Assembly: GCF_026314295.1 (NCBI RefSeq) | Contig: NZ_CP111108.1 | Coordinates: 2,394,514-2,458,513 of the forward strand | From: Caproicibacterium sp. BJN0003 | GTDB taxonomy: Bacteria; Bacillota; Clostridia; Oscillospirales; Acutalibacteraceae | DNA: 64,000 bases | Direction: 5' to 3' | Shown here: positions 1-64,000 of the stretch, piece after piece | Position numbering within the stretch: position 1 is the first letter of the stretch | How the letters are laid out: each line of letters opens with the position of its first letter | Notes under the pieces: generated by a model | The model's input: only the letters and a program-made list of their open reading frames with translations | What the model was told of the DNA's origin: nothing | Databases searched by the model: none | Made by a program: the position numbers and the translations under genes

Positions 1-626
1 TTCGGCGCCGCACCAAATCCTCCCCAATCGGGATCATAAATTTGTTGAAACCATTGGAAAGCACGTATAAATACTTCTGTATTAAGTTCAGCCGCCGGGC
101 GCTTTTTTGTTTCCTGCTGCTGCAGCTGCTGGACCGCATTTTCTCCCGATTCAATCAGTTTTTCTTGATCCGTTTTCCATAACTGCGAGATAGAAGTTAA
201 GAGGTCCAACAATCCCATATGCCCATACTGTGAAGCTTTGGGCAAATAAGTTCCGACCCAAAAAGGCTTTTGCTCCGGCGTCATGATAGCAGTCAACGGC
301 CATCCGCCGGCTCCATGGAACGCCACGCATACAGACATGTATACTGCGTCTATATCAGGGCGTTCTTCGCGGTCTACCTTAATCGAGATATAGTCTCGAT
401 TTAAGAGTTCTGCCACTTGTAAAGATTCAAAAGACTCATGAGCCATCACATGACACCAATGACAAGTAGAATAACCGATGCTTAAAAAGACAGGCTTATT
501 TTCCTCTTTTGCCTTTTGAAATGCCGCCTCTCCCCACGGAAACCAATTTACAGGGTTGTGGGCATGCTGCAACAAATAAGGCGATTTCTCGTGAATTAAC
601 TGATTGGTATATTCTTTGGCTGCCAT
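1..626 (-). CDS. Thioredoxin-fold DUF255 protein (YyaL family), C-terminal part beyond window
   Basis: Only the first 208 codons are present; the frame runs off the left edge without a stop, so the gene is cut by the window and not necessarily broken. The ATG at 626 follows an AGGAGTG ribosome site. The N-terminus carries the family's [14 protein letters not shown] stretch (about residues 15-28), a thioredoxin-like CHWCH motif at about residues 55-59, and the [10 protein letters not shown] and GGWPL motifs that follow it. Full-length relatives (YyaL/SPATA20) are about 600-700 residues, with a thioredoxin domain followed by a glycosidase-like helical barrel. The cellular role is not established; the CxxC suggests redox activity or a derived fold. 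The family call is firm, the function is not. Confidence 0.88.
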
Positions 627-717
627 AAATTGTCACTCCTAATAATCATAATATTATAAGTATTAACATGCCCATTTATTTAAAGTATCATGATAAAAAA
701 TCCTATTAAAGGATTCA

Positions 718-757
718 AAAAAGGGGCCTCACAGAAATTTTTCTGCAAGGCCCCTTT
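718..757 (-). terminator. Intrinsic terminator after the YfhO/glycosyltransferase operon
   Basis: A stem of about 10 bp pairs AAAGGGGCCT with AGGCCCCTTT around a short loop. It is followed on the minus strand by T residues and lies between the glycosyltransferase stop and the DUF255 gene. Confidence 0.75.
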
Positions 758-764
758 AATTAGT

Positions 765-1754
765 TTAAATCTTTTCATCTTTTCTCAATGGAATCTTTTG
801 TTCTTCTGTGTTATCGTCGAGAAGCGTTTCGATCTTAAAACGCGGACGTCCTTTTACTTCGCTGTAAATTTTACCGACATAAGTACCAACTACACCAAGG
901 CACAGCATCTGAATTCCTCCGAGCAGCCAGATAGAACAGACAATTGCCGTCCAGCCGGAAACAGCATTCCCTGTAAAGTGGGAAATCAGTGCATAAAGCA
1001 GTCCAAAAATACTCAAAACCGAAACCAAGATACCTAAGTTTGAAATGATTTTCAGCGGCTTTACGCTAAAAGAAGTGATCCCATCCACCGCGAACGAAAT
1101 CATCTTTTTCAGCGGATATTTACTCTCCCCTGCAAACCGCTCATGGCGATCGTAGTAGACATAATCACTCTTATACCCGATCAGAGGCACAATTCCGCGC
1201 AGGAAAAGATTAACCTCTTTATACTCGGAAAGCGCTTCCAATGCCCGGCGGCTCATCAAACGGTAATCTGCATGGTTAAACACAATATCTACGCCCAGCT
1301 TCTGCATGACCTTATAAAAGCCTTCGGCCGTCGTCCTTTTAAAGAAAGTATCCGTCTCGCGCTTATTGCGCACACCGTAAACCACATCACAGCCTTCCAG
1401 ATACTTTTGCACAAACTGCGGCAGAACATTTACATCGTCCTGCAAATCGGCGTCAAGACTGATTGCACAGTCCGCTACTTCTTTCGCTGTCATTAATCCG
1501 GAGAGCAGCGCATTTTGATGTCCGCGGTTATGAGAAAGCTTTAGCCCGCTCACCCAATGGTTTTCTTCATGATAGCTAGAAATCAGCTCCCACGTTTTAT
1601 CGCGGCTGCCATCATCTACAAAGAGCATTCGGCTCTTTTGGTCTGCTAATCCATGTTCTTCCATTCCTTCTAAAACTTTTGTCAGTTCTTTCACCGTCTC
1701 CGGCAAAACTGCTTCTTCGTTATAACATGGAATTACAAAATAAACCGTTGGCAT
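765..1754 (-). CDS. Membrane-anchored family 2 glycosyltransferase (GtrB/CsbB type)
   Basis: This 329-residue protein has a GT-A domain (residues 1 to about 225) opening with VYFVIPCYNEE, a DDGSRDKTW motif and the LDADLQDD metal/nucleotide-binding stretch. Two C-terminal hydrophobic segments (about 235-260 and 270-295) are typical of polyprenyl-phosphate glycosyltransferases such as GtrB, CsbB and YkcC. These move a sugar from a nucleotide sugar to undecaprenyl phosphate on the inner membrane face. The ATG sits 2 bases after the stop of the upstream YfhO-type gene and has an AAAGGAG site, so the two are co-transcribed and probably translationally coupled. In Bacillus subtilis a CsbB/YfhO pair glycosylates lipoteichoic acid; a similar role here is inferred from the pairing. 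The donor sugar cannot be read from the sequence. Confidence 0.88.
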   Translation of the reverse strand: MPTVYFVIPCYNEEAVLPETVKELTKVLEGMEEHGLADQKSRMLFVDDGSRDKTWELISSYHEENHWVSGLKLSHNRGHQNALLSGLMTAKEVADCAISLDADLQDDVNVLPQFVQKYLEGCDVVYGVRNKRETDTFFKRTTAEGFYKVMQKLGVDIVFNHADYRLMSRRALEALSEYKEVNLFLRGIVPLIGYKSDYVYYDRHERFAGESKYPLKKMISFAVDGITSFSVKPLKIISNLGILVSVLSIFGLLYALISHFTGNAVSGWTAIVCSIWLLGGIQMLCLGVVGTYVGKIYSEVKGRPRFKIETLLDDNTEEQKIPLRKDEKI

Positions 1755-1756
1755 TT

Positions 1757-4147
1757 TTAAACTCCTTTATCTAATTTTCTTTGTTGTTCGATCCATCTTT
1801 TCCTTTGACGACTGCGAAAAACATAAACCCCTAAAATTAAAAATCCTGCAATCGAAAGAAAAATGCCAATCTTCAAACCGGGTGTTTCATAATTAAATCG
1901 AATCTGTGCCTCACCGGCTGGTACTTTAACCGCCATAAACCCAACATTGACTTTTTCAATTTCAGCCGGTTGACCGTTTACGGTCACACTCCATCCGCTC
2001 TCATAGGGAACACTAAAGAAAATTAACCGGTCGGCATCCGATTGGGCAACCGCTGAAAATCCATTGTTATCGGTTGTAAACGATGTACAGGCTCCTGCCG
2101 CACGCTCGACGCAGTCTTTAAAATAGCTCTGCTGAGAGAAATCCGCCAGCTGAGGAGAATCCAAATGTGTAAGCCCGCTTTGCTCGGCAATGGCCGCCGC
2201 TTTATCATTTGGCAGGACAATCGCCTTTAAAAGGACCAGGCAACGCTGTGATTCTGAAAGTTCATTATATTCCGCGCGTGTGATGAATTTTTGATAACTG
2301 AACCCCATTGGAATAAAATATTCATTTTCATAAATATTGCTGCCGTTTTCGTTCGTAATATAAGTCCAGCCCGGCATGCGAGTTTGATTGGTTGCAGGAT
2401 CTACAAAATTCTGTCCGCGGGTAGTCGGGTCAAACAGCCAGCGACAGCTGGTAAAACTGCGCAGCGCATAAACTTTTGTATCCGGACGGCTGGCAACATC
2501 GCGCTTGACGCCGATCGTGGGATAAAAGTCCATCACGCTGCCCGGCACAATGCTGTGAAAAGCCTGTATGGTCGGCATCTGCCAATACATCGGCAGATTA
2601 TCCATTCCGTCATAAACATCGATCCGAGAAAAAATATCCGAATAGGGAAGATCGATGTCTTTTCCTCCATTTAAAGCATAGGGAATCAGTTCATTATGGG
2701 TATCATCGCCCTGCGTTTTCCCAGTTGTGATAAAGAACCAGCCATAAACAACCGAAATACAAGCGGTCCCAAAAATCGCCATTCTCATAAAGCGACGACG
2801 GTTTTTCCGATACTCATGGAAAATGAGGAGCAGCAAAAGCAGGCTCAACAGTGCAATCGCTACATACGGCCAGAATCGACTCGGATATTTTTCCAGCCCG
2901 TAGCTCCAAGTGGTTTCTTCCCCGCTGGTAACTTTCTTCACCATAAATCCAATCGGCAGTGAAATTCCCAGCGTGATGCCGATTGTCCACTTGATTGCTC
3001 TGAGCCAGTCCACATCGGAAAGCTCCAAACTATGCACAGTCGCAAGGCTCATCATCAGGGTGATCATATAAAACCAACGGGCATAATAACTGCTGTTAAA
3101 AAGTTGAAATGCGCTGTTGAGTACTGGCACCATTGTCATGAAAAAGAGAACAAGGAGCAGTGTTTTAAGCCAATTTTTCTTTTTTCTCTGTAAAAATGCA
3201 ATAACCCCGGTCATACTAAACAGCGGAAGCCACGCGCCGAGCGAAGCCCATTGGCTATTGGAATCCGGCGTAAAGTTCGCGCGGGCAGGAAGATCCGGAG
3301 GGAAGAAAAAGCAAGAAAGAATATGCAGATACCGCTGCTCATTATCATAAAGCAGCGCATACCACCCCTGCGAAGGGCTATCGACACGCGGATTCTGAAC
3401 AATGCAAAGGATAGTGGGCAAAAGGATCGCACAGGCACAAAGAACGCCCAAGACGGCCTCAAGTGCCAAAAATCCAAAGTCTCTTGCAGAAATCCGCCAA
3501 TCTTTTTGAAAGAATCGGAGCAGCCAATAAATCAAAAGGAAAGTGACCATTCCCACAAAGAAATAATAATTAATGAAAGCCGTAACAAAAACGAAGAATG
3601 CAAAGACGCCGCGCCTACGATGGTACATGTATTCGTCCAAAGACCACAGAAGCAGTGGGAAAAAGACGATTGCTTCATGAAAATGGTTGAAGAACACATT
3701 ATAAATGGCAAATCCGGAAAAAGCATACAGCATTCCGCCAAGGATCGCGCCTTCTGAGGAATGGACATATCGACGTATGTAAATAGAGCCATTCATTGCA
3801 GCGCAGCCAAATTTCAGGATATAAAGCGGCCCCATCAAATATGGCACCGCTTCGCTCGGGAATGGAATGGTCAGCCAAAAGAAGGGGCTCCCCAAAAGAT
3901 AAAAGCTATAGGAACCAACAAAATTAGCTCCAAGATCGGTTGTCCAACTCCATTTAACATTTCCGCTGCGAATCGCATCGTGGCACATTTGATAAAACGG
4001 CACTTGCTGTACATTAAAATCACCATAAAATAAAAAATATCCCTTATCATAAATGATAAATGGAAGAAAAAGCACTGCCGCCGTCAATATCCCATAGAGC
4101 AGCGCACGCAGAAGATAGGGCTTCTGTTCTAAACTCAAGCGCTTCAA
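1757..4147 (-). CDS. YfhO-family polytopic membrane protein (GT-C-like glycosyl transfer)
   Basis: About 796 residues with a dozen or more hydrophobic segments over the first 500 residues, then a large C-terminal extracytoplasmic domain and a final transmembrane helix before a basic tail. FYGDFNVQQVPFY near residue 35 is a YfhO hallmark, with an acidic residue in the first outer loop as in GT-C enzymes. The open frame extends up to an ATG at 4201, but the TTG at 4147 is preferred because GGGAGG lies 8 bases before it. YfhO proteins take a sugar from a polyprenyl-phosphate donor and add it to a surface polymer; the downstream GtrB/CsbB-type enzyme would make that donor. The acceptor is unknown. 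Confidence 0.85.
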   Translation of the reverse strand: MKRLSLEQKPYLLRALLYGILTAAVLFLPFIIYDKGYFLFYGDFNVQQVPFYQMCHDAIRSGNVKWSWTTDLGANFVGSYSFYLLGSPFFWLTIPFPSEAVPYLMGPLYILKFGCAAMNGSIYIRRYVHSSEGAILGGMLYAFSGFAIYNVFFNHFHEAIVFFPLLLWSLDEYMYHRRRGVFAFFVFVTAFINYYFFVGMVTFLLIYWLLRFFQKDWRISARDFGFLALEAVLGVLCACAILLPTILCIVQNPRVDSPSQGWYALLYDNEQRYLHILSCFFFPPDLPARANFTPDSNSQWASLGAWLPLFSMTGVIAFLQRKKKNWLKTLLLVLFFMTMVPVLNSAFQLFNSSYYARWFYMITLMMSLATVHSLELSDVDWLRAIKWTIGITLGISLPIGFMVKKVTSGEETTWSYGLEKYPSRFWPYVAIALLSLLLLLLIFHEYRKNRRRFMRMAIFGTACISVVYGWFFITTGKTQGDDTHNELIPYALNGGKDIDLPYSDIFSRIDVYDGMDNLPMYWQMPTIQAFHSIVPGSVMDFYPTIGVKRDVASRPDTKVYALRSFTSCRWLFDPTTRGQNFVDPATNQTRMPGWTYITNENGSNIYENEYFIPMGFSYQKFITRAEYNELSESQRCLVLLKAIVLPNDKAAAIAEQSGLTHLDSPQLADFSQQSYFKDCVERAAGACTSFTTDNNGFSAVAQSDADRLIFFSVPYESGWSVTVNGQPAEIEKVNVGFMAVKVPAGEAQIRFNYETPGLKIGIFLSIAGFLILGVYVFRSRQRKRWIEQQRKLDKGV

Positions 4148-4322
4148 AGGCTTAATCCTCCCTTTGCAAGAAATAATCGATACCGGAATATTATAGCACA
4201 TTTTAAAGGAAAAAAAAGTGTTGTTTCCGGGAAGCTTTTGTGAAAATCCGGGTCCTTTTCCTCTGCCTTTTTAGGCCAAAAGCATTGCCAAATCGGTTCC
4301 ATTGGTGGTACCATAAAAGCGC

Positions 4323-4342
4323 CCGCTTTAAGCGGAATTTTT
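4323..4342. terminator. Small hairpin with T-run before the YfbR-like gene
   Basis: CCGCTT-T-AAGCGG is a perfect 6-bp stem followed on the plus strand by AATTTTTT, just ahead of the TTG start at 4361. It could be a weak attenuator in the leader. No gene reads into it from the left on the plus strand, so its role is uncertain. Confidence 0.35.
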
Positions 4343-4360
4343 TCGACAGGAGGAATCCTT

Positions 4361-4969
4361 TTGTTCCATTTTTTTGCGATGCTTTCCCGTATGAAATATA
4401 TTCACCGCTGGGGTTTAATGCGTAACTCCCGCCCCGAAAATCTCTGTGAACACAGTTATGAAACCGCTGTTCTTGCTCATGCTCTCTGTCTTCTGCGCAA
4501 CCGGCGCTTCGGCGGTCATGTCAATCCGGAGAGGGCCGCTGCACTGGCGCTTTTCCATGACTGCACCGAAATTTTAACCGGGGATCTTCCGACGCCGGTA
4601 AAATATGGTAACCAAAAAATTCAATCTGCTTATAAAGAAGTCGAGCATGATGCCGCTGGAAGACTTCTTTCTCTTCTTCCAAAAGAGCTGCAGGGAGACT
4701 ACCGTACGCTCTTTCTGCAGGATGCTCCGGGAGATGAGGAACTGCGTCCGCTGGTAAAAGTTGCCGACAAGCTCAGCGCTCTCATCAAATGTACAGAGGA
4801 AACCGGAACCGGCAGTCTGGAATTTAGCACAGCAAAAGAAACGCTGCTCTCTTCGATTCACGCCATGCACCTGCCGGAAGCCGAAGCTTTTCTGGAGGAA
4901 TTTTTGCCAAGCTACCGACTCACACTGGACGAATTGGAATCCCCGGTAGAGGGCAATCCTCAAAATTGA
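4361..4969 (+). CDS. HD-domain 5'-deoxynucleotidase, YfbR-like
   Basis: This 202-residue protein matches the E. coli YfbR pattern throughout: FFAMLSRMKYIHRW, LMRN.RPEN.CEHS (first His of the HD site), the FHDCTEILTGDLPTPVKY block with the catalytic HD pair at about residues 66-67, and VKVADKLSA carrying the last metal-binding Asp. YfbR enzymes dephosphorylate deoxyribonucleoside 5'-monophosphates and take part in dNTP salvage, including the dCTP-to-dUMP route. The start is TTG at 4361, with GGAGG 7 bases upstream; the first in-frame ATG comes six codons later. The gene lies 41 bases before yaaO in the same direction and may be transcribed with it. Confidence 0.88.
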   Translation: MFHFFAMLSRMKYIHRWGLMRNSRPENLCEHSYETAVLAHALCLLRNRRFGGHVNPERAAALALFHDCTEILTGDLPTPVKYGNQKIQSAYKEVEHDAAGRLLSLLPKELQGDYRTLFLQDAPGDEELRPLVKVADKLSALIKCTEETGTGSLEFSTAKETLLSSIHAMHLPEAEAFLEEFLPSYRLTLDELESPVEGNPQN

Positions 4970-5010
4970 TTTTTAGAATTCCCTGCTTATTTCGAAAGGA
5001 GCTTTAAAGA

Positions 5011-6300
5011 ATGGCTGATTCTCCCTTTTATAACGCATTACGCCGTCATCTTTCTCTAGGACGGTCGTCTTTTCATACGCCCGGCCACAAAAACGCTTTT
5101 CTTCCAAAAGACCTGCTTTCTCTTGATTTAACGGAGCTGCCGGATACCGACAGTCTCTATGACGCCTGCGGCCCTATTCTGGAAGCCGAGCAGAACGCCG
5201 CCCATCTCTTTGGCGCAAAGCGAACCCTTTTTTCGAGCGACGGCTGCACACTCTGTATTCAAACGATGCTTCACCTCGCCTGTCCGGAAAAAGGCAAGGT
5301 TCTTTGTTCCCGCAGAATTCACCGCTCCGCAGTAAACACTATGGCTCTTTTAGGGCTGGAACCCGTATGGGTAAAGCCCCAAGAACTGCTGCTCTATCTA
5401 CAGTCTCCGGTACAGGTAAACGCCTGCTATGTGACCAGCCCGGATTATTATGGCAGAGTGCTCGATATTCCGGCTCTCGCAAAAGCCTGCAAAGAAAAGG
5501 GGATTCCGCTCCTTGTGGATAATGCCCACGGCTCTCATCTGGCCTTTACTAAGCCCGATCTGCACCCTCTTCATCTGGGCGCTTCGATGACCGCCGATTC
5601 CGTCCACAAGACGCTGGGTGTTTTAACAGGCGGTGCTCTGCTTCAAATTGGAGATGAGCAATTTTTAAAGAACGCCAAGAGCGCTATGGCACTTTTTGGC
5701 TCTACCAGTCCTTCTTATCCGATCATGGCAAGTATCGACCTCACTGTAAAATGGCTCTTTGAGCATCCGGATGCTTTTGGACCTGTAGAAGGATCTATCT
5801 TTAAACTAAAAGAGAAAGCCGCTTCTCTTTCGATCCCTTCGATCGGTGATGATCCAACCCGACTGACACTGGACGCTTCTTCCCACGGTTATTCCGGCGA
5901 AGAGCTTGCCGAGTTTCTGCGGAAAAATGGGGTCGAACCAGAAATGGCAGACAGCCGCTACTGTGTGCTGATCGCAACCCCGTGGAACCAACCGGAAGAT
6001 TTTGAGCGAGTCGAAAAAGCACTGAAATTGTTTTCAGAACTCCCTCAAAAAGAGACGCTCGCTTCGAATTCGGATCTGCCTCAATTAGAAGAGCTTCCAC
6101 CGGTCGTGCTGCCGCTTCGCGAGGCAGTCTTATCCGAAAATCACGAGCTTCCGGTAGAAGAATCGGTCGGCGCTATCTGTGCCGAGGCAGCTTGTCCCTG
6201 TCCGCCCGGAATTCCGATCGTCATGCCCGGCGAATTAATTCTGCCTGAAGCTGCTTCTCTTTTAAAGGACTATGGCTTTTCTACTGTAAAAGTGTTATAA
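5011..6300 (+). CDS. yaaO: PLP-dependent Orn/Lys/Arg decarboxylase family protein (YaaO-like)
   Basis: 429 residues with the family's FHTPGHK motif near the N-terminus, VDNAHGSH (PLP-binding Asp) and SVHKTLG carrying the Schiff-base lysine, then a shorter C-terminal domain ending in a PGIP..MPGE segment. It belongs to the group I decarboxylase-like set (arginine, lysine or ornithine decarboxylases) that act in the cytoplasm in polyamine or acid metabolism. At about 430 residues it is the short form like B. subtilis YaaO/SpeA, without the N-terminal receiver-like domain of E. coli LdcI or AdiA. It heads the yaaO-darA-holB-ricT series conserved in Firmicutes. The substrate cannot be told from the sequence. 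An AAAGGAG site precedes the ATG. Confidence 0.87.
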   Translation: MADSPFYNALRRHLSLGRSSFHTPGHKNAFLPKDLLSLDLTELPDTDSLYDACGPILEAEQNAAHLFGAKRTLFSSDGCTLCIQTMLHLACPEKGKVLCSRRIHRSAVNTMALLGLEPVWVKPQELLLYLQSPVQVNACYVTSPDYYGRVLDIPALAKACKEKGIPLLVDNAHGSHLAFTKPDLHPLHLGASMTADSVHKTLGVLTGGALLQIGDEQFLKNAKSAMALFGSTSPSYPIMASIDLTVKWLFEHPDAFGPVEGSIFKLKEKAASLSIPSIGDDPTRLTLDASSHGYSGEELAEFLRKNGVEPEMADSRYCVLIATPWNQPEDFERVEKALKLFSELPQKETLASNSDLPQLEELPPVVLPLREAVLSENHELPVEESVGAICAEAACPCPPGIPIVMPGELILPEAASLLKDYGFSTVKVL

Positions 6301-6353
6301 TATTACTAGGTTTTTTAACATAAATTTTCAGAGAGATACGGAGGGTATTTTAA

Positions 6354-6677
6354 ATGAAACTGATTCTGGCTATTGTGAGCAATGACGACGCCCCTGCAGT
6401 AAACCGCAGTCTAACCAAAGAGCGCTTTCAGGTGACAAAGCTCTCGACAACCGGCGGATTCTTAAAAGCGGGAAATACCACTCTTATGATTGGTACAGAC
6501 GACGATAAGGTTGATCATGTGATCAAGCTGATTGCTTCCCAGAGCAGCCGCCGCACGCAGCTTGTTCCCAGCGCTACCACGATGGACGTTGGCATGTACT
6601 CTTCCTTCCCCATCGAGGTTACAGTTGGCGGTGCGACCGTCTTTGTACTCGATGTAGATCGTTTTCAAAAGGTCTGA
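6354..6677 (+). CDS. darA: PII-like cyclic-di-AMP receptor DarA (YaaQ)
   Basis: A 107-residue single-domain protein matching DarA/PstA/YaaQ throughout: MKLILAIVSNDDA, the STTGGFLK.GN.T nucleotide-loop segment (about residues 35-48), IGTDDDKVD, and a beta hairpin ending in GGATVFVLDVDRF. DarA forms PII-like trimers that bind cyclic di-AMP; the downstream target is not well defined. It lies 53 bases after yaaO and 9 bases before holB, the same order as in B. subtilis except that tmk and yaaR are missing. CGGAGGG gives a strong start. Confidence 0.93.
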   Translation: MKLILAIVSNDDAPAVNRSLTKERFQVTKLSTTGGFLKAGNTTLMIGTDDDKVDHVIKLIASQSSRRTQLVPSATTMDVGMYSSFPIEVTVGGATVFVLDVDRFQKV

Positions 6678-6686
6678 GCAGCCTTT

Positions 6687-7541
6687 ATGAAGCTGCTTCT
6701 TCCGGAAAGCATCGGTTCCCAAAGGTTTCGGCAGGATTTAGAAGATGCTTTTGAAAACGGCCGATTCCCTCACGCAGTCCTTTTAGAGGGGACTTCGGAT
6801 TCTACACTGCCGATTGCAAAGCTGCTCGCCGCTGCCTGTGTCTGCACGGATGATACCGCGCGTCCATGCGGCCACTGCGCCGGATGCAAAAAGGCACTTT
6901 TGGACTGTCACCCGGATATTTCCCTGCTCTCAGGGGAAGGCGGTGCGCGGTCATTTCACAAAGAATCTATTACATTTCTGCGCTCCGATGCTGCAATTCG
7001 TCCTAACGAGGCTGCCTGCAAAGTCTATATTTTGGCAGACGCCCAAAATCTGAGCGAGCAGGCACAAAACGCGCTTTTAAAAACGCTGGAAGAACCGTTT
7101 TCTGCGGTCCAGTTCTTTCTGACTGCAGAAAATGCTTCTGCACTTCTGCCCACCATTCGTTCCCGCGTACAGACTTTCCGTCTGGAAGCAAAAATTTCCC
7201 AGCCGGATCCACTCAGCAAAACGCTCTGCGAAAAGATCTGTCATGGCGATGAATTTGGATTCTTGTGCGAATGTGCGCAGCTTTTTCGAGATAAACCCCA
7301 TACAGATACCATTTTTCATGATATGATCCTGCTTTTTCGGGATGCTTTGATCCTAAGATGCGGCGGAAAACCGCTCTGTGATATGGAAAGCGCAAAGCTT
7401 CTCTCTAAAGGGTTGACAAAAGCAAAGCTGTTCTCTTTTGTTCGCATTGCACAGGAAGAGCAGGATGCGCTGCACCGCAATGCAAATGTTCCTCTGTTGT
7501 TAACTCATTTTGCTTCTTTGATTTTTTCTGGGGAAGAATAA
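6687..7541 (+). CDS. holB: DNA polymerase III delta' subunit
   Basis: 284 residues with the delta'/DnaX-like layout. The N-terminal P-loop position is degenerate, as expected for delta' (LEGTSDSTLP instead of a Walker A). It has a four-cysteine zinc module C-x8-CGHCAGC (about residues 52-67), the VYILADAQNLSEQAQNALLK stretch, LEEPF, and TIRSR containing the delta' SRC-like arginine. The protein is the clamp-loader subunit that opens beta-clamp loading at the replisome. It starts 9 bases after darA and is followed by ricT, as in other Firmicutes. Confidence 0.9.
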   Translation: MKLLLPESIGSQRFRQDLEDAFENGRFPHAVLLEGTSDSTLPIAKLLAAACVCTDDTARPCGHCAGCKKALLDCHPDISLLSGEGGARSFHKESITFLRSDAAIRPNEAACKVYILADAQNLSEQAQNALLKTLEEPFSAVQFFLTAENASALLPTIRSRVQTFRLEAKISQPDPLSKTLCEKICHGDEFGFLCECAQLFRDKPHTDTIFHDMILLFRDALILRCGGKPLCDMESAKLLSKGLTKAKLFSFVRIAQEEQDALHRNANVPLLLTHFASLIFSGEE

Positions 7542-7610
7542 AATCGAGCATCTCAGCAGAAAACAATTTTTAAAAATTGATTCCGGTGATATCCGGAAAA
7601 AGGAGAATTT

Positions 7611-8492
7611 ATGGCCGAAGTAATTGGCATTCGCTTTAAAAATCAGGGAAAAATTTATTATTTTGACCCAGACGGACAAATTGTTCATCTGGGAGACATG
7701 GCAGTCGTAGAGACTACCCGCTGCACCGAATGCGGGGAAGTCGCCATGGAAAACCGACATATAGAGGATTCTCATGTGGTTCAGCCGCTTAAAAAGCTGA
7801 TTCGTATCGCCACAAAAGAGGATCTTGAACATCAGGAAGAAAACCATCAAAAAGAAAAGGTTGCTTTCGGAATCTGTGAGAAAAAAATTGCTGCTCACAA
7901 TCTTGAAATGAAACTGGTCGATGTTGAATATACTTTTGATAACAGTAAAATTCTTTTCTATTTTACTGCAGACGGCCGGGTAGATTTTCGTGAACTTGTC
8001 AAAGATCTGGCGAGTGTTTTCCGCACGCGGATCGAATTGAGACAGATTGGCGTACGTGACGAGGCTAAAATGTTAGGCGGTCTCGGAATCTGCGGCAGAC
8101 CATTCTGCTGCAGCCAATTTCTCGATGGATTTCAACCGGTTTCCATTAAGATGGCAAAAGAGCAGGGCCTTTCTTTAAACCCCACCAAAATCAGCGGGAC
8201 CTGCGGCAGACTGATGTGCTGTTTAAAGTATGAGCAGGAAGCCTATGAGGATCTTCTTCATTCCACCCCCTCTCAGGGAAGTTTGGTCGCAACACCGGAT
8301 GGACGCGGAATGGTTACCGGAGTAAATCTTCTCTCCGGAATCTTACAGGTTCATCTTGATTCTGCTGCTGCGGACGCCGCTTCGGTGGGATACTCTGTGA
8401 AAAACTGTAAAATGCTGCGCCCGCCGCTCCCCCGCCAAAAGCAAAAAAAGAACCCGCCAAAAGAGGATTCTTCCCCTGCAAAGGACGAATAA
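7611..8492 (+). CDS. ricT: PSP1-domain protein RicT (YaaT)
   Basis: 293 residues with a full PSP1 domain: VGIRFK-type start, VDVEYTFD.SKILFYFTADGRVDFRELVKDLA, RIELRQIGVRDEAKMLGG, and the cysteine-rich GICGRPFCCSQF and ISGTCGRLMCCLKYE motifs (about residues 162-220). RicT (YaaT) works with RicA and RicF in a complex that carries [4Fe-4S] clusters and stimulates RNase Y-dependent mRNA maturation; in B. subtilis it affects sporulation and competence. The C-terminal 30 residues are Pro/Lys-rich and probably disordered. It is the last gene of the operon before a terminator and a separately promoted ferredoxin. Confidence 0.92.
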   Translation: MAEVIGIRFKNQGKIYYFDPDGQIVHLGDMAVVETTRCTECGEVAMENRHIEDSHVVQPLKKLIRIATKEDLEHQEENHQKEKVAFGICEKKIAAHNLEMKLVDVEYTFDNSKILFYFTADGRVDFRELVKDLASVFRTRIELRQIGVRDEAKMLGGLGICGRPFCCSQFLDGFQPVSIKMAKEQGLSLNPTKISGTCGRLMCCLKYEQEAYEDLLHSTPSQGSLVATPDGRGMVTGVNLLSGILQVHLDSAAADAASVGYSVKNCKMLRPPLPRQKQKKNPPKEDSSPAKDE

Positions 8493-8524
8493 CAAAAAGG
8501 GCGAAAGCCGGCACTTTTTGTTAA
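8491..8524 (+). terminator. Terminator after ricT
   Basis: AACAAAAAG pairs with CTTTTTGTT around an inner GGC-GAAA-GCC hairpin immediately after the ricT stop, and further T residues follow. Confidence 0.75.
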
Positions 8525-8550
8525 ATTTTTGCTAATTTATGTATTGTACC

Positions 8551-8578
8551 TTGCTTTTTTAGAAATGTATGGTAGAAT
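8551..8578 (+). promoter_or_regulatory. Promoter of the ferredoxin gene
   Basis: TTGCTT (8551-8556) and TAGAAT (8573-8578) with a 16-base spacer, 36 bases before the ferredoxin ATG. It lies between the ricT terminator and the gene, so the ferredoxin is its own unit. Confidence 0.7.
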
Positions 8579-8614
8579 AAAACTAATTTAGAATTGAATT
8601 GGAGGTGGATCCCA

Positions 8615-8785
8615 ATGGCATATAAAATTACGGACGCTTGCATTTCCTGCGGCACCTGCGCTGGTCAGTGCCCGGTCGGAGCGATCTCTGAGGGCGACGG
8701 TCAGTTCGTTATTGACGAAGGTACCTGCATTTCCTGTGGTTCCTGCGCTGGCGCATGCCCTGTTGGTGCAATCGAGGAAGGCTAA
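8615..8785 (+). CDS. Clostridial-type 2[4Fe-4S] ferredoxin
   Basis: A 56-residue protein with two CxxCxxCxxxCP motifs in tandem halves: CISCGTCAGQCPVGAI (residues 9-24) and CISCGSCAGACPVGAI (38-53). Each three-Cys run plus the distant Cys of the other half builds one [4Fe-4S] cluster. The length and spacing are those of classical clostridial low-potential ferredoxin, the electron carrier for hydrogenase, pyruvate:ferredoxin oxidoreductase and similar enzymes. ATG at 8615 is chosen over an upstream in-frame start at 8594 because GGAGGTGG sits 8 bases before it and because MAYKITDAC is the standard N-terminus. It is flanked by its own promoter and terminator inside the ricT-trmN6 interval. Confidence 0.96.
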   Translation: MAYKITDACISCGTCAGQCPVGAISEGDGQFVIDEGTCISCGSCAGACPVGAIEEG

Positions 8786-8826
8786 TTTTCCGAGATCTTT
8801 CGGGTTGAGTCTTTCAACAGAATTTT

Positions 8827-8858
8827 TTTGAGGCGGAGCGAATAAGCCCCGCCTCAAA
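8827..8858 (+). terminator. Terminator after ferredoxin
   Basis: TTTGAGGCGG (8827-8836) and CCGCCTCAAA (8849-8858) form a perfect 10-bp stem with a 12-base loop, followed by TATTTTAT. It lies 22 bases before the trmN6 start. Confidence 0.8.
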
Positions 8859-8879
8859 TATTTTATACGGAGGTTTCTT

Positions 8880-9689
8880 ATGGATTCCATCCTGCTGCCC
8901 GGCGAAAAGCTGGAACCTTTCGGAAGTGGAAATCAAGTGATTGTAAGCGCCGTTCATCACTTTAGCACGGATACTATCCTGCTTGCAGATTTTTCCATGC
9001 CCAAAAAAGGATCTCGCTGTGCAGAATTTGGCACCGGCTGCGGATTGATTTCTCTTCTCTGGTGTCAAAAAAGTGCTCCCGAAAAAGTTTGGGCGATCGA
9101 TTTTCAGGAAGATGCCTGTTCGCAAGCAAGACGCAGTGCCTCTCTTAATCATTTTTCAGAAATGAGTGTTCTTTCACTGGATCTGCGCAAAATTTTGGAA
9201 CTGCCCGCGAAAGGGCTTCCTCTTCCGCTCAATCTTGATCTTGTCGCCTGTAATCCACCTTATCAGCCGACAGATGCAGGGCAGCACAATCAAATCCAAG
9301 GAAAGACCTCCGCCCGCCACGAAACAGGCTGTACCTTTCGAGAAGTTGCTTCTTCTGCTGCTCGTCTTTTGCGCTGGGGTGGACGTTTTTGCTGTTGTCT
9401 TCCCCCGCGGCGTCTTGCAGAATCTTTTTCCGTTTTGCAAGATGTTGGACTAGAACCAAAAAAGATGCGTCTTGTACAGCATCGTGCCCAAAATCAACCA
9501 TTTTTATTTTTATTGGAATCCCGACGCGGTGGAAATTCCGGCATGGAAGTTCTCCCCACTTTAACTTTGGAAGCAGAAAACGGAAGCTGTTCTCCGGAAA
9601 TGTTCAAAATTTACGGCGATTATAAAAACAAAAGCAGCCTTTCGGAAAATCCGTCGGCATCTTTAAAACAACAAGGAGGTTCCGTATGA
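8880..9689 (+). CDS. tRNA1(Val) A37 N6-methyltransferase (TrmN6/YabB)
   Basis: 269 residues with a class I SAM-dependent methyltransferase fold: FGTGCGLISLL (motif I, about residues 45-55), an acidic AIDFQ strand end, and VACNPPYQP, the NPPY catalytic motif of N6-adenine methyltransferases. In the rsmI-proximal position it corresponds to B. subtilis YabB and E. coli YfiC/TrmN6, which methylates A37 of a valine tRNA; the substrate here is inferred. CGGAGG precedes the ATG. The stop overlaps the rsmI start (ATGA), so the two are coupled. The last 40 residues are a poorly conserved polar tail. Confidence 0.85.
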   Translation: MDSILLPGEKLEPFGSGNQVIVSAVHHFSTDTILLADFSMPKKGSRCAEFGTGCGLISLLWCQKSAPEKVWAIDFQEDACSQARRSASLNHFSEMSVLSLDLRKILELPAKGLPLPLNLDLVACNPPYQPTDAGQHNQIQGKTSARHETGCTFREVASSAARLLRWGGRFCCCLPPRRLAESFSVLQDVGLEPKKMRLVQHRAQNQPFLFLLESRRGGNSGMEVLPTLTLEAENGSCSPEMFKIYGDYKNKSSLSENPSASLKQQGGSV

Positions 9690-10516
9690 GCGGAGTTTTA
9701 TATATTGTAGGCACCCCAATCGGAAATTTGGGCGATTTTTCCCCTCGTGCAGTAGAAATTCTCTCGTCCGTTGACTTCATCGCCGCCGAGGATACGCGAG
9801 TTACGCTGCATCTGCTCAATCATTTTGGAATCAAAAAGCCCATGATCAGTTATTTTGAGCATAACAAATATGAGCGTGGAGAAATTGTTCTGAATCGAAT
9901 TGAAACAGGGGAAAACTGTGCGCTGGTAAGCGATGCCGGCATGCCCGCGATCAGCGACCCCGGTGAGCTTCTGGTAAAACAGGCCGCCGAACATGGAATT
10001 GAAGTTTTCGCAGTTCCAGGACCCAGCGCTGTCGTCACTGCATTGGCAGTATCCGGTCTTCCAACTGGACGGTTTACATTCGAAGGCTTTTTAAGCGTCA
10101 ACAAAAAAAGCCGCCGCGACCATCTGGAAGAAGTCCAAAACGAAACACGAACCATGGTTTTTTATGAAGCGCCGCATAAACTTCTTGCCACTTTGCAGGA
10201 CATGTATGCCTGTTGGGGCGACCGACCGATCGCTCTTGTGCGGGAGCTGACCAAAATTCACGAAGAAGTGTTGCGCACAACGCTCAAAGAGGCGATTGCT
10301 CACTATGAAGAAACGCCGCCCCGCGGAGAATTTGTTTTGGTCATCGGCGGAGCTGCTCCACAAAAGGAAACAAAAATCACGCTGGATGAGGGAATTCGGA
10401 TGGCAAGAGCCTTAATGGAAAAAGGATCTTCTCAAAGTGCGGCAGCAAAAGAGGTTGCCCATAAAACCGGTCTTCACCGCAACAAACTTTACGAAAAGCT
10501 AACGAAAGAAGTATAA
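9686..10516 (+). CDS. rsmI: 16S rRNA (cytidine1402-2'-O)-methyltransferase
   Basis: 276 residues with the tetrapyrrole-methylase fold of the RsmI family: LYIVGTPIGNLGD, ISYFEHNK, ALVSDAGMPAISDPG, VPGPSAVVTAL, FYEAPHK and RELTKIHEE, all in the usual order. RsmI 2'-O-methylates C1402 in the ribosomal P site of 16S rRNA with SAM. A C-terminal helix-turn-helix-like tail (about 225-276, SQSAAAKEVAHKTGLHRNKLY) is commonly present. It overlaps trmN6 by 4 bases and has an AAGGAGG site inside the trmN6 end. Confidence 0.95.
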   Translation: MSGVLYIVGTPIGNLGDFSPRAVEILSSVDFIAAEDTRVTLHLLNHFGIKKPMISYFEHNKYERGEIVLNRIETGENCALVSDAGMPAISDPGELLVKQAAEHGIEVFAVPGPSAVVTALAVSGLPTGRFTFEGFLSVNKKSRRDHLEEVQNETRTMVFYEAPHKLLATLQDMYACWGDRPIALVRELTKIHEEVLRTTLKEAIAHYEETPPRGEFVLVIGGAAPQKETKITLDEGIRMARALMEKGSSQSAAAKEVAHKTGLHRNKLYEKLTKEV

Positions 10517-10531
10517 AATCTGCTGAAAAAT

Positions 10532-10573
10532 CAAAAACCATTTGCGGAATTACTTTTCGCAAATGGTTTTTTG
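10532..10573. terminator. Bidirectional terminator between rsmI and mnmA
   Basis: A 15-bp stem of CAAAAACCATTTGCG with CGCAAATGGTTTTTTG flanked by A- and T-runs lies between two convergent genes and can serve both. Confidence 0.85.
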
Positions 10574-10591
10574 TTTTTAAAGAAAGATAAA

Positions 10592-11677
10592 TTATTTTTC
10601 ATCCGGATAAAAGATCAGTCCTCCGCCTAAAACAAAGCAATCGGAATCATAAAATACGACTGCTTGTCCCGGAGTCACTGCACGCTGAGGTTCCTCAAAA
10701 TCCACCCGAACGGTATTATTCTCCTCCGGCGTAATCGTAGCTCCGGCAGGACGTGCCTGATAACGAATTTTTACCTGTACATGAATGGGGCCTTCCGGTT
10801 TTTCAATCGAAACCCAATTGACCTCTGACGCGTACGTAAATGAGCGATACTGGGTGCCCTCCGGTCCTAAAACGACCTGATTTTTAGAAGGAATCAACGC
10901 ATCGACATACATCGGCTGTCCAAATGAAATTCCCAACCCTTTGCGCTGTCCTACAGTATAATGAGTCAGTCCAAGGTGGTGCCCAAGAATATTCCCTTCG
11001 CGATCAATAAAATCTCCGGGCTGAGAATCATGCCCCCGGTATTGTTTTAAAAATGCGTGATAGTCATTATCCTCTACAAAGCAGATCTCCTGACTGTCCG
11101 GCTTATGTGCCACCCGCAGCCCTGCCTCTTCGGCAATCGTCCGAATCTGCGGTTTCGTATAATTTCCCAGCGGCAAAAGCAAATGCTGCAGCTGCCCTTG
11201 TTCCAGGCAATAAAGCACATAACTCTGATCTTTATCTGTCGGTGCCGCTTTTAAATAATAACGGCCATTTTCTAGCTCCCCTGTCAGCGCATAATGTCCG
11301 GTTGCGATATGGTCGATTCCAAGCTCTCTTGCACGCTGAAGCATTGCTCCCATCTTCAAAAAACGATTGCAGCGAATACAAGGATTCGGCGTGCGTCCAT
11401 TTTCATATTCTGAAGCAAAATTTTCGATCACAGATTTTGTGAAAAGCTCAGTAAAATTAAAGACCAGATGGTCGATTCCAAGCTGATAGCAAACCATTCT
11501 AGCATCCTGCACATCGCGAAACGAACAGCACCCACCTTCGCGTGGGGGCGCGTCCGGCGGATCAATATGCAGGCGCATGGTACAGCCGATTACTTCCCAG
11601 CCTTCTTTTTGCAATAAAAGAGCGGCAACGCTGCTGTCCACGCCGCCGCTCATCCCCAGTAAAACTTTTCGATTCAC
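10592..11677 (-). CDS. mnmA: tRNA-specific 2-thiouridylase MnmA
   Basis: 361 residues with the PP-loop GMSGGVDSSVAA at the N-terminus, the catalytic Cys pair in NPCIRCN (about residue 98) and QEICFVEDNDY (about residue 195), DKDQSYVLY, and the C-terminal beta-barrel ending in GQAVVFYD..CFVLGGG. MnmA makes the 2-thio group of s2U34 in tRNAs Lys, Glu and Gln using ATP and a sulfur relay. It overlaps the upstream Cys-cluster protein gene by 4 bases (ATGA-type), so the two form an operon. Confidence 0.95.
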   Translation of the reverse strand: MNRKVLLGMSGGVDSSVAALLLQKEGWEVIGCTMRLHIDPPDAPPREGGCCSFRDVQDARMVCYQLGIDHLVFNFTELFTKSVIENFASEYENGRTPNPCIRCNRFLKMGAMLQRARELGIDHIATGHYALTGELENGRYYLKAAPTDKDQSYVLYCLEQGQLQHLLLPLGNYTKPQIRTIAEEAGLRVAHKPDSQEICFVEDNDYHAFLKQYRGHDSQPGDFIDREGNILGHHLGLTHYTVGQRKGLGISFGQPMYVDALIPSKNQVVLGPEGTQYRSFTYASEVNWVSIEKPEGPIHVQVKIRYQARPAGATITPEENNTVRVDFEEPQRAVTPGQAVVFYDSDCFVLGGGLIFYPDEK

Positions 11678-12219
11678 GCTTTGGGCTCCTCCGAATCCTT
11701 CTGTACTTCGTCTTTATTTTCCTCTGCTTCTGTAGGAACACTCTCTGCTTCCGGTGCTGCGGCTGCCACTTCCTCTGCAGCTTCTTCAGCTGCCTCTTCG
11801 GCCGCTTCTTCCGACACCTCTGCCGGGTCCACCGGAATATCTTCATTTGCATAATATTCGCAGTCTTGGCAAGAGTCTTTTTCGCATCCGGCGCAAACAT
11901 CCTCTTCATCTGCTCTTGCAAACTCTTCGCGCAGTGCATCCAGCTTATCAAAAGCACGTTTTAAGCGAGCTTCGCTCTCTTCTACAGCCCGGCAAAGCTG
12001 CTCGGTGTTTCCGTTTTCCGGATCGCGAAGATGCTCAAAATAATATTTTCCCAGAGCGGCATAGGTACGTTCGGTATTTTCCCGCTCATTTCGAATCACA
12101 ACTCGTATCCGACTAATCATTGCTTTTCGGCGGTTTGTTTCGATCATGGAATCAACTGCACTGGAAATCGTTTTCCCTGCATAGGACAAAGCTTTTCCGA
12201 ATTCGTTCAATACATCCAT
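11674..12219 (-). CDS. Conserved hypothetical protein with coiled-coil N-terminus, Cys cluster and acidic tail
   Basis: This 181-residue protein is not recognised as a named family. ATG at 12219 is preferred over an upstream in-frame start at 12240, because GGGAGG sits 7 bases before it. Residues 1 to about 105 are helical and charged, with a likely coiled coil (NERENTERTYAALGKYYFEHL, then EESEARLKRAFDKL). A compact CAGCEKDSCQDC cluster at about residues 110-121 could bind zinc or an Fe-S cluster. The last 55 residues are an AEEAAEEAAEE-type acidic repeat. It is translationally coupled to mnmA, so a link to thiolation or tRNA modification is possible but unproven. Confidence 0.65.
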   Translation of the reverse strand: MDVLNEFGKALSYAGKTISSAVDSMIETNRRKAMISRIRVVIRNERENTERTYAALGKYYFEHLRDPENGNTEQLCRAVEESEARLKRAFDKLDALREEFARADEEDVCAGCEKDSCQDCEYYANEDIPVDPAEVSEEAAEEAAEEAAEEVAAAAPEAESVPTEAEENKDEVQKDSEEPKA

Positions 12220-12416
12220 TGAAATACCTCCCTGCCGCACTTTTAAGCTTTTGTGCGGGATTTTCTTTTAATACGATTTTCTGGCTTTATTATATCGCAT
12301 TTTTAATAAAAATAACAGTATTTTTTCTGAAAGTAGGCAAAGCACGGATTTTGTGTTATAATAAACGATAACTTCTTGAAAAAAATCGATTTTTTTCCTT
12401 ATGGGGGTGTAAAAAG

Positions 12417-13103
12417 ATGTCGACAAAAATAACAAAAGAAATCATCTGCCCTCCCTGCGGAAAATCTGATTCTATTGGAATGTTTCAGAGTATCCGCTCG
12501 GACGACGAAGAACTGCGCAAAAAGATTATGGACGAAACGCTTTTCGACTGGAACTGCACTCACTGCGGATTTTCGGCGGAATTTGTGTATCCGTGCCTCT
12601 ATCATGATATTTCACATTATTTAATGGTTTATCTGGTCCCCGAAAAAGAGGAAAAATCTTTAAAAGATGTAAAAGTCGCTTCTGAGTTTCCGCAGCTTTC
12701 CGAACTCAGTAAACGGACCGTTACGACTTTGCAGCAGATGAAGGAAAAAATTCTGATTTTTGAAAGCGGTCTCGATGACATCGCCATTGAAGTTGTCAAG
12801 GCAGGCATGAAAGCAGCTGCAGAGAAAAAATACCAAAAGCCGGTTGAAAAGGGATTATTCTGCTTTTCCGATCCAAAAGATCAGCGTATCGGCTTTCAAT
12901 TTTTCCTCAAAGGACAAGAAGAGCCCCTAAAGCGTGCAGTAAGCATGAACACTTACAAAACCGCTCTTCATATCGTCAACTCTTGCTATGAATCAACCAA
13001 GGACGATTTTATTCAGGTGGACAACCATCTGGCAGAAAAGATCCTGAAACGTTACCAAAATGAGGAAGCTTCTTCCTCCAATCAAGAATCAACAAATGAT
13101 TGA
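12417..13103 (+). CDS. CpXC-domain protein
   Basis: 228 residues starting with the CpXC domain: ICPPCGKSD (residues 10-18) and, 35 residues on, NCTHCGFSAEF, two CxxC knuckles expected to bind one zinc, followed by the VYPCLYHD signature. The remaining 150 residues are mostly helical with charged stretches and no recognised domain. CpXC proteins are widespread in Clostridia and their function is unknown. A GGGGGTG site precedes the ATG. A TATAAT at 12357-12362 may be the -10 element of its promoter, but the -35 region is poor. It lies 31 bases upstream of asnB in the same direction. Confidence 0.82.
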   Translation: MSTKITKEIICPPCGKSDSIGMFQSIRSDDEELRKKIMDETLFDWNCTHCGFSAEFVYPCLYHDISHYLMVYLVPEKEEKSLKDVKVASEFPQLSELSKRTVTTLQQMKEKILIFESGLDDIAIEVVKAGMKAAAEKKYQKPVEKGLFCFSDPKDQRIGFQFFLKGQEEPLKRAVSMNTYKTALHIVNSCYESTKDDFIQVDNHLAEKILKRYQNEEASSSNQESTND

Positions 13104-13134
13104 TAAAATCTCTTTTTAGGAGGATTTTTATTTT

Positions 13135-15006
13135 ATGTGCGGATTGACAGGTTTTACCGGAGAAGTACTTGATTATAATGAAGTTATCGGCAAAATGACC
13201 GATGTAATCACCCACCGCGGACCGGATTCCAGCGGCGTTTATACAGACGACGGCGTTTGCATGGGATTTCGCCGTCTCTCCATCATCGATATTGCCGCAA
13301 CCGGCGACCAGCCGATTTACAACGAAGACAAAAACTTAGTCATTACTTTTAACGGTGAAATTTATAATTATCAGCAACTGCGCGAAGAGCTGATTGGCCT
13401 TGGCCATCAGTTCTACACCCATACCGACACTGAAGTCATTCTTCATGGTTTTGAAGAGTGGCAGGAAAAGGTTTTGGATCGGCTGCGCGGAATGTTTTGT
13501 TTTGCAATCTGGAATCGTCAGGAAAAAAGCCTTTTTATGGCCCGTGATTTCTTTGGCATTAAACCAATGCACTATGCGATGGTCGACGGTCATCTTGTTT
13601 ACGGCAGCGAAATTAAATCGATCCTGGAATTTCCGGGATTCGAAAAGAAGCTGAATCTTAAAGCGCTCGACAGCTATCTTTCTTTTGAATATGTCGTGCC
13701 GCCTCAGACCATGTTCGAAGGAATCACTGTGCTTTTGCCCGGCCATTATCTCTGGTATAAAGATGGAGAAGTCACCACGACCCGCTACTGGGAACCGAAA
13801 TTTGAGGAAGACAACTCCATCACCGAAGAACAAGCAGTCAAGATGATTGAAGATGTCTTTGAAGACAGCGTTCAAGCGCATCGAATTGCCGATGTAGAAG
13901 TTGGCTGTTTCCTTTCGAGCGGTGTGGATTCCAGCTACGTTGCTTCCTATTTTGGCGGACAAAAATCCTTTACCGTTGGATTCGGCGAGGATATTCGCTA
14001 CAATGAGATCAGCTATGCACAGGATCTTTCCAAAGAAGTTGGACTTGATCATCATTATAAACTGATCAGCCCGGAAGAATACTGGGGCAATATCAAAAAA
14101 GTTCAGTACCATATGGATCAGCCTGAAGCGGATGCTTCCTGCATTGCACTGTATTTTGTGAGCAAAATTGCCAGCCAGTATGTAAAAGTCGTTCTTTCCG
14201 GTGAAGGAGCAGACGAACTCTTCGGCGGATATAATATTTATCATGAGCCGGATGATCTGGCCCGCTATAAAAAGATTCCCCTCCCGATCCGCAAAGCGCT
14301 TGCAAAGCTTGCAGAAGCGATGCCTTTCCGCTTTAAGGGTAAGAATTTTCTCATTCGCGGCGCGCAGGATATTGAGGAGAGCTTTATCGGCAACTGCAGC
14401 ATGATCACCATGAAGGAAAAGCGTGCAATTCTCCGCCCGGAGATTCCCGTATACCGTCCGCAGGAGCTCACAAAGCCGATTTATGATCGGGTGAAAGATA
14501 AAGATGACGTTACCAAGATGCAGTATCTTGATCTGCATGTTTGGATGGCCGGCGATATTCTTTTAAAAGCAGACCGCATGAGCATGGCAAACTCCCTAGA
14601 GCTTCGGGTTCCATTCCTAGATAAAGATGTCTGGGAAGTTGCCCGCCATCTGCCCAAAAAGCTGCGGGTCAATCCTCAGAATACAAAATACGCCATGCGT
14701 AAAGCCGCCGAGCGCCATTTACCGCAATCCACCGCTCAGAAAAAGAAGTTGGGATTCCCAGTACCAACTCGTGTGTGGCTGCGGGAAGAACCTTATTACA
14801 CCATTGTTAAAAATGCTTTTCAGAGTGAGACTTCTAAAAAATTCTTTAACCCTGATGCATTAATTAAGCTGCTTGATGAGCATAAAGCCGGAAAAGTTGA
14901 TAATAATCGTAAAATCTGGACAATCTTTGTTTTCCTGATGTGGTACGATGTTTACTTTAACGGTGCTTCTCATGAACCCGGCAGCGAACCTGTGATGTCA
15001 AAATAA
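13135..15006 (+). CDS. asnB: Asparagine synthase (glutamine-hydrolysing)
   Basis: 623 residues in the AsnB layout. An N-terminal Ntn glutaminase with catalytic Cys2 (MCGLTGF) has HRGPDSSG, RRLSIID and FNGEIYNY; a C-terminal synthetase domain has the SSGVDSSYVA PP-loop (about residue 260), SGEGADELFGGY and the ADRMSMANSLELRVPFLD segment. It converts aspartate, glutamine and ATP to asparagine, glutamate, AMP and PPi in the cytoplasm. The length fits the AsnB type (about 610-640). A terminator follows. Confidence 0.95.
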   Translation: MCGLTGFTGEVLDYNEVIGKMTDVITHRGPDSSGVYTDDGVCMGFRRLSIIDIAATGDQPIYNEDKNLVITFNGEIYNYQQLREELIGLGHQFYTHTDTEVILHGFEEWQEKVLDRLRGMFCFAIWNRQEKSLFMARDFFGIKPMHYAMVDGHLVYGSEIKSILEFPGFEKKLNLKALDSYLSFEYVVPPQTMFEGITVLLPGHYLWYKDGEVTTTRYWEPKFEEDNSITEEQAVKMIEDVFEDSVQAHRIADVEVGCFLSSGVDSSYVASYFGGQKSFTVGFGEDIRYNEISYAQDLSKEVGLDHHYKLISPEEYWGNIKKVQYHMDQPEADASCIALYFVSKIASQYVKVVLSGEGADELFGGYNIYHEPDDLARYKKIPLPIRKALAKLAEAMPFRFKGKNFLIRGAQDIEESFIGNCSMITMKEKRAILRPEIPVYRPQELTKPIYDRVKDKDDVTKMQYLDLHVWMAGDILLKADRMSMANSLELRVPFLDKDVWEVARHLPKKLRVNPQNTKYAMRKAAERHLPQSTAQKKKLGFPVPTRVWLREEPYYTIVKNAFQSETSKKFFNPDALIKLLDEHKAGKVDNNRKIWTIFVFLMWYDVYFNGASHEPGSEPVMSK

Positions 15007-15021
15007 GATTCCTAAAAAGCT

Positions 15022-15056
15022 AAAAAGTACCGCCTTTAAACTGGCGGCATTTTTTA
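15022..15056 (+). terminator. Terminator after asnB
   Basis: CCGCC (15030-15034) pairs with GGCGG (15043-15047), with flanking A/T pairing and a T-run (15050-15055), 15 bases after the asnB stop. Confidence 0.75.
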
Positions 15057-15135
15057 ATTTTATAGGGCTTTTCCTTTTAAATTTTGCAGAATCTTCAAAA
15101 AAGCTGCCTTTTTTTCTTCTTTTTATCTTTAGGGG

Positions 15136-15164
15136 TTGCTTTTTAAGAACTTTTATCGTATGAT
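15136..15164 (+). promoter_or_regulatory. Promoter of the queT transcript
   Basis: TTGCTT (15136-15141) and TATGAT (15159-15164) with a 17-base spacer. Transcription would begin near 15171, leaving a leader of about 105 bases before queT. Confidence 0.75.
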
Positions 15165-15170
15165 AGTCAC

Positions 15171-15276
15171 GCTCTCTTTATAAGTTCTTTATAAAAGGAG
15201 CCCTTTTTACGGTATTTTACCGTTTCGGTCAGTCGCAATTCCCTGACCTAAATTAAAACACGGAGGGACTATTTCT
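15171..15276 (+). promoter_or_regulatory. Structured 5' leader of queT, candidate queuosine-precursor riboswitch
   Basis: Two perfect hairpins are stacked in the leader: ACGGTA-TTT-TACCGT (15209-15223) and GGTCAG-(10)-CTGACC (15227-15248). An A-rich linker and the queT ribosome site CGGAGGG (15261-15267) follow. CCCT at 15241-15244, in the second loop and stem edge, could pair with the AGGG of the ribosome site. queT genes are commonly controlled by preQ1 riboswitches, and class III examples occur in Ruminococcaceae. The class I consensus is not present. Function is inferred from structure and context. Confidence 0.5.
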
Positions 15277-15831
15277 ATGCAAAAACAAAATCGTACCGTC
15301 TATTTTCTATGCCAAAGCGCATTGATTGCCGCTGCTTATGCAGTCTTGACCCTTGCCGCGGCTGCGCTCGGTTGGGCCTATGGTCCAATACAGTTTCGCT
15401 TTAGCGAAGCGCTCACCATACTGCCTGCCCTAACTCCGGCTGCAGTGCCGGGACTCGCTGTTGGATGCTTTTTAGCAAATCTCGGCAGTCCTTTAGGCCC
15501 AGTTGATTGGATTTTCGGGACACTTGCTACCCTTTTGGCAGCATTATGGAGCCGTTCTCTGCGCCATATTAAGGTACGCGGAGTCCCTGTTTTGGCACCG
15601 CTCCCACCGATCATCTGCAATGCCGCAATCATTGGCCTTGAGATTGCCTGTCTTGGAGATTCCGGCTTTTCAATGAGCGGATTTTCTCTGGCAGCTTTTT
15701 TACCCAATGCGCTTTACGTTGGTCTGGGAGAACTGGTGATCTGTTATGGTCTGGGACTGCCGCTTCTCTATATTTTAGAACATGTTTTGCAAAAGAACAG
15801 TCATTTAAAAACACTTTTCCCTCAAAATTAA
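15277..15831 (+). CDS. queT: QueT-type queuosine precursor transporter (ECF substrate-binding component)
   Basis: 184 residues with five or six hydrophobic segments. It matches QueT/DUF988: an LIAAAYAVLTL first helix, the GPIQFRFSEALTILPALTP signature (about residues 31-50), the GCFLANLGSP motif and a helix pair at the C-terminus. QueT is the membrane S-component thought to take up queuine or preQ1 through an energy-coupling-factor transporter. It has a long structured leader and a GGAGGG site. It is followed 42 bases later by a K+ transporter gene in the same direction, a pairing with no obvious functional meaning. Confidence 0.88.
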   Translation: MQKQNRTVYFLCQSALIAAAYAVLTLAAAALGWAYGPIQFRFSEALTILPALTPAAVPGLAVGCFLANLGSPLGPVDWIFGTLATLLAALWSRSLRHIKVRGVPVLAPLPPIICNAAIIGLEIACLGDSGFSMSGFSLAAFLPNALYVGLGELVICYGLGLPLLYILEHVLQKNSHLKTLFPQN

Positions 15832-15873
15832 TCATTTTGAGAAGGAAGTTGCTTTGATTGAGGTGTCAACAAA

Positions 15874-17268
15874 ATGTCTTCCAAGATTCGCTCCCCGTTC
15901 CGCAATACACCGCCAATCCGGCTGATTGTGCTTAGCTTTATGCTTGTAATTTTAACAGGGACTATTTTATTGATTTTCCCTTTTTGCAGCCGCAACGGCA
16001 GCTTTACTGCTCCGATTGACGCGCTTTTTGTTGCAACTTCTGCAACCTGTGTAACCGGCCTGTCCCCTTTCGACACTTGGACACACTGGAATGAAATCGG
16101 TCAGCTGGTCATTATTCTTTTGATTCAAGTTGGCGGCTTGGGATTGGTTACTTTTACGACGGGCGTTACCATGCTGCTGCGCCGTAAAATGGGACTTAAG
16201 GAACTGCGGCTTGCCGTAGAAAACACCAATGGAGAAAGCGGCTTGATCCGTCATTTAATTCGCATTACGCTCGGCTTTACTTTCTCTTGTGAATTGCTTG
16301 GTGCACTTCTGCTGATGATTCGCTTTGTTCCAATTTATGGTCCCTATGGAGTTTGGATTTCTGTTTTTACTGCAATCTCTGCTTTTTGTAATGCTGGATT
16401 TGATATTTTAGGACTTTCTGATCCTGGGCAGAGTTTGATTCCCTATGTATCTGATCCTCTGGTTTGTATCACTGTTGCGACACTTCTTGTTGTCGGCGGA
16501 CTTGGATTCGTTGTGATCAGCGATATTTTCTATGCAAAAATTCGGCCGCACCTTCTGCATCAGGATCATGTACATCGCCTTTCTCTTCAATCAAAATTGG
16601 TTATTTACTGCAGTGCCGCTCTTCTTCTTGTCGGTGCCATCTTGTTCTTCTTCTTGGAAGATCACAACACCCTTGAGGGACTTTCTCTCGGTGCAAAGAT
16701 CAACGCTTCTTTCTTTCAGTCCGCCAGCGCAAGAACAGCCGGATTTTCTTCTGTTCATATCGCATCTGAATTGGACATCACAAAAATTGTCACAATTCTT
16801 TTGATGTTTATCGGTGCTTCACCAGGATCAACCGGAGGCGGTATTAAAACAACCACTTTTGTTGTGCTTCTCTTTACTGTAATTTCCGTACTGCACAACA
16901 AATCATATACTGTTATTCAGCATCATCGGGTCAGTCAGCACATTGTCTACCGTTCTCTCGCAATCTGCAGTGTAGCGATTTTGACCATTATTTTGACAAC
17001 TTGTGTCATTACGCTTTGCGATCCCATTAACGGTATCGATGCTCTATTTGAATCTACCAGTGCTTTTGCGACCGTAGGACTTTCGGCAGATGTTACTTCA
17101 AGGCTTACATTTTGGCCAAAGCTTGCACTCTCATTTACGATGTATCTTGGCAGAGTTGGCCCCGTCTCCTTGGGACTCTCCATGCTTTTGCATAGGCATA
17201 AGCCCCAAGATAAAGATATCATTCGAACGGACTGCATCATGCCGGAAGCTAAAATCAGTGTAGGATAA
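15874..17268 (+). CDS. TrkH/KtrB family potassium uptake membrane subunit
   Basis: 464 residues with four repeated M1-P-M2 units. The selectivity-filter loops are visible as ATCVTGL (about residues 53-59), SAFCNAGF (about 170), SARTAGF (about 285) and SAFATVGLS (about 395), each with the conserved Gly. GASPGSTGGGIKT marks the gating loop. At this length it resembles KtrB more than E. coli TrkH. Such channels need a cytoplasmic KtrA/TrkA regulatory ring; no such gene is adjacent, so the partner must be elsewhere. GAGGTG lies 8 bases before the ATG. Confidence 0.9.
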   Translation: MSSKIRSPFRNTPPIRLIVLSFMLVILTGTILLIFPFCSRNGSFTAPIDALFVATSATCVTGLSPFDTWTHWNEIGQLVIILLIQVGGLGLVTFTTGVTMLLRRKMGLKELRLAVENTNGESGLIRHLIRITLGFTFSCELLGALLLMIRFVPIYGPYGVWISVFTAISAFCNAGFDILGLSDPGQSLIPYVSDPLVCITVATLLVVGGLGFVVISDIFYAKIRPHLLHQDHVHRLSLQSKLVIYCSAALLLVGAILFFFLEDHNTLEGLSLGAKINASFFQSASARTAGFSSVHIASELDITKIVTILLMFIGASPGSTGGGIKTTTFVVLLFTVISVLHNKSYTVIQHHRVSQHIVYRSLAICSVAILTIILTTCVITLCDPINGIDALFESTSAFATVGLSADVTSRLTFWPKLALSFTMYLGRVGPVSLGLSMLLHRHKPQDKDIIRTDCIMPEAKISVG

Positions 17269-17323
17269 ATTAAACTTTTGAAATCAGCAAAATAAGCTTT
17301 TTTCTCTGTGCTGATTCTTTTAA

Positions 17324-17367
17324 AAAAGGCTCCGACGTTGTTTTATTACAACGCCGGAGCCTTTTTA
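17324..17367. terminator. Bidirectional terminator between the K+ transporter and DUF1284 genes
   Basis: AAAAAGGCTCCGACGTTG and CAACGCCGGAGCCTTTTTA pair over about 16 bp with a short loop, between two convergent genes. Confidence 0.88.
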
Positions 17368-17388
17368 TTTAATTGGGACTTGTTCAAT

Positions 17389-17778
17389 TTATGATCTTTT
17401 TTCTCTGTGCACCGCTGAAACCTTTTTACAAAGATCCAACCATTGACATCCCGGACAAAATTCATCCAAGCGATCAAGAGCAAGCTCCCTTGTCCGATCA
17501 GAAAATTCTCTCCAACTAAGTTTCTCTCCAGGAGAAAGTTTTATTTCTTTGAGAACCAATTGATCAAATAACAACGGATGATCAGATTCACAGCGGCTGC
17601 CCCTTCGATTTGGACAATTCTTGCAAAGATCATCCACCCCCTCTGCAATCTCGATCTGCGTCTCCGGGTGTGCTTTAAGCAGTGCTGCCATTCGGCTCAT
17701 ATTGTTCGTAAATTCACCGCTGTAGCCTTCCCCGACAAAATTCAGAAGACACAGTCCATGGTGTGGCCGTAAATACAT
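17389..17778 (-). CDS. DUF1284 protein, Cys-rich, in the bioY transcription unit
   Basis: 129 residues starting with the DUF1284 signature LRPHHGLCLLNFVGEGYS. Cysteines are arranged as LCKNCPNRRGSRC (about residues 52-64) and FCPGCQWLDLC (about residues 107-117), enough for a metal or Fe-S site. The family is common in anaerobes and has no proven function. The ATG is 1 base after the bioY stop, so it is very probably translated from the same mRNA and controlled by the BirA-type operator upstream of bioY. That association is suggestive but does not show a biotin role. Confidence 0.8.
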   Translation of the reverse strand: MYLRPHHGLCLLNFVGEGYSGEFTNNMSRMAALLKAHPETQIEIAEGVDDLCKNCPNRRGSRCESDHPLLFDQLVLKEIKLSPGEKLSWREFSDRTRELALDRLDEFCPGCQWLDLCKKVSAVHREKRS

Positions 17779-17779
17779 T

Positions 17780-18355
17780 TTAAGCCGCCGGATTACAGCG
17801 CGGACTGATTCTTTTGAGTGCCTTTTCCAACTGTGGCACTAAAACTGCTACTGCCGCAATTTTAACGGCATCGCCAGGCAGAAACGGCACAACACAAAGT
17901 AGTAAAGCAGAAAGCGGAGGCGTATGAGTAACAACAACAAACCAAGCTGTCCCAAATGCATACAGTACGATTGTCCCTAAAATCATACTCAGCACCATTC
18001 CTATCACTTTTTTTCTGCCTTGTGCGTTCTTCCCAAAGTGCTCATAAAGCGCCCCGCTCAGCGCAACCAGTGCAAGATATCCTATCAGATAGCCTCCCGT
18101 AGGACCTACAAGTTCCGCTACCCCAGAACTATATCCCGCAAAGACCGGCAATCCGACTGCACCGAGAATCAAATAAATAAGCTGACTCAAAGTTCCATAT
18201 TTTGTTCCGAGCAAAACTCCCGCCAGCATAACAGAAAAAGTAGCCAGAGAAATCGGTACCCCGCTCGGCATCGGAATCGAAAGCGGCGCCAACACACAGG
18301 TAATTGCCGCACACATCGCGCAGAAAACTAAATTTTTGGTGGACTCTTTCATCAT
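17780..18355 (-). CDS. bioY: BioY biotin transporter S-component (first copy)
   Basis: About 191 residues with six hydrophobic segments and the BioY signatures: a first helix running to the short P-rich PLSIPMPSGVPISLATFSVML loop, then GAVGLPVFAG and GPTGGYLIGY. BioY binds biotin with high affinity, alone or with an ECF ATPase module that is not encoded here. ATG at 18355 is preferred over an in-frame start at 18415, because GAGGGGG lies 6 bases before it and the longer version would overlap the promoter. The gene is divergent from bioB and shares a BirA-type operator with it. Confidence 0.93.
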   Translation of the reverse strand: MMKESTKNLVFCAMCAAITCVLAPLSIPMPSGVPISLATFSVMLAGVLLGTKYGTLSQLIYLILGAVGLPVFAGYSSGVAELVGPTGGYLIGYLALVALSGALYEHFGKNAQGRKKVIGMVLSMILGTIVLYAFGTAWFVVVTHTPPLSALLLCVVPFLPGDAVKIAAVAVLVPQLEKALKRISPRCNPAA

Positions 18356-18383
18356 GATTTTCCCCCTCTTAAAAAGCAATTTT

Positions 18384-18412
18384 ATTATAATCCTTCTCTT
18401 TTTAATTGTCAA
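18384..18412 (-). promoter_or_regulatory. bioY promoter (consensus)
   Basis: On the minus strand TTGACA (18412-18407) and TATAAT (18389-18384) have a 17-base spacer. The -35 hexamer lies inside one arm of the BirA-type operator. Confidence 0.85.
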
Positions 18413-18440
18413 CAAATATTAAAAATATAGTTGACAATTA
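18403..18440. promoter_or_regulatory. BirA-type biotin operator between bioY and bioB
   Basis: A perfect 11-bp inverted repeat, TAATTGTCAAC (18403-18413) and GTTGACAATTA (18430-18440), is separated by 16 bases. This fits the bipartite BirA operator known in Firmicutes (TTGTTAAC-N14-16-GTTAACAA). Both divergent -35 hexamers lie within the arms, so bound BirA-biotinyl-AMP would block both promoters. Confidence 0.85.
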
Positions 18441-18458
18441 ATTTTTTCGTCTTATAAT
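18431..18458 (+). promoter_or_regulatory. bioB promoter (consensus)
   Basis: TTGACA (18431-18436) and TATAAT (18453-18458), both perfect hexamers with a 16-base spacer, 40 bases before the bioB ATG. The -35 lies in the right arm of the operator. Confidence 0.88.
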
Positions 18459-18497
18459 AAAAACCATGATTTCGTAAGACAGAAAGGTTGGATTTAG

Positions 18498-19466
18498 ATG
18501 GAACTAATTTACAGTTTAAAAAACCGTCTTTTAAGCGGTGGCTCAGAAGTCTGCCGCAAAGAGGCATTGGAATTAATAGGAGCTCCTTTAGAGGAACTTA
18601 CAAGTGCTGCAAGAGAGCTGCAACAAAAGCTTTGCGGGACTTCTTTTCACCTTTGCACCATTATCAATGGGAAAAGTGGACGCTGCAGCGAAGACTGCGC
18701 TTACTGTGCACAGTCCTGTCGTTTTCATACAGGTGCCGACATCTACGGTGTTCTTCCGCCGGAGGAGATGGCTAAAAGTGCTCTCAATAATTATCAGCAG
18801 GGAATCCGCCGCTTTTCCATCGTTACCTCCGGCCGAGCGCTCACCGATCAAGAAGTTGACGAAGTTTGTGAAGGCTTTTCTGCCATTCGTAAATCATGCC
18901 CTATTGGGCTTTGCTCCTCTAACGGATTGCTTACCCTCCCGCAGCTCAAGAAGCTCAAAGCGGCCGGTGTAACCCGCTATCACTGCAATCTGGAAACTTC
19001 GCGCCGCTTTTTTCCGTCTATCTGCTCCACTCATACTTACGATGAAAAATTACAAACCCTGCGCTGGGCAAAAGAGGCCGGTTTGCAACTTTGCAGCGGG
19101 GGAATTCTCGGGATGGGAGAGACCATGGAAGACCGTATTGATATGGCACTGACTCTGCGGGAATTAGGCGTCGATTCTGTTCCAATGAACGTATTAAATC
19201 CGATCCCGGGAACACCTTTGGAAAATTGTCCGGCACTCCCTTATGATGAGATTCGCCGTACAGCCGCAATTTTTCGCTTCCTGCTTCCTAAAAAACAAAT
19301 TCGCATGGCGGGAGGCCGCGCTCTGTTTCCCGACAAAGGACTTGCCCTCATGGAAAGCGGCCTAAATGCCGCCATTTCCGGCGATATGCTGACTACTTAC
19401 GGAATCAGCCCTAAAGATGATTTTTCCTTAGCCGAAAAAGCAGGTTATCACACGATCCTTTCATGA
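18498..19466 (+). CDS. bioB: Biotin synthase
   Basis: 322 residues with the radical-SAM motif CSEDCAYC (about residues 63-70), followed by AQS as in BioB. Further BioB signatures are RFSIVTSGR, YHCNLETS, CSGGILGMGE, PMNVLNPIPGTPLE and the MAGGR segment with the conserved Arg that contacts the [2Fe-2S] sulfur donor. It inserts sulfur into dethiobiotin using SAM. No other biotin synthesis gene (bioA, D, F, W) is in the window, so the cell may use imported dethiobiotin or keep those genes elsewhere. It sits between two BioY genes and is controlled by the divergent operator. Confidence 0.95.
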   Translation: MELIYSLKNRLLSGGSEVCRKEALELIGAPLEELTSAARELQQKLCGTSFHLCTIINGKSGRCSEDCAYCAQSCRFHTGADIYGVLPPEEMAKSALNNYQQGIRRFSIVTSGRALTDQEVDEVCEGFSAIRKSCPIGLCSSNGLLTLPQLKKLKAAGVTRYHCNLETSRRFFPSICSTHTYDEKLQTLRWAKEAGLQLCSGGILGMGETMEDRIDMALTLRELGVDSVPMNVLNPIPGTPLENCPALPYDEIRRTAAIFRFLLPKKQIRMAGGRALFPDKGLALMESGLNAAISGDMLTTYGISPKDDFSLAEKAGYHTILS

Positions 19467-19468
19467 TT

Positions 19469-19506
19469 TTATTGTCAACTTATTTATAAATTTCAGTTTA
19501 CAAATA
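19469..19506. promoter_or_regulatory. Second BirA-type operator, upstream of the second bioY
   Basis: TTATTGTCAAC (19469-19479) and GTTTACAAATA (19496-19506) form an imperfect repeat with exactly the same 16-base spacing as the first operator. The right arm overlaps the -35 of the next promoter. Confidence 0.72.
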
Positions 19507-19525
19507 AACAAAACACATCTATACT
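19497..19525 (+). promoter_or_regulatory. Promoter of the second bioY
   Basis: TTTACA (19497-19502) and TATACT (19520-19525) with a 17-base spacer, 27 bases before the gene start. Confidence 0.75.
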
Positions 19526-19552
19526 AAAAATTATTTGAACAGGAGAATTAAC

Positions 19553-20110
19553 ATGAAAATCAAGAATCACACTTATCTGATGGTGGTATCAGGGCTTTGC
19601 GTCGCTCTAACGGCTGTATGTGCACAGCTGATCGTAATTTTGCCATTCACTCCAGTACAGATCACATTATCTGTCTGTGCCGTTTACATGACGGGTGTTC
19701 TTTTGCCAAAGCGCTGGGCTGTTTATTCTCAGCTCGCTTATATTTTGCTCGGTGGAATTGGAATCCCGATTTTCGGAAAATTTTCTGGTGGATTAGGCGT
19801 TCTGGCAGGTCCAACCGGAGGTTATATTTTGGTTTATCCAATTATGGCGTTGATCGTTGCGGCAATCTTGGAAAAATTCTCAGAGCGCAATCCGCTTCAC
19901 TATATGCTGGCAATGTTTATTTCTCTGGTCGTCTGCTACATAGGCGGCTCTATCTGGTTCTGCTTTGTAGCCCATGTTGATCTGATGAAATCATTGAGCC
20001 TAACTGTTTTGCCATTTGTTCCGTTTGATTTGGTTAAAATTGTTTTCTGCGGATTTTTGGCGCAGGCGTTAATAAAAGCTCTTTCTAAACAAAAACAACT
20101 ATTTGCTTGA
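19553..20110 (+). CDS. bioY: BioY biotin transporter S-component (second copy)
   Basis: 185 residues with six hydrophobic segments and the family signatures ILPFTPVQITLSVCAVYMTG, GGIGIPIF and GPTGGYILVYP. It is clearly a paralogue of the first copy but diverged across its length. ATG at 19553 is chosen because AGGAG sits 7 bases upstream; the in-frame codon at 19535 lacks a site. It has its own promoter and BirA-type operator, so the two copies are separately but similarly controlled. Two S-components may differ in affinity or ligand (biotin versus dethiobiotin); this is speculation. Confidence 0.92.
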   Translation: MKIKNHTYLMVVSGLCVALTAVCAQLIVILPFTPVQITLSVCAVYMTGVLLPKRWAVYSQLAYILLGGIGIPIFGKFSGGLGVLAGPTGGYILVYPIMALIVAAILEKFSERNPLHYMLAMFISLVVCYIGGSIWFCFVAHVDLMKSLSLTVLPFVPFDLVKIVFCGFLAQALIKALSKQKQLFA

Positions 20111-20127
20111 TACAAAATTGCAACGGC

Positions 20128-20163
20128 AAAAAGGCCCGGATCTAAAAGATCCAGGCCTTTTTG
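20128..20163. terminator. Bidirectional terminator between bioY and the DAHP synthase gene
   Basis: AAAAAGGCC-GGATC with GATCC-GGCCTTTTT forms a stem of about 14 bp containing one mismatch or bulge, between convergent genes. Confidence 0.85.
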
Positions 20164-20183
20164 TATTCTGTATCGTCAATTCA

Positions 20184-21197
20184 TTAAAGGGTCCGTCCAA
20201 TCGCTTCGGCCACTTTCGCAGCATGCTGAAAAAGTGCTGCATACTGTTCAAAAGTCAGCTGCTGCGCCGCATCGCTCATCGCTTTTTTGGGTTCAGGATG
20301 TACTTCTACAATCAATCCATCCGCTCCCGCAGCAACACCGGCTAAAGCCAAAGGCTCCACATAGCGCTGCTTGCCGGCCGCATGAGAAGGATCTATGATA
20401 ATTGGCAAGCTGCTGCGCTCTTTCACTACCGGCACGGCAGAGACATCCAATGTATTGCGGGTAGCTGTCTCAAACGTACGAATTCCACGTTCACAGAGAA
20501 CGACATTTGAATTGCCTTCACTCAGAATATACTCGGCGGCATCCAGCCACTCTTCGATCGTAGAGGCCATCCCACGCTTTAAAAGTACCGGCAGCCCACT
20601 GCGTCCAAGTTCCCGCAAAAGACGAAAATTCTGCATATTCCGGGCCCCCACCTGCAGCATATCGCAATATTTTCCCGCAACTTCAATTTGTTCGTAATCG
20701 GTTACTTCACTGATTACAAGAAGATCCGTTTCATCTGCAGCTTCACGAAGAAGGCGATATCCTTCATCTTCCAGCCCCTGAAAAGCATATGGGCTTGTTC
20801 TTGGCTTATATGCACCGCCGCGCAGAAATTGTGCACCAGCTTTTTTAACGCCCTGTGCTGCCGCTATAATCTGCTGTTCACTTTCCACTGCACAGGGACC
20901 TGCCATCATGACTAGCTCTTTTCCGCCAATGATTACATTTTTTATCTTTACTTTACGTCCTTCCGGAACCATCTCACGACTTGCAAGCTTATAGCTATGC
21001 ATAATCGGCACACATTTTTCTACTCCGTCCATCAATTCCAGATTTTCAGTCTCCAAGCGACTTTTATCTCCAAGAACACCAATAATAGTTGCCTGACTTC
21101 CGGTAGAAAGGTTTGCTCCCAACCCTTTGTTTTTTAAAACTGCAATTACTTTTTGAACTTGATCATTCGTGCAGCCCTTTTTCATTAAAATAATCAT
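20184..21197 (-). CDS. aroF: 3-deoxy-7-phosphoheptulonate synthase (DAHP synthase, type I-beta)
   Basis: 337 residues. An N-terminal ferredoxin-like domain (residues 1-70, MIILMKKGCTNDQV) is typical of the AroF/AroA(G) form with its own regulatory domain. The catalytic barrel has MAGPCAVESE, FLRGGAYKPRTSPY, LQVGARNMQNF, LLKRG, the CERGIRTFE segment, and DPSHAAGK. It condenses phosphoenolpyruvate and erythrose 4-phosphate in the first shikimate step. No other shikimate gene is adjacent. A possible read-through from the 5S gene upstream is blocked by that gene's terminator; its own promoter was not clearly identified. Confidence 0.93.
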   Translation of the reverse strand: MIILMKKGCTNDQVQKVIAVLKNKGLGANLSTGSQATIIGVLGDKSRLETENLELMDGVEKCVPIMHSYKLASREMVPEGRKVKIKNVIIGGKELVMMAGPCAVESEQQIIAAAQGVKKAGAQFLRGGAYKPRTSPYAFQGLEDEGYRLLREAADETDLLVISEVTDYEQIEVAGKYCDMLQVGARNMQNFRLLRELGRSGLPVLLKRGMASTIEEWLDAAEYILSEGNSNVVLCERGIRTFETATRNTLDVSAVPVVKERSSLPIIIDPSHAAGKQRYVEPLALAGVAAGADGLIVEVHPEPKKAMSDAAQQLTFEQYAALFQHAAKVAEAIGRTL

Positions 21198-21260
21198 TTA
21201 AAATCGCCTCTCTCTTAAGATTTTATGATTTAAAGCTTAGACTCGTTAAAGTGGCATTTG

Positions 21261-21291
21261 TAAAAAAACAACCACCCTATTGGGTGGCTGC
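21261..21291 (-). terminator. Terminator of the free-standing 5S rRNA gene
   Basis: On the minus strand GCAGCCACCC and GGTGGTTG pair around AATAG and are followed by seven T residues, directly after the 5S 3' end. Confidence 0.82.
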
Positions 21292-21299
21292 TTTAAAGT

Positions 21300-21416
<117 letters not shown>

Positions 21417-21441
21417 GATGTCATTTCCTGACGACTTATTT

Positions 21442-21470
21442 ATAATACCATACCCATTCCGAAAATGCAA
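21442..21470 (-). promoter_or_regulatory. Promoter of the 5S rRNA gene
   Basis: On the minus strand TTGCAT (21470-21465) and TATTAT (21447-21442) with a 17-base spacer, about 26 bases before the 5S start. The GGTATTATA context resembles the main rRNA promoter at 31478-31506. Confidence 0.8.
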
Positions 21471-21498
21471 GCTTTTTTTCAAATTTTTTTGACTTTTT

Positions 21499-23109
21499 TT
21501 AAAGTTCCATCTCTGTATTCTCCAAAATGTTTCTGCAAGCGGCAAAAATACCAATACTCACAAGAGCATTCCAAAGAATTGCAGGCAGCCCACAAACCCA
21601 ACCTGGGATTTGGGGAAGAACCTCTGATACAAGATATCCGCTGGCAATAACCCCCGGCAAAACAATAATCATCAAGACCAGCAAATAAAAGATCACGATC
21701 AAGCCCTTATTTTGCACACGCCCAAAAAGGCGCTCAGACAAAACAGAAACAGAAATAAAGGCCATACCCAAGGTGCCCAGGCAGAGTGCACAAGAAATCG
21801 CAGTAAGCGGATTGCCCCGAAGGACAGCACACATTATGGTAAAAAGGATCACTGCATCTACAAACGGTTTAATGATCGATGTCAGCACCGCCCAAAGAAG
21901 TTTTTTAAATGGTTTTTCCGGCACCAAATAAATATATGGCTTTACAAGTTCCAAAGTCCAAGGGCCGGAAACCTGCATAAAATATTCCACATATCCCGCG
22001 ATAATCAAGCAGATCATCATTAATGTCCCGGACGACATATCTTCTTCTGCGGCAAAATTTATCTGAATGATTTTGCTGACTACAAGACAAATTGCCAAGC
22101 AGGCAACGGTTGATTTTCCGACAAAAGGCAATCTATCCTTGCGGCGCATTTCTAAAAGATGCTTATAAAAAAAGGTGCTTGCTCCCCAACCGCCATTGAG
22201 ACCGGTTTTATTGACACGAACTTTTCGGCTGCGCAAAGCAGCATTAGCAGAAGTACGCCCTGATTTTGCTGCACGCTGAATCGCATAATTATGCTCGGTC
22301 ATATCGAGCACGTCTTCGTAATAATCTGCATCACTTTTAATAAACGCGATAATAATTCCTAGCAAAGCCAGTACAAAAACACCGATCAAAATCAACGCAT
22401 GAAAAAAATTCTTTCCAATCAATGCAAAAATTGCGCCTTTGACCCAGCCTGCTATCGGAATCCATTCTATTTGTGGACCTGCCATTGCTGTGAGCATAGC
22501 ATCCAGTGAAAATCCGCTCTGCCAATAAGCAAAGAGCAAGACCAACACTGCACAAACCGGAATCATCGTAATAAATCCCCGCGCAATCTGTACTTTACGG
22601 TCATCTTGATTGGTCACACTATAAAGCAGCAGTGACAGTACCTGCGCACTAAACGCCACTAACATTACACCGAAAATCATCAACAACATATCGACTGTAG
22701 AAATTGAAAAGTTCTGCATTAGCGTTGCAGAATAACAAACCAAAAACAGCATCGTAATAATTGTGCTGCCCATTTGTTTAATCAACCCATAAATCAAAAT
22801 TCGCTTTGAACTCAATGGCGAAACAAACAAATAGTTGACATCGCTCATCGAAAAAAAGGTTGCTCCCCGCTGCAAACCAGTGTAAAGATTACTACACAAA
22901 AAGAAAATTAAAAGGGCTAGGTAGCCAGCCTGCAAATAACGAATATCCATTGCATGCTGACGTGCTGACGCCGAAAATGCCCCTTCTACCAGCATGACCA
23001 CAAAGAACGCTGTAATCACTATGTATAAAACCAGTTTTGCCGGCTTATGCAGCAATTCTTTGAAGCCATTTTTGATCTCTTTGCGCATTAGGTATCCAAT
23101 GGCATTCAT
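21499..23109 (-). CDS. Putative ABC exporter permease (about 536 residues)
   Basis: A multi-spanning membrane protein with hydrophobic segments in two groups (about residues 20-300 and 360-530) separated by a basic cytoplasmic stretch. It fits the putative ABC-exporter permease family (ABC_export-like). ATG at 23109 overlaps the stop of the ATPase gene (ATGA), and GAGGAGG lies just upstream; the frame is open further up to 23310, but that part would lie inside the ATPase gene and reads as non-conserved basic sequence. It is the last gene of a five-gene operon (two small membrane proteins, XRE regulator, ATPase, permease). The substrate is unknown; such units often export lantibiotics or drugs, or respond to envelope stress. 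Confidence 0.8.
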   Translation of the reverse strand: MNAIGYLMRKEIKNGFKELLHKPAKLVLYIVITAFFVVMLVEGAFSASARQHAMDIRYLQAGYLALLIFFLCSNLYTGLQRGATFFSMSDVNYLFVSPLSSKRILIYGLIKQMGSTIITMLFLVCYSATLMQNFSISTVDMLLMIFGVMLVAFSAQVLSLLLYSVTNQDDRKVQIARGFITMIPVCAVLVLLFAYWQSGFSLDAMLTAMAGPQIEWIPIAGWVKGAIFALIGKNFFHALILIGVFVLALLGIIIAFIKSDADYYEDVLDMTEHNYAIQRAAKSGRTSANAALRSRKVRVNKTGLNGGWGASTFFYKHLLEMRRKDRLPFVGKSTVACLAICLVVSKIIQINFAAEEDMSSGTLMMICLIIAGYVEYFMQVSGPWTLELVKPYIYLVPEKPFKKLLWAVLTSIIKPFVDAVILFTIMCAVLRGNPLTAISCALCLGTLGMAFISVSVLSERLFGRVQNKGLIVIFYLLVLMIIVLPGVIASGYLVSEVLPQIPGWVCGLPAILWNALVSIGIFAACRNILENTEMEL

Positions 23110-23840
23110 GCTTCTTCCTCCTCGTCTTCCTGCGGCCCCTGAGGATTTCCTTCCGTAATTTGAAAAAATGTCTCTTCCAAATTTTCTCCGCTCTCTTCGA
23201 CTTCTTTTCGAGTGCGGATTGCTGCAATTTTTCCATTCATCATAATTAATGCACGGTCCCAAAGTTCTGAAACGCTGTCCAGCATATGCGTAGAGACTAA
23301 GATGGTACAACCTGTCTGTTTTAATTCTTGCATCATCATTTTGAGCTCTTTGATGGCATGCGGATCAAGTCCAATCAGTGGTTCATCAAGCAAAATCACT
23401 TTTGGACTCGGCAGCAGCGCACAGGCAATCGAAAGCTTTTGCTGCATGCCTTTCGAAAGTTCCTTGCCTAATTTTTGCCGTTTATCGGAAAGCTCAAGCC
23501 GTTCCAACAAATGATCTGTTTTCTCTTTCCAATTTTCCACCCGGTATGCCCTGCCGATAAATTCCATATGCTCCTCTACCGTAAGCATTTCAATAGGGGC
23601 GGGTAACTCCGGAATATATCCAAAACATTTCTTTGCCTCTGTGCTTTTATTTGGATTTCCACAAACGGTAATATTCCCATGAAACCGCAAAAGTCCTGCA
23701 ATACATTTAATTGCCGTACTTTTTCCTGCACCGTTTGGCCCGATCAAAACTGCAATTTCCCCCGGATAGACCGTAAATGAAATGTCATCGTTTGCCTTTA
23801 ACTTTTTGTACTGTTTTGTCAAATGTGATACTTCAAGCAT
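23106..23840 (-). CDS. ABC transporter ATP-binding protein
   Basis: 244 residues with Walker A GPNGAGKST (about residues 33-41), a Q-loop in GYIPE, signature LSKGMQQKL, Walker B VILLDEP, and the H-loop in STHMLD. The last 15 residues are strongly acidic. ATG at 23840 is favoured over an in-frame start at 23900 because GAAGAGGG precedes it and MLEVSHLTK is a standard N-terminus. It belongs to the exporter-type ATPases (as in ABC-2 systems) and energises the permease encoded by the overlapping next gene. Confidence 0.92.
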   Translation of the reverse strand: MLEVSHLTKQYKKLKANDDISFTVYPGEIAVLIGPNGAGKSTAIKCIAGLLRFHGNITVCGNPNKSTEAKKCFGYIPELPAPIEMLTVEEHMEFIGRAYRVENWKEKTDHLLERLELSDKRQKLGKELSKGMQQKLSIACALLPSPKVILLDEPLIGLDPHAIKELKMMMQELKQTGCTILVSTHMLDSVSELWDRALIMMNGKIAAIRTRKEVEESGENLEETFFQITEGNPQGPQEDEEEEA

Positions 23841-23877
23841 CTTTTTCCCTCTTCCTTTTTCCTTGGCTGTCTTATTC

Positions 23878-24084
23878 CTAAAAATAAAACAGATCTTCAA
23901 ATTTTACGTCCAATGCAACACAGAGAACCAGCGCAAGTTTTGCGGTAGGACTAAATTGTCCGGTCTCAATGGAGCTGATCGTTTGTCTCGAAACGCCCAC
24001 CATCTCGGCAAGTTCACTCTGAGATAGATTCTTTTTCGCACGCGCTGCCTTTAAATGATTTTTTAAAACAAGTTCTTCTTTCAA
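23878..24084 (-). CDS. XRE-family helix-turn-helix regulator (short, YozG-like)
   Basis: 68 residues that are almost entirely one Cro/C1-type HTH domain: LKAARAKKNLSQSELAEMVGVSRQTISSIETGQFSPTAKLAL, ending with DVKFEDLFYF. Short XRE proteins like this are typically found next to small membrane proteins and ABC exporters and regulate their own operon. It lies 18 bases after the second small membrane gene and 37 bases before the ATPase. The palindrome at 24767-24782 ahead of the operon is a reasonable binding site, by inference. Confidence 0.9.
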   Translation of the reverse strand: MKEELVLKNHLKAARAKKNLSQSELAEMVGVSRQTISSIETGQFSPTAKLALVLCVALDVKFEDLFYF

Positions 24085-24102
24085 TATAGATCCACCTCAT
24101 TC

Positions 24103-24414
24103 TCAAGGTGTCGGTGACATAATTGATAAAATCAGATAGCAAATTGACGCAACAGCAGCACAAATCGTTACAATTAATTCTCCTTTTGATTTTCCCGTCC
24201 GGTATTTACCAAACCCTTCCGCAGCTAAAAATCCCCAGAACAATGTAAAAACTTGATGGTTGGTATGTCCACGAAATAAATTATAAATCATCAAAATGGC
24301 TGCTAAAATGATAAAAACAATCTCTCCGTAATATCTGCCGCGTCCTTCTATATACTCCTTGCCCTCATCGCAATCTTCCAACCGACTCTTTTTTAGAATT
24401 TCTTCCTTCTTCAT
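24103..24414 (-). CDS. Small membrane protein, DUF6442-like
   Basis: 103 residues. A charged N-terminus (KKEEILKKSRLEDCDEGKEYIEGRGRYYGE) is followed by three hydrophobic segments (about residues 30-48, 55-68 and 80-100). The ILKKSR...DE..Y motif followed by three helices is a pattern seen in small proteins paired with XRE regulators in Clostridia. The function is unknown. It starts 4 bases after its upstream neighbour and is a likely paralogue of it. Confidence 0.7.
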   Translation of the reverse strand: MKKEEILKKSRLEDCDEGKEYIEGRGRYYGEIVFIILAAILMIYNLFRGHTNHQVFTLFWGFLAAEGFGKYRTGKSKGELIVTICAAVASICYLILSIMSPTP

Positions 24415-24418
24415 CCTT

Positions 24419-24745
24419 TTACCCCATTGTCAAATATTCATAGATGGCAGACCCAAGCGCCAAAAGTGCCAGTGCGCCAAATAAAATTCCATATGCCAGC
24501 TCATGTTTTTCTTTTAATTTAATTCCTTTATAAAAATGAATGGAAGCTATGCTGACAAACATGAGACTGTATAGATCATACCAAGGCTGATTGGTGCAAA
24601 TCTTGACAACCATCAAAATCAACGCAAAAACCAGCATGCAAAAAACTGAAATTCCGCTTCCTTTCTGCATAATCTGCATTTCTCTTTCGTCAGGATGATG
24701 TTTTTTTTCATCTTGCACTTTTTCTAAAACTTTATCGCGGTTCAT
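24419..24745 (-). CDS. Small membrane protein, related to its downstream neighbour
   Basis: 108 residues: a polar N-terminus (MNRDKVLEKVQDEKKHHPDEREMQIM) followed by three hydrophobic segments (about residues 32-50, 58-72 and 85-104). The layout matches the next gene, suggesting an old duplication. ATG at 24745 follows GGAGGG by 5 bases; the longer open frame to 24817 would include the palindromic operator. It is the first gene of the exporter operon. The function is unknown. Confidence 0.7.
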   Translation of the reverse strand: MNRDKVLEKVQDEKKHHPDEREMQIMQKGSGISVFCMLVFALILMVVKICTNQPWYDLYSLMFVSIASIHFYKGIKLKEKHELAYGILFGALALLALGSAIYEYLTMG

Positions 24746-24766
24746 CGTATCCCTCCAATTAAAAAC

Positions 24767-24782
24767 GACAAGTTTACTTGTC
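24767..24782. promoter_or_regulatory. Palindromic candidate operator ahead of the exporter operon
   Basis: GACAAGT-TT-ACTTGTC is a perfect 7-bp palindrome, and on the minus strand it overlaps a TTGACA hexamer (24784-24779). Its position before the first operon gene suggests the site for the short XRE regulator. A good -10 at standard spacing was not found, so the promoter itself is uncertain. Confidence 0.5.
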
Positions 24783-24807
24783 AACGGCAAAAGTGAATTT
24801 TTAACCA

Positions 24808-24838
24808 AAAAAAGCACTGAATCAAATCCAGTGCTTTT
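24808..24838 (-). terminator. Terminator after the 221-residue membrane protein gene
   Basis: AAAAGCACTG and CAGTGCTTTT pair over 10 bp with a 9-base loop and are followed by a T-run on the minus strand. Confidence 0.8.
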
Positions 24839-24842
24839 CTAT

Positions 24843-25508
24843 TTAATTAGCAGGTTCCACAAACTCCAGCAGAATTTTTGTCATCAAATCCTTTTTCCCT
24901 GTTCTATAATATCTCCAGCAAAAAAGTGCAGTTATAAGGCCTCCTAAAGTACAAACAATCATGTCCGTCATTGTATCGGTAACCCCGGTCGTTTTGACCA
25001 GCTGCGGATCGTATGTTCCGCCACTGATCAAAGAAGCCGTAAACTCATAGATTTCCCAAAGCTGACCCAACGCCATAGAAGAAAGCAATGCCGCCCATGA
25101 AACGCGCGCGCCATCTGTTTTCTCAAGTCGATGATTCGGTTTTAAATAATAATAAAAAAGCATTCCGCCCTCAGCGAAAAGGAATCCCGCAATCGTATGT
25201 AAAACCTTATCAAAATGTGGAATCAATGTATATCCGTTTAAAAGGCTAGCAAAGGTAACCGCTAAAATCAAAAAGCTGTCAAAAATCACATCAATTAAAT
25301 AAAGGCGCGGTAATCGCAATGCTCGGCAAAAAACACGGGGTAAGAATGGTAAAATCCATGCAGAAAAAATCATCACATATGAAAGCCCCAACAGTTGTTC
25401 TGTCTTTTGAGCAAAAATCTGTGCGGCCAATGTTATTGCTGCGTAAAATACAATAAAAACATAAAAACGTTTTTGCCAAACCGTCTGACGCTTTTGAAGA
25501 AACAACAT
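24843..25508 (-). CDS. Polytopic membrane protein (DUF2238/YjdF-like)
   Basis: 221 residues with six or seven hydrophobic segments. The FDKVLHTIAGFLFAEGG motif (about residue 98) and the later GQLWEIYEF segment with Asp/His/Glu residues resemble the DUF2238/YjdF inner-membrane family, whose function is unknown. ATG at 25508 is chosen because AGAGGAG lies 7 bases upstream; the frame extends to 25664 but would overlap the preceding gene. It is followed by its own terminator. Confidence 0.65.
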   Translation of the reverse strand: MLFLQKRQTVWQKRFYVFIVFYAAITLAAQIFAQKTEQLLGLSYVMIFSAWILPFLPRVFCRALRLPRLYLIDVIFDSFLILAVTFASLLNGYTLIPHFDKVLHTIAGFLFAEGGMLFYYYLKPNHRLEKTDGARVSWAALLSSMALGQLWEIYEFTASLISGGTYDPQLVKTTGVTDTMTDMIVCTLGGLITALFCWRYYRTGKKDLMTKILLEFVEPAN

Positions 25509-25572
25509 AAAAATTCTCCTCTTATTGGAAAATTTCATCTTTACTCTGTCAATTTTCCATCCAAAAATACGC

Positions 25573-26139
25573 CTATGCTTCTGTAGGATTATTAAAACAG
25601 GCTCCGCCTGCCGTATAAAAATAAGGGCCATCCGTCGGCAACTGATCATTGCCTTCCCAAGCAAGATAAGCCACCCTCACAGATTTTCCTTTTAATGCTG
25701 CAATCGTATAATCAGGGCCCCCAGTTCCGGAAGAAATGCGCTGTATCGCGCGATCATAAAGAATTGCATAAGAAATCCATTGCTTTTTTCCACTGGTGGA
25801 AGAAAAAGCAACCGTATAAAAAGAGGCATACCGATTTGATTTTCCCGAAGAAGTCAGCTGCAAAGTCCCAGCCTGATAATCAGTCTGATATCCAGAAAAA
25901 ACAGGACTCGTTAATGCTACTGAAACCGTCCCCGACTGATTTTCATAAAAAATCAAATTTCCAATCTCTGTAGGCGCAGATTTTAAAATTGTCTCAACCT
26001 GAAAATCAGGATTCACTTTACTAGAAGCCTTAAATACTGCAGCCTCGGACGATTTTGGAAGCCGATCATACCAAAAACCAAAGCATACCAGTGCCAATAA
26101 AGCCACTGTAACAAAAATGGTTTTCTTTGTATTTTTCAT
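25573..26139 (-). CDS. Secreted or membrane-anchored hypothetical protein
   Basis: 188 residues. The N-terminus is MKNTKKTIFVTVALLALVCFGFW, a typical signal anchor without a lipobox. The rest is a predicted extracytoplasmic domain rich in Ser, Thr and aromatic residues (YTVAFSSTSGKKQWISYAIL, AYLAWEGNDQLPT) with no recognised family. ATG at 26139 follows AGGAGAAGC; the frame opens nine codons earlier without a better site. It lies 64 bases before the membrane protein gene and may be co-transcribed with it. Confidence 0.6.
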   Translation of the reverse strand: MKNTKKTIFVTVALLALVCFGFWYDRLPKSSEAAVFKASSKVNPDFQVETILKSAPTEIGNLIFYENQSGTVSVALTSPVFSGYQTDYQAGTLQLTSSGKSNRYASFYTVAFSSTSGKKQWISYAILYDRAIQRISSGTGGPDYTIAALKGKSVRVAYLAWEGNDQLPTDGPYFYTAGGACFNNPTEA

Positions 26140-26288
26140 ACAAAAGCTTCTCCTTTTATTTATCATCTTATTTAAAAAACATTATAAACTTTCCTATAAA
26201 ATCTTAATTCATATCATAACAAAAATAAGATCTTTTTTCAAGACAGTCAAAATGAGGCTAAAATAAAACATATTTTAAATTTACAAAT

Positions 26289-26322
26289 AAAAAAAGCCGC
26301 CCAAATCAAAGGGCAGCTTTTA
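26289..26322 (-). terminator. Terminator of the rRNA operon
   Basis: AAAAAGC-GCCC and GGGC-GCTTTTT form a stem with one bulge around AAATCAAA, followed by T residues on the minus strand, 70 bases after the 23S 3' end. The remaining 26140-26288 interval is AT-rich with no other feature seen. Confidence 0.8.
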
Positions 26323-26328
26323 CATTTT

Positions 26329-26361
26329 GTACACTGAAAACTGAATAAAGGTAAGTAGAAG
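26329..26361. repeat. 3' arm of the 23S rRNA processing stem
   Basis: This 33-base stretch is a near-perfect inverted match to 29336-29366 on the other side of the 23S gene (GTACACTGAAAACTGAATAA region). In the precursor RNA the two arms would form a stem of about 30 bp, the usual substrate for RNase III or Mini-III. Confidence 0.85.
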
Positions 26362-26390
26362 AGAGAAAGAGCGCGGACCAAAGAAGGTTA

Positions 26391-29223
<2,833 letters not shown>

Positions 29224-29248
29224 TGTGTTCTTCTTTGGTTCTCAGCTG

Positions 29249-29320
29249 ACGATGATCTCTCATCGTTGCTTAATGAAATTGTAGATTTGATAATAATTTC
29301 TAACAATGATTTCTCATTGT
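29249..29320. repeat. Two related hairpins in the tRNAIle-23S spacer
   Basis: ACGATGATCTCTCATCGT (29249-29266) and ACAATGATTTCTCATTGT (29303-29320) are 18-base hairpins that are near copies of each other, 36 bases apart. They may be spacer processing signals or a small duplication. Confidence 0.55.
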
Positions 29321-29335
29321 TGCGTTCAATATCTG

Positions 29336-29366
29336 CTTCTACTTCTTTATTCAGTTTTCAATGTAC
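29336..29366. repeat. 5' arm of the 23S rRNA processing stem
   Basis: Inverted near-copy of 26329-26361, as expected for the stem that brackets pre-23S rRNA. Confidence 0.85.
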
Positions 29367-29385
29367 AACTTGCACCTTTCGGTGC

Positions 29386-29462
<77 letters not shown>

Positions 29463-29524
29463 ATGTTTCCGGCTTCCGGTTCTCACCGTCTGCCCATCTT
29501 TTCTTTTGGCCCCTTTCGGAGCCT

Positions 29525-29600
29525 TGGTGGAGATAAACGGGATCGAACCGTTGACCTCCTGCTTGCAAAGCAGGCGCTCTCCCAGCTGAGCTATACCCCC
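29525..29600 (-). tRNA. tRNA-Ala (TGC anticodon)
   Basis: The minus strand reads GGGGGTATAGCTCAGCTGGG..., anticodon loop TTTGCAA with TGC, the GGTTCGATCCC T-arm and an encoded CCA. It is located in the 16S-23S spacer, 5' of tRNA-Ile. Confidence 0.97.
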
Positions 29601-29648
29601 ATAACTGGTGGCTGTTACCCTTCCACCTTCTGAAGTCCTTTTGCAAGG

Positions 29649-29668
29649 CCTTCAAAATTAAACAACGA
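29649..29668. repeat. 3' arm of the 16S rRNA processing stem
   Basis: CCTTCAAAATTAAACAACGA is an inverted match (one difference) to 31423-31442 upstream of the 16S gene, giving the precursor stem around 16S rRNA. Confidence 0.8.
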
Positions 29669-29730
29669 TTAGAGACTCAGGAAACCTGACCTTGGAATGT
29701 CGTTAAATGCTTCCATTTAACTGTTCTCCA

Positions 29731-31259
<1,529 letters not shown>

Positions 31260-31477
31260 ATATTTTATCAAAACGCTTCCGCGCTCTAATCGTATTTCAG
31301 AGCTTTCTTATAGCTCATTTCAAAACACTTGCGTGTTTCTTTCTTTGTCCGTTTTTTACGAGTTTTTCTTCTCGTTCCGTTCCAATCCCTCTCGGAATCT
31401 TTCCGGGTCCCTTTGTCTCTTTTCGTTGTTTAATTTTCAAGGTCCTGCGCCGCTCGTTCTCGCGAGTCAGCTTTACT
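31260..31477 (-). other. rRNA operon leader
   Basis: This 218-base transcribed leader lies between the rRNA promoter and the 16S gene. It holds the 5' arm of the 16S processing stem (31423-31442) and small hairpins such as ACGAG-(8)-CTCGT near 31358-31375. No protein gene is visible. Confidence 0.7.
31423..31442. repeat. 5' arm of the 16S rRNA processing stem
   Basis: TCGTTGTTTAATTTTCAAGG pairs with 29649-29668 across the 16S gene with one mismatch. Confidence 0.8.
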
Positions 31478-31506
31478 ATAATACCAAACCTACTTCCTTT
31501 TGTCAA
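31478..31506 (-). promoter_or_regulatory. rRNA operon promoter
   Basis: On the minus strand TTGACA (31506-31501) and TATTAT (31483-31478) have a 17-base spacer. It is the only strong promoter seen upstream of the 16S gene. Confidence 0.85.
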
Positions 31507-31580
31507 CCCCTTTTTTCTCCTTTTTTAATTTTTTTTAAGAGGGTTCTTATTTCCAGTATTTCATGATTCATTTTGGGGCA

Positions 31581-31598
31581 TTCTTTCTTTAGAAAGAA
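31581..31598. promoter_or_regulatory. Hairpin overlapping the sleB ribosome site region
   Basis: TTCTTTCT-TT-AGAAAGAA forms an 8-bp stem whose 3' arm runs into the AAGAAGG ribosome site of sleB. It could dampen translation; this is inferred from base pairing only. Confidence 0.35.
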
Positions 31599-31609
31599 GG
31601 TTTGGGAAA

Positions 31610-32305
31610 ATGAAAGGATATGGTATGTTTTTTTGGAGGCTGCTTGTTATTTTGCTTGTAAACTTACTGGCAATCACGCTTTTGATTGGACACAGCGGTA
31701 CAACAGCAGTACTTTCTCAACAAGGCAGCCGCGGAGACGAAGTCGTAAAAATTCAAACCGTATTACAGAATCAAGGGCTTTACTCCGGAAACGTCGACGG
31801 CATTTATGGCAGCAATACAAAAAATGCAGTGATCAAATTTCAAAAAATCAATGGTCTTACTGCAGATGGTGTTGCAGGCAAAAACACATTGAACGCCATG
31901 GGCATCGGTGGAGGCGGCCAAAGTGCAAATACGGGTGCTGCCGGCGGATATTCGAGCAACGATGTTGCTCTTCTCGCAAAAGTTATTTCCGCAGAATCGC
32001 GCGGTGAACCTTATGAAGGGCAAGTTGCCGTAGGAGCTGTCATCTTAAATCGAATTGAGCATCCCAGCTTTCCTAATACACTTGCCGGTGTTATTTACCA
32101 GCCAGGCGCTTTCAGTTGTTTAAACGACGGCCAAATTGATGCTCCTGTTTCCGATTCTGCCTATCGTGCTGCTCGAGATGCAATCAATGGTTGGGATCCT
32201 TCCGGCGGTGCAGTCTATTATTATAACCCAAAAAAGAGCACTAGTCAGTGGATTTTTTCCCGTCCGGTCATTACAATTATTGGCGACCACCGATTCTGCT
32301 CTTAA
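31610..32305 (+). CDS. sleB: Spore cortex-lytic enzyme SleB (cell wall hydrolase)
   Basis: 231 residues with three parts: a signal or anchor helix (about 8-28), a PG_binding_1 domain (about 38-92, SRGDEVVKIQ..L...GLYSGNVDGIYG..T..AV..FQ...GL..DGVAG) and a hydrolase_2 catalytic domain (about 118-230). The last begins LLAKVISAESRGEPYEGQVAVG with the catalytic Glu and contains FSCLNDG and a C-terminal IGDHRFC. SleB is a lytic transglycosylase that degrades spore cortex containing muramic-delta-lactam during germination, so the organism probably makes spores. The usual partner gene ypeB is not adjacent. AAGAAGG precedes the ATG. Confidence 0.92.
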   Translation: MKGYGMFFWRLLVILLVNLLAITLLIGHSGTTAVLSQQGSRGDEVVKIQTVLQNQGLYSGNVDGIYGSNTKNAVIKFQKINGLTADGVAGKNTLNAMGIGGGGQSANTGAAGGYSSNDVALLAKVISAESRGEPYEGQVAVGAVILNRIEHPSFPNTLAGVIYQPGAFSCLNDGQIDAPVSDSAYRAARDAINGWDPSGGAVYYYNPKKSTSQWIFSRPVITIIGDHRFCS

Positions 32306-32367
32306 TCTTTAGTATAAGAAGGCTCTAATTGTCTTCCTTATTTCTTCAAAATGATATTCTTATCAAA

Positions 32368-32411
32368 AAATAAGAGGCCCTTTCGTGAAGAATCACAAAA
32401 AGCCTCTTAAA
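32368..32411. terminator. Bidirectional terminator between sleB and the lipoprotein gene
   Basis: TAAGAGGC and GCCTCTTA, extended inward by CTTT-GTGA and TCAC-AAAAG, form a long hairpin between convergent genes. Confidence 0.78.
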
Positions 32412-32446
32412 CTGATCTTTAATTGAATGTTATTAATAGATCCAAT

Positions 32447-32989
32447 TTACGCTTTAAAATTTTCAAATTCCTGTGTTGCTGCCTTTTCCATCTGCTGATG
32501 ATCATCATTGGATACAGAATCATGATAGATCATCAGATATTTTCCGTTTTTGCTAAGGACTGCCTTTACGTTGTCATTAAAGACCGGAACGGTTCCGTTC
32601 TCTTTTGCACTTTCAAGGCAGGTCTTAGCCTCATCAGAAAGATTGTTAAGGTCGTATTCATAGAACTCAACGGATAAATTCTTTTCATCTTTTGCAGGAT
32701 CTTTGCTGAACACGTACCGCAAACCGGATTTTGCTCCAATAAAAGAAGCCTGCATTTCTTCGGGCTGTCCTTCTTCCTGTACAACAATTCCGCTGTCAAT
32801 CATATAATTGCACAAACCCGAAAGCGTATTTTCGTATTTTCCGGCATCAACTGAAACCGTGGAAACGACCGCAGAAGAGACAGCCTCCGAAGAAGCTGTT
32901 TGGGAAGAAGCGGCAATATCGCCTTCTCCGCAGGCGGTAAGGCTGAACATGAGCGCTGCTGCAACGGCAATAACAGATAATTTTTTCAT
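32447..32989 (-). CDS. Putative lipoprotein of unknown function
   Basis: 180 residues. A lipoprotein signal peptide ends in the lipobox LTAC (Cys20), followed by a Ser/Ala/Val-rich linker (about 24-45) and a compact domain of about 130 residues. That domain has alternating charged and aromatic stretches (YVFSKDPAKDEKNLSVEFYEYDLNNL). No family is recognised. It should be exported and anchored to the outer face of the membrane. GGGAGG lies 11 bases before the ATG. It stands alone, between the tRNA terminator and the sleB terminator. Confidence 0.75.
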   Translation of the reverse strand: MKKLSVIAVAAALMFSLTACGEGDIAASSQTASSEAVSSAVVSTVSVDAGKYENTLSGLCNYMIDSGIVVQEEGQPEEMQASFIGAKSGLRYVFSKDPAKDEKNLSVEFYEYDLNNLSDEAKTCLESAKENGTVPVFNDNVKAVLSKNGKYLMIYHDSVSNDDHQQMEKAATQEFENFKA

Positions 32990-33023
32990 GGCTTAGAAAC
33001 CTCCCGGAAACTTTCAAAATACT

Positions 33024-33052
33024 AAAAAAACCGCTGCGAGAGCGGTTTTCAG
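33024..33052 (-). terminator. Terminator of the tRNA cluster
   Basis: AAAACCGCT and AGCGGTTTT pair over 9 bp around GCGAG, with a T-run on the minus strand after the last tRNA. Confidence 0.82.
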
Positions 33053-33073
33053 CGCGGCAAAAGCCGCTGGGTT

Positions 33074-33150
33074 TGGTGGACACGAAGGGACTCGAACCCT
33101 TGACCTCTCGCGTGTGAGGCGAACGCTCTAACCAGCTGAGCTACGCGTCC
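33074..33150 (-). tRNA. tRNA-Val (CAC anticodon)
   Basis: The minus strand reads GGACGCGTAGCTCAGCTGG..., stem TTCGC, loop CTCACAC with CAC, stem GCGAG, GGTTCGAGTCC T-arm, CGTGTCC acceptor and an encoded CCA. It is the third tRNA of the Met-Glu-Val cluster. Confidence 0.95.
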
Positions 33151-33175
33151 ACATACGCGAAAAAAATAAGAAAAA

Positions 33176-33250
33176 TGGTGACCCGGATGAGATTCGAACT
33201 CATGAAGCCGCCGTGAAAGGGCGGTGTCTTAACCGCTTGACCACCGGGCC
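33176..33250 (-). tRNA. tRNA-Glu (TTC anticodon)
   Basis: The minus strand reads GGCCCGGTGGTCAAGCGG..., loop CTTTCAC with TTC, GTTCGAATCTC T-arm, CCGGGTC acceptor and an encoded CCA. It is the middle tRNA of the cluster. Confidence 0.95.
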
Positions 33251-33278
33251 AAATTGATCGGAGAAACCCTCCGATAAA

Positions 33279-33355
33279 TGGTAGCGGCAATAGGATTTGA
33301 ACCTATGACACTTCGGGTATGAACCGAATGCTCTAGCCAGCTGAGCTATGCCGCC
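33279..33355 (-). tRNA. tRNA-Met, elongator type (CAT anticodon)
   Basis: The minus strand reads GGCGGCATAGCTCAGCTGG..., loop TTCATAC with CAT, GGTTCAAATCC T-arm and an encoded CCA. The G1-U72 pair and the overall match to known elongator Met tRNAs argue against initiator. A CAT anticodon modified to lysidine (Ile2) is the less likely alternative. Confidence 0.93.
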
Positions 33356-33399
33356 ATTTTGTCCACTATCTGCTCACAGCACACAGTGAAGCGTTAATT

Positions 33400-33429
33400 A
33401 TTATAATACAGAAATGAAAGCTTTGTCAA
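33400..33429 (-). promoter_or_regulatory. Promoter of the tRNA Met-Glu-Val cluster
   Basis: On the minus strand TTGACA (33429-33424) and TATAAT (33405-33400) have an 18-base spacer, 45 bases before tRNA-Met. Confidence 0.82.
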
Positions 33430-33506
33430 TGGATTTTTGCAAAATAAATTTTGGAATTTTTTAGTTTTTAGCAAAATAGTCGTATAAAATGGCTGATCTT
33501 GAAGTT

Positions 33507-34748
33507 TTACCGCTCTGTCTCTCCCTCTTTTTCCGTATCAAACAAGACTTTTTTGTATTTTAAAAAGCAAAGCAGCGCAATACAGGAAACCCCAAAACTC
33601 ATCACAGTATTCCCAATAGACCCAAACTTATCAAATAAAAATCCGCCCAAAAGGTTCGCCGTAACGGTGCCAATAACGGTGACCACCGTCAATCCTACAG
33701 AAATGGAAAAACTGCGGATATGAGGATCTGCCGCTCTGGAAAAACACTCTACACTAATTGTATAGAAAAGGCCAAAGCTTACTGACTGCACAATTTGTCC
33801 CAGAAAAAGCGGAATGATTCCAGGGAGCAAAAACAAAGCCGGCCGACCCAGATTGATAAAAAAAGTCATCGTAGTTTCCTGTTTTAAAGTGATCAGGTCC
33901 CGTGAGCGCGCAATCCAAAGCAAAACCACAAATTCTGTTACCGCACCAATCCCACAAATCCATCCAAACATTTGGTCCGTTCCGCCGCGTTCCCCACAGA
34001 ATAAAGCAAGATAGCTGCCCACTGGGCGATGGCTGAGCCAATAAAGACTAAAAATGAGAAGGCAAGCTCGATAGCGCGGATTTTTCATTGAAACACGAAA
34101 AGACTCAAAGAATCCCAGGGCAGCCCCCTCGTCCCCGGATTTTCCCTCCGCTCGGTTATCAGGCTTTAACTTGGGGAGCTCCTGCAAAAAGAAAATTAAG
34201 CCTGCAAAAACGATTGCCTGCAATAAAAAATAGTTGCCATATCCAAAAATAGAGAAATAAGCGCCCACCGCAGTTGCAGCCAATGCATATCCAATCGAGC
34301 CGAACGCGCGCACCCTGCTGTAAACAAGATTCGTCCCCGAAAAATGGCTGACAATATTGACCCACGCATCCATCAGCTGACCAAACGGATAAGCAAATCC
34401 TGCGGAAAAAACAATCAGAACAAAGCAAACAAGCTCCTGCCCCCCAAACACCATGTTGCAGATACAAAGTACAATCAAGCCGATGCAGGAAAGGATGAGA
34501 TAATCCCTGACCGACAAAAACGTATCAGTCAAATATCCGGAAATCGGCTGCACCACCACATTAGCGACCAAAGTCAAGCTGGTAATCAGGCCGCAGGTCA
34601 CCGCAGAAAAGCCTCGCTGAGAAAGATACGAAACTAAATAGGAAGCAAAAAGCGCATATGCACTATAATAAATAAAATAAGCTCCAAAAAACGCCGGTGC
34701 ATAATTTTTCTCTTTTGGAGCTTTTTTTCGCAAACAGCACTTGCTCAT
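33507..34748 (-). CDS. Major facilitator superfamily transporter (LacY/nucleoside-symporter-like)
   Basis: 413 residues with 12 predicted transmembrane helices in two six-helix halves. The first helix (FFGAYFIYYSAYALFASYLVSYLSQRGFS) and the loop GYLTDTF between helices 2 and 3 match the MFS_1_like group that includes sugar and nucleoside proton symporters. The substrate is not apparent; the neighbouring guaB might hint at purines, but a strong terminator separates them. GAGGGG lies 7 bases before the ATG at 34748. The N-terminus is short and basic. Confidence 0.82.
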   Translation of the reverse strand: MSKCCLRKKAPKEKNYAPAFFGAYFIYYSAYALFASYLVSYLSQRGFSAVTCGLITSLTLVANVVVQPISGYLTDTFLSVRDYLILSCIGLIVLCICNMVFGGQELVCFVLIVFSAGFAYPFGQLMDAWVNIVSHFSGTNLVYSRVRAFGSIGYALAATAVGAYFSIFGYGNYFLLQAIVFAGLIFFLQELPKLKPDNRAEGKSGDEGAALGFFESFRVSMKNPRYRACLLIFSLYWLSHRPVGSYLALFCGERGGTDQMFGWICGIGAVTEFVVLLWIARSRDLITLKQETTMTFFINLGRPALFLLPGIIPLFLGQIVQSVSFGLFYTISVECFSRAADPHIRSFSISVGLTVVTVIGTVTANLLGGFLFDKFGSIGNTVMSFGVSCIALLCFLKYKKVLFDTEKEGETER

Positions 34749-34777
34749 AAAGTTCCCCTCGGTTTTCCTTTTATAAA

Positions 34778-34814
34778 ACGGCCCCTGTCAAAATTTCTTT
34801 CGTACAGGGGCCGT
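34778..34814 (-). terminator. Terminator after guaB
   Basis: ACGGCCCCTGT (34778-34788) and ACAGGGGCCGT (34804-34814) form a perfect 11-bp stem, with T residues following on the minus strand. Confidence 0.85.
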
Positions 34815-34827
34815 CATTTTTTATTGA

Positions 34828-36345
34828 TTATCTCTGGTGATTGATATTGGTCTGGTCTTTCAAAATAACATCGTGAGCGCCGCCCTCTACGATACTGGTT
34901 GCAGAAACGAGTGTCAGCTTTGCTTTCTCCTGCAATTCCGGAATCGTCAGCGCACCGCAGTTACACATTGTAGACTTCACTTTGCTAAGCGTTGTGGCCA
35001 CGTTATCTTTAAGCGGGCCAGCATAAGCAACATAAGAATCAACGCCTTCTTCAAACGAAAGCTTCTTGTCGCCGCCAAGGTCATACCGCTGCCAGTTGCG
35101 GGCACGGTTGCTGCCTTCACCCCAATACTCTTTCATATAAGTCCCATTTACGTTCACTTTATTGGTCGGGGATTCATCGAAGCGGGAGAAATAACGTCCC
35201 AGCATCACAAAATCAGCACCCATCGCAAGCGCCAAAGTAATATGATGATCATAAACGATTCCACCGTCGGAACAAATCGGGACATAAACTCCAGTCTCAC
35301 GGTAATATTCGTCCCGTGCCTTTGCAACTTCGATAATTGCGGTCGCCTGTCCGCGGCCAATACCTTTTGTCTCACGTGTGATACAAATAGACCCGCCGCC
35401 GATTCCGATCTTCACAAAATCCGCTCCGCATTCTGCTAAGAAGCGGAAGCCGTCTTTATCAACTACATTTCCGGCGCCAATCTTAACGCTGTCTCCGTAA
35501 TTTTCGCGTACCCATTCGATGGTCATCTTCTGCCATTCAGAGAAGCCTTCGGAAGAATCGATACAAAAGATATCCGCTCCAGCTTCCAAAAGTGCTGGAA
35601 TCCGCTCCTTATAATCTCTGGTATTGATCCCGGCACCGACTACATAACGCTTTTTCTCATCCAACAGCTCGTTGACATTTTCCTTATGCTCTGAATAATC
35701 TTTGCGGAAAACCATATAGCACAAACGGCCGTCATCATCAATTACCGGCAGAGAATTGAGCTTATGGTCCCAAATGATATCATTGCACTCCGAAAGAGTC
35801 GCGCCTTTTGGAGCAGAAATAATTTTTTCAATCGGCGTCATAAAGTCGCTGACCTTAATATCAAGGCTCATACGGCTCAAGCGATAGTCACGGCTCGAAA
35901 CGATCCCCAAAAGCTTACCGTTAGCAGTTCCGTCAGAAGTAACCGCTACCGTGGAATGTCCGGTCTTTTTCTTTAGCTCCAGAATATCCGAAAGGGTCTT
36001 GTCCGGCTGAATATTGGAGTCGCTGATCACAAATCCCGCTTTATACGCCTTTACTCGTGCAACCATTGCCGCTTCGGACTCAACCGACTGAGAACCGTAA
36101 ATAAAAGAAATGCCGCCCTCTTTTGCCAGAGCAACCGCCAGCCGATCTCCAGAAACAGACTGCATAATTGCTGATACCATGGGGATATTCATGACGATTG
36201 CAGGCTTCTCCCCATCTCCCTTACGGTACTTTGTCACCGCTGTACGAAGACTCACTTCGCTCGGAATACACTTTGAAGAAGAATATCCGGGAATTAAAAG
36301 ATATTCGTCGAAAGTATGGGAAGGTTCATCATAAAAGATCGCCAT
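34828..36345 (-). CDS. guaB: IMP dehydrogenase, of the form known from Tritrichomonas foetus
   Basis: 505 residues: a (beta/alpha)8 barrel interrupted at about residues 100-225 by a CBS pair ([27 protein letters not shown]). The catalytic loop is [20 protein letters not shown] with Cys at about residue 320, and the flap NWQRYDLGG carries the Arg-Tyr pair that activates water. IMPDH oxidises IMP to XMP with NAD+, the first committed step of GMP synthesis. The usual bacterial loop is GPGSICTTR; the GGGSICITR version, KEYWGEGS and the [13 protein letters not shown] tail match my recollection of the T. foetus enzyme closely. It is a single gene with its own promoter and terminator. Confidence 0.93.
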
Positions 36346-36406
36346 GTTTTGCTGCCTCCGTGTTTTTATTTTTTGGTTTTATAAACGATTTATCTATATT
36401 TTTGTA

Positions 36407-36435
36407 ATTATAGCAGATTCCCACCCCTTTTTCAA
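36407..36435 (-). promoter_or_regulatory. guaB promoter
   Basis: On the minus strand TTGAAA (36435-36430) and TATAAT (36412-36407), preceded by TGC (extended -10), have a 17-base spacer. The leader of about 60 bases shows no clear riboswitch. Confidence 0.75.
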
Positions 36436-36513
36436 CAATTCCTCACTGAAAATCTTTTTCTCTCTAAAAAAGGTATTTCCTTTTATCTCTCTGCTTTTCA
36501 TCGGCTTGTCCTC

Positions 36514-36542
36514 TTTTCAAATAGATATTTATCTGATATAAT
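36514..36542 (+). promoter_or_regulatory. Possible promoter of the surface-glycan locus
   Basis: TATAAT (36537-36542) with TTTTCA (36514-36519) at 17 bases; the -35 is weak. It is the only candidate seen upstream of the first gene of the block. Confidence 0.5.
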
Positions 36543-36602
36543 GAAATTTATGCTATAAAGGAAATAGATCCTTTTAGAATGCAGAATCGGGAGAATTTGA
36601 AA

Positions 36603-38555
36603 ATGTTGAAAAAAAGCAATTCTGCGCTGCCAAAAATAATTGGCGCAGGAATTCTTTGTGTGATTTTATGCTTAACCGGCTGGTACCTTTTTCGCAAATC
36701 ATTTGACTATAGTAATAATGAAACTCCAAATATATTTTCCAGTTCGTTAACTGCAACGCATAACGGAGAGGTTTTAGAAACAGAATGTTCTTCCTCCCTT
36801 CTGATTCACCGGGTGGGAATATGGTGTTCCCTTACTGCCGACGGACAACCCCTTGATCCGTCATTACTCAGCCAAGATTCCACTCCTCGTGGCTTTCTGG
36901 AAGTACAGGCAATCGATTCCCGAGGATCTATCGTTGCAGAAAACTCTGTCAGCTACTCAGACCTCAATGGGAGTTCTTATATGACGATCCTGTCCGGATT
37001 TTCCTATTCTTCCGCAAAGAATGGGAATCTGCGTCTTAGAATTACGGTTCATCAAACAGGAATAGACCCAATTTATCTTAAAACATCCAGAAACGGGCAA
37101 CCGGATATCCTGCTTGTCGGCTATCTGGATTCTACTGATAACCGTGCCCTGCAAAAAGGATTTGCGCTTGTCTTTGCCTTTGTTTTTACAGCGGCACTTG
37201 GTACTTATCTTCTTTTAGCCTTTTCTCATATGAAACTGCATCTGATCTTTTTGATCGCTGCTTTTTTGCTTTCTATGGGATACGAGCTCGTTCTGCCCAT
37301 TCAATCGGCTCCCGATGAATGGGATCATTTTACACAAGCCTACCGCGTTTCCGACCAGATGATGAATTTACCTGCCGGCAGCGCTGAGATTTCCATGCGG
37401 CAGGAGGATTTTGATTTACTGCCTTCGGTTTCTCACACTCCAGATCATTTTGTTTATTCCTATGTTTTTGGTAAGATCGAAAAAATGGCGACTCAAACTG
37501 ATTTAAAAGAAGTTGACGTTTCCCGTATTTCGTGGGACGGACCTACCTACCTTTTGGGTGGAACCGCGATCACACTTGGACGACTTCTTCATTTAAATAG
37601 CGTCACTGTTTTTTACATGGCACGATTTGCAAATTCTCTTCTTTTTTTACTTTTATGTACACTAGCAATCGCCGTAACTCCAGTAAAAAAAGGCTTTTTT
37701 ATCGTTGCCTCGCTTCTTCCAATAGCGCTCCATTTAGGGAACAGTCTCTCTTATGACGTAGAGATGTTCCCGATGTCTTACCTTGTAATTGCGCTCTGGC
37801 TACGAATGTCCTGCAAAGAGGAAGGTCACTTCATTTTCTTAAAAGAGTGGCTCCTTTTTTGTATTCCGCTTATTTTACTTGCCCCTTGTAAAGTTTACAT
37901 CTTGGTTTGCGTCCTTGCGCTTTTCGTTCCAAAAGAAAAATTTGTGAATCCGCACTGGGCCTATGCGCTTCGTACTGGAGCATTTGTGCTGGCCGTTCTA
38001 TTTTTGATTTTTAAAAGCTTTAATTCCGCCTGGTCATCACCATCGGAAATTGCCAGCGTTCATTTTTCTTTGGGATACTTTTTTGCACACCCGACGAGAA
38101 CGATTCAAGTGCTGTGCAACACAATAACAGACTATAAAGCTGCCTTTGTGCATGGAATGATCGGTAGGGCCTTAGGTTGGCTGAATGTTGCTGTTGATTT
38201 ACTTTGGATTTTTATATTCTTTGCACTGCTGCTTTTTTCCTCTCTCTGGACAGAAGAGGAGCTAAACAAGCTACCGGCAAAGTTTTCCCGCTATCAATGG
38301 GTCTTTTTGAGCATCATTCTCCTCGTAATTGCCGGAGTTGTTTATGCCGCTTTTACATGGACCCCGATCGTAAGCGACAGGGTCGAAGGGATTCAGGGCC
38401 GATATTTTCTGCCGATCCTTCCACTGATCATGCTTTTGTGCTGCCAAAAAACATTTATTACAAAAAGAGACGATTGTCGCCGCTTTTTTATGATTGCTGT
38501 CTTTTGTAATTCCTTCCTTCTGATGGAAGTATTCTCAGACAGACTACTTGCTTAG
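36603..38555 (+). CDS. DUF2142 polytopic membrane protein (first of tandem pair)
   Basis: About 650 residues: an N-terminal transmembrane helix (about 13-32), an outer-face domain of about 150 residues, then ten or more hydrophobic segments. PIQSAPDEWDHFTQAYR after the third helix is the DUF2142 signature (acidic-H near the membrane face, reminiscent of GT-C enzymes), and a late GRYFLPILPL segment is also typical. DUF2142 proteins are usual in surface-polysaccharide loci and are suspected glycosyltransferases or polymerases; none of this is shown here. ATG at 36603 is preferred over 36579 because GGGAGA lies 8 bases before it. The next gene is a paralogue. Confidence 0.8.
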   Translation: MLKKSNSALPKIIGAGILCVILCLTGWYLFRKSFDYSNNETPNIFSSSLTATHNGEVLETECSSSLLIHRVGIWCSLTADGQPLDPSLLSQDSTPRGFLEVQAIDSRGSIVAENSVSYSDLNGSSYMTILSGFSYSSAKNGNLRLRITVHQTGIDPIYLKTSRNGQPDILLVGYLDSTDNRALQKGFALVFAFVFTAALGTYLLLAFSHMKLHLIFLIAAFLLSMGYELVLPIQSAPDEWDHFTQAYRVSDQMMNLPAGSAEISMRQEDFDLLPSVSHTPDHFVYSYVFGKIEKMATQTDLKEVDVSRISWDGPTYLLGGTAITLGRLLHLNSVTVFYMARFANSLLFLLLCTLAIAVTPVKKGFFIVASLLPIALHLGNSLSYDVEMFPMSYLVIALWLRMSCKEEGHFIFLKEWLLFCIPLILLAPCKVYILVCVLALFVPKEKFVNPHWAYALRTGAFVLAVLFLIFKSFNSAWSSPSEIASVHFSLGYFFAHPTRTIQVLCNTITDYKAAFVHGMIGRALGWLNVAVDLLWIFIFFALLLFSSLWTEEELNKLPAKFSRYQWVFLSIILLVIAGVVYAAFTWTPIVSDRVEGIQGRYFLPILPLIMLLCCQKTFITKRDDCRRFFMIAVFCNSFLLMEVFSDRLLA

Positions 38556-38586
38556 ATAAATCCCAAAAAATGTTGGAGGAAAACAA

Positions 38587-40581
38587 ATGATAAAGGATTC
38601 TATGAAAAGGATTTTTAACAAAGAAAAAACGAAGAAATTATGGATTCCACTTTTAATCTGCTGTATCTTTGCTGTTGCCGGATGGTTTTTTTACCATTCT
38701 GCATTTGATCAGATCGATACAATTCCTTTTTCTTCAGAAAATATTACATGGAAAGCGGTCGAAGACCGAGAAGTAATAGAATCTTCCTATATAACGGATG
38801 CCAAACTGAAACAAATTTCGATCAGCTGTTCTCTAACAAATGCCGCTCCCACTATCAAGGTTCAAACAAACAACAACCAAAAAGACGATCGGGCAAAGGG
38901 GTATTTAAAAGCAGAACTAATTGATCCTGATAACCATGTTATTAATTCCGTTCTAGTCAATTACTCTGATCTTTCAGAAAGCGCATTTTCCCCCGTTCTC
39001 GCTCATTTTACTTATGCGGCCAACGAAAACCGCCCTGTTAAAATTCAAATCACCTTTCACCAGCAGAACGATATTCCTCTCTCTGTAGCAATCAATCAGG
39101 ACGGTACGCTTTCTGCCTGTATGAACGGTTTTCTTAATACACGGGATAACCATTCCCTCGTAAAAGGATATTGGATCCTTTTTGTACTGCTTTTTGCTGC
39201 GGTTCTTGTGGGTTACCTGATGCTGGCGGTTTTCCATGCAAAACTGCATTGGTGTTTCCTTATCGTGGGCTTACTTCTCATCATGGGATTCGATATGGTT
39301 CTTCCGATCCAATCCGCGCCCGACGAATGGAATCATTATTCGCAGAGCTATCGTTTTTCGGATCATCTGATGGGAAAGCAGGCAGACCCAAGTCTTATTA
39401 CTATGCGCCATGATGATGCTTTTATCTTTGATATGATCGACGAAAATCCAACCAAACAGACTTATTTAACTGTCTTTGGAAATATCGGAAAAAAGATAGA
39501 CGGTGATCCGAATGAGCTTCCAATGCCGGTTGAAAAATTCGGTTGGGATGGTCCCTCCTATATTTTTGAAGGACTTGCAATTACCGCCGGACGCCTCATG
39601 AATTTTAATTATGTAACTGTCTACTATATGGCGCGTGTAGCAAATTCTCTTTTGTATCTGCTGCTTTTTACCCTTGCAATCGCAATTGTTCCCGTGCGAA
39701 AAGGATTTTTTGCCGTTGCCGCTTTATTGCCGATGGCACTGCATTTAGGAAGCAGCTGCTCCTCCGATACACAGATGTTCCCGATGGCATTTCTCGTCTT
39801 TGCCGCGTGGCTGCGGCTCCTTTTAAAGCCGGAAAATGAACCGATCAACATAAAAGACTGGCTTCTCTTCTGCATTCCATTGGCACTTTTAGCTCCATCA
39901 AAAGTCTATGTGCTGTTTTGTCCGCTCATCCTGTTCATTCCGGCTAAAAAATTCAAGGACCGCCATTCTTCCCGTGTTTACCGTTGGGGCTCTCTTGCAA
40001 TCGTAGCTCTCTTCATGCTGCTGCAAACGGGCGGCAATGCGGCTTCTTATACGACACCCGGCGCTAAAACGCTGTTTACTCCAAAATTTTTACTGACCCA
40101 TCTACAGGAAACCTTTTTAATGCTTTTCCAAACCGTTAAGGATTTAAAAGGCACGCTGGTTGAAAACCTAGTTGGAGGGCGCTTGGGTTGGTCGAAGATT
40201 CCAGTAGACCATTTTTGGATCATCACTTTCATTGTCCTTCTGATTCTTTCCATGCTTTGGAAGAAAGAAGAATCTGAGCGCCTACCGCGGCCGCTTACAA
40301 AGCATCGCTGGCAAATGGTCTTTATTATTCTTTTGGTAACCGGCGCAACTGTGTATGCGGCTTTTACATGGACAATGGTTTATTATCGCTTTGTTGATGG
40401 GCTGCAGGGGCGGTATTTCCTGCCGCTTCTGCCGCTCCTTCTCCTTCTGTTCCAGCAAGACAATCTGGTTCCCAAAAAGGGAATCGACCGGCCACTTGTT
40501 TTTTGTGGTATCTTTTGCGACGCATTTTTACTGCTGGAACTTTTCACAAATCTTCTTTCCGGAACACCGGCAATCGGATAA
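38587..40581 (+). CDS. DUF2142 polytopic membrane protein (second of tandem pair)
   Basis: 664 residues with the same layout as the preceding gene: a membrane helix at about 18-36, an outer domain of about 140 residues, PIQSAPDEWNHYSQSYRFSD, FGWDGPSYIFEG, PVRKGFFAVAALLPMALHLG and a terminal GRYFLPLLPLL segment. The two proteins share long runs of similar sequence in the membrane part, while the outer domains differ more, so this is a tandem duplication with divergence outside. GGAGG lies 7 bases before the ATG and only 31 bases separate the genes. It possibly handles a second sugar or acceptor. Confidence 0.8.
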   Translation: MIKDSMKRIFNKEKTKKLWIPLLICCIFAVAGWFFYHSAFDQIDTIPFSSENITWKAVEDREVIESSYITDAKLKQISISCSLTNAAPTIKVQTNNNQKDDRAKGYLKAELIDPDNHVINSVLVNYSDLSESAFSPVLAHFTYAANENRPVKIQITFHQQNDIPLSVAINQDGTLSACMNGFLNTRDNHSLVKGYWILFVLLFAAVLVGYLMLAVFHAKLHWCFLIVGLLLIMGFDMVLPIQSAPDEWNHYSQSYRFSDHLMGKQADPSLITMRHDDAFIFDMIDENPTKQTYLTVFGNIGKKIDGDPNELPMPVEKFGWDGPSYIFEGLAITAGRLMNFNYVTVYYMARVANSLLYLLLFTLAIAIVPVRKGFFAVAALLPMALHLGSSCSSDTQMFPMAFLVFAAWLRLLLKPENEPINIKDWLLFCIPLALLAPSKVYVLFCPLILFIPAKKFKDRHSSRVYRWGSLAIVALFMLLQTGGNAASYTTPGAKTLFTPKFLLTHLQETFLMLFQTVKDLKGTLVENLVGGRLGWSKIPVDHFWIITFIVLLILSMLWKKEESERLPRPLTKHRWQMVFIILLVTGATVYAAFTWTMVYYRFVDGLQGRYFLPLLPLLLLLFQQDNLVPKKGIDRPLVFCGIFCDAFLLLELFTNLLSGTPAIG

Positions 40582-40624
40582 AATCATTTCCGTCTGCAAC
40601 TTATATATTTAGAAAGGATTTTTT

Positions 40625-41488
40625 ATGAGCGCTTTTTTTAAAGAATACGATACAGAAACCCTTTTAAAGCTACAACAGACCCTTACCAAAATGAGTTCTG
40701 CATTGCTGGATTTTTGTAAAAAGCAAGACTTAATTGTTCTTGGTGCTTACGGAACCACCTTAGGCGCTTATCGACACCATGGGTTTATTCCATGGGACGA
40801 TGACATGGATTTTTACATGCCGCGAAAAGATTATGATAAGCTTCTTTCACTCAATGCAAAAGGGATCACCATTCCAGGATACGAAATTCAATCGCTGCAA
40901 AATAACCCCGATTACATCAAGCCCTTTGCAACCCTTCATAAGCCTGGAACGCTTTGTATCAGTCAAGGAGCTGAAAATCTTCCGGGGCATGAGCGAATGC
41001 ATATTTCTATTGATCTTTTTCCGCTGGATTTTATTCCAAGGGACCCGGAACTTGCTAAAAAGATTGCTTCCAAAACGCTTACCCTATGCCGTGCAATGTA
41101 TTTAGGTACCGGACTCCCTATCAATTTCCCTTCAGAAAATCCAGTTTTTTGCACATTTGCGAAATTAGGCTGCTCCGTATTGCGCGGGTTTCTTCATTTA
41201 ACAAAAACCAATGCCGCCGCAATCCAGAAAAAGCTTGATTTTTGGCGAAGCAAAGGGCAAGAAAACCCAAGCGACCGAATGTGTTATTTTGGAGAAGCAA
41301 GATCCCTCGATATTTGGGTAGAGGATCCTGCTAAAAAGGATTCTATATTCCTTCCTTTTAATGGAACACAGATTCCGGTAATGAATCATCCCGAAGAATA
41401 TCTTGCTCGCTCATATGGAAATGATTTTATGAAACTTCCCCCTATTTCTCAACGGCACAATCATGCTGCCGCTGTCCTAAAATTCTAA
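40625..41488 (+). CDS. LicD-family phosphotransferase (phosphocholine-type decoration)
   Basis: 287 residues matching LicD: LGAYGTTLGAYRHHGFIPWDDDMDFYMPRKDYD (about residues 39-72) with the nucleotidyltransferase-like acidic DDDMD motif, then IDLFPLD (about 133), and the C-terminal PVMNHPEEYLARSYGNDFM segment. LicD enzymes transfer phosphocholine, or another phospho-alcohol, from its CDP form to a sugar of a surface glycan. The window also encodes two CTP-type activating enzymes (46.3 and 48.2 kb), which fits. An AGAAAGG site precedes the ATG. Directly downstream is the relic of a second licD. Confidence 0.9.
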   Translation: MSAFFKEYDTETLLKLQQTLTKMSSALLDFCKKQDLIVLGAYGTTLGAYRHHGFIPWDDDMDFYMPRKDYDKLLSLNAKGITIPGYEIQSLQNNPDYIKPFATLHKPGTLCISQGAENLPGHERMHISIDLFPLDFIPRDPELAKKIASKTLTLCRAMYLGTGLPINFPSENPVFCTFAKLGCSVLRGFLHLTKTNAAAIQKKLDFWRSKGQENPSDRMCYFGEARSLDIWVEDPAKKDSIFLPFNGTQIPVMNHPEEYLARSYGNDFMKLPPISQRHNHAAAVLKF

Positions 41489-41514
41489 ACATTATCGACA
41501 GTGATTTGATTTAA

Positions 41515-41697
41515 AACACCACTGATCTTCCTTTTGATTTTATTAGCCTTCCGGTGATGACAAATCCGGAAGATTATCTTTCCTGAGAATATGGGAATGA
41601 TTATCTTGAGCTTTCCCCTTCGGAACAACGGCGCAATCATATGGCCACCGTTCTGGATTTTGGAAAGCAGAATCTGAGAAATGAACGGAGTGCTTAA
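41515..41697 (+). pseudogene. Relic of a second licD gene (C-terminal end only)
   Basis: In the frame of 41551 the DNA reads LPFDFISLPVMTNPEDYLS, an in-frame TGA at 41584-41586, then EYGNDYLELSPSEQRRNH, MATVLDFGKQNLRNERSA and a TAA at 41695-41697. This aligns with the last 45 residues of the intact LicD just upstream (LPFNGTQIPVMNHPEEYLARSYGNDFM..PISQRHNHAAAVL). An upstream in-frame TAA at 41512-41514 closes the frame. So the tail of a tandem licD copy survives with the rest deleted and a stop inside. Its end carries the GGAG used as ribosome site of the flippase gene. Confidence 0.85.
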
Positions 41698-41702
41698 AAC
41701 GC

Positions 41703-42956
41703 ATGTACCGAAAAGCATTGAAGCCGGCTACAAAAAGCGGCATCTTCTTCTGGAATATGGCAGGCAGCATTTGTAACGCTGCCAACACTGTTTTAATGAC
41801 GCTGATCATTACAAGGATCTGCGGCGCCGAAACAGCCGGAATCTATTCGCTGGCTTTAGCGGTCGGGCAAATTGTAAGCCCTGTCGCTTATTTTGAAGTG
41901 CGAAACTTTCAGGTCAGCGATATCCGCCATGAATTTTCTTTTTCGGAATATCACCTTTTCCGACTGATCACAATTATTGCTGCTTCCATTTTTACGGTTA
42001 TCTGGATTCTTCTCAATGGATACAGCGGTGAAAAATTGTCGGCGGTTGTTCTCTGCTGTATTTTTCAAATGATCGAAGCCTACGAAAATGTTTTTCAAGG
42101 ACTTTTACAGCTTAACAACCGTCTCGATCTCTCCGGAAAAAGCTTTACGCTTCGAGTTGTCTTCGATACTATTTTATTTTGGGGTCTATTAATTTTAACA
42201 GAAAACTTTTTCCTCTCCCTACTTGTCTATACGATTTTTGCAGGGATTTGGATTTTCGTGATTACAGTTCCTATTTCAAATCATTTTGAAAAGGCTCACC
42301 GTACCTCCCTATCTTTTGTTCCACAGCTTGCCACTGCATGCTTACCGCTTTTCTTAACTACTTTTCTGATGTCTTACATTATTTCAGCGCCAAAATACGC
42401 AATCGATGAATTTCTTTCGCCGGATATGCAAACCTATTTCAGCATTTTATTTATGCCGGCCTCTGTTGTAAATCTTTTTACGTTTGTCATCTACCGCCTT
42501 TATATCACCAAGATGGCGGAAGATTGGGTAAACGGAAACCGCAAAGACTTTATGAGGCAGGTTTTGTTCCTGCTCCTTTGGATCGCCCTGATCGGCATTG
42601 CCGCTCTTCTGGTCGGCTGGTGGATTGGAATTCCATTTTTAAGCTGGTTTTACGGTCTGCCTCAGCTCTCTGCTTATCGCTCCGAGTTAATGATTGTCCT
42701 GCTAGGTGGAATCTTTGCCGCTACTGCTGGATGGTTTAACGTTGTTTTCACGATTATCCGACACCAAAAAACACTCTTGATCGTCAATGCGGTCTCTGCG
42801 GTCTGCTGCTTCTTGATCGTGCGGCCGATGGTACGAGATTTTGCTCTGCTGGGTGCCTCGTTATGCTATATGGTTTCTATGGCCGTTCTGACACTCGTCC
42901 AAATTATCTTTATTCTGTATTTTTTGAAGCAGTCAAAAAAGGGCACGGAGTTTTAA
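41703..42956 (+). CDS. Polysaccharide flippase-like membrane protein (Wzx/MOP superfamily)
   Basis: 417 residues with about 12 transmembrane helices. The opening SGIFFWNMAGSICNAANTVLMTLIITRICGAETAGIYSLA is the pattern of Wzx/RfbX-type flippases (helices 1-2 with a small polar turn). They move undecaprenyl-linked oligosaccharides across the membrane. It sits between LicD and three glycosyltransferase genes, as expected in an oligosaccharide assembly locus. The start overlaps the end of the licD relic region, with CGGAG 17 bases upstream, a weak spacing; no better start is visible. No Wzy-type polymerase was recognised unless the DUF2142 proteins serve this role. Confidence 0.85.
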   Translation: MYRKALKPATKSGIFFWNMAGSICNAANTVLMTLIITRICGAETAGIYSLALAVGQIVSPVAYFEVRNFQVSDIRHEFSFSEYHLFRLITIIAASIFTVIWILLNGYSGEKLSAVVLCCIFQMIEAYENVFQGLLQLNNRLDLSGKSFTLRVVFDTILFWGLLILTENFFLSLLVYTIFAGIWIFVITVPISNHFEKAHRTSLSFVPQLATACLPLFLTTFLMSYIISAPKYAIDEFLSPDMQTYFSILFMPASVVNLFTFVIYRLYITKMAEDWVNGNRKDFMRQVLFLLLWIALIGIAALLVGWWIGIPFLSWFYGLPQLSAYRSELMIVLLGGIFAATAGWFNVVFTIIRHQKTLLIVNAVSAVCCFLIVRPMVRDFALLGASLCYMVSMAVLTLVQIIFILYFLKQSKKGTEF

Positions 42957-42975
42957 AGAACAGGAGTTTTAAAAA

Positions 42976-43959
42976 ATGGAAAATCCTAAAATCAGTTTTA
43001 TTGTTCCGGTCTATCAGGCCGAAAAAACTTTAAATGCCTGTGTGGACAGTATTCTATCCCAATCCATGCCAAATTTTGAACTCCTTCTAATCGATGACGG
43101 TTCTCCGGATCAGAGCGGAAAAATCTGCGACGAAATGGCACTGCGGGATAATCGGATTCATGTTTTTCATCAAAAAAATGGCGGTGTTTCCCATGCACGA
43201 AATTTGGGGCTTCAAAGAGCTACTGGTGAATTTGTTCTTTTTGTAGACAGCGATGATACCATTTCTCCCAAAATGGCAGAAAAAATGCTGACTGCTCAGA
43301 AAAATCAAAAAGCAGACCTTGTGATCTGCGGAATTTTACATATCTGGAAACAGAAAACGACACAAACCCATTACGGCGATTTTGCTGTTTCTTCTTTACA
43401 GGAGCTAAAGGAAAAGAATGCTTCTCTTTCGTTGGAATATGCGTGGAATGCTCCCTATAATAAACTCTATCTCCGCTCACAGATTCAAAAAGGATTTGAT
43501 GAAAAAGTAGGCCTTGGAGAAGATTTGCTCTTTAATCTTTCTATTTTGCCTGCCTGTCAGAAAATTGTATTTCTTCCAGATTGCCTGTATTATTACGATC
43601 ACCGCAATGAAAATTCTATTACACAGTCCTATCGGGAACAAAAATTTCAGGACGCTTTGCGGGTTTACCACGAGAAATGCGACTTTGATCGAAAAGCTTT
43701 TGGAGAAACCTATGTTCCAACGGCAGAAAGCGCTCTTCTCTGCGGAGATGTTACCCGCTGCATTCAGCGTCTTGTTCAAAAAGGTAGCAAATCTTCTGCA
43801 GAAGAAAAGCAGATCATTGAATCCTGGCTTTGTAATTCGGAAGTCAAAGAAGCTTCCAAAATCATGTACCGTCAAAGTCCAACCTTTCTTGCAGTCTGGT
43901 TTCTCATTCATTTTAAAATGGCCAGACTGATGCGAACCGCTTTTCGCCTACAAAAATAG
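42976..43959 (+). CDS. Family 2 glycosyltransferase (soluble GT-A)
   Basis: 327 residues with a clear GT-A domain: ISFIVPVYQAEKTLNACVDSILSQSM, LIDDGSPDQSGKICDEMA, NGGVSHARNLGL and the DSDD metal-binding motif at about residues 92-95. WNAPYNKLY and GEDLLFNL follow, typical of EpsJ/WcaA-like capsule transferases. It adds a sugar to a lipid-linked oligosaccharide; donor and acceptor are unknown. It has no transmembrane segment and is expected at the cytoplasmic membrane face. It lies 20 bases after the flippase gene with an AGGAG site. Confidence 0.9.
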   Translation: MENPKISFIVPVYQAEKTLNACVDSILSQSMPNFELLLIDDGSPDQSGKICDEMALRDNRIHVFHQKNGGVSHARNLGLQRATGEFVLFVDSDDTISPKMAEKMLTAQKNQKADLVICGILHIWKQKTTQTHYGDFAVSSLQELKEKNASLSLEYAWNAPYNKLYLRSQIQKGFDEKVGLGEDLLFNLSILPACQKIVFLPDCLYYYDHRNENSITQSYREQKFQDALRVYHEKCDFDRKAFGETYVPTAESALLCGDVTRCIQRLVQKGSKSSAEEKQIIESWLCNSEVKEASKIMYRQSPTFLAVWFLIHFKMARLMRTAFRLQK

Positions 43960-43985
43960 AAAATCCATTTTGGAGTTGAAACGAT

Positions 43986-45131
43986 ATGACTTACTGTTTT
44001 TTTTCGGCGCAATATCTTCCCTCTTTCGGCGGGGTGGAACGCTATACTTTTAATCTCGCGCGGGAACTGATCGCCCGCGGCGAAAAATCCATTGTCGTCA
44101 CCAGTGAAAGGCCCGGGCTTTCTCCACATGAAATTGATTCCTATGGGATCGAAGTTTTCCGGGTTCCCACTCATCTTTTGATGGGCGGGCGGTTTCCCGT
44201 TGCAAATGGAGGGCCTGCACTTAACCATTTATTAGACGACATCATTGCTCGCTGCGATCGCGCGGTAATTCAAACAAGGTTTTATCCGCTCTCTTATTTT
44301 GCAGCAACCCGCTGCCATAAAGCAAAAATTCCATTTATTGTAATCGATCACGGTGCCGGCCATTTAAATCTTGGAAACCCGATCGCAAATCAGTGCGGAG
44401 AATGGTATGAACACATAATTACAGCCAACTTAAAGAAAAAAGTCCCCGCCTTTTATGCCGTCAGCCACGCCGGATGTGATTGGCTCCATCATTTTAAAAT
44501 TGAATCGCGCGGCGTTCTCTATAATTTTATTGACCCACGGATCATTAAATCTGCTACCGATGATCTTGACCCTCTAAAAACACGGGAAAAATACGGCTTA
44601 CCAAAAGACCGTCCGATTATCCTTTTCACCGGACGTCTGGTAGAAGAAAAGGGCGTTTTACCGCTTGCGAAAGCGATTTCTCTTCTTCAAAAGGAAGAAA
44701 ACCCTCCCGTTGCTGTTTTCGCAGGGAGCGGTCCCAGCGAAGAAGCGCTTCAAAAAGAGGGGGATTTTGTTTATCTCTTAGGGACCTTGGAACAAAAAGA
44801 GGTCTTTGCTCTTTTAAAAGCCAGTGAGATTTTCTGTCTGCCCAGCCGCAGTGAAGGAATGTCGACTTCCGTATTGGAAGCAGCTGCCTGCGGATGCTAT
44901 GTCATCACAACAGACCGCGGCGGCAGTAAAGAGCTGATTTCTTCTCCACAATATGGGACCATTTTGGAAAATACCGAACCAGAAACCATTGCCGAAACGA
45001 TTCGAAACCTGCTTTTATTTCCCGAAAAAAGGGAAACTGCAGCGGCCGCTGCGAAAGAAAAAGTTCTTCATGGATTTACTTACGCTTCTACCTGCACTGC
45101 ACTGATGGAGATTCCATGGGAATCTCTATAG
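43986..45131 (+). CDS. Family 4 glycosyltransferase (GT-B)
   Basis: 381 residues with the GT-B two-domain fold. The N-terminal part has FGGVERYTFNLARELIARG. The C-terminal domain begins near residue 200 with ILFTGRLVEEKGVLPLAKAI, then AGSGPSEEAL, the SRSEGMSTSVLEAAACG nucleotide-sugar site with the EX7E pair, and a GG loop. It is a retaining transferase of the GT4 type. Start ATG at 43986 with GGAG upstream. It is the last gene of the first transcription block; a separate extended -10 precedes the next gene. Confidence 0.9.
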   Translation: MTYCFFSAQYLPSFGGVERYTFNLARELIARGEKSIVVTSERPGLSPHEIDSYGIEVFRVPTHLLMGGRFPVANGGPALNHLLDDIIARCDRAVIQTRFYPLSYFAATRCHKAKIPFIVIDHGAGHLNLGNPIANQCGEWYEHIITANLKKKVPAFYAVSHAGCDWLHHFKIESRGVLYNFIDPRIIKSATDDLDPLKTREKYGLPKDRPIILFTGRLVEEKGVLPLAKAISLLQKEENPPVAVFAGSGPSEEALQKEGDFVYLLGTLEQKEVFALLKASEIFCLPSRSEGMSTSVLEAAACGCYVITTDRGGSKELISSPQYGTILENTEPETIAETIRNLLLFPEKRETAAAAAKEKVLHGFTYASTCTALMEIPWESL

Positions 45132-45160
45132 CCCTTGCTTATCGAGTTTTTGTTTTCAAG

Positions 45161-45169
45161 TGCTATAAT
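45161..45169 (+). promoter_or_regulatory. Extended -10 element ahead of the GT2/DUF2304 segment
   Basis: TGCTATAAT is an extended -10 box, 33 bases before the ATG at 45202, in the 70-base gap after the GT4 gene. No good -35 is seen. It may start the transcript of the right-hand half of the locus. Confidence 0.45.
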
Positions 45170-45201
45170 CTGTAGTACAATAAAAATTTAGGAGAAATTG
45201 C

Positions 45202-45942
45202 ATGATCACAGGAAAGGATGTTCTTAATTTGCGAACTCTGATTATTATTCCTGCCTATAATGAGGCCCAAAATATTGTCCGCGTTGTGGACAACCTGATT
45301 CAGAATTTTCCGCAATATGACTATGTAGTCGTCAACGACGGCAGTCATGACCAAACCGCTCAGATCTGCCGCGATCACGGTTATTGTTTAATTGATCAGC
45401 CAATCAATCTAGGACTTGCCGGTGCATTTCAAACCGGAATGAAATATGCAATGCAGAATGATTACGATGCTGCAATTCAATTTGACGGCGACGGACAGCA
45501 TCGTCCTGAATTTATCGGAGCCATGGAAGAAAAGATCAAAGAAGGCTATGATGTTGTGATCGGCAGCCGTTTTGTCTCAGCGGAAAAGCCTAAAACTCTG
45601 CGGATGTTTGGAAACAATCTGATCGAAACTTTTATTCATATGACAACCCATAAAACAATCACCGACCCTACCAGCGGAATGCGAATGTTCAGCCGCCGGG
45701 TGATTCGAATTCTTGCAACTGAAATCAACTATGGTCCCGAACCGGATACAATCGCACATCTGATTCGCAGTGGTGCAAAAGTCTGCGAAGTACAGGTGAA
45801 AATGGATGACCGAATTGCTGGAGAAAGCTACCTAAATTTATCTCGGAGTATCCGCTACATGGCAACGATTTGTATCAGCATCGTATTTATCGGATGGTTT
45901 CGGCAAAAAGTTGACCTTGGAAAAGAGGAGGTTCTCTCATGA
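45202..45942 (+). CDS. Family 2 glycosyltransferase, dolichyl/polyprenyl-phosphate mannosyltransferase-like
   Basis: 246 residues: TLIIIPAYNEAQNIVRVV, VVNDGSHDQTA, LGLAGAFQTGMKYA, QFDGDGQHRPEFI and the SGMRMFSRRVI segment. This is the DPM1/DPG-synthase-like group that usually transfers a sugar to a lipid phosphate or serves in rhamnan-type polymers. No long C-terminal membrane part is present, only a short hydrophobic helix near residues 218-232. The gene overlaps the DUF2304 gene by 4 bases. This GT2-DUF2304 pair is a recurrent arrangement in polysaccharide loci. Confidence 0.88.
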   Translation: MITGKDVLNLRTLIIIPAYNEAQNIVRVVDNLIQNFPQYDYVVVNDGSHDQTAQICRDHGYCLIDQPINLGLAGAFQTGMKYAMQNDYDAAIQFDGDGQHRPEFIGAMEEKIKEGYDVVIGSRFVSAEKPKTLRMFGNNLIETFIHMTTHKTITDPTSGMRMFSRRVIRILATEINYGPEPDTIAHLIRSGAKVCEVQVKMDDRIAGESYLNLSRSIRYMATICISIVFIGWFRQKVDLGKEEVLS

Positions 45943-46280
45943 CGATCTGGTTTCGAGTTCTGCTGCTTTTAGCAGCTATCCTTTCTCTTCAGCTTGTTTT
46001 ACGAAATATTCGTAAATCAAAACTTCTGATCTCCGATAGCCTCTTCTGGATCTTCTTTTCCGCCATCTTGGTCATTCTGGCCATTTTCCCACAGATTGCT
46101 TACGTAGTCTCTGATTTATTGGGGGTCCAATCTCCAGTAAATCTTGTCTATTTGGTTATCATTGCGCTTTTGATCTGGCGTGTTTTTAAACTGTATCTGC
46201 GTGTCTCTTCCATGGATACAAAATTAAAAGAGCTTACTCAGCGAATCGCGCTGAACGAAAAAGCAACTCATTCAAAATGA
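45939..46280 (+). CDS. DUF2304 small membrane protein
   Basis: 113 residues with three hydrophobic segments (about 4-22, 32-55 and 65-85), a small basic loop (RNIRKSKL) and a helical charged tail. It matches the DUF2304 layout (SDSLFWIFFSAILVILAIFP). The ATG overlaps the stop of the GT2 gene. The partner transferase and this protein probably act together at the membrane, by analogy with GtrA-like subunits; the exact function is unknown. Confidence 0.85.
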   Translation: MTIWFRVLLLLAAILSLQLVLRNIRKSKLLISDSLFWIFFSAILVILAIFPQIAYVVSDLLGVQSPVNLVYLVIIALLIWRVFKLYLRVSSMDTKLKELTQRIALNEKATHSK

Positions 46281-46303
46281 ATCTAAAGGAGTGAATTTGT
46301 GAA

Positions 46304-48106
46304 ATGCAGGCAATTATTTTGGCCGCTGGAATGGGAAAGCGACTAAAGGAACTAACGCAAGACAACACCAAATGTATGGTAAAAGTAAACGGAATCACTC
46401 TGATTGAACGCGCGCTCACTCAACTCGATCAGCTTTCTCTTAACCGTATTATTATTGTGGAAGGGTACGAGGGGAAAAAGTTAATCAACTTTATTAAGAC
46501 GCTTTCTGTTAAGACTCCCATTACCTTTGTTGACAATCCTATTTACGACAAGACAAACAATATTTATTCTCTATGGCTTGCAAAAGACTACCTTTTGGAA
46601 GATGATACTTTGCTTTTAGAATCGGATATCATTTTTGAAGATTCTGTTCTGCATGCATTGACGGACGATCCCAGAGATACGTTGGCACTGGTTGATCGTT
46701 ACGAAAGCTGGATGGACGGCACGGTCATGCAAATTGACAAAAATGACCGAATTCTTTCATTTGTTCCTGGAAAAGATTTTGATTTTAAGAATACGGATTC
46801 TTACTATAAAACAGTAAATCTTTATAAATTCGGCAAGGAATTTTCCCGCACACATTATGTGCCGTTCTTGGAAGCCTACTCTAAAGCGCTAGGAAACAAT
46901 GAATATTATGAGCAGGTCCTTCGGGTAATCGCTATGCTTGATAATCCCGGAATTTACGCAAAACGACTTGAGGGGCAGCGCTGGTACGAAATTGACGATA
47001 TTCAGGATCTTGATATCGCTTCTTCTCTTTTTTCTTCGAATGATGAAGAGCTTCTTTCCTCTGTCGAAAGCCGTTATGGCGGATATTGGCGCTATCCAAA
47101 GCTTCTTGATTTTTGCTACCTCGTTAACCCTTATTTCCCTCCTCAGAAAATGATCAACGAGATGCAGTCGAATTTTGTATCTCTGCTGACCCAATATCCT
47201 TCCGGCATGAAGGTTAACAGTCTTTTGGCTGCACGAAATTTTAATCTTCATTCCGATGAGATTTTAGTAGGAAACGGTGCCGCTGAGTTAATTAAATCAT
47301 TTATGAGCTTTCAAAACGGCAAAATCGGTGTTATTCGCCCCACCTTCGAAGAATACCCCAATCGCTACAGTCCCGAAAAAGAAGTTATCTTCCGTCCTAA
47401 TAATGCAGACTTTTCCTATACAGCCGATGATTTAATGTCATTTTTTTCAGACAAAGGAATCTCTACATTAGTTTTAATTAACCCGGATAACCCCAGCGGC
47501 AACCTCATTCCTAAAAAAGATTTACTGCGTTTGCTCGCTTGGTGCAAAGAAAAATTTATCTGCTTACTGCTCGATGAATCTTTTGCTGATTTTTCTCAAC
47601 AGGATGCTTCTCTATTGGAACAATCTCTGATTTTAGCTAATCCAAATCTTTTCGTCATGAAATCCATCTCGAAATCTTATGGTGTTCCCGGAATTCGTCT
47701 GGGCGTTTTTGCAAGCGGAAACAAAGAACTGATTGCTTCGATGAAAAAAGACGTAGCAATCTGGAATATCAACTCCTTCGGTGAATTTTTCATGCAGATC
47801 GAAGAAAAGTACAAAAAAGATTATTCCGCTTCTCTTTTGAAGATTAAAGAAGCACGTAAAAAATTTGTATCACAGCTCTCCTCCATACCGCAGCTTCGGA
47901 TCATTCCATCAGAAGCAAACTATGTAATGGCAGAGATTGTTTCTCAGAAATGGACCGCTCTTTCATTAACCAAAGAATTACTCAGTAAAAATAACATTCT
48001 GATCAAAGACCTTACCAAAAAGGTAGGGAAGCAGTATATTCGTATTGCTGTTCGCAATGAAACAGACAATCAAAAGTTGACTAACTGTCTCAAAAAGCTT
48101 TTCTAA
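46304..48106 (+). CDS. Fusion of a sugar-phosphate/choline-phosphate-type nucleotidyltransferase and a PLP aminotransferase-fold enzyme
   Basis: 600 residues in two parts. Residues 1 to about 240 form a nucleotidyltransferase: AIILAAGMGKRLKELTQDNTKCMVKVNG (LicC-type P-loop-like start), LLLESDIIFED (metal-binding Asp) and YKTVNLYKFGKEF. From about 260 a type I PLP fold follows: VGNGAAELIKSFM, the NPDNPSGN motif at about residue 393, LLLDESFADF, and Schiff-base lysine K457 in SISKSYGVPGIRLGVFA. The PLP half resembles HisC and the CobD threonine-phosphate decarboxylases. It may make an amino-alcohol phosphate from a phospho-amino acid and activate it with CTP; this is inference. The ribosome site AAAGGAG lies about 12 bases from the ATG. 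Confidence 0.85.
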   Translation: MQAIILAAGMGKRLKELTQDNTKCMVKVNGITLIERALTQLDQLSLNRIIIVEGYEGKKLINFIKTLSVKTPITFVDNPIYDKTNNIYSLWLAKDYLLEDDTLLLESDIIFEDSVLHALTDDPRDTLALVDRYESWMDGTVMQIDKNDRILSFVPGKDFDFKNTDSYYKTVNLYKFGKEFSRTHYVPFLEAYSKALGNNEYYEQVLRVIAMLDNPGIYAKRLEGQRWYEIDDIQDLDIASSLFSSNDEELLSSVESRYGGYWRYPKLLDFCYLVNPYFPPQKMINEMQSNFVSLLTQYPSGMKVNSLLAARNFNLHSDEILVGNGAAELIKSFMSFQNGKIGVIRPTFEEYPNRYSPEKEVIFRPNNADFSYTADDLMSFFSDKGISTLVLINPDNPSGNLIPKKDLLRLLAWCKEKFICLLLDESFADFSQQDASLLEQSLILANPNLFVMKSISKSYGVPGIRLGVFASGNKELIASMKKDVAIWNINSFGEFFMQIEEKYKKDYSASLLKIKEARKKFVSQLSSIPQLRIIPSEANYVMAEIVSQKWTALSLTKELLSKNNILIKDLTKKVGKQYIRIAVRNETDNQKLTNCLKKLF

Positions 48107-48172
48107 TTTTATGCCCCCATGTTCAAAATCTCATAAAAAACAAATAAAAATGAACAGATTGGACGAACTATC

Positions 48173-49984
48173 ATGCTTTCTAAACTTCAATTTGATATTC
48201 TATATTTTCTGCTAAAGAAAAATTCCTCTTTTTCTCCCTCTCAGCGAGAACTTTCAGAAACTTTTTCTGTTTCTCTTGGAAAAATTAATTCCTGTTTAAA
48301 GGAGTTAAAGGCCTCTGGTTTAATCAATGATGCGCTTTGTATTACACAAAACGGAAAACAGGCTTTACTTCCCTACAAGGTTCAAAATGCAGTGATTATG
48401 GCAGCCGGCATGAGCTCCCGCTTTGCACCGCTTTCTTATGAAAAGCCAAAGGCTCTTTTAAAGGCTCGCGGCGAAATTTTGATTGAGCGGCAGATTCGTC
48501 AGCTGCAAGAAGCTGGAATCAACGATATTACGCTTATTGTCGGCTATATGAAAGAAAAAATGTTTTATCTGGCCGATAAATTTCATCTAAATTTGGTCGT
48601 GAACGAAGACTATTATCGCTATAATAATCCTTCTTCTTTAATGCGGGTCGTCGATAAACTCAAGAATACCTACATCTGCTCCTCTGATGATTACTTTACC
48701 CAAAATGTTTTTGAACCATATGTTTATCAAGCTTATTATGCGGCTGTCTATTCCCCTTCTAAAACAGATGAATACTGCATGAAGGCAAACCGAAAAGGAA
48801 AAATTATTTCGGTATCCATCGGTGGTCAGGCCGCATGGTATATGACGGGTCATGTTTATTTTGACCAGGAGTTCAGCAGCAATTTTGTTCGTTTAATGCA
48901 GCAGGATTATGAAAATCCCGAAACCAAAACTCAACTTTGGGAAAACTTTTATATGCGCCATTTAAATGAACTCACACTTTATTTAAAGCCGTATCCTTCC
49001 GGCGTTATTTACGAATTCGATTCTCTTTCGGAACTGCAGAAATTTGACCAAAGCTATGTTGAAAATATTGATTCTGATATTTTTCACAATATTCAAAAAA
49101 TTCTCTCCTGCAAAACAAAGGATATTCAGAAAATTGAACCAATTAAAGCCGGCATGACCAATACTTCTTTTTCCTTCTTTTGTGCTGGAAAAAAGTATGT
49201 TTACCGCCACCCAGGTATTGGAACAGATTCCTATATTAACCGAAAAGCAGAAGCCTGGGCCATGCATGCTGCAAAAGAGCTGAAGCTGGATCCTTCCTTT
49301 CTCTACATGGATGAAAAAAGAGGCTGGAAGCTTTCTTCCTTTATTAACGGCGCAAAGGCCATGGATTATCATAATCCCTCACAAGTAGAACATTCCCTAG
49401 AAATGGTCCGAACGCTTCACGCTTACCCCCAAAAAAGTCCTTATTCCTTCGACATTTGGAAAATGATTCACAACTTTACCTCTCAGATCGAGCAAAAAGG
49501 GCGCGATCATTTCGAAGATTACCAGACCCTCTATAAAAGGACCAAAGAGCTTTATGCCTTGGCAGAAGCAGATGAAATTCCTAAATGTCTCTGTCACTGT
49601 GACTGCTATGATCAAAACTTTTTAGCCAACGAAAATGGCGATCTTTTTCTGATTGACTGGGAGTATGCCGGAACAGCTGATCCTGCATGGGATTTAGGAA
49701 CCTACCTTGCCTGCTCTGACTATTCCTTACAGCAAGCTAAAAAGATTTTATCGATCTATTTACAGCACGATCCCAGCCAAAAAGAGCTTCGGCATTACTT
49801 TGCCTATACTTCTATTTCCGCTTATTACTGGTTTTTATGGGCGATCTACCAAGAAAGCATGGGAAAAAGCGTCGGAGAATATCTTTACATTTGGTACCGT
49901 TATACCAAAGAATATGGAAATGTCGCATGGAATCTTTATCATTCTGATCGAAATGGAGATGAAATGAATGAAGCCGCAAACTGA
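48173..49984 (+). CDS. Winged-helix/LicC-like cytidylyltransferase/LicA-like choline kinase fusion
   Basis: 603 residues in three parts. Residues 1 to about 65 form a winged helix (FDILYFLLKK, SQRELSETFSVSLGKINSCLKELKASGLI). Residues from about 70 are a LicC-type nucleotidyltransferase (NAVIMAAGMSSRFAPLSYEKPKALL). From about 310 there is an aminoglycoside-phosphotransferase-like choline/ethanolamine kinase with CHCDCYDQNF (catalytic Asp near 477) and LIDWEYAG for metal binding. LicA phosphorylates choline and LicC makes CDP-choline, the donor for LicD. Both steps are fused in one protein here. The winged helix may sense substrate or bind DNA; this is unproven. The ribosome site is weak (TTGGACG). 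Confidence 0.9.
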   Translation: MLSKLQFDILYFLLKKNSSFSPSQRELSETFSVSLGKINSCLKELKASGLINDALCITQNGKQALLPYKVQNAVIMAAGMSSRFAPLSYEKPKALLKARGEILIERQIRQLQEAGINDITLIVGYMKEKMFYLADKFHLNLVVNEDYYRYNNPSSLMRVVDKLKNTYICSSDDYFTQNVFEPYVYQAYYAAVYSPSKTDEYCMKANRKGKIISVSIGGQAAWYMTGHVYFDQEFSSNFVRLMQQDYENPETKTQLWENFYMRHLNELTLYLKPYPSGVIYEFDSLSELQKFDQSYVENIDSDIFHNIQKILSCKTKDIQKIEPIKAGMTNTSFSFFCAGKKYVYRHPGIGTDSYINRKAEAWAMHAAKELKLDPSFLYMDEKRGWKLSSFINGAKAMDYHNPSQVEHSLEMVRTLHAYPQKSPYSFDIWKMIHNFTSQIEQKGRDHFEDYQTLYKRTKELYALAEADEIPKCLCHCDCYDQNFLANENGDLFLIDWEYAGTADPAWDLGTYLACSDYSLQQAKKILSIYLQHDPSQKELRHYFAYTSISAYYWFLWAIYQESMGKSVGEYLYIWYRYTKEYGNVAWNLYHSDRNGDEMNEAAN

Positions 49985-50144
49985 TTTTGAAAAAGAACAA
50001 ATGAAAGAAATTGCACGTCGGGTTGAGTATCTGGAAAATAATTCCGACATGGAATCAAGTGATTTCAGCCGCGGAAACTGGATTGCTGTATGGTGTACAA
50101 TTATCGGCAGTCTTGCATTGTTTGTATGGGGTCTGTTCGTCTGA
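49968..50144 (+). CDS. 58-residue single-span membrane peptide next to the NCS1 permease
   Basis: A short open frame that overlaps the end of the kinase gene by 17 bases. It encodes a polar helix (KPQTDFEKEQMKEIARRVEYLE, about residues 2-24), a linker and one transmembrane helix (NWIAVWCTIIGSLALFVWGLF, about 37-57). GGAG sits 9 bases before the ATG. The layout (cytoplasmic amphipathic helix plus C-terminal span) matches small accessory subunits encoded beside permeases. It sits directly before the NCS1 gene with a 34-base gap. The function is inferred from position and shape only; it is not an annotated family I recognise. Confidence 0.7.
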   Translation: MKPQTDFEKEQMKEIARRVEYLENNSDMESSDFSRGNWIAVWCTIIGSLALFVWGLFV

Positions 50145-50178
50145 TTTGAAATTTTTAAAAGGCAGTTTATGAAGGAAT

Positions 50179-51600
50179 ATGAAAGAGAAAAGCAATCGAG
50201 AAAAGCTGATTGAACAGGAAACAACGCTGGGAATTGCACCACTTTTGCCGCAGGAACGAAAATACGGATTTTTGGATGCTTTTTTAATTATCAGCGGATA
50301 TGCAATCGCCACGTGGTGCTATACACAGGGAGCTACTGTTGCAGGGCTCTTGGATTTTAAACAATTAATTGCCAACACCTTTGGAATTAATATTTTAGTT
50401 TTAGCAATTGTTTCCCTTCCAATTTTATTTTCCGTCCGTTATGGAATTGATGTTTGGATTTGGTTTCGCAGCATTTTTGGATTAAATGGCTGCAAAATAC
50501 TTACTGTTTTAGCCGTGCTTGCTAATTTTCCATGGTATGCCGTATGTGCAGAATTATTTTCATCCTCTATGAGCAATCTGTTAGCAATGGCAGGCATTAT
50601 TATTCCAGAATCTTTTCAGCCATTTTTAGGAGTCGGTTCTATCCTTTTAGGTACAGCCATTGCAATCGGCGGCCCAACAGCAATTCAGAAATCAACCCGT
50701 ATTATGGTTCCCTCCATGCTGGGGGTCGGCATTATCGTTGTTATCATTGCAATGACCTCTGTTCCAACTTCTGAGATTCTCAACTATCAGCCGGATCTTA
50801 GTGCCTATCCAGGAGGACGACAAGAAGCTTATATGCGTGCATTAGAGCTAAATATTGCTTTTGCTTTCTCATGGTCGGTCGCAATGTTTGTTCTTCCGCG
50901 ACTCTGCAAAAAAGAAAAGCATGCATATTGGGCCACTGTTACAAGCTATGGAGTTGTTGCGCCGTTTTTCTGTTTTGCCGGCGGTGTTCTCGCAATTGCA
51001 ATGTTTGTTAAATTCGGAGTGATGAGCGATGACCCCACTTATATGCTTGCAAACCTTGCTTCTCCTCCTGTTGCACTGCTTTCTCTTGTACTTGTGGCAT
51101 TTGCTAATATCGGAACACAGGGCGTCGGTTCTTACATGAATGCGCTTGTTCTCAAATCTTCTTTTCCAAAAGTAAAGTACAATACATTCGTATTTTTACT
51201 TGCGGCTTATGTTTTGTTTCTGACAGTTTGGAATAAGGTGATTGAATATTTCAGCTCTTTTCTCGCGGTAGAAACTTATCTTTATGCCCCTATTATGGCT
51301 GTGCTTGTGGTGGATTTCTTCTTTGTAAAACATCAGCACCTCTCTTTACGAGACGCTTATTTTCTCAATTCTGATCGATATCGTTTTACCCATGGATTTA
51401 ACTTGATTGGGCTTTTTAGCCTTGTGATCGGATTTGTTTCTGCACTGTTGATTTTTAATCCGATTTCCGGGGAAATATATTCTCCAATTTTCTATTATGT
51501 TGGTGCATCCTCTGTTTCCTTCTTTACTGCAGGCATTGTTTATCTGATTGCCTGCAAAACAGCCCCTGGAAAAAGCTATATGAAACTTGATTCTAAATAA
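50179..51600 (+). CDS. NCS1-family permease (cytosine/purine/allantoin type)
   Basis: 473 residues with 12 predicted transmembrane helices. The N-terminal RKYGFLDAFLIISGYAIATWCYTQGATVAGLL corresponds to the conserved first segment of nucleobase-cation-symport-1 proteins (CodB, PucI, Mhp1), and NIGTQGVGSYMNAL near residue 313 to the later conserved helix. NCS1 members carry cytosine, purines, hydantoin, thiamine or related amines with Na+ or H+. Its place directly after a choline-kinase fusion suggests it supplies the amine or alcohol substrate of that enzyme, replacing the LicB carrier, but this is not shown. GAAGGAA is the ribosome site; a strong terminator follows. Confidence 0.85.
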   Translation: MKEKSNREKLIEQETTLGIAPLLPQERKYGFLDAFLIISGYAIATWCYTQGATVAGLLDFKQLIANTFGINILVLAIVSLPILFSVRYGIDVWIWFRSIFGLNGCKILTVLAVLANFPWYAVCAELFSSSMSNLLAMAGIIIPESFQPFLGVGSILLGTAIAIGGPTAIQKSTRIMVPSMLGVGIIVVIIAMTSVPTSEILNYQPDLSAYPGGRQEAYMRALELNIAFAFSWSVAMFVLPRLCKKEKHAYWATVTSYGVVAPFFCFAGGVLAIAMFVKFGVMSDDPTYMLANLASPPVALLSLVLVAFANIGTQGVGSYMNALVLKSSFPKVKYNTFVFLLAAYVLFLTVWNKVIEYFSSFLAVETYLYAPIMAVLVVDFFFVKHQHLSLRDAYFLNSDRYRFTHGFNLIGLFSLVIGFVSALLIFNPISGEIYSPIFYYVGASSVSFFTAGIVYLIACKTAPGKSYMKLDSK

Positions 51601-51624
51601 TTGTTCTTGCTTTTTTGAATCCAA

Positions 51625-51674
51625 AAGGGAAGCCTGATAACATAAAAAATCATGTTATTGGGCTTCCCTTTTTC
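51625..51674 (+). terminator. Terminator after the NCS1 permease gene
   Basis: AAAGGGAAGCC with GGCTTCCCTTT, extended by TGATAACAT/ATGTTATT, forms a stem of about 18 bp followed by a T-run. It closes the surface-glycan locus. Confidence 0.88.
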
Positions 51675-51712
51675 ATTTGTCTTTGTTCTTTTATTACAGC
51701 GTTTCATTCTTA

Positions 51713-52474
51713 TTAAGAAATAAACGCTGTAAAACCGATTTCTCCGTGATGAATCCCCTGTATCGCAAACCCGTCGTTATGTACTTCTCCAAAAAGTTCC
51801 AGCATATCGCCAAGCTTACTTTCTTTCTGATAATTGATCTGCACATTATGGTAGTTTCGAAAAGTTTCCGGTAAAAAGTCTTCAATAATATCTCCGTAAA
51901 TCGTATTCGTCAGATGTCCATTACGGTCAAGGTCACTGTACCGAATCGGGCGATCTCCCAACTTTGGCATCTCTCCAAAGCGCAGCCGTACAGGACGTTC
52001 CTTTTTTTCTGCCTGCAGCGGACAGAATATCCGGTATTCATAAATTTTGTCCGGCCGAAGTGGTTTATGTTCCCGAAAATCCACGACTACACTTACCTGT
52101 AAAATTCGGACAATTTCTTTTCCCTCTGATTGAAAAGAAAACTCTCGATAAAACTGAACGCCGTTCGTCCCCAAAGGACGCGTTACGATTGTTAGTTGTT
52201 CGTTGCGCTGCGGCATGTGGTGAATCGTCACCTGGTTTGTCGTAATCAAAAAAGCTTTCTGCTCTTTCATTAACCATTCATAGCCCATGCCGATTCCATC
52301 CATATGCTCTTCGCCAGTTTCCTGCTCCATCCGCAGCAAAGCTGAAAGCCGTATATTTCCGGCGGCACCGATTTGATAGCTTGCTACCCGTGCCTTCCGC
52401 TCAAACTTGGCAACAGCGATCCCCGTTTTCGGATTTACATATGGATCTGCTTTTCTGATCTCTTCATCCGTCAT
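51713..52474 (-). CDS. Acyl-ACP thioesterase
   Basis: 253 residues with two hot-dog domains (PF01643 type). The N-terminal one has RLSALLRMEQETGEEH, and the second the RYSDLDRNGHLTNTIYGDI segment with catalytic Asn/His positions. It hydrolyses acyl-ACP to free fatty acid and so adjusts chain length or supplies fatty acid. ATG at 52474 is preferred over 52498 because GGGAGG lies 8 bases before it. It is transcribed after serS across a terminator and is otherwise a single gene. Confidence 0.88.
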   Translation of the reverse strand: MTDEEIRKADPYVNPKTGIAVAKFERKARVASYQIGAAGNIRLSALLRMEQETGEEHMDGIGMGYEWLMKEQKAFLITTNQVTIHHMPQRNEQLTIVTRPLGTNGVQFYREFSFQSEGKEIVRILQVSVVVDFREHKPLRPDKIYEYRIFCPLQAEKKERPVRLRFGEMPKLGDRPIRYSDLDRNGHLTNTIYGDIIEDFLPETFRNYHNVQINYQKESKLGDMLELFGEVHNDGFAIQGIHHGEIGFTAFIS

Positions 52475-52506
52475 CTGAAAAACCTCCCTCTTTTGCAAAT
52501 TTTAAG

Positions 52507-52559
52507 ACAGGGAATCCTTAGAAAGACAGCTCATTTCTGTCCTCTCAAGGATTCCCTGT
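52507..52559 (-). terminator. Terminator between serS and the thioesterase gene
   Basis: ACAGGGAATCCTT and AAGGATTCCCTGT form a perfect 13-bp stem with a 27-base loop that has a small internal hairpin. The T-tract on the minus strand is weak. Confidence 0.7.
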
Positions 52560-52579
52560 TCTTGATTTTTGTTCCGATC

Positions 52580-53869
52580 TTATTTAATCGGCTTTAATAC
52601 TTCGATTCCGCCCATATACGGTCTCAAAACTTCCGGCACGATGACAGAACCGTCTGCCTGCTGATTTTGTTCTACGATTGCAGGCAGCAACCGGGAAGTT
52701 GCCAATCCGGAAGCATTCAGCGTATGAACAAAACGCAGTTTCTTGTCTTTACCGCGGTATTTAATGTTTCCGCGACGTGCTTGATAGGTTCTTGCGTTAG
52801 AAGCGGAAGAAACTTCCTTATAAATCCCCATAGAAGGAATCCAAACTTCAATATCATAGGTACGTGCCATGCTGAATGAGCAGTCGCCCGCAGCCAAACG
52901 GGACAAACGATAGTGAAGACCAAGTTCCTGTACAAGGCGCTCTGCTTTGCCTACTAGTTCTTTAAATGCTTCGTCGCTGCGATCTTCGGTTGTATACTGC
53001 ACCATTTCAACTTTATTGAACTGATGTCCGCGAATCATTCCGCGTTCCTCGCTGCGATAAGAACCTGCTTCCCGACGATAGCAGGGAGTATAGGCAATAT
53101 ATTTATGCGGCAACTCATCTTCTGTTAAGATCTCATCACGATGAAGATTCACAAGCGCTGTTTCGGCTGTCGGCAGCAAGAATTTCTTATCTGTGCTGGT
53201 GGGGTTTGCAATCCAGTAATCTTCGTCTACAAACTTCGGGAACTGACCTGCTACATAGCCGCACTCATATTTGAGCATGTGCGGCGGAAGGATCAGCTCA
53301 TATCCATCCGAAATATGCTCATTAATAAAGAAGTTGAGCAGCGCCCATTCCAATCTGGAGCCCATACCGCGATAAATCCATGCACCGTTTCCAGCAAGTT
53401 TGGCTCCACGCGGATAGTCGATCAAGCCAAGATTCTCACAAAGAGTCACATGATCTTTTGCTTCAAAATCAAAAACCGGTTTTTCTTTAAAATAATGATC
53501 CGGAATGTTCTGCTCTTTTCCGCCGGCCTGTACATCTTCATCCGGAAGGTTCGGCAAAGACAGCATTTTTGTTTTCTGCGCTTCTTCCAGCTCAGCAAGC
53601 TTTGCGTTCTGCTCTTTTACTTCTTCTGAAAGTAGCTTCATTTTCTTCAGCACTTCAGAAGCATCTCCGCCCGCTTTTTTAATCTTCGGAACTTCTTTAG
53701 AAACCGCATTCTGCTCCGCTTTTTTCGCCTCAACTGCACCGGTCAACTCACGGCGCTTTTCATCCAGCGCGAGAATTTCATCAATCACATTGTCCAGATT
53801 CATTTCTCTTTTCTGGATTGCCTTTTTTACATAGTCAGGGTTTTCCCGAATCAATTTGATATCCAGCAT
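52580..53869 (-). CDS. serS: Seryl-tRNA synthetase
   Basis: 429 residues: an N-terminal antiparallel coiled-coil tRNA-binding arm (about 1-105, rich in Lys/Glu), then the class II core with motif 2 (YRREAGSYRSEERGMIRGHQF), the TAETALVNLH segment and motif 3 (ASGLATSRLLPAIVEQ). It charges tRNA-Ser. Only 65 bases separate it from parB upstream, too little for a T-box, and none is visible. AAAAGGAG precedes the ATG. Confidence 0.96.
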   Translation of the reverse strand: MLDIKLIRENPDYVKKAIQKREMNLDNVIDEILALDEKRRELTGAVEAKKAEQNAVSKEVPKIKKAGGDASEVLKKMKLLSEEVKEQNAKLAELEEAQKTKMLSLPNLPDEDVQAGGKEQNIPDHYFKEKPVFDFEAKDHVTLCENLGLIDYPRGAKLAGNGAWIYRGMGSRLEWALLNFFINEHISDGYELILPPHMLKYECGYVAGQFPKFVDEDYWIANPTSTDKKFLLPTAETALVNLHRDEILTEDELPHKYIAYTPCYRREAGSYRSEERGMIRGHQFNKVEMVQYTTEDRSDEAFKELVGKAERLVQELGLHYRLSRLAAGDCSFSMARTYDIEVWIPSMGIYKEVSSASNARTYQARRGNIKYRGKDKKLRFVHTLNASGLATSRLLPAIVEQNQQADGSVIVPEVLRPYMGGIEVLKPIK

Positions 53870-53934
53870 GGTTTGCTAACTCCTTTTATCGTTTACTCAT
53901 TACAATTTTTCCCATTTTTTATGAAATTAAGCAT

Positions 53935-54768
53935 CTATTCTTCAAACATCCGCAAAAGATTTTTTAAATCCTCTTCATTGCGAAATTCAATCTGTAAAAA
54001 TCCCTTTCCACGGGTTCCGCTCACCTTTACTCTGCGTCCCAACTGCTCATGCAGAGAAAGTGCAACCTCTTTGTAATAAGGATTTTCCTTCTTTAAATTT
54101 GCCTTTGGTGTTGAACTCTTTGCAAGCTTTTCTAAATCACGAACCGTGATTCCTTCTTTAAGACAACGTTTTGCAAGAGAAATCTGCAATTCTTTTGGAA
54201 ATGCCAGAATTGCTCTTCCCTGTCCTGCTGAAAGACTGCCGTCACTGATCAGTTTTTGAATCTCCTGCGGCAGGGATAAAAGCCGCAGCGCATTGGCAAC
54301 CGCTGGGCGGGAACGTCCTACCGATTTTGCGACACTCTCCTGCGTATAACCATAGGAATCCATCAAAGATTGATAACCCTGCGCCTCTTCCAACGGATTC
54401 AGGTCTTCCCTCTGCAGATTTTCGATCAATGCAAGCTGCATGACCTCTTCATCAGAAAGGTCTCTCACGAGTGCCGGAACTGTTTGTACCCCAGCCATAC
54501 GAGCTGCTCTCCAACGGCGTTCACCGGCGACAATTTGATAGCCACCCTCTAAAAGAGGCCGCACAAGAAGCGGCTGTAAAATACCATGCTGTGAAATGGA
54601 GTCCGCTAAATCGGCAAGTGCCTCTTCGTCAAAATCTTTTCTCGGCTGATTTCGGTTTGGTTCCAACTCGCTCAGTTTCAACTCGATTGATCGTGGGCCT
54701 GCCTCAATATCATTCTCAGCAAAAATTGCATCCAAGCCCTTTCCCAATCCGCGCTTTTTCTCTTTCAA
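53935..54768 (-). CDS. parB: Chromosome-partitioning protein ParB (Spo0J)
   Basis: 277 residues: RGLGKGLDAIF at the N-terminus, the ParB/Srx nuclease fold with IVAGERRWRAA and LIENLQREDLNPLEEA, and a helix-turn-helix with YTQESVAKSVGRSRPAVANALRLLSLP at about 138-165. A dimerising C-terminus follows. ParB binds parS, slides on DNA as a CTP-dependent clamp and loads SMC at the origin. The start is TTG at 54768, with AGGGG upstream and 4 bases after the parA stop. The parS site at 55653-55668 lies just upstream of parA. Confidence 0.95.
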   Translation of the reverse strand: MKEKKRGLGKGLDAIFAENDIEAGPRSIELKLSELEPNRNQPRKDFDEEALADLADSISQHGILQPLLVRPLLEGGYQIVAGERRWRAARMAGVQTVPALVRDLSDEEVMQLALIENLQREDLNPLEEAQGYQSLMDSYGYTQESVAKSVGRSRPAVANALRLLSLPQEIQKLISDGSLSAGQGRAILAFPKELQISLAKRCLKEGITVRDLEKLAKSSTPKANLKKENPYYKEVALSLHEQLGRRVKVSGTRGKGFLQIEFRNEEDLKNLLRMFEE

Positions 54769-54772
54769 TACT

Positions 54773-55546
54773 TTACCCCTCCTCTGCTGCTTTTTCTATA
54801 ATTTCTTTTCCTAATTCATTATAGGCTAGTGCGCCTTTATTGCTCTTATCAAAATATTGAATTGGTTTTCCAAAGCTTGGTGCTTCTGAAAGCCGCACAG
54901 TCCTTGGAATAACCGCTGCAAACACTTTCTTTGGAAAATATTTTTTTACTTCTCCGACCACCTGCTGCGTCAGATTGAGTCTGCCGTCGTACATAGTCAA
55001 AAGGACCCCTTCAATTTCCAAATGCGAATTATAAAGCCGTTTTACTCGCTTTACACTGTTCATCAGCTGACTTAGCCCCTCTAAGGCATAATATTCGCAT
55101 TGAATGGGCATTAAAATAGAGTCGGCAGCACAAAGGGCATTCGTTGTGATAATTCCAAGAGATGGAGGGCAATCAATCAAAATCATATCATATTTTTCGC
55201 GCAAAGGCGCTAAATCAAGGCGAAGAATTGATTCCCGATGAGTCTGTTCCACTAATTCCAGCTCTGCAGCCGCCAAATCGAGACTACTTGGTAGGATATC
55301 AAGATTTTCAAATGCCGTATGTAAAAGCACTTCTGCGGCAGTTGCCTGTCCAATCAGCATTTCATACGTTGTCTTTTTTAAGTTTCGGCGATTGATTCCT
55401 ACCCCGCTGGAGGAATTCCCCTGTGGATCAATATCTACCAGCAGCGTCTTTTTTCCTGCTAATCCCAAAGCAGAAGAAAGATTTACCGCTGTTGTAGTCT
55501 TTCCGACGCCACCTTTTTGATTTGCTATTGCGATGATCTTACCCAT
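54773..55546 (-). CDS. parA: Chromosome-partitioning ATPase ParA (Soj)
   Basis: 257 residues with the deviant Walker A KGGVGKTT (about residues 10-17), DIDPQGN, and the IIDCPPSLG Walker B-like stretch. It is a MinD/ParA-type ATPase that works with ParB in origin segregation and regulates DnaA in B. subtilis. It has an immediate start after the noc/parS region with GGAGG at its site. It forms an operon with parB (4-base gap). Confidence 0.96.
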   Translation of the reverse strand: MGKIIAIANQKGGVGKTTTAVNLSSALGLAGKKTLLVDIDPQGNSSSGVGINRRNLKKTTYEMLIGQATAAEVLLHTAFENLDILPSSLDLAAAELELVEQTHRESILRLDLAPLREKYDMILIDCPPSLGIITTNALCAADSILMPIQCEYYALEGLSQLMNSVKRVKRLYNSHLEIEGVLLTMYDGRLNLTQQVVGEVKKYFPKKVFAAVIPRTVRLSEAPSFGKPIQYFDKSNKGALAYNELGKEIIEKAAEEG

Positions 55547-55652
55547 TTTGCTCCACCTCCCCCAATTTTCTAAAATTGGACTTGGTTTTTATTATATCAC
55601 TTCTCTCTTTTTGAGACAACCATCTTTGCTCTTTTATCCAGATGTTTTTATA

Positions 55653-55668
55653 TGTTTCACGTGAAACA
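55653..55668. promoter_or_regulatory. parS centromere site (perfect consensus)
   Basis: TGTTTCACGTGAAACA matches the 16-bp parS palindrome exactly and lies in the 207-base gap between noc and parA. It is the primary ParB loading site near the origin and may also affect par operon expression. Confidence 0.95.
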
Positions 55669-55675
55669 GCGCGCA

Positions 55676-55708
55676 AAAAGGGACTCGGCAATTTGATACC
55701 GAGCCCCT
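55676..55708 (-). terminator. Terminator after noc
   Basis: On the minus strand GGGGCTCGG and CCGAGTCCC pair with one mismatch around a 10-base loop and are followed by TTTTT, just before parS. Confidence 0.72.
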
Positions 55709-55753
55709 GCTTGCGGGAAAAATGATAAGGAAATGGATGACTTGTAATTAATT

Positions 55754-56542
55754 TTAGGCAGGCCGTTTCTTTTGGGTGATTCGAATTACCCATTCGAGGC
55801 AATCCTCTTTTTTGTTGCATGACGCTTCAGCCTGCACCCCGGCGCTCTGCAATGTTTTTACTGCATGGTCAATTGTATTCCCAAAAATCCGCACATCTTT
55901 AATAATTAAAAGTCTACGTGGTGCGGAAGATTTTTGCTTTTTATTTGGATTCAAAAGCTTGTCCACCATTTGCTCTGTCTGCTGAACATTTAACTTTTGA
56001 CTTAAAATGGAGTCCAATGTCTTTTGACGAGACTTTTCTGGCAGGCGAAGCAATGCTCTTGCATGGCGTTCTGTCAATCCTGCAGAAATGATCTGTTGCC
56101 GCAAATTGAGGGAAAGATTCAGCAGCCGCAATTTATTTGCTACAGAAGACTGACTTTTCCCCAAGCGCTGTGCACATTCTTCCTGTGTCAAGTTTGCTTT
56201 TTGCATGAGGCGCCGAATTCCCTCGGCTTCTTCAAACAAATTCAGATTGGAACGCTGTAAGTTTTCGATCAATGCCATAACTGCACTCTCATTTTCAGAA
56301 TATTCTGAAAGGACGGCCGGAATTACCCATAATCCCGCCATTTTGCAAGCACGAAGCCGCCGTTCTCCCGCCACCAGCTCATATCCTTTTAAAGTTCTTC
56401 GAACAACGATTGGCTGAATCAGTCCGTTTCTCTGGATACTTTCTGCAAGAGAACGAAGTTCTTCTTCTCCGAAAAATTTTCTTGGCTGAGAAGGATTCGG
56501 ATGAATCGCGTCAATATTCAGTTCTAAAATTTTCTGACGCAT
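55754..56542 (-). CDS. noc: Nucleoid occlusion protein Noc (ParB paralogue)
   Basis: About 262 residues, related to ParB over its whole length: LNIDAIHPNPSQPRKFF, LVAGERRLRACKMAG, LIENLQRSNLNLFEEAEG, and an HTH segment LTQEECAQRLGKSQSSVANKLRLL. Noc binds its own sites and the membrane and blocks division over the chromosome. The assignment rests on gene order (rsmG-noc-parA-parB as in B. subtilis) and on the ParB-like fold. No Noc-binding-site consensus was found in the window. ATG at 56542 follows GGAGGG; the frame is open to 56605 without a better start. The C-terminus is Lys/Arg-rich. Confidence 0.87.
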   Translation of the reverse strand: MRQKILELNIDAIHPNPSQPRKFFGEEELRSLAESIQRNGLIQPIVVRRTLKGYELVAGERRLRACKMAGLWVIPAVLSEYSENESAVMALIENLQRSNLNLFEEAEGIRRLMQKANLTQEECAQRLGKSQSSVANKLRLLNLSLNLRQQIISAGLTERHARALLRLPEKSRQKTLDSILSQKLNVQQTEQMVDKLLNPNKKQKSSAPRRLLIIKDVRIFGNTIDHAVKTLQSAGVQAEASCNKKEDCLEWVIRITQKKRPA

Positions 56543-56645
56543 TTGTGATTTTTCCCTCCCGCCTTGTCCATAGAATACCATATAAAAAGCAAAAGATTTT
56601 GTCACTTTCTGCGAACAATTTTAAAAAGATTTAGAAAAATTTTGA

Positions 56646-56703
56646 ATAAAAAAGACCTGCTCTCTCTTCGTCACTTGCAAAGAAAAAAGCAGATCTTTTT
56701 TGT
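56646..56703 (-). terminator. Terminator after rsmG
   Basis: AAAAGATCTGCT and AGCAGGTCTTTT pair through one G-T, with long A/T extensions and a loop of about 25 bases, between rsmG and noc. Confidence 0.65.
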
Positions 56704-56706
56704 TTT

Positions 56707-57417
56707 TTACAAAGGTTGTTTTTTTATTTTTCCACCCGGACGTGGATATTTTTTTGGCATTAATTGTTTTTGCCGAATTAAAATCAAGCTTCGGCCTTCG
56801 CCATCCGGCAAAGAATATTTTTTAACTGCTTCAACTTCTGCTCCAAGTTCTTTTAAAGCATGTTGGGCAGACTGAATCTCCTGCTCCGGCTTCGGTCCTT
56901 TCATTGCACAAAAAAGGCCGCCCTGTTTTAAAAATGGTAAACAATATTCGCAAAGAAGGGGAAGCTGCGCCACTGCTCGTGCAGAAACGAAATCAAATTT
57001 CCCACGCAGTTCTAAATTTTGTCCGCTTTCTTCGGCTCTGCCATGAATTTGCTTTGTTTCAATTTGCAGTTTCTGGCAGATATCTTCCAGTACATGCAAC
57101 CGCTTTTGAAGACTATCAAGCAAAGTAACGGAAAGGGATGGTTCAAAAAGTTTTAACGGGATTCCGGGAAAACCAGCGCCGGAACCCACATCAATTAGAT
57201 TTTTACCAGAAAAATTGACAAATTTCGTCACATATAAACTGTCGATAAAATGCTTCATTACCGCTTCTTTTGGATCAGTAACTGCAGTCAGATTAATTTT
57301 TTGGTTCCATTCGAGAAGTTCTTTCAAATAAAGCTGAAAAGATTTCGCTAATTGGGGAGTTATTTTAATTTTACAGATTTCTGCTTGCTCGATCAGATAG
57401 GATTCAATGTTCTCCAT
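56707..57417 (-). CDS. rsmG: 16S rRNA (guanine527-N7)-methyltransferase
   Basis: 236 residues with the RsmG pattern: WNQKINLTAVTDPKEAVMKHFIDSLY, IDVGSGAGFPGIPLK (SAM motif), LDSLQKRLHVL, SARAVAQLP and KGPKPEQEI. RsmG methylates G527 of 16S rRNA, and its loss gives low-level streptomycin resistance. The start overlaps the end of mnmG by 14 bases, so translation is probably coupled. It is in the mnmE-mnmG-rsmG-noc order usual in Firmicutes. Confidence 0.95.
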   Translation of the reverse strand: MENIESYLIEQAEICKIKITPQLAKSFQLYLKELLEWNQKINLTAVTDPKEAVMKHFIDSLYVTKFVNFSGKNLIDVGSGAGFPGIPLKLFEPSLSVTLLDSLQKRLHVLEDICQKLQIETKQIHGRAEESGQNLELRGKFDFVSARAVAQLPLLCEYCLPFLKQGGLFCAMKGPKPEQEIQSAQHALKELGAEVEAVKKYSLPDGEGRSLILIRQKQLMPKKYPRPGGKIKKQPL

Positions 57418-59302
57418 TGACTAGTTCCTTTCTACTTTCCTTCTGCAGCCAAATTAAAAGCACACTGATATCAGCAGGGCTGACCCCAGAAATTCGGCTT
57501 GCCTGACCAATGTTGGCAGGGCGCACACGATTCAGCTTTTCCTGTGCCTCTGAGCGCAGTCCTGTAATTGTTTGATAGTCTGTCCCTTTTGGAAGCTGTT
57601 TGCCTTCTAATCGGCGCATCTCTTCAATCTCGGATTTCTGGCGGCGAATATATCCTTCGTATTTTAATTCAATCTCTACATTTTCAAAAATTGCTGCTGG
57701 AAGATCGGGACGAGCCATATCGATAGGCTCCAAAACTTTATAAGAAAGCTCCGGCCGTTTTAACAGATCAGAAAGTCTTACTCCACTGGAAACCGGTGTT
57801 GTTCCACGTGAAACAAGAAGCTGATTTAGTGCTTCGGACGGCGATAGAATGGTCTTTTCCGCACGCTTTCTTTCCTCTTTTTTCTGTTCTTCTTTTTTGA
57901 GAAAGCGTTCCCAACGCTCATCTGAAATCAAGCCGATTTTTCTTCCAATCGGGGTCAGGCGCTCATCTGCATTATCCTGCCGCAGTACCAACCGATATTC
58001 GCTGCGGGAAGTCATCATACGATAAGGGTCCATTACCCCTTTTGTGACCAAATCATCTACTAACGTTCCAATATAAGAGCTTGCTCTGTCAAGAATCATC
58101 GGCGGACGATTTTTCACTTTTAATGCTGCATTGATTCCCGCAACGATTCCCTGCGCCGCGGCTTCTTCATATCCGGAAGATCCATTAAACTGTCCGGCTC
58201 CATAAAGGCCCGGAAAATCTGTAAACTCCAATGTATTTTCCATTTGCAGAGGATCTACGCAATCATATTCGATTGCATAGGCAAATCGCATGATCTGTAC
58301 ATGTTCCAGCCCTTTAATGGTATGATAAAACGCCAGCTGCACGTCTTCCGGCAAAGAAGAGCTCATGCCCTGCAAATACATTTCTTCCGTATCCATTCCG
58401 CATGGTTCAATAAAAAGCTGATGACGCGGCTTATCTTTAAAGCGCATAATTTTATCTTCAATACTAGGACAGTACCGCGGCCCAATTCCTTCAATCTTTC
58501 CTGCGTAAAGGGGACTGCGCCCAATATTTTTCAGAATGATCTCTTTTGTACGATCGTTTGTCCACGAAACATGACATACTGCCTTATTCTTCCCCGGAAC
58601 AAGCGTATCATAAGAAAATGGAACAACCGGTTCATCCCCGCACTGTTTTTCAAGTCCTGTAAAATCAATCGATCCACGCTTCACCCGTGCTGGTGTTCCG
58701 GTCTTAAAACGACGCAGACGAAGCCCTAATTTTACAAGACTCTGTGTGAGAAAACTTGCGGGAAACATTCCATCAGGCCCACTTTTATAACTGACATCTC
58801 CTACATAAATTTTTCCTCCGAGAAAAGTTCCTGTCGCAATCACTACCGCTTTTGTGTGATAGACAGCTCCCATTCGAGTAACAAGTCTCCAGCCGTCCTC
58901 TTCCTTCGTTAATTCCGTTACTTCGGCCTGTTTAAGCTCCAATCCATCCTGTAATTCCAGCTTATGCTTCATTACTTTGGAATACTCTCGACGGTCAATT
59001 TGGCATCGCAGAGAATGCACAGCCGGCCCTTTTCCTAAATTCAGCATACGACTCTGCAAAAACGTCTGATCCGCTGTTTTTCCCATTTCACCGCCCAGCG
59101 CATCAATTTCTCTCACAAGATGCCCTTTTGCTGTTCCTCCAATGCAAGGATTACAGGGACAATTTCCAACCGCATCCAGATTAATCGTAAAAACAATTGT
59201 CTTTGCGCCAAGCCGCGCACTGGCAAGTCCTGCCTCTATTCCGGCATGTCCTGCACCGATGACTGCAACCTCACAATTTTCCGCTTCATACTCAGTTTCC
59301 AT
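57404..59302 (-). CDS. mnmG: tRNA uridine-5-carboxymethylaminomethyl modification enzyme MnmG (GidA)
   Basis: 632 residues with the FAD-binding VIGAGHAGIEAGLASARLGA motif near the start, NPCIGG.AKGHLV, FLQSRMLN, the FKTGTPARV segment and the DPYRMMTSRSEYRL block. The C-terminal domain contains SGV.PADI. MnmG works with MnmE to make cmnm5U34 in tRNAs. The coding sequence holds a parS-like site at 57800-57815. GGGAGA lies upstream of the ATG. It lies 50 bases from mnmE. Confidence 0.96.
   Translation of the reverse strand: METEYEAENCEVAVIGAGHAGIEAGLASARLGAKTIVFTINLDAVGNCPCNPCIGGTAKGHLVREIDALGGEMGKTADQTFLQSRMLNLGKGPAVHSLRCQIDRREYSKVMKHKLELQDGLELKQAEVTELTKEEDGWRLVTRMGAVYHTKAVVIATGTFLGGKIYVGDVSYKSGPDGMFPASFLTQSLVKLGLRLRRFKTGTPARVKRGSIDFTGLEKQCGDEPVVPFSYDTLVPGKNKAVCHVSWTNDRTKEIILKNIGRSPLYAGKIEGIGPRYCPSIEDKIMRFKDKPRHQLFIEPCGMDTEEMYLQGMSSSLPEDVQLAFYHTIKGLEHVQIMRFAYAIEYDCVDPLQMENTLEFTDFPGLYGAGQFNGSSGYEEAAAQGIVAGINAALKVKNRPPMILDRASSYIGTLVDDLVTKGVMDPYRMMTSRSEYRLVLRQDNADERLTPIGRKIGLISDERWERFLKKEEQKKEERKRAEKTILSPSEALNQLLVSRGTTPVSSGVRLSDLLKRPELSYKVLEPIDMARPDLPAAIFENVEIELKYEGYIRRQKSEIEEMRRLEGKQLPKGTDYQTITGLRSEAQEKLNRVRPANIGQASRISGVSPADISVLLIWLQKESRKELVNGEH
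57800..57815. promoter_or_regulatory. parS-like site inside mnmG (one mismatch)
   Basis: TGTTCCACGTGAAACA differs from the consensus parS at one position (C for T). It falls in codons for a SRGTTP segment of MnmG. It is 2.1 kb from the perfect site, a spacing common for origin-proximal parS clusters. Confidence 0.75.
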
Positions 59303-59352
59303 GTTCTGTCTCCCTTATAATTTTCCACATTGTCCACGTCTTAAGTTGAAAA

Positions 59353-60714
59353 CTATTTGCCTACGCAGAAGTTTTTAAAAACTTCCTCTACGACCGCGTC
59401 GGTCACTCGCTCTCCGGTAAATTCCAAAAGCGCAGAAAGCGCTCCTTCCACACTAACCGTAACCGCATCCAGCGTCATTCCGCTTAAAAATGCGTCCCGC
59501 GCTTCTTTTGCACATTCCAATGCCCGCCGAATCACATCTTTTTGACGTTCCGTAAATAGAATTCCTGCTGAAGGATCAATCTCTCCTGTGTGAAAAATTG
59601 TTTTAATCGCATCCGTCAGTTCTTCTATCCCTTCGCCTTTTAATGCCGATATATATACTTTTTGTTTAATATACTTGTTAATATACTCTTCGTCTAATTT
59701 ATTTTGTAAATCCGCTTTATTAATGACTGCGATTGCCGGAACATTTCCAATCGACTGCAAAAGCTTCTGATCTTCTTCTGTCAGAGACTCTGAAGAATCA
59801 AAGACTGCAAGAATCAGCTGTGCATGATTTAGGCGTTCTCTCGTCCTCTCAACCCCAATTTGTTCGATCGGATCGCTGCTTTCCCGCAAGCCGGCAGTAT
59901 CTGCAAGATGAAGCGGAATTCCACCCAGGGAAATTGTATCTTCTACAATATCTCTCGTCGTCCCCGCAAAAGCCGTTACAATGCTTTTTTGTGTTCCAGA
60001 GAGTAAATTCATTAGTGTACTCTTTCCCACGTTAGGACGTCCTACAATGACCGTATCAACACCATCACAGAGAACTTTACCTGCTCCAAACCCATCATAA
60101 AGTTTTTGCAGACGGCTCGCACTATCAGAAAGTTGTTTTTTTAGCACTTCATTATCTACCTGCGGTACATCATCATCAGGATAATCTGCCCAAGCTGCCA
60201 AATGAGAGGTCGCATCCATCAATTCGTCTTTGACTTTGCAAATTGATTCATGAAGTTTTCCAGATTGTCCTGCACGGGCGGCACGAGCAGCACCTTCGCT
60301 TTTTGCACCGATCATTTCCATAACGGATTCTGCCTGCGTCAAATCCATCTTTCCATTGAGAAAAGCTTGTTTTGTAAACTCACCTGGTTCTGCCGGACGT
60401 GCTCCTGCCGCATAACAGGCAGAGAGCAGCTTTCTCAAAAGAAATGGACCTCCATGACAGGAAAGTTCCACTACGTTTTCGCCTGTATAGCTTTTTGGTG
60501 CCCGAAAATTGGAGGCAACGCATTGATCAAATGTTTCTTTTCCATCAGAAACAGTCCCAAAAAGGGAGGTATATCCAGGCAAAGATTCTATTTTTTTACC
60601 CGAAACGGAATGAAAAACCCGATCGGCAATTTTTTGAGCATCAGCTCCGGAAATCCTTACGATTCCAATTCCACCTTCTCCGGGCGGTGTACTGATTGCG
60701 GCAATGGTTCTCAT
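59353..60714 (-). CDS. mnmE: tRNA modification GTPase MnmE (TrmE)
   Basis: 453 residues: an N-terminal folate-binding domain (IAAISTPPGEGGIGIVRISG), helical domain and inserted G domain with GRPNVGKST (G1, about residue 222), GTTRD (G2), DTAGLR (G3) and NKAD (G4). The C-terminus ends FCVGK, whose Cys is the conserved catalytic-region residue. It joins MnmG in U34 modification. AAAAGGAG lies upstream of the ATG at 60714. Confidence 0.96.
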   Translation of the reverse strand: MRTIAAISTPPGEGGIGIVRISGADAQKIADRVFHSVSGKKIESLPGYTSLFGTVSDGKETFDQCVASNFRAPKSYTGENVVELSCHGGPFLLRKLLSACYAAGARPAEPGEFTKQAFLNGKMDLTQAESVMEMIGAKSEGAARAARAGQSGKLHESICKVKDELMDATSHLAAWADYPDDDVPQVDNEVLKKQLSDSASRLQKLYDGFGAGKVLCDGVDTVIVGRPNVGKSTLMNLLSGTQKSIVTAFAGTTRDIVEDTISLGGIPLHLADTAGLRESSDPIEQIGVERTRERLNHAQLILAVFDSSESLTEEDQKLLQSIGNVPAIAVINKADLQNKLDEEYINKYIKQKVYISALKGEGIEELTDAIKTIFHTGEIDPSAGILFTERQKDVIRRALECAKEARDAFLSGMTLDAVTVSVEGALSALLEFTGERVTDAVVEEVFKNFCVGK

Positions 60715-60751
60715 ATAAAAAAGCGACTCCTTTTTGAAATCATCAAATAAA

Positions 60752-60797
60752 AGGGGAGACGCCGCGATCTAAACGCGGACGCCTCCCCGATTTTTTT
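60752..60797. terminator. Terminator between jag and mnmE
   Basis: GGGGAG-CGCCGCG with CGCGG-CGCCTCCCC forms a strong GC-rich stem with a 7-base loop, and T-runs on both sides. It would end the yidC-jag transcript. Confidence 0.78.
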
Positions 60798-60832
60798 ATG
60801 CATCCATGCACGATCTCTGCGGCAATGGTTTT

Positions 60833-61726
60833 TTATTCTTCCTTCTCTTTTTTGACATCAATTCTGCCATAAAGAAATGGCGTTTTTACCTGTGCAGAAG
60901 CTGTTCTCTGCTCTGGTTTTGGAGAATGAAAAGCGGGCTTTTCTTCTGGAGAACGATCAATTCTCCCATAAACCGGTGCAGGATGATTCGTTTTTGCAGG
61001 ATAGCGATTATTTTGGTATGGTCTATTCTGCCCTTGAAATCCGCCGTTGCGATTATTATTATAAGGACGTCTGTTATTATTCCTATAATTTACCGAACGT
61101 TCTCCGGCTTCCGGGCCAATCACAACATGACGGGCAAGATCTTGTCCTTCACTCCAGCTTTTTGCTCCTTCTACTTCGGAGACAGCGGTGTGAATAATTC
61201 TGCGCTCATAAGGATTCATTGGCTCCAACGGAAAATTACGACCATATTTGAGCGATTTTCCTGCCATTTTCTTTCCGAGAGCTTCCAATGTTTCGCGGCG
61301 TTTCTCCCGGTAATTTCCGATATCCAGCGTAATACGGAAATAATCATCTCGTTTATGATTGACAACAAGGCCACTCAAATACTGCAGGGCATCCAAAGTT
61401 TCTCCGCGATGACCGATAATAAACCCAACATCTTCTCCGGTAATCGTTAACATTGCACCATTTTCCTGCGGTTCTGCTTTGATTTCGACCTCATCTAACC
61501 CCATCGCATCTAAAATCGAAGAAAGATAATTTTTCGCAATTTCTGCTGAATTATCTTCTATATAAGCTCTTACTTTTGCAGGATTTCCTCCAAAAAGACC
61601 AAGCGTCTTTTTGATTGGAAGCTCGAGAACTTCATACTCGACTTCGTCTGATTCCACCCCGAGTTTCTGATAAGCATTTTCTTTTGCTTTTTCTACAGTA
61701 TCTCCAATCCCGATGGCTTCTTTCAT
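60833..61726 (-). CDS. jag: RNA-binding protein Jag (KhpB), SpoIIIJ-associated, with an Asn/Arg-rich tail
   Basis: 297 residues: a Jag_N domain (about 1-52, GDTVEKAKENAYQKLG, KKTLGLFGGNPAKV), a KH domain (about 60-135, MLTITGEDVGFIIGHRGETLDALQYL) and an R3H domain (about 140-205, LEPMNPYERRIIHTAVSEVEGAKSWS). After these comes a tail of about 90 residues rich in Asn, Arg, Tyr and Pro (NYRNNNRRPYNNNRNGG) with two copies of YGRID. Jag binds RNA, works with KhpA in other Firmicutes and influences cell-wall synthesis and sporulation. The tail is longer than in B. subtilis. It lies downstream of yidC with a 57-base gap; AGGAGG precedes the ATG. Confidence 0.93.
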   Translation of the reverse strand: MKEAIGIGDTVEKAKENAYQKLGVESDEVEYEVLELPIKKTLGLFGGNPAKVRAYIEDNSAEIAKNYLSSILDAMGLDEVEIKAEPQENGAMLTITGEDVGFIIGHRGETLDALQYLSGLVVNHKRDDYFRITLDIGNYREKRRETLEALGKKMAGKSLKYGRNFPLEPMNPYERRIIHTAVSEVEGAKSWSEGQDLARHVVIGPEAGERSVNYRNNNRRPYNNNRNGGFQGQNRPYQNNRYPAKTNHPAPVYGRIDRSPEEKPAFHSPKPEQRTASAQVKTPFLYGRIDVKKEKEE

Positions 61727-61783
61727 CGTTGCTTCCTCCTTTTGAGAGCATTTTTATTCCAAAAAACACTTACTTTTCTCTCT

Positions 61784-62908
61784 TTATTTCTTTTTTCCTA
61801 AGTAATCATTGGAACTTTTTGTTTTTGCCGGCAATTTTGCAGAGGAATTTTTCTCCTGCGTATCTTTACGCCCTGATGCCGTTTTCTTTTTCTTTGTCTT
61901 TTGTGCTTCCATGCGTCTCTCTAATTTTTCTGCAAGCTGTAACTGAACTTCGGCAGGAAGCGGAACTTTTTCTGCTTCATTGAGTTGCATTCTCGCAAGG
62001 TGGGAAGCCTCTACATGGGAATTCATAATTTCAGGTGAATAATATTTATTCATCAAAAGCATTCGTCCGATATTCAGAATAGAGTTTACAATATAATAAA
62101 GGCCAACACCAGCTGGAATTACAGCAGCCAGATACGCCATATAAATTGCCATACCATACATTGCAGCCTTCATACAACCCATTTGCTGCTGCATTCCGGG
62201 CTGCATTTTGTTCATGAAAAACTGCATACATATCTGTAAAATCAAACACAAAAGTGGAATCATAAACAGATTGCTATGGAAGAGCTGTCCAAAAAAGTCA
62301 GACGAAGAAGTTGGGGAATCCAGAAGATCCATTCCAAGAAAAGAAAATCCTTTACTAAAAGAATCTAACTTTTCGGTTTCTTCCGGTGTCAGTGTTGTCA
62401 ACTGTCCCTTTACGTTATCATAATTTTTTACGATCTGCAGTTCTCCATAGAACTGGTTTAATCCTAAAAAGCCAGCGTCCGATTGCTGATATCCCGGAAC
62501 ATGATCTGCAACGCTCTTAATTTCTGCAATATGATCACTTTGAATGTGCAGCGTATTAGAAAGAGGCATTGCAAAAGAATAAAACAATCCCATCATGATC
62601 AATAACGGCAGCAACATTGTTAAACAGCCGCCGGTTGGTTTGATTCCTTCTTTTTCATAAAGCTTCTGCTGTTCTTCTGCCAAACGAGCTTTGTCATTGG
62701 CATAAATTTTTTGCAGTTCCTTCATTTTTTTCTGAACTTTTTGCATTCCAACGGAACTGCGCTGCTGCTTAATATAAAACGGAATTTGGATTGCAAATAC
62801 CAAAATAGTAAATAAAATAATTGCAACACCAAAGTTTTTTACCAGCGAAAACAAAAACCACAGCACATATCCAAAGACGCTGCCAATTGAACTAAAAATC
62901 TGGCTCAT
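61784..62908 (-). CDS. yidC: Membrane protein insertase YidC (SpoIIIJ type)
   Basis: 374 residues: an N-terminal membrane helix and a YidC/Oxa1 core with ILFTILVFAIQIPFYIKQQRS, a basic coiled cytoplasmic loop (KMKELQKIYANDKARLAEEQQKLYEKEGI), and later helices (AMYGMAIYMAYLAAVIPAGVGLYYIVNSILN). The C-terminal tail is Lys-rich. There is no lipobox at the start, unlike many Gram-positive YidC1 proteins. The insertion of a hydrophilic stretch of about 75 residues between the core helices (about 120-195) is longer than the usual form. It assists Sec-dependent and Sec-independent insertion. It follows yidD in the rpmH operon. Confidence 0.93.
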   Translation of the reverse strand: MSQIFSSIGSVFGYVLWFLFSLVKNFGVAIILFTILVFAIQIPFYIKQQRSSVGMQKVQKKMKELQKIYANDKARLAEEQQKLYEKEGIKPTGGCLTMLLPLLIMMGLFYSFAMPLSNTLHIQSDHIAEIKSVADHVPGYQQSDAGFLGLNQFYGELQIVKNYDNVKGQLTTLTPEETEKLDSFSKGFSFLGMDLLDSPTSSSDFFGQLFHSNLFMIPLLCLILQICMQFFMNKMQPGMQQQMGCMKAAMYGMAIYMAYLAAVIPAGVGLYYIVNSILNIGRMLLMNKYYSPEIMNSHVEASHLARMQLNEAEKVPLPAEVQLQLAEKLERRMEAQKTKKKKTASGRKDTQEKNSSAKLPAKTKSSNDYLGKKK

Positions 62909-62923
62909 ATTTTTTTGGTCTCC

Positions 62924-63154
62924 TCATTTGATTTGCTTTTTTTCCGGAACAGGATCATATCCGCCCCGGCTGAACGGATTACATCGTAAAATTCTCCATA
63001 TTGCAAGTAAGCCTCCCTTTAAGGCTCCAAAACGCTCAATCGCCTCTTTCGCATAGGCAGAACAGGTTGGAATATACTTGCAGCAAGGTGGATGACGCGG
63101 AGAAATTACTTTTTGATAAAATTCAATGAGCTTTAAAAAAAGCTTTTTTACCAT
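62924..63154 (-). CDS. yidD: Membrane protein insertion efficiency factor YidD
   Basis: 76 residues, almost all the UPF0161 motif: [34 protein letters not shown], then [24 protein letters not shown]. The membrane-associated amphipathic helix near the N-terminus is visible. It supports YidC-dependent insertion. It lies 15 bases before yidC and 14 after rnpA. Confidence 0.95.
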
Positions 63155-63168
63155 TCTCTGGAATCTCC

Positions 63169-63534
63169 CTAATTATTTCCAATCTCTTTTTTTTCTTCCT
63201 GTTTTAAAATTCCGGATTTTTGAAAAAGCATTTCTATTTTCTTTTTTACATCTGTACTTTTTACAAATGGGGTACGGCTACGGGCCACCACAATCATATC
63301 ATAACTGCCCTCTATTTTCGGCAGGACTTCCCGCAGAGCCGCCCGAATGATTCTGCGCGAACGATTTCGCATGACTGCATTACCAATCTTTTTACTGGTC
63401 GTAATCCCAACCCGACAGGTTTTTAAACGATTCTTTCTGAGATAGATTACCACCAGTGGACTTACAAGACTTTTTCCACGACCATAGATCCGGCGGAAAT
63501 CACGATTTTCTTTTATCGAAACAAAACAGTCCAT
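63169..63534 (-). CDS. rnpA: Ribonuclease P protein component
   Basis: 121 residues: [17 protein letters not shown] at the start, [23 protein letters not shown] (the RNR motif region) and YDMIVVARS. It is the protein subunit that, with the RNA component, matures tRNA 5' ends. ATG at 63534 is chosen because GGAGTG is just upstream and the N-terminus then matches the family; the open frame to 63570 would add 12 residues and run into the intergenic hairpin. A terminator-like hairpin lies between rpmH and this gene. Confidence 0.94.
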
Positions 63535-63568
63535 CTGGTCACTCCGATACAAAAATGTGCCATACAAC

Positions 63569-63594
63569 AAAAGGCCACAATTGTGGCCCTTTTC
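63569..63594 (-). terminator. Hairpin between rpmH and rnpA
   Basis: AAAAGGCCACAA and TTGTGGCCCTTTT form a nearly perfect stem of about 12 bp. On the minus strand a short T-run follows, so it may attenuate the operon after rpmH or stabilise the rpmH mRNA. Confidence 0.65.
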
Positions 63595-63603
63595 GTTGAT
63601 TCA

Positions 63604-63738
63604 TTAATAGGACAGGCTCTTCCGCCCCTTTGCACGACGGCGAGAAAGTACCTTGCGGCCATTTTTTGTAGACATTCTTTTCCGAAAGCCATGCTCCTTC
63701 TGACGATGGAGTTTCTTAGGCTGATAGGTTCTAAGCAT
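63604..63738 (-). CDS. rpmH: Ribosomal protein bL34
   Basis: 44 residues: [20 protein letters not shown] then [20 protein letters not shown], ending SLSY. This is the invariant bL34 pattern of basic residues throughout. AAAGGAGGG lies before the ATG at 63738. It is the first gene of the rpmH-rnpA-yidD-yidC-jag group, which is next to dnaA in most Firmicutes, so dnaA and oriC are expected just beyond the right edge. Confidence 0.97.
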
Positions 63739-63779
63739 TTTAAAAACCCTCCTTTCGGGTATAAACCTTGCAATTTAGA

Positions 63780-63809
63780 ATTATAGCGTAAAATGCAAGA
63801 GCCTGTCAA
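63780..63809 (-). promoter_or_regulatory. rpmH operon promoter
   Basis: On the minus strand TTGACA (63809-63804) and TATAAT (63785-63780), both perfect, have an 18-base spacer, 42 bases before the rpmH ATG. Confidence 0.85.
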
Positions 63810-64000
63810 GCAAAATCATACAATTGAATGAAAAAGAAAAATTTTTCTAATGATTAAAAATTTTTTCTCCAAATAATGCAAAAAACAGTAAAATAAACTG
63901 GTCTTTTTCAAATTTCGAAAACAGAAAAACCCAGCAATAAATTTGCAAACTGACCAAATTTATGGTAGGATATAAAAGTGTATTAATATATTTAAATGTA
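63810..64000. other. AT-rich intergenic region at the right edge
   Basis: No protein gene is visible in these 190 bases, which are strongly AT-rich with A- and T-runs. No TTATCCACA-type DnaA box was found, so the origin itself is probably further right. A plausible plus-strand promoter lies at 63943-63971. Confidence 0.5.
63943..63971 (+). promoter_or_regulatory. Possible rightward promoter, perhaps for dnaA
   Basis: TTGCAA (63943-63948) and TAGGAT (63966-63971) with a 17-base spacer, pointing out of the window. The gene it would serve is not visible. Confidence 0.4.

Follow-up and report, generated by a model that had tools for sequence, protein, structure and literature searches.

Which groups does a glycan locus attach when it encodes, beside a LicD-family transferase, two fusion proteins that each carry a nucleotidyltransferase domain? 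The locus lies in the window, by which we mean the whole 64,000-nucleotide stretch analyzed here; the genome is a single contig of 2.46 Mb, and the window occupies one of its ends. We put at roughly 55% the probability that the cluster at 36579-51600 combines LicD, three glycosyltransferases and two fusions, one (fusion B) supplying CDP-choline and the other (fusion A) most likely CDP-ethanolamine, to decorate a likely surface glycan. The model proposed in an earlier, sequence-only reading survives in this outline and is partly supported: the locus is as described and the likely activities are supported by their sequence relationships, whereas co-occurrence of the two fusions, which it suggested as a check, is weak over the class. 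The features, all on the same strand, are as follows.

36579..38555, + strand: DUF2142 membrane protein a (PF09913, 129.3 bits), syntenic in sister genome L103
38587..40581, + strand: DUF2142 membrane protein b (PF09913, 122.5 bits), syntenic in L103 and partly in sister genome L088
40625..41488, + strand: LicD-family transferase, licD1 (PF04991, 110.5 bits), the sole PF04991 match genome-wide
41494..41702, + strand: what is left of the 3' end of a second licD (licD2), degenerate, aligned to the intact licD2 of L103 and L088
41703..42956, + strand: flippase-like membrane protein, 13 hydrophobic stretches, profile-profile match
42976..43959, + strand: GT2 glycosyltransferase (PF00535)
43986..45131, + strand: GT4-type glycosyltransferase (PF00534/PF13439)
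45202..45942, + strand: GT2 glycosyltransferase (PF00535), polyprenol-phosphate-glycosyltransferase-like by reading
45939..46280, + strand: DUF2304 membrane protein (PF10066, 102.1 bits)
46304..48106, + strand: fusion A, LicC/PntC-like nucleotidyltransferase (about 1-245) and CobD/SMUL_1544-like PLP domain (about 250-600) (PF12804/PF00483 and PF00155)
48173..49984, + strand: fusion B, winged helix, LicC and LicA domains (HTH_24, NTP_transf_3 and Choline_kinase/APH)
50179..51600, + strand: NCS1-family permease (PF02133), predicted importer of choline or a related compound
51624..51671, + strand: terminator-like hairpin of 20 pairs, with an inverted match in L088 and L103 as well

The open reading frame list and Pfam search thus delimit a run of 11 proteins followed by a strong hairpin. 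Intergenic gaps measure at most 70 bp except at two points, downstream of LicD (214 bp) and just ahead of the permease (194 bp). These data bear out the genes, positions and single strand first described from LicD to the permease; the coordinates given then were right, and the run itself starts about 4 kb earlier, with the two DUF2142 genes, and also includes the DUF2304 gene. The flippase-like protein has zero Pfam matches, a PDB sequence search for TacF membership returned none, and its assignment comes from the hydrophobic stretches and a profile-profile probability of 92% against a cluster of which the single member examined matches Polysacc_synt. LicD likewise has no meaningful PDB sequence match. 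The GT2 enzyme at 45202-45942 has 56-59% identical matches in six loci of fusion A relatives (L006, L013, L022, L064, L069, L073). Gene order is kept in two genomes of the same genus, L088 and L103, at 84-91% DNA identity (the L088 stretch compared ends inside the second DUF2142 gene), and the arrangement is therefore not a product of chance. No riboswitch scored at gathering level between 34500 and 53000. A plasmid-borne cassette was set aside, since the two fusion genes had no match to plasmid records at megablast sensitivity, as was a defense system, since PADLOC matched neither fusion.

The sisters also reveal a loss that the sequence-only reading does not contain. Both carry the same locus order with two LicD genes, 84% and 48% identical to the window LicD, and the intact licD2 of L103 matches PF04991 at 125.7 bits. 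By DNA alignment, 763 bp common to both sisters are missing in the window between 41489 and 41494, and within the 214-bp gap at 41489-41702 the segment 41494-41702 matches the 3' end of licD2 and contains in-frame stop codons. The window strain has lost most of licD2 and kept both donor makers and one LicD. The two LicD genes of the sisters and the remnant here make it probable that the ancestral locus paired two donor makers with two LicD genes. The window strain may attach just one of the two groups, or its one LicD may serve both donors; the loss of licD2 from a genome that retains both donor makers is a natural experiment on how LicD genes and donors are paired.

Fusion A is the less familiar of the two donor makers. 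Its nearest named relative is from Caproicibacterium (P0004, 95%), and the source annotations seen name it an aminotransferase. Pfam matches support the earlier description of a nucleotidyltransferase-PLP fusion in the locus, an arrangement already known with a different PLP domain in PntC-AEPT (PMC6697681, in excerpt). The nucleotidyltransferase domain carries a Glu/Glu pair, as in Tde-PntC, where LicC has Asp/Asp. The PLP domain is of class I/II (PF00155); in sequence searches its first match is 6oux (SMUL_1544), then 3ftb, then CobD, and in fold searches CobD comes first and 6oux second. The CobD/SMUL_1544 fold and PLP-binding residues are present. At 175 bits fusion A falls below the curated CobD cut-off of 290.55, and no protein anywhere in the genome exceeds that cut-off; a cobalamin role for the PLP domain was set low, as the domain is fused to a nucleotidyltransferase and lies in a glycan locus. 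Fold comparisons used a structure model built from 74 sequences (pLDDT 92), which replaced a shallower one (16 sequences, pLDDT 72); the top fold match by E-value is 6pd2, of PntC-AEPT, at 1.1e-28, but with a TM score of 0.38 over the chain. Because the genome holds no PEP mutase above cut-off, we predict CDP-ethanolamine formation from O-phospho-L-serine, and a de novo CDP-ethanolamine maker is the most likely identity of fusion A judging from its domains. The proximity of the PLP domain to CobD and SMUL_1544, together with the PntC-like Glu/Glu pocket, lends support to the earlier suggestion of a second aminoalcohol phosphate made de novo by this protein.

Two other chemistries deserve weighing. 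In true CobD chemistry, fusion A would form 1-aminopropan-2-ol phosphate from O-phosphothreonine and then CDP-aminopropanol. This we regard as unlikely, as SMUL_1544 outranks CobD in the sequence comparison, and the Glu/Glu pocket matches that of an enzyme for a small two-carbon amine. We rate no higher an aminotransferase that would, for example, convert dihydroxyacetone phosphate to serinol phosphate, as Campylobacter Cj1437 does, and so lead to CDP-serinol or another amino-polyol donor. Entries titled histidinol-phosphate aminotransferase follow close behind the top matches, one of them, 3ftb, standing between SMUL_1544 and CobD by sequence, and the known fusion PntC-AEPT bears a transaminase (PMC6697681, in excerpt). 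Against an aminotransferase stands the ranking of decarboxylases at the top of both comparisons, 6oux by sequence and CobD followed by 6oux by fold.

Fusion B is most likely a choline kinase/cytidylyltransferase, a reading drawn from the retention of four aromatic cage residues. The choline pocket of pneumococcal LicA consists of Tyr197, Trp251, Trp254 and Tyr268 (PMC4364537, in excerpt). Counted along the alignment, these residues are Y498, W553, W556 and Y570 of fusion B; among 19 aligned sequences the first three aromatics are invariant (19/19) and the fourth Tyr is present in 14, and LicA Glu213 is replaced by Cys in fusion B. Residues 72-293 match 1jyk at 3.5e-36, with LicC Asp105 replaced by Ser and Asp192 by Glu. 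Together the LicC and LicA matches and the choline cage agree with the initial proposal of a choline-activating LicC-LicA protein. The separate LicA and LicC genes cited for Haemophilus and pneumococcus are not a general rule: the HTH-LicC-LicA family is large, 4476 of the 7998 candidates scored reaching E 0.001 or better, and the architecture of fusion B is thus not special. A LicC-LicA fusion is also found in Treponema denticola, where it is not known to carry a winged helix and serves phosphatidylcholine.

The permease adjoining fusion B scores below cut-off for TIGR00800, and none of the 11 operon proteins matches EamA, the LicB type. Transporters lie within four genes of fusion B relatives in 7 of 11 loci of the class: an NCS1 permease beside HTH-LicCA in L124 (48% to the window permease), BCCT carriers in L128, L130 and L131, EamA-type proteins, as LicB, in L133 and L134, and an APC permease in L125. 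The other four loci (L126, L127, L129, L132) have nearby membrane proteins not assigned to transporter families. MttB is encoded near fusion B relatives in L127, with a B12-binding protein, and in L131, with a RACo-like protein. These MttB and transporter neighbors fit quaternary amines as substrate, with the importer slot filled by different families. NCS1 relatives also occur in another setting. In L135 the relative is fused to a PlsC-type acyltransferase domain, and in L139 the adjacent gene matches a PlsC-type family below cut-off. The NCS1-relative frames in L136-L138 are of fused length. These five relatives, L124 not among them, speak for a different role, and the permease may serve something else.

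The PlsC fusion would also accord with the donors feeding phospholipid synthesis instead of a glycan, and the promiscuity of NTP_transferase domains with a sugar-phosphate donor; we consider this pair of options quite improbable, as the genome has just two CDP-alcohol phosphotransferase matches, in frames 190 aa and 240 aa long that may be no more than the standard PgsA and PssA, and as LicD is encoded in the operon together with glycosyltransferases and a flippase-like protein. Least probable of all is aminoethylphosphonate tailoring by fusion A as a PntC variant, which shares the Glu/Glu pocket and nucleotidyltransferase-PLP order of Tde-PntC-AEPT and was set low because PF13714, for PEP mutase, is over cut-off nowhere in the genome (one partial 21.8-bit match lies below) and the PLP domain is of class I/II, not the class V of AEPT.

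Under the preferred reading, with phosphocholine and phosphoethanolamine as the two groups, the NCS1 permease would import choline, the LicA domain of fusion B would phosphorylate it, and the LicC domain would convert the product to CDP-choline, with the winged helix perhaps sensing or regulating. In parallel, the PLP domain of fusion A would decarboxylate O-phosphoserine to phosphoethanolamine, which the nucleotidyltransferase domain of the same protein would convert to CDP-ethanolamine. LicD proteins would then place both phospho-groups on sugar residues of a lipid-linked glycan, which the flippase would export.

How the two fusions are distributed bears on whether they form one system. Of 245 genomes sampled from the class, 8 encode fusion A at full length (33 match, 25 over one domain only) and 12 encode fusion B (18 match; 11 rows exceed 500 residues, and G024 is split over two rows in one frame). 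Both are present in 2 of the 245, the window genome and G243, on different contigs in the latter. Six one-sided Fisher tests were made, uncorrected and with the window genome excluded, on genomes that are not independent. Fusion A is not associated with fusion B (1/7 vs 10/237, p 0.28) and is associated with LicD (5/7 vs 68/237, p 0.027), as is fusion B (9/11 vs 64/233, p 0.0004). The co-occurrence of both fusions with LicD, put forward earlier as a check, is thus found for each fusion with LicD and is not above chance for the fusions with each other; scored against any fusion B or HTH-NTase-type match, fusion A gives 3/7 vs 14/237 (p 0.008). Close NCS1 relatives accompany fusion B (4/6 vs 7/238, p 3e-5, three of the four genomes being of one genus) and not fusion A (0/6 vs 7/238, p 1). 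With the 7 of 11 fusion B loci described above, this association supports a transporter in the place of LicB, as had been suggested. LicD adjoins or shares a locus with fusion A in 3 of 8 fusion A genomes (the window genome, G186 and G077). The locus is variable within the genus, with fusion A in 4 and fusion B in 3 of its 11 genomes.

A wider set of fusion A loci was compared, namely the best 80 of at least 542 confirmed. Fusions A and B in one locus are uncommon there: a fusion B match of at least 510 residues is found in 7 of these best 80 (L007, L023, L054, L058, L076, L078, L080), that in L023 beginning at residue 71, without the winged helix. The rarity of the pair is among the weakest points of the model. 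Neighbors were counted in the 79 loci that yielded an open reading frame of 560 aa or more, leaving out L078; the neighbor profiles were built from the same loci, many of which are cut by contig ends and many related, and Pfam names of neighbor clusters were assigned from one or two members examined in each. Among these 79, again from the best of at least 542, 26 contain LicD (24 with a match above 100 bits; in 12 it directly adjoins fusion A and shares its strand). An opine dehydrogenase (PF02317) is encoded in 24 (adjoining in 22) and an ornithine-cyclodeaminase-family gene (PF02423) in 14 (adjoining in 11); 37 loci have one or the other of these two, and only 1 has both. A CDP-glycerol-transferase-like gene is present in 16 loci, and 15 encode a YidC-sulfatase protein. 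The window genome has no opine dehydrogenase match, but control genomes gave none either, which makes this a weak negative, and its ornithine-cyclodeaminase-family match is sub-threshold only. Fusion A is found in many gut Clostridia, often near LicD.

These neighborhoods prompt a broader proposal, which we advance tentatively and hold to be possible though doubtful. Fusion A would represent an undescribed lic/pnt branch in many gut and fermentation Clostridia, in which a single protein makes CDP-ethanolamine from O-phosphoserine; a nearby reductase of the opine-dehydrogenase or ornithine-cyclodeaminase family, present in nearly half of the loci, would join the amine to a keto acid, placing N-carboxyalkyl-aminoethyl phosphate on glycans; and the window would represent the simple version, in which a single glycan bears both phosphocholine and phosphoethanolamine and the original pair of LicD genes has been reduced to one. 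Proteus O14 contains N-carboxyethyl-ethanolamine phosphate. The main additions made here are a likely function for fusion A, a two-to-two design as the probable ancestral state, of which the remnant of licD2 is left, and reductases close to fusion A in other loci. If fusion A acts as predicted, zwitterionic surface decorations are made by many gut Clostridia with no need for dietary ethanolamine, by means of one fused enzyme, and the reductases would suggest an additional, rare type of decoration. Zwitterionic groups matter for immune recognition, for stripping enzymes and for flippase selectivity; a family of GlcNAc-6-phosphocholine/phosphoethanolamine phosphodiesterases with a Clostridia group is known (PMC10704324, in excerpt).

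Fusion A and the locus can be compared with several characterized systems. The Treponema denticola protein PntC-AEPT (Tde1415) joins a LicC-like cytidylyltransferase bearing Glu104/Glu196 to a C-terminal PLP domain (PMC6697681, in excerpt) and resembles fusion A in domain order, single chain and Glu/Glu pocket. Its PLP domain, however, is a class V aminoethylphosphonate transaminase, whereas that of fusion A is class I/II and CobD-like; the domains are arranged differently (TM 0.38); and it belongs to a phosphonate pathway with PEP mutase, for which the window genome has no match over cut-off. Sulfurospirillum multivorans SMUL_1544, the proposed maker of ethanolamine phosphate (PMC4585668, in excerpt), is the closest solved relative of the fusion A PLP domain by sequence (6oux), yet it stands alone without a nucleotidyltransferase and serves norcobamide synthesis. 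CobD, the L-threonine-O-3-phosphate decarboxylase, shares the fold and core PLP residues, whereas fusion A lies below its curated cut-off, is fused to a nucleotidyltransferase and sits in a glycan locus. A search confined to open-licence literature, and weak for that reason, turned up no account of a nucleotidyltransferase-CobD-like fusion and none of opine dehydrogenases in loci of this kind. With the lic pathway of pneumococcus and Haemophilus the window shares a predicted choline kinase, LicD and a flippase-like protein (TacF in the lic pathway), along with a putative CTP:phosphocholine cytidylyltransferase; it differs in that LicA and LicC are fused behind a winged helix, an NCS1 permease replaces LicB and a second donor maker, fusion A, is added. 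Pneumococcus, finally, has both LicD1 and LicD2 (PMC13385700, in excerpt), whereas the window strain retains a single intact licD.

Four loci from other genomes (L007, L054, L058 and L076) share a run of genes encoding fusion A (the nucleotidyltransferase-PLP protein), an HTH-nucleotidyltransferase, an amidohydrolase and an HTH-LicC-LicA protein of the fusion B type, with a reductase gene adjoining fusion A. The HTH-nucleotidyltransferase thus provides a third nucleotidyltransferase in these loci, and the amidohydrolase of L007 belongs to PF07969. L080 carries a comparable gene set on the opposite strand.

Reductase-type genes were counted over 79 fusion A loci, taken from the best 80 of 542 confirmed. 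Of the 79 loci, 24 have an opine-dehydrogenase-family gene (PF02317) close to fusion A and 14 have a member of the ornithine-cyclodeaminase family (PF02423) there; only one locus contains both. An example of the former is:

L017:11809-12888, opine-dehydrogenase-family gene (PF02317) in a fusion A locus

Stand-alone relatives of the fusion A nucleotidyltransferase occur at L092:4244-5694, L093:8939-10389 and L095:9264-10723, each directly adjoined by a gene read as a putative Asp/Glu racemase. Proteins fusing YidC and sulfatase-family domains (L012:14041-16809, L044:14523-17114 and others) are adjoined by CDP-glycerol-transferase-like genes.

In L135 (4919-7576), a protein related to the NCS1 permease of the window carries a fused PlsC-type acyltransferase domain. 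The gene following the permease relative in L139 (6024-8804) is a sub-cut-off match to that acyltransferase family, and the frames in L136-L138 have a length that fits such a fusion.

Fusion B relatives lie close to MttB and a B12-binding protein in L127, and to MttB, a RACo-like protein and a BCCT in L131. These MttB neighbourhoods suggest a possible link between choline activation and methylamine metabolism.

Reading of the window's ORFs gave:

53935-59302, ParA, two ParB-like proteins, RsmG and GidA/MnmG

Judging by these genes, the glycan locus probably lies near the replication origin.
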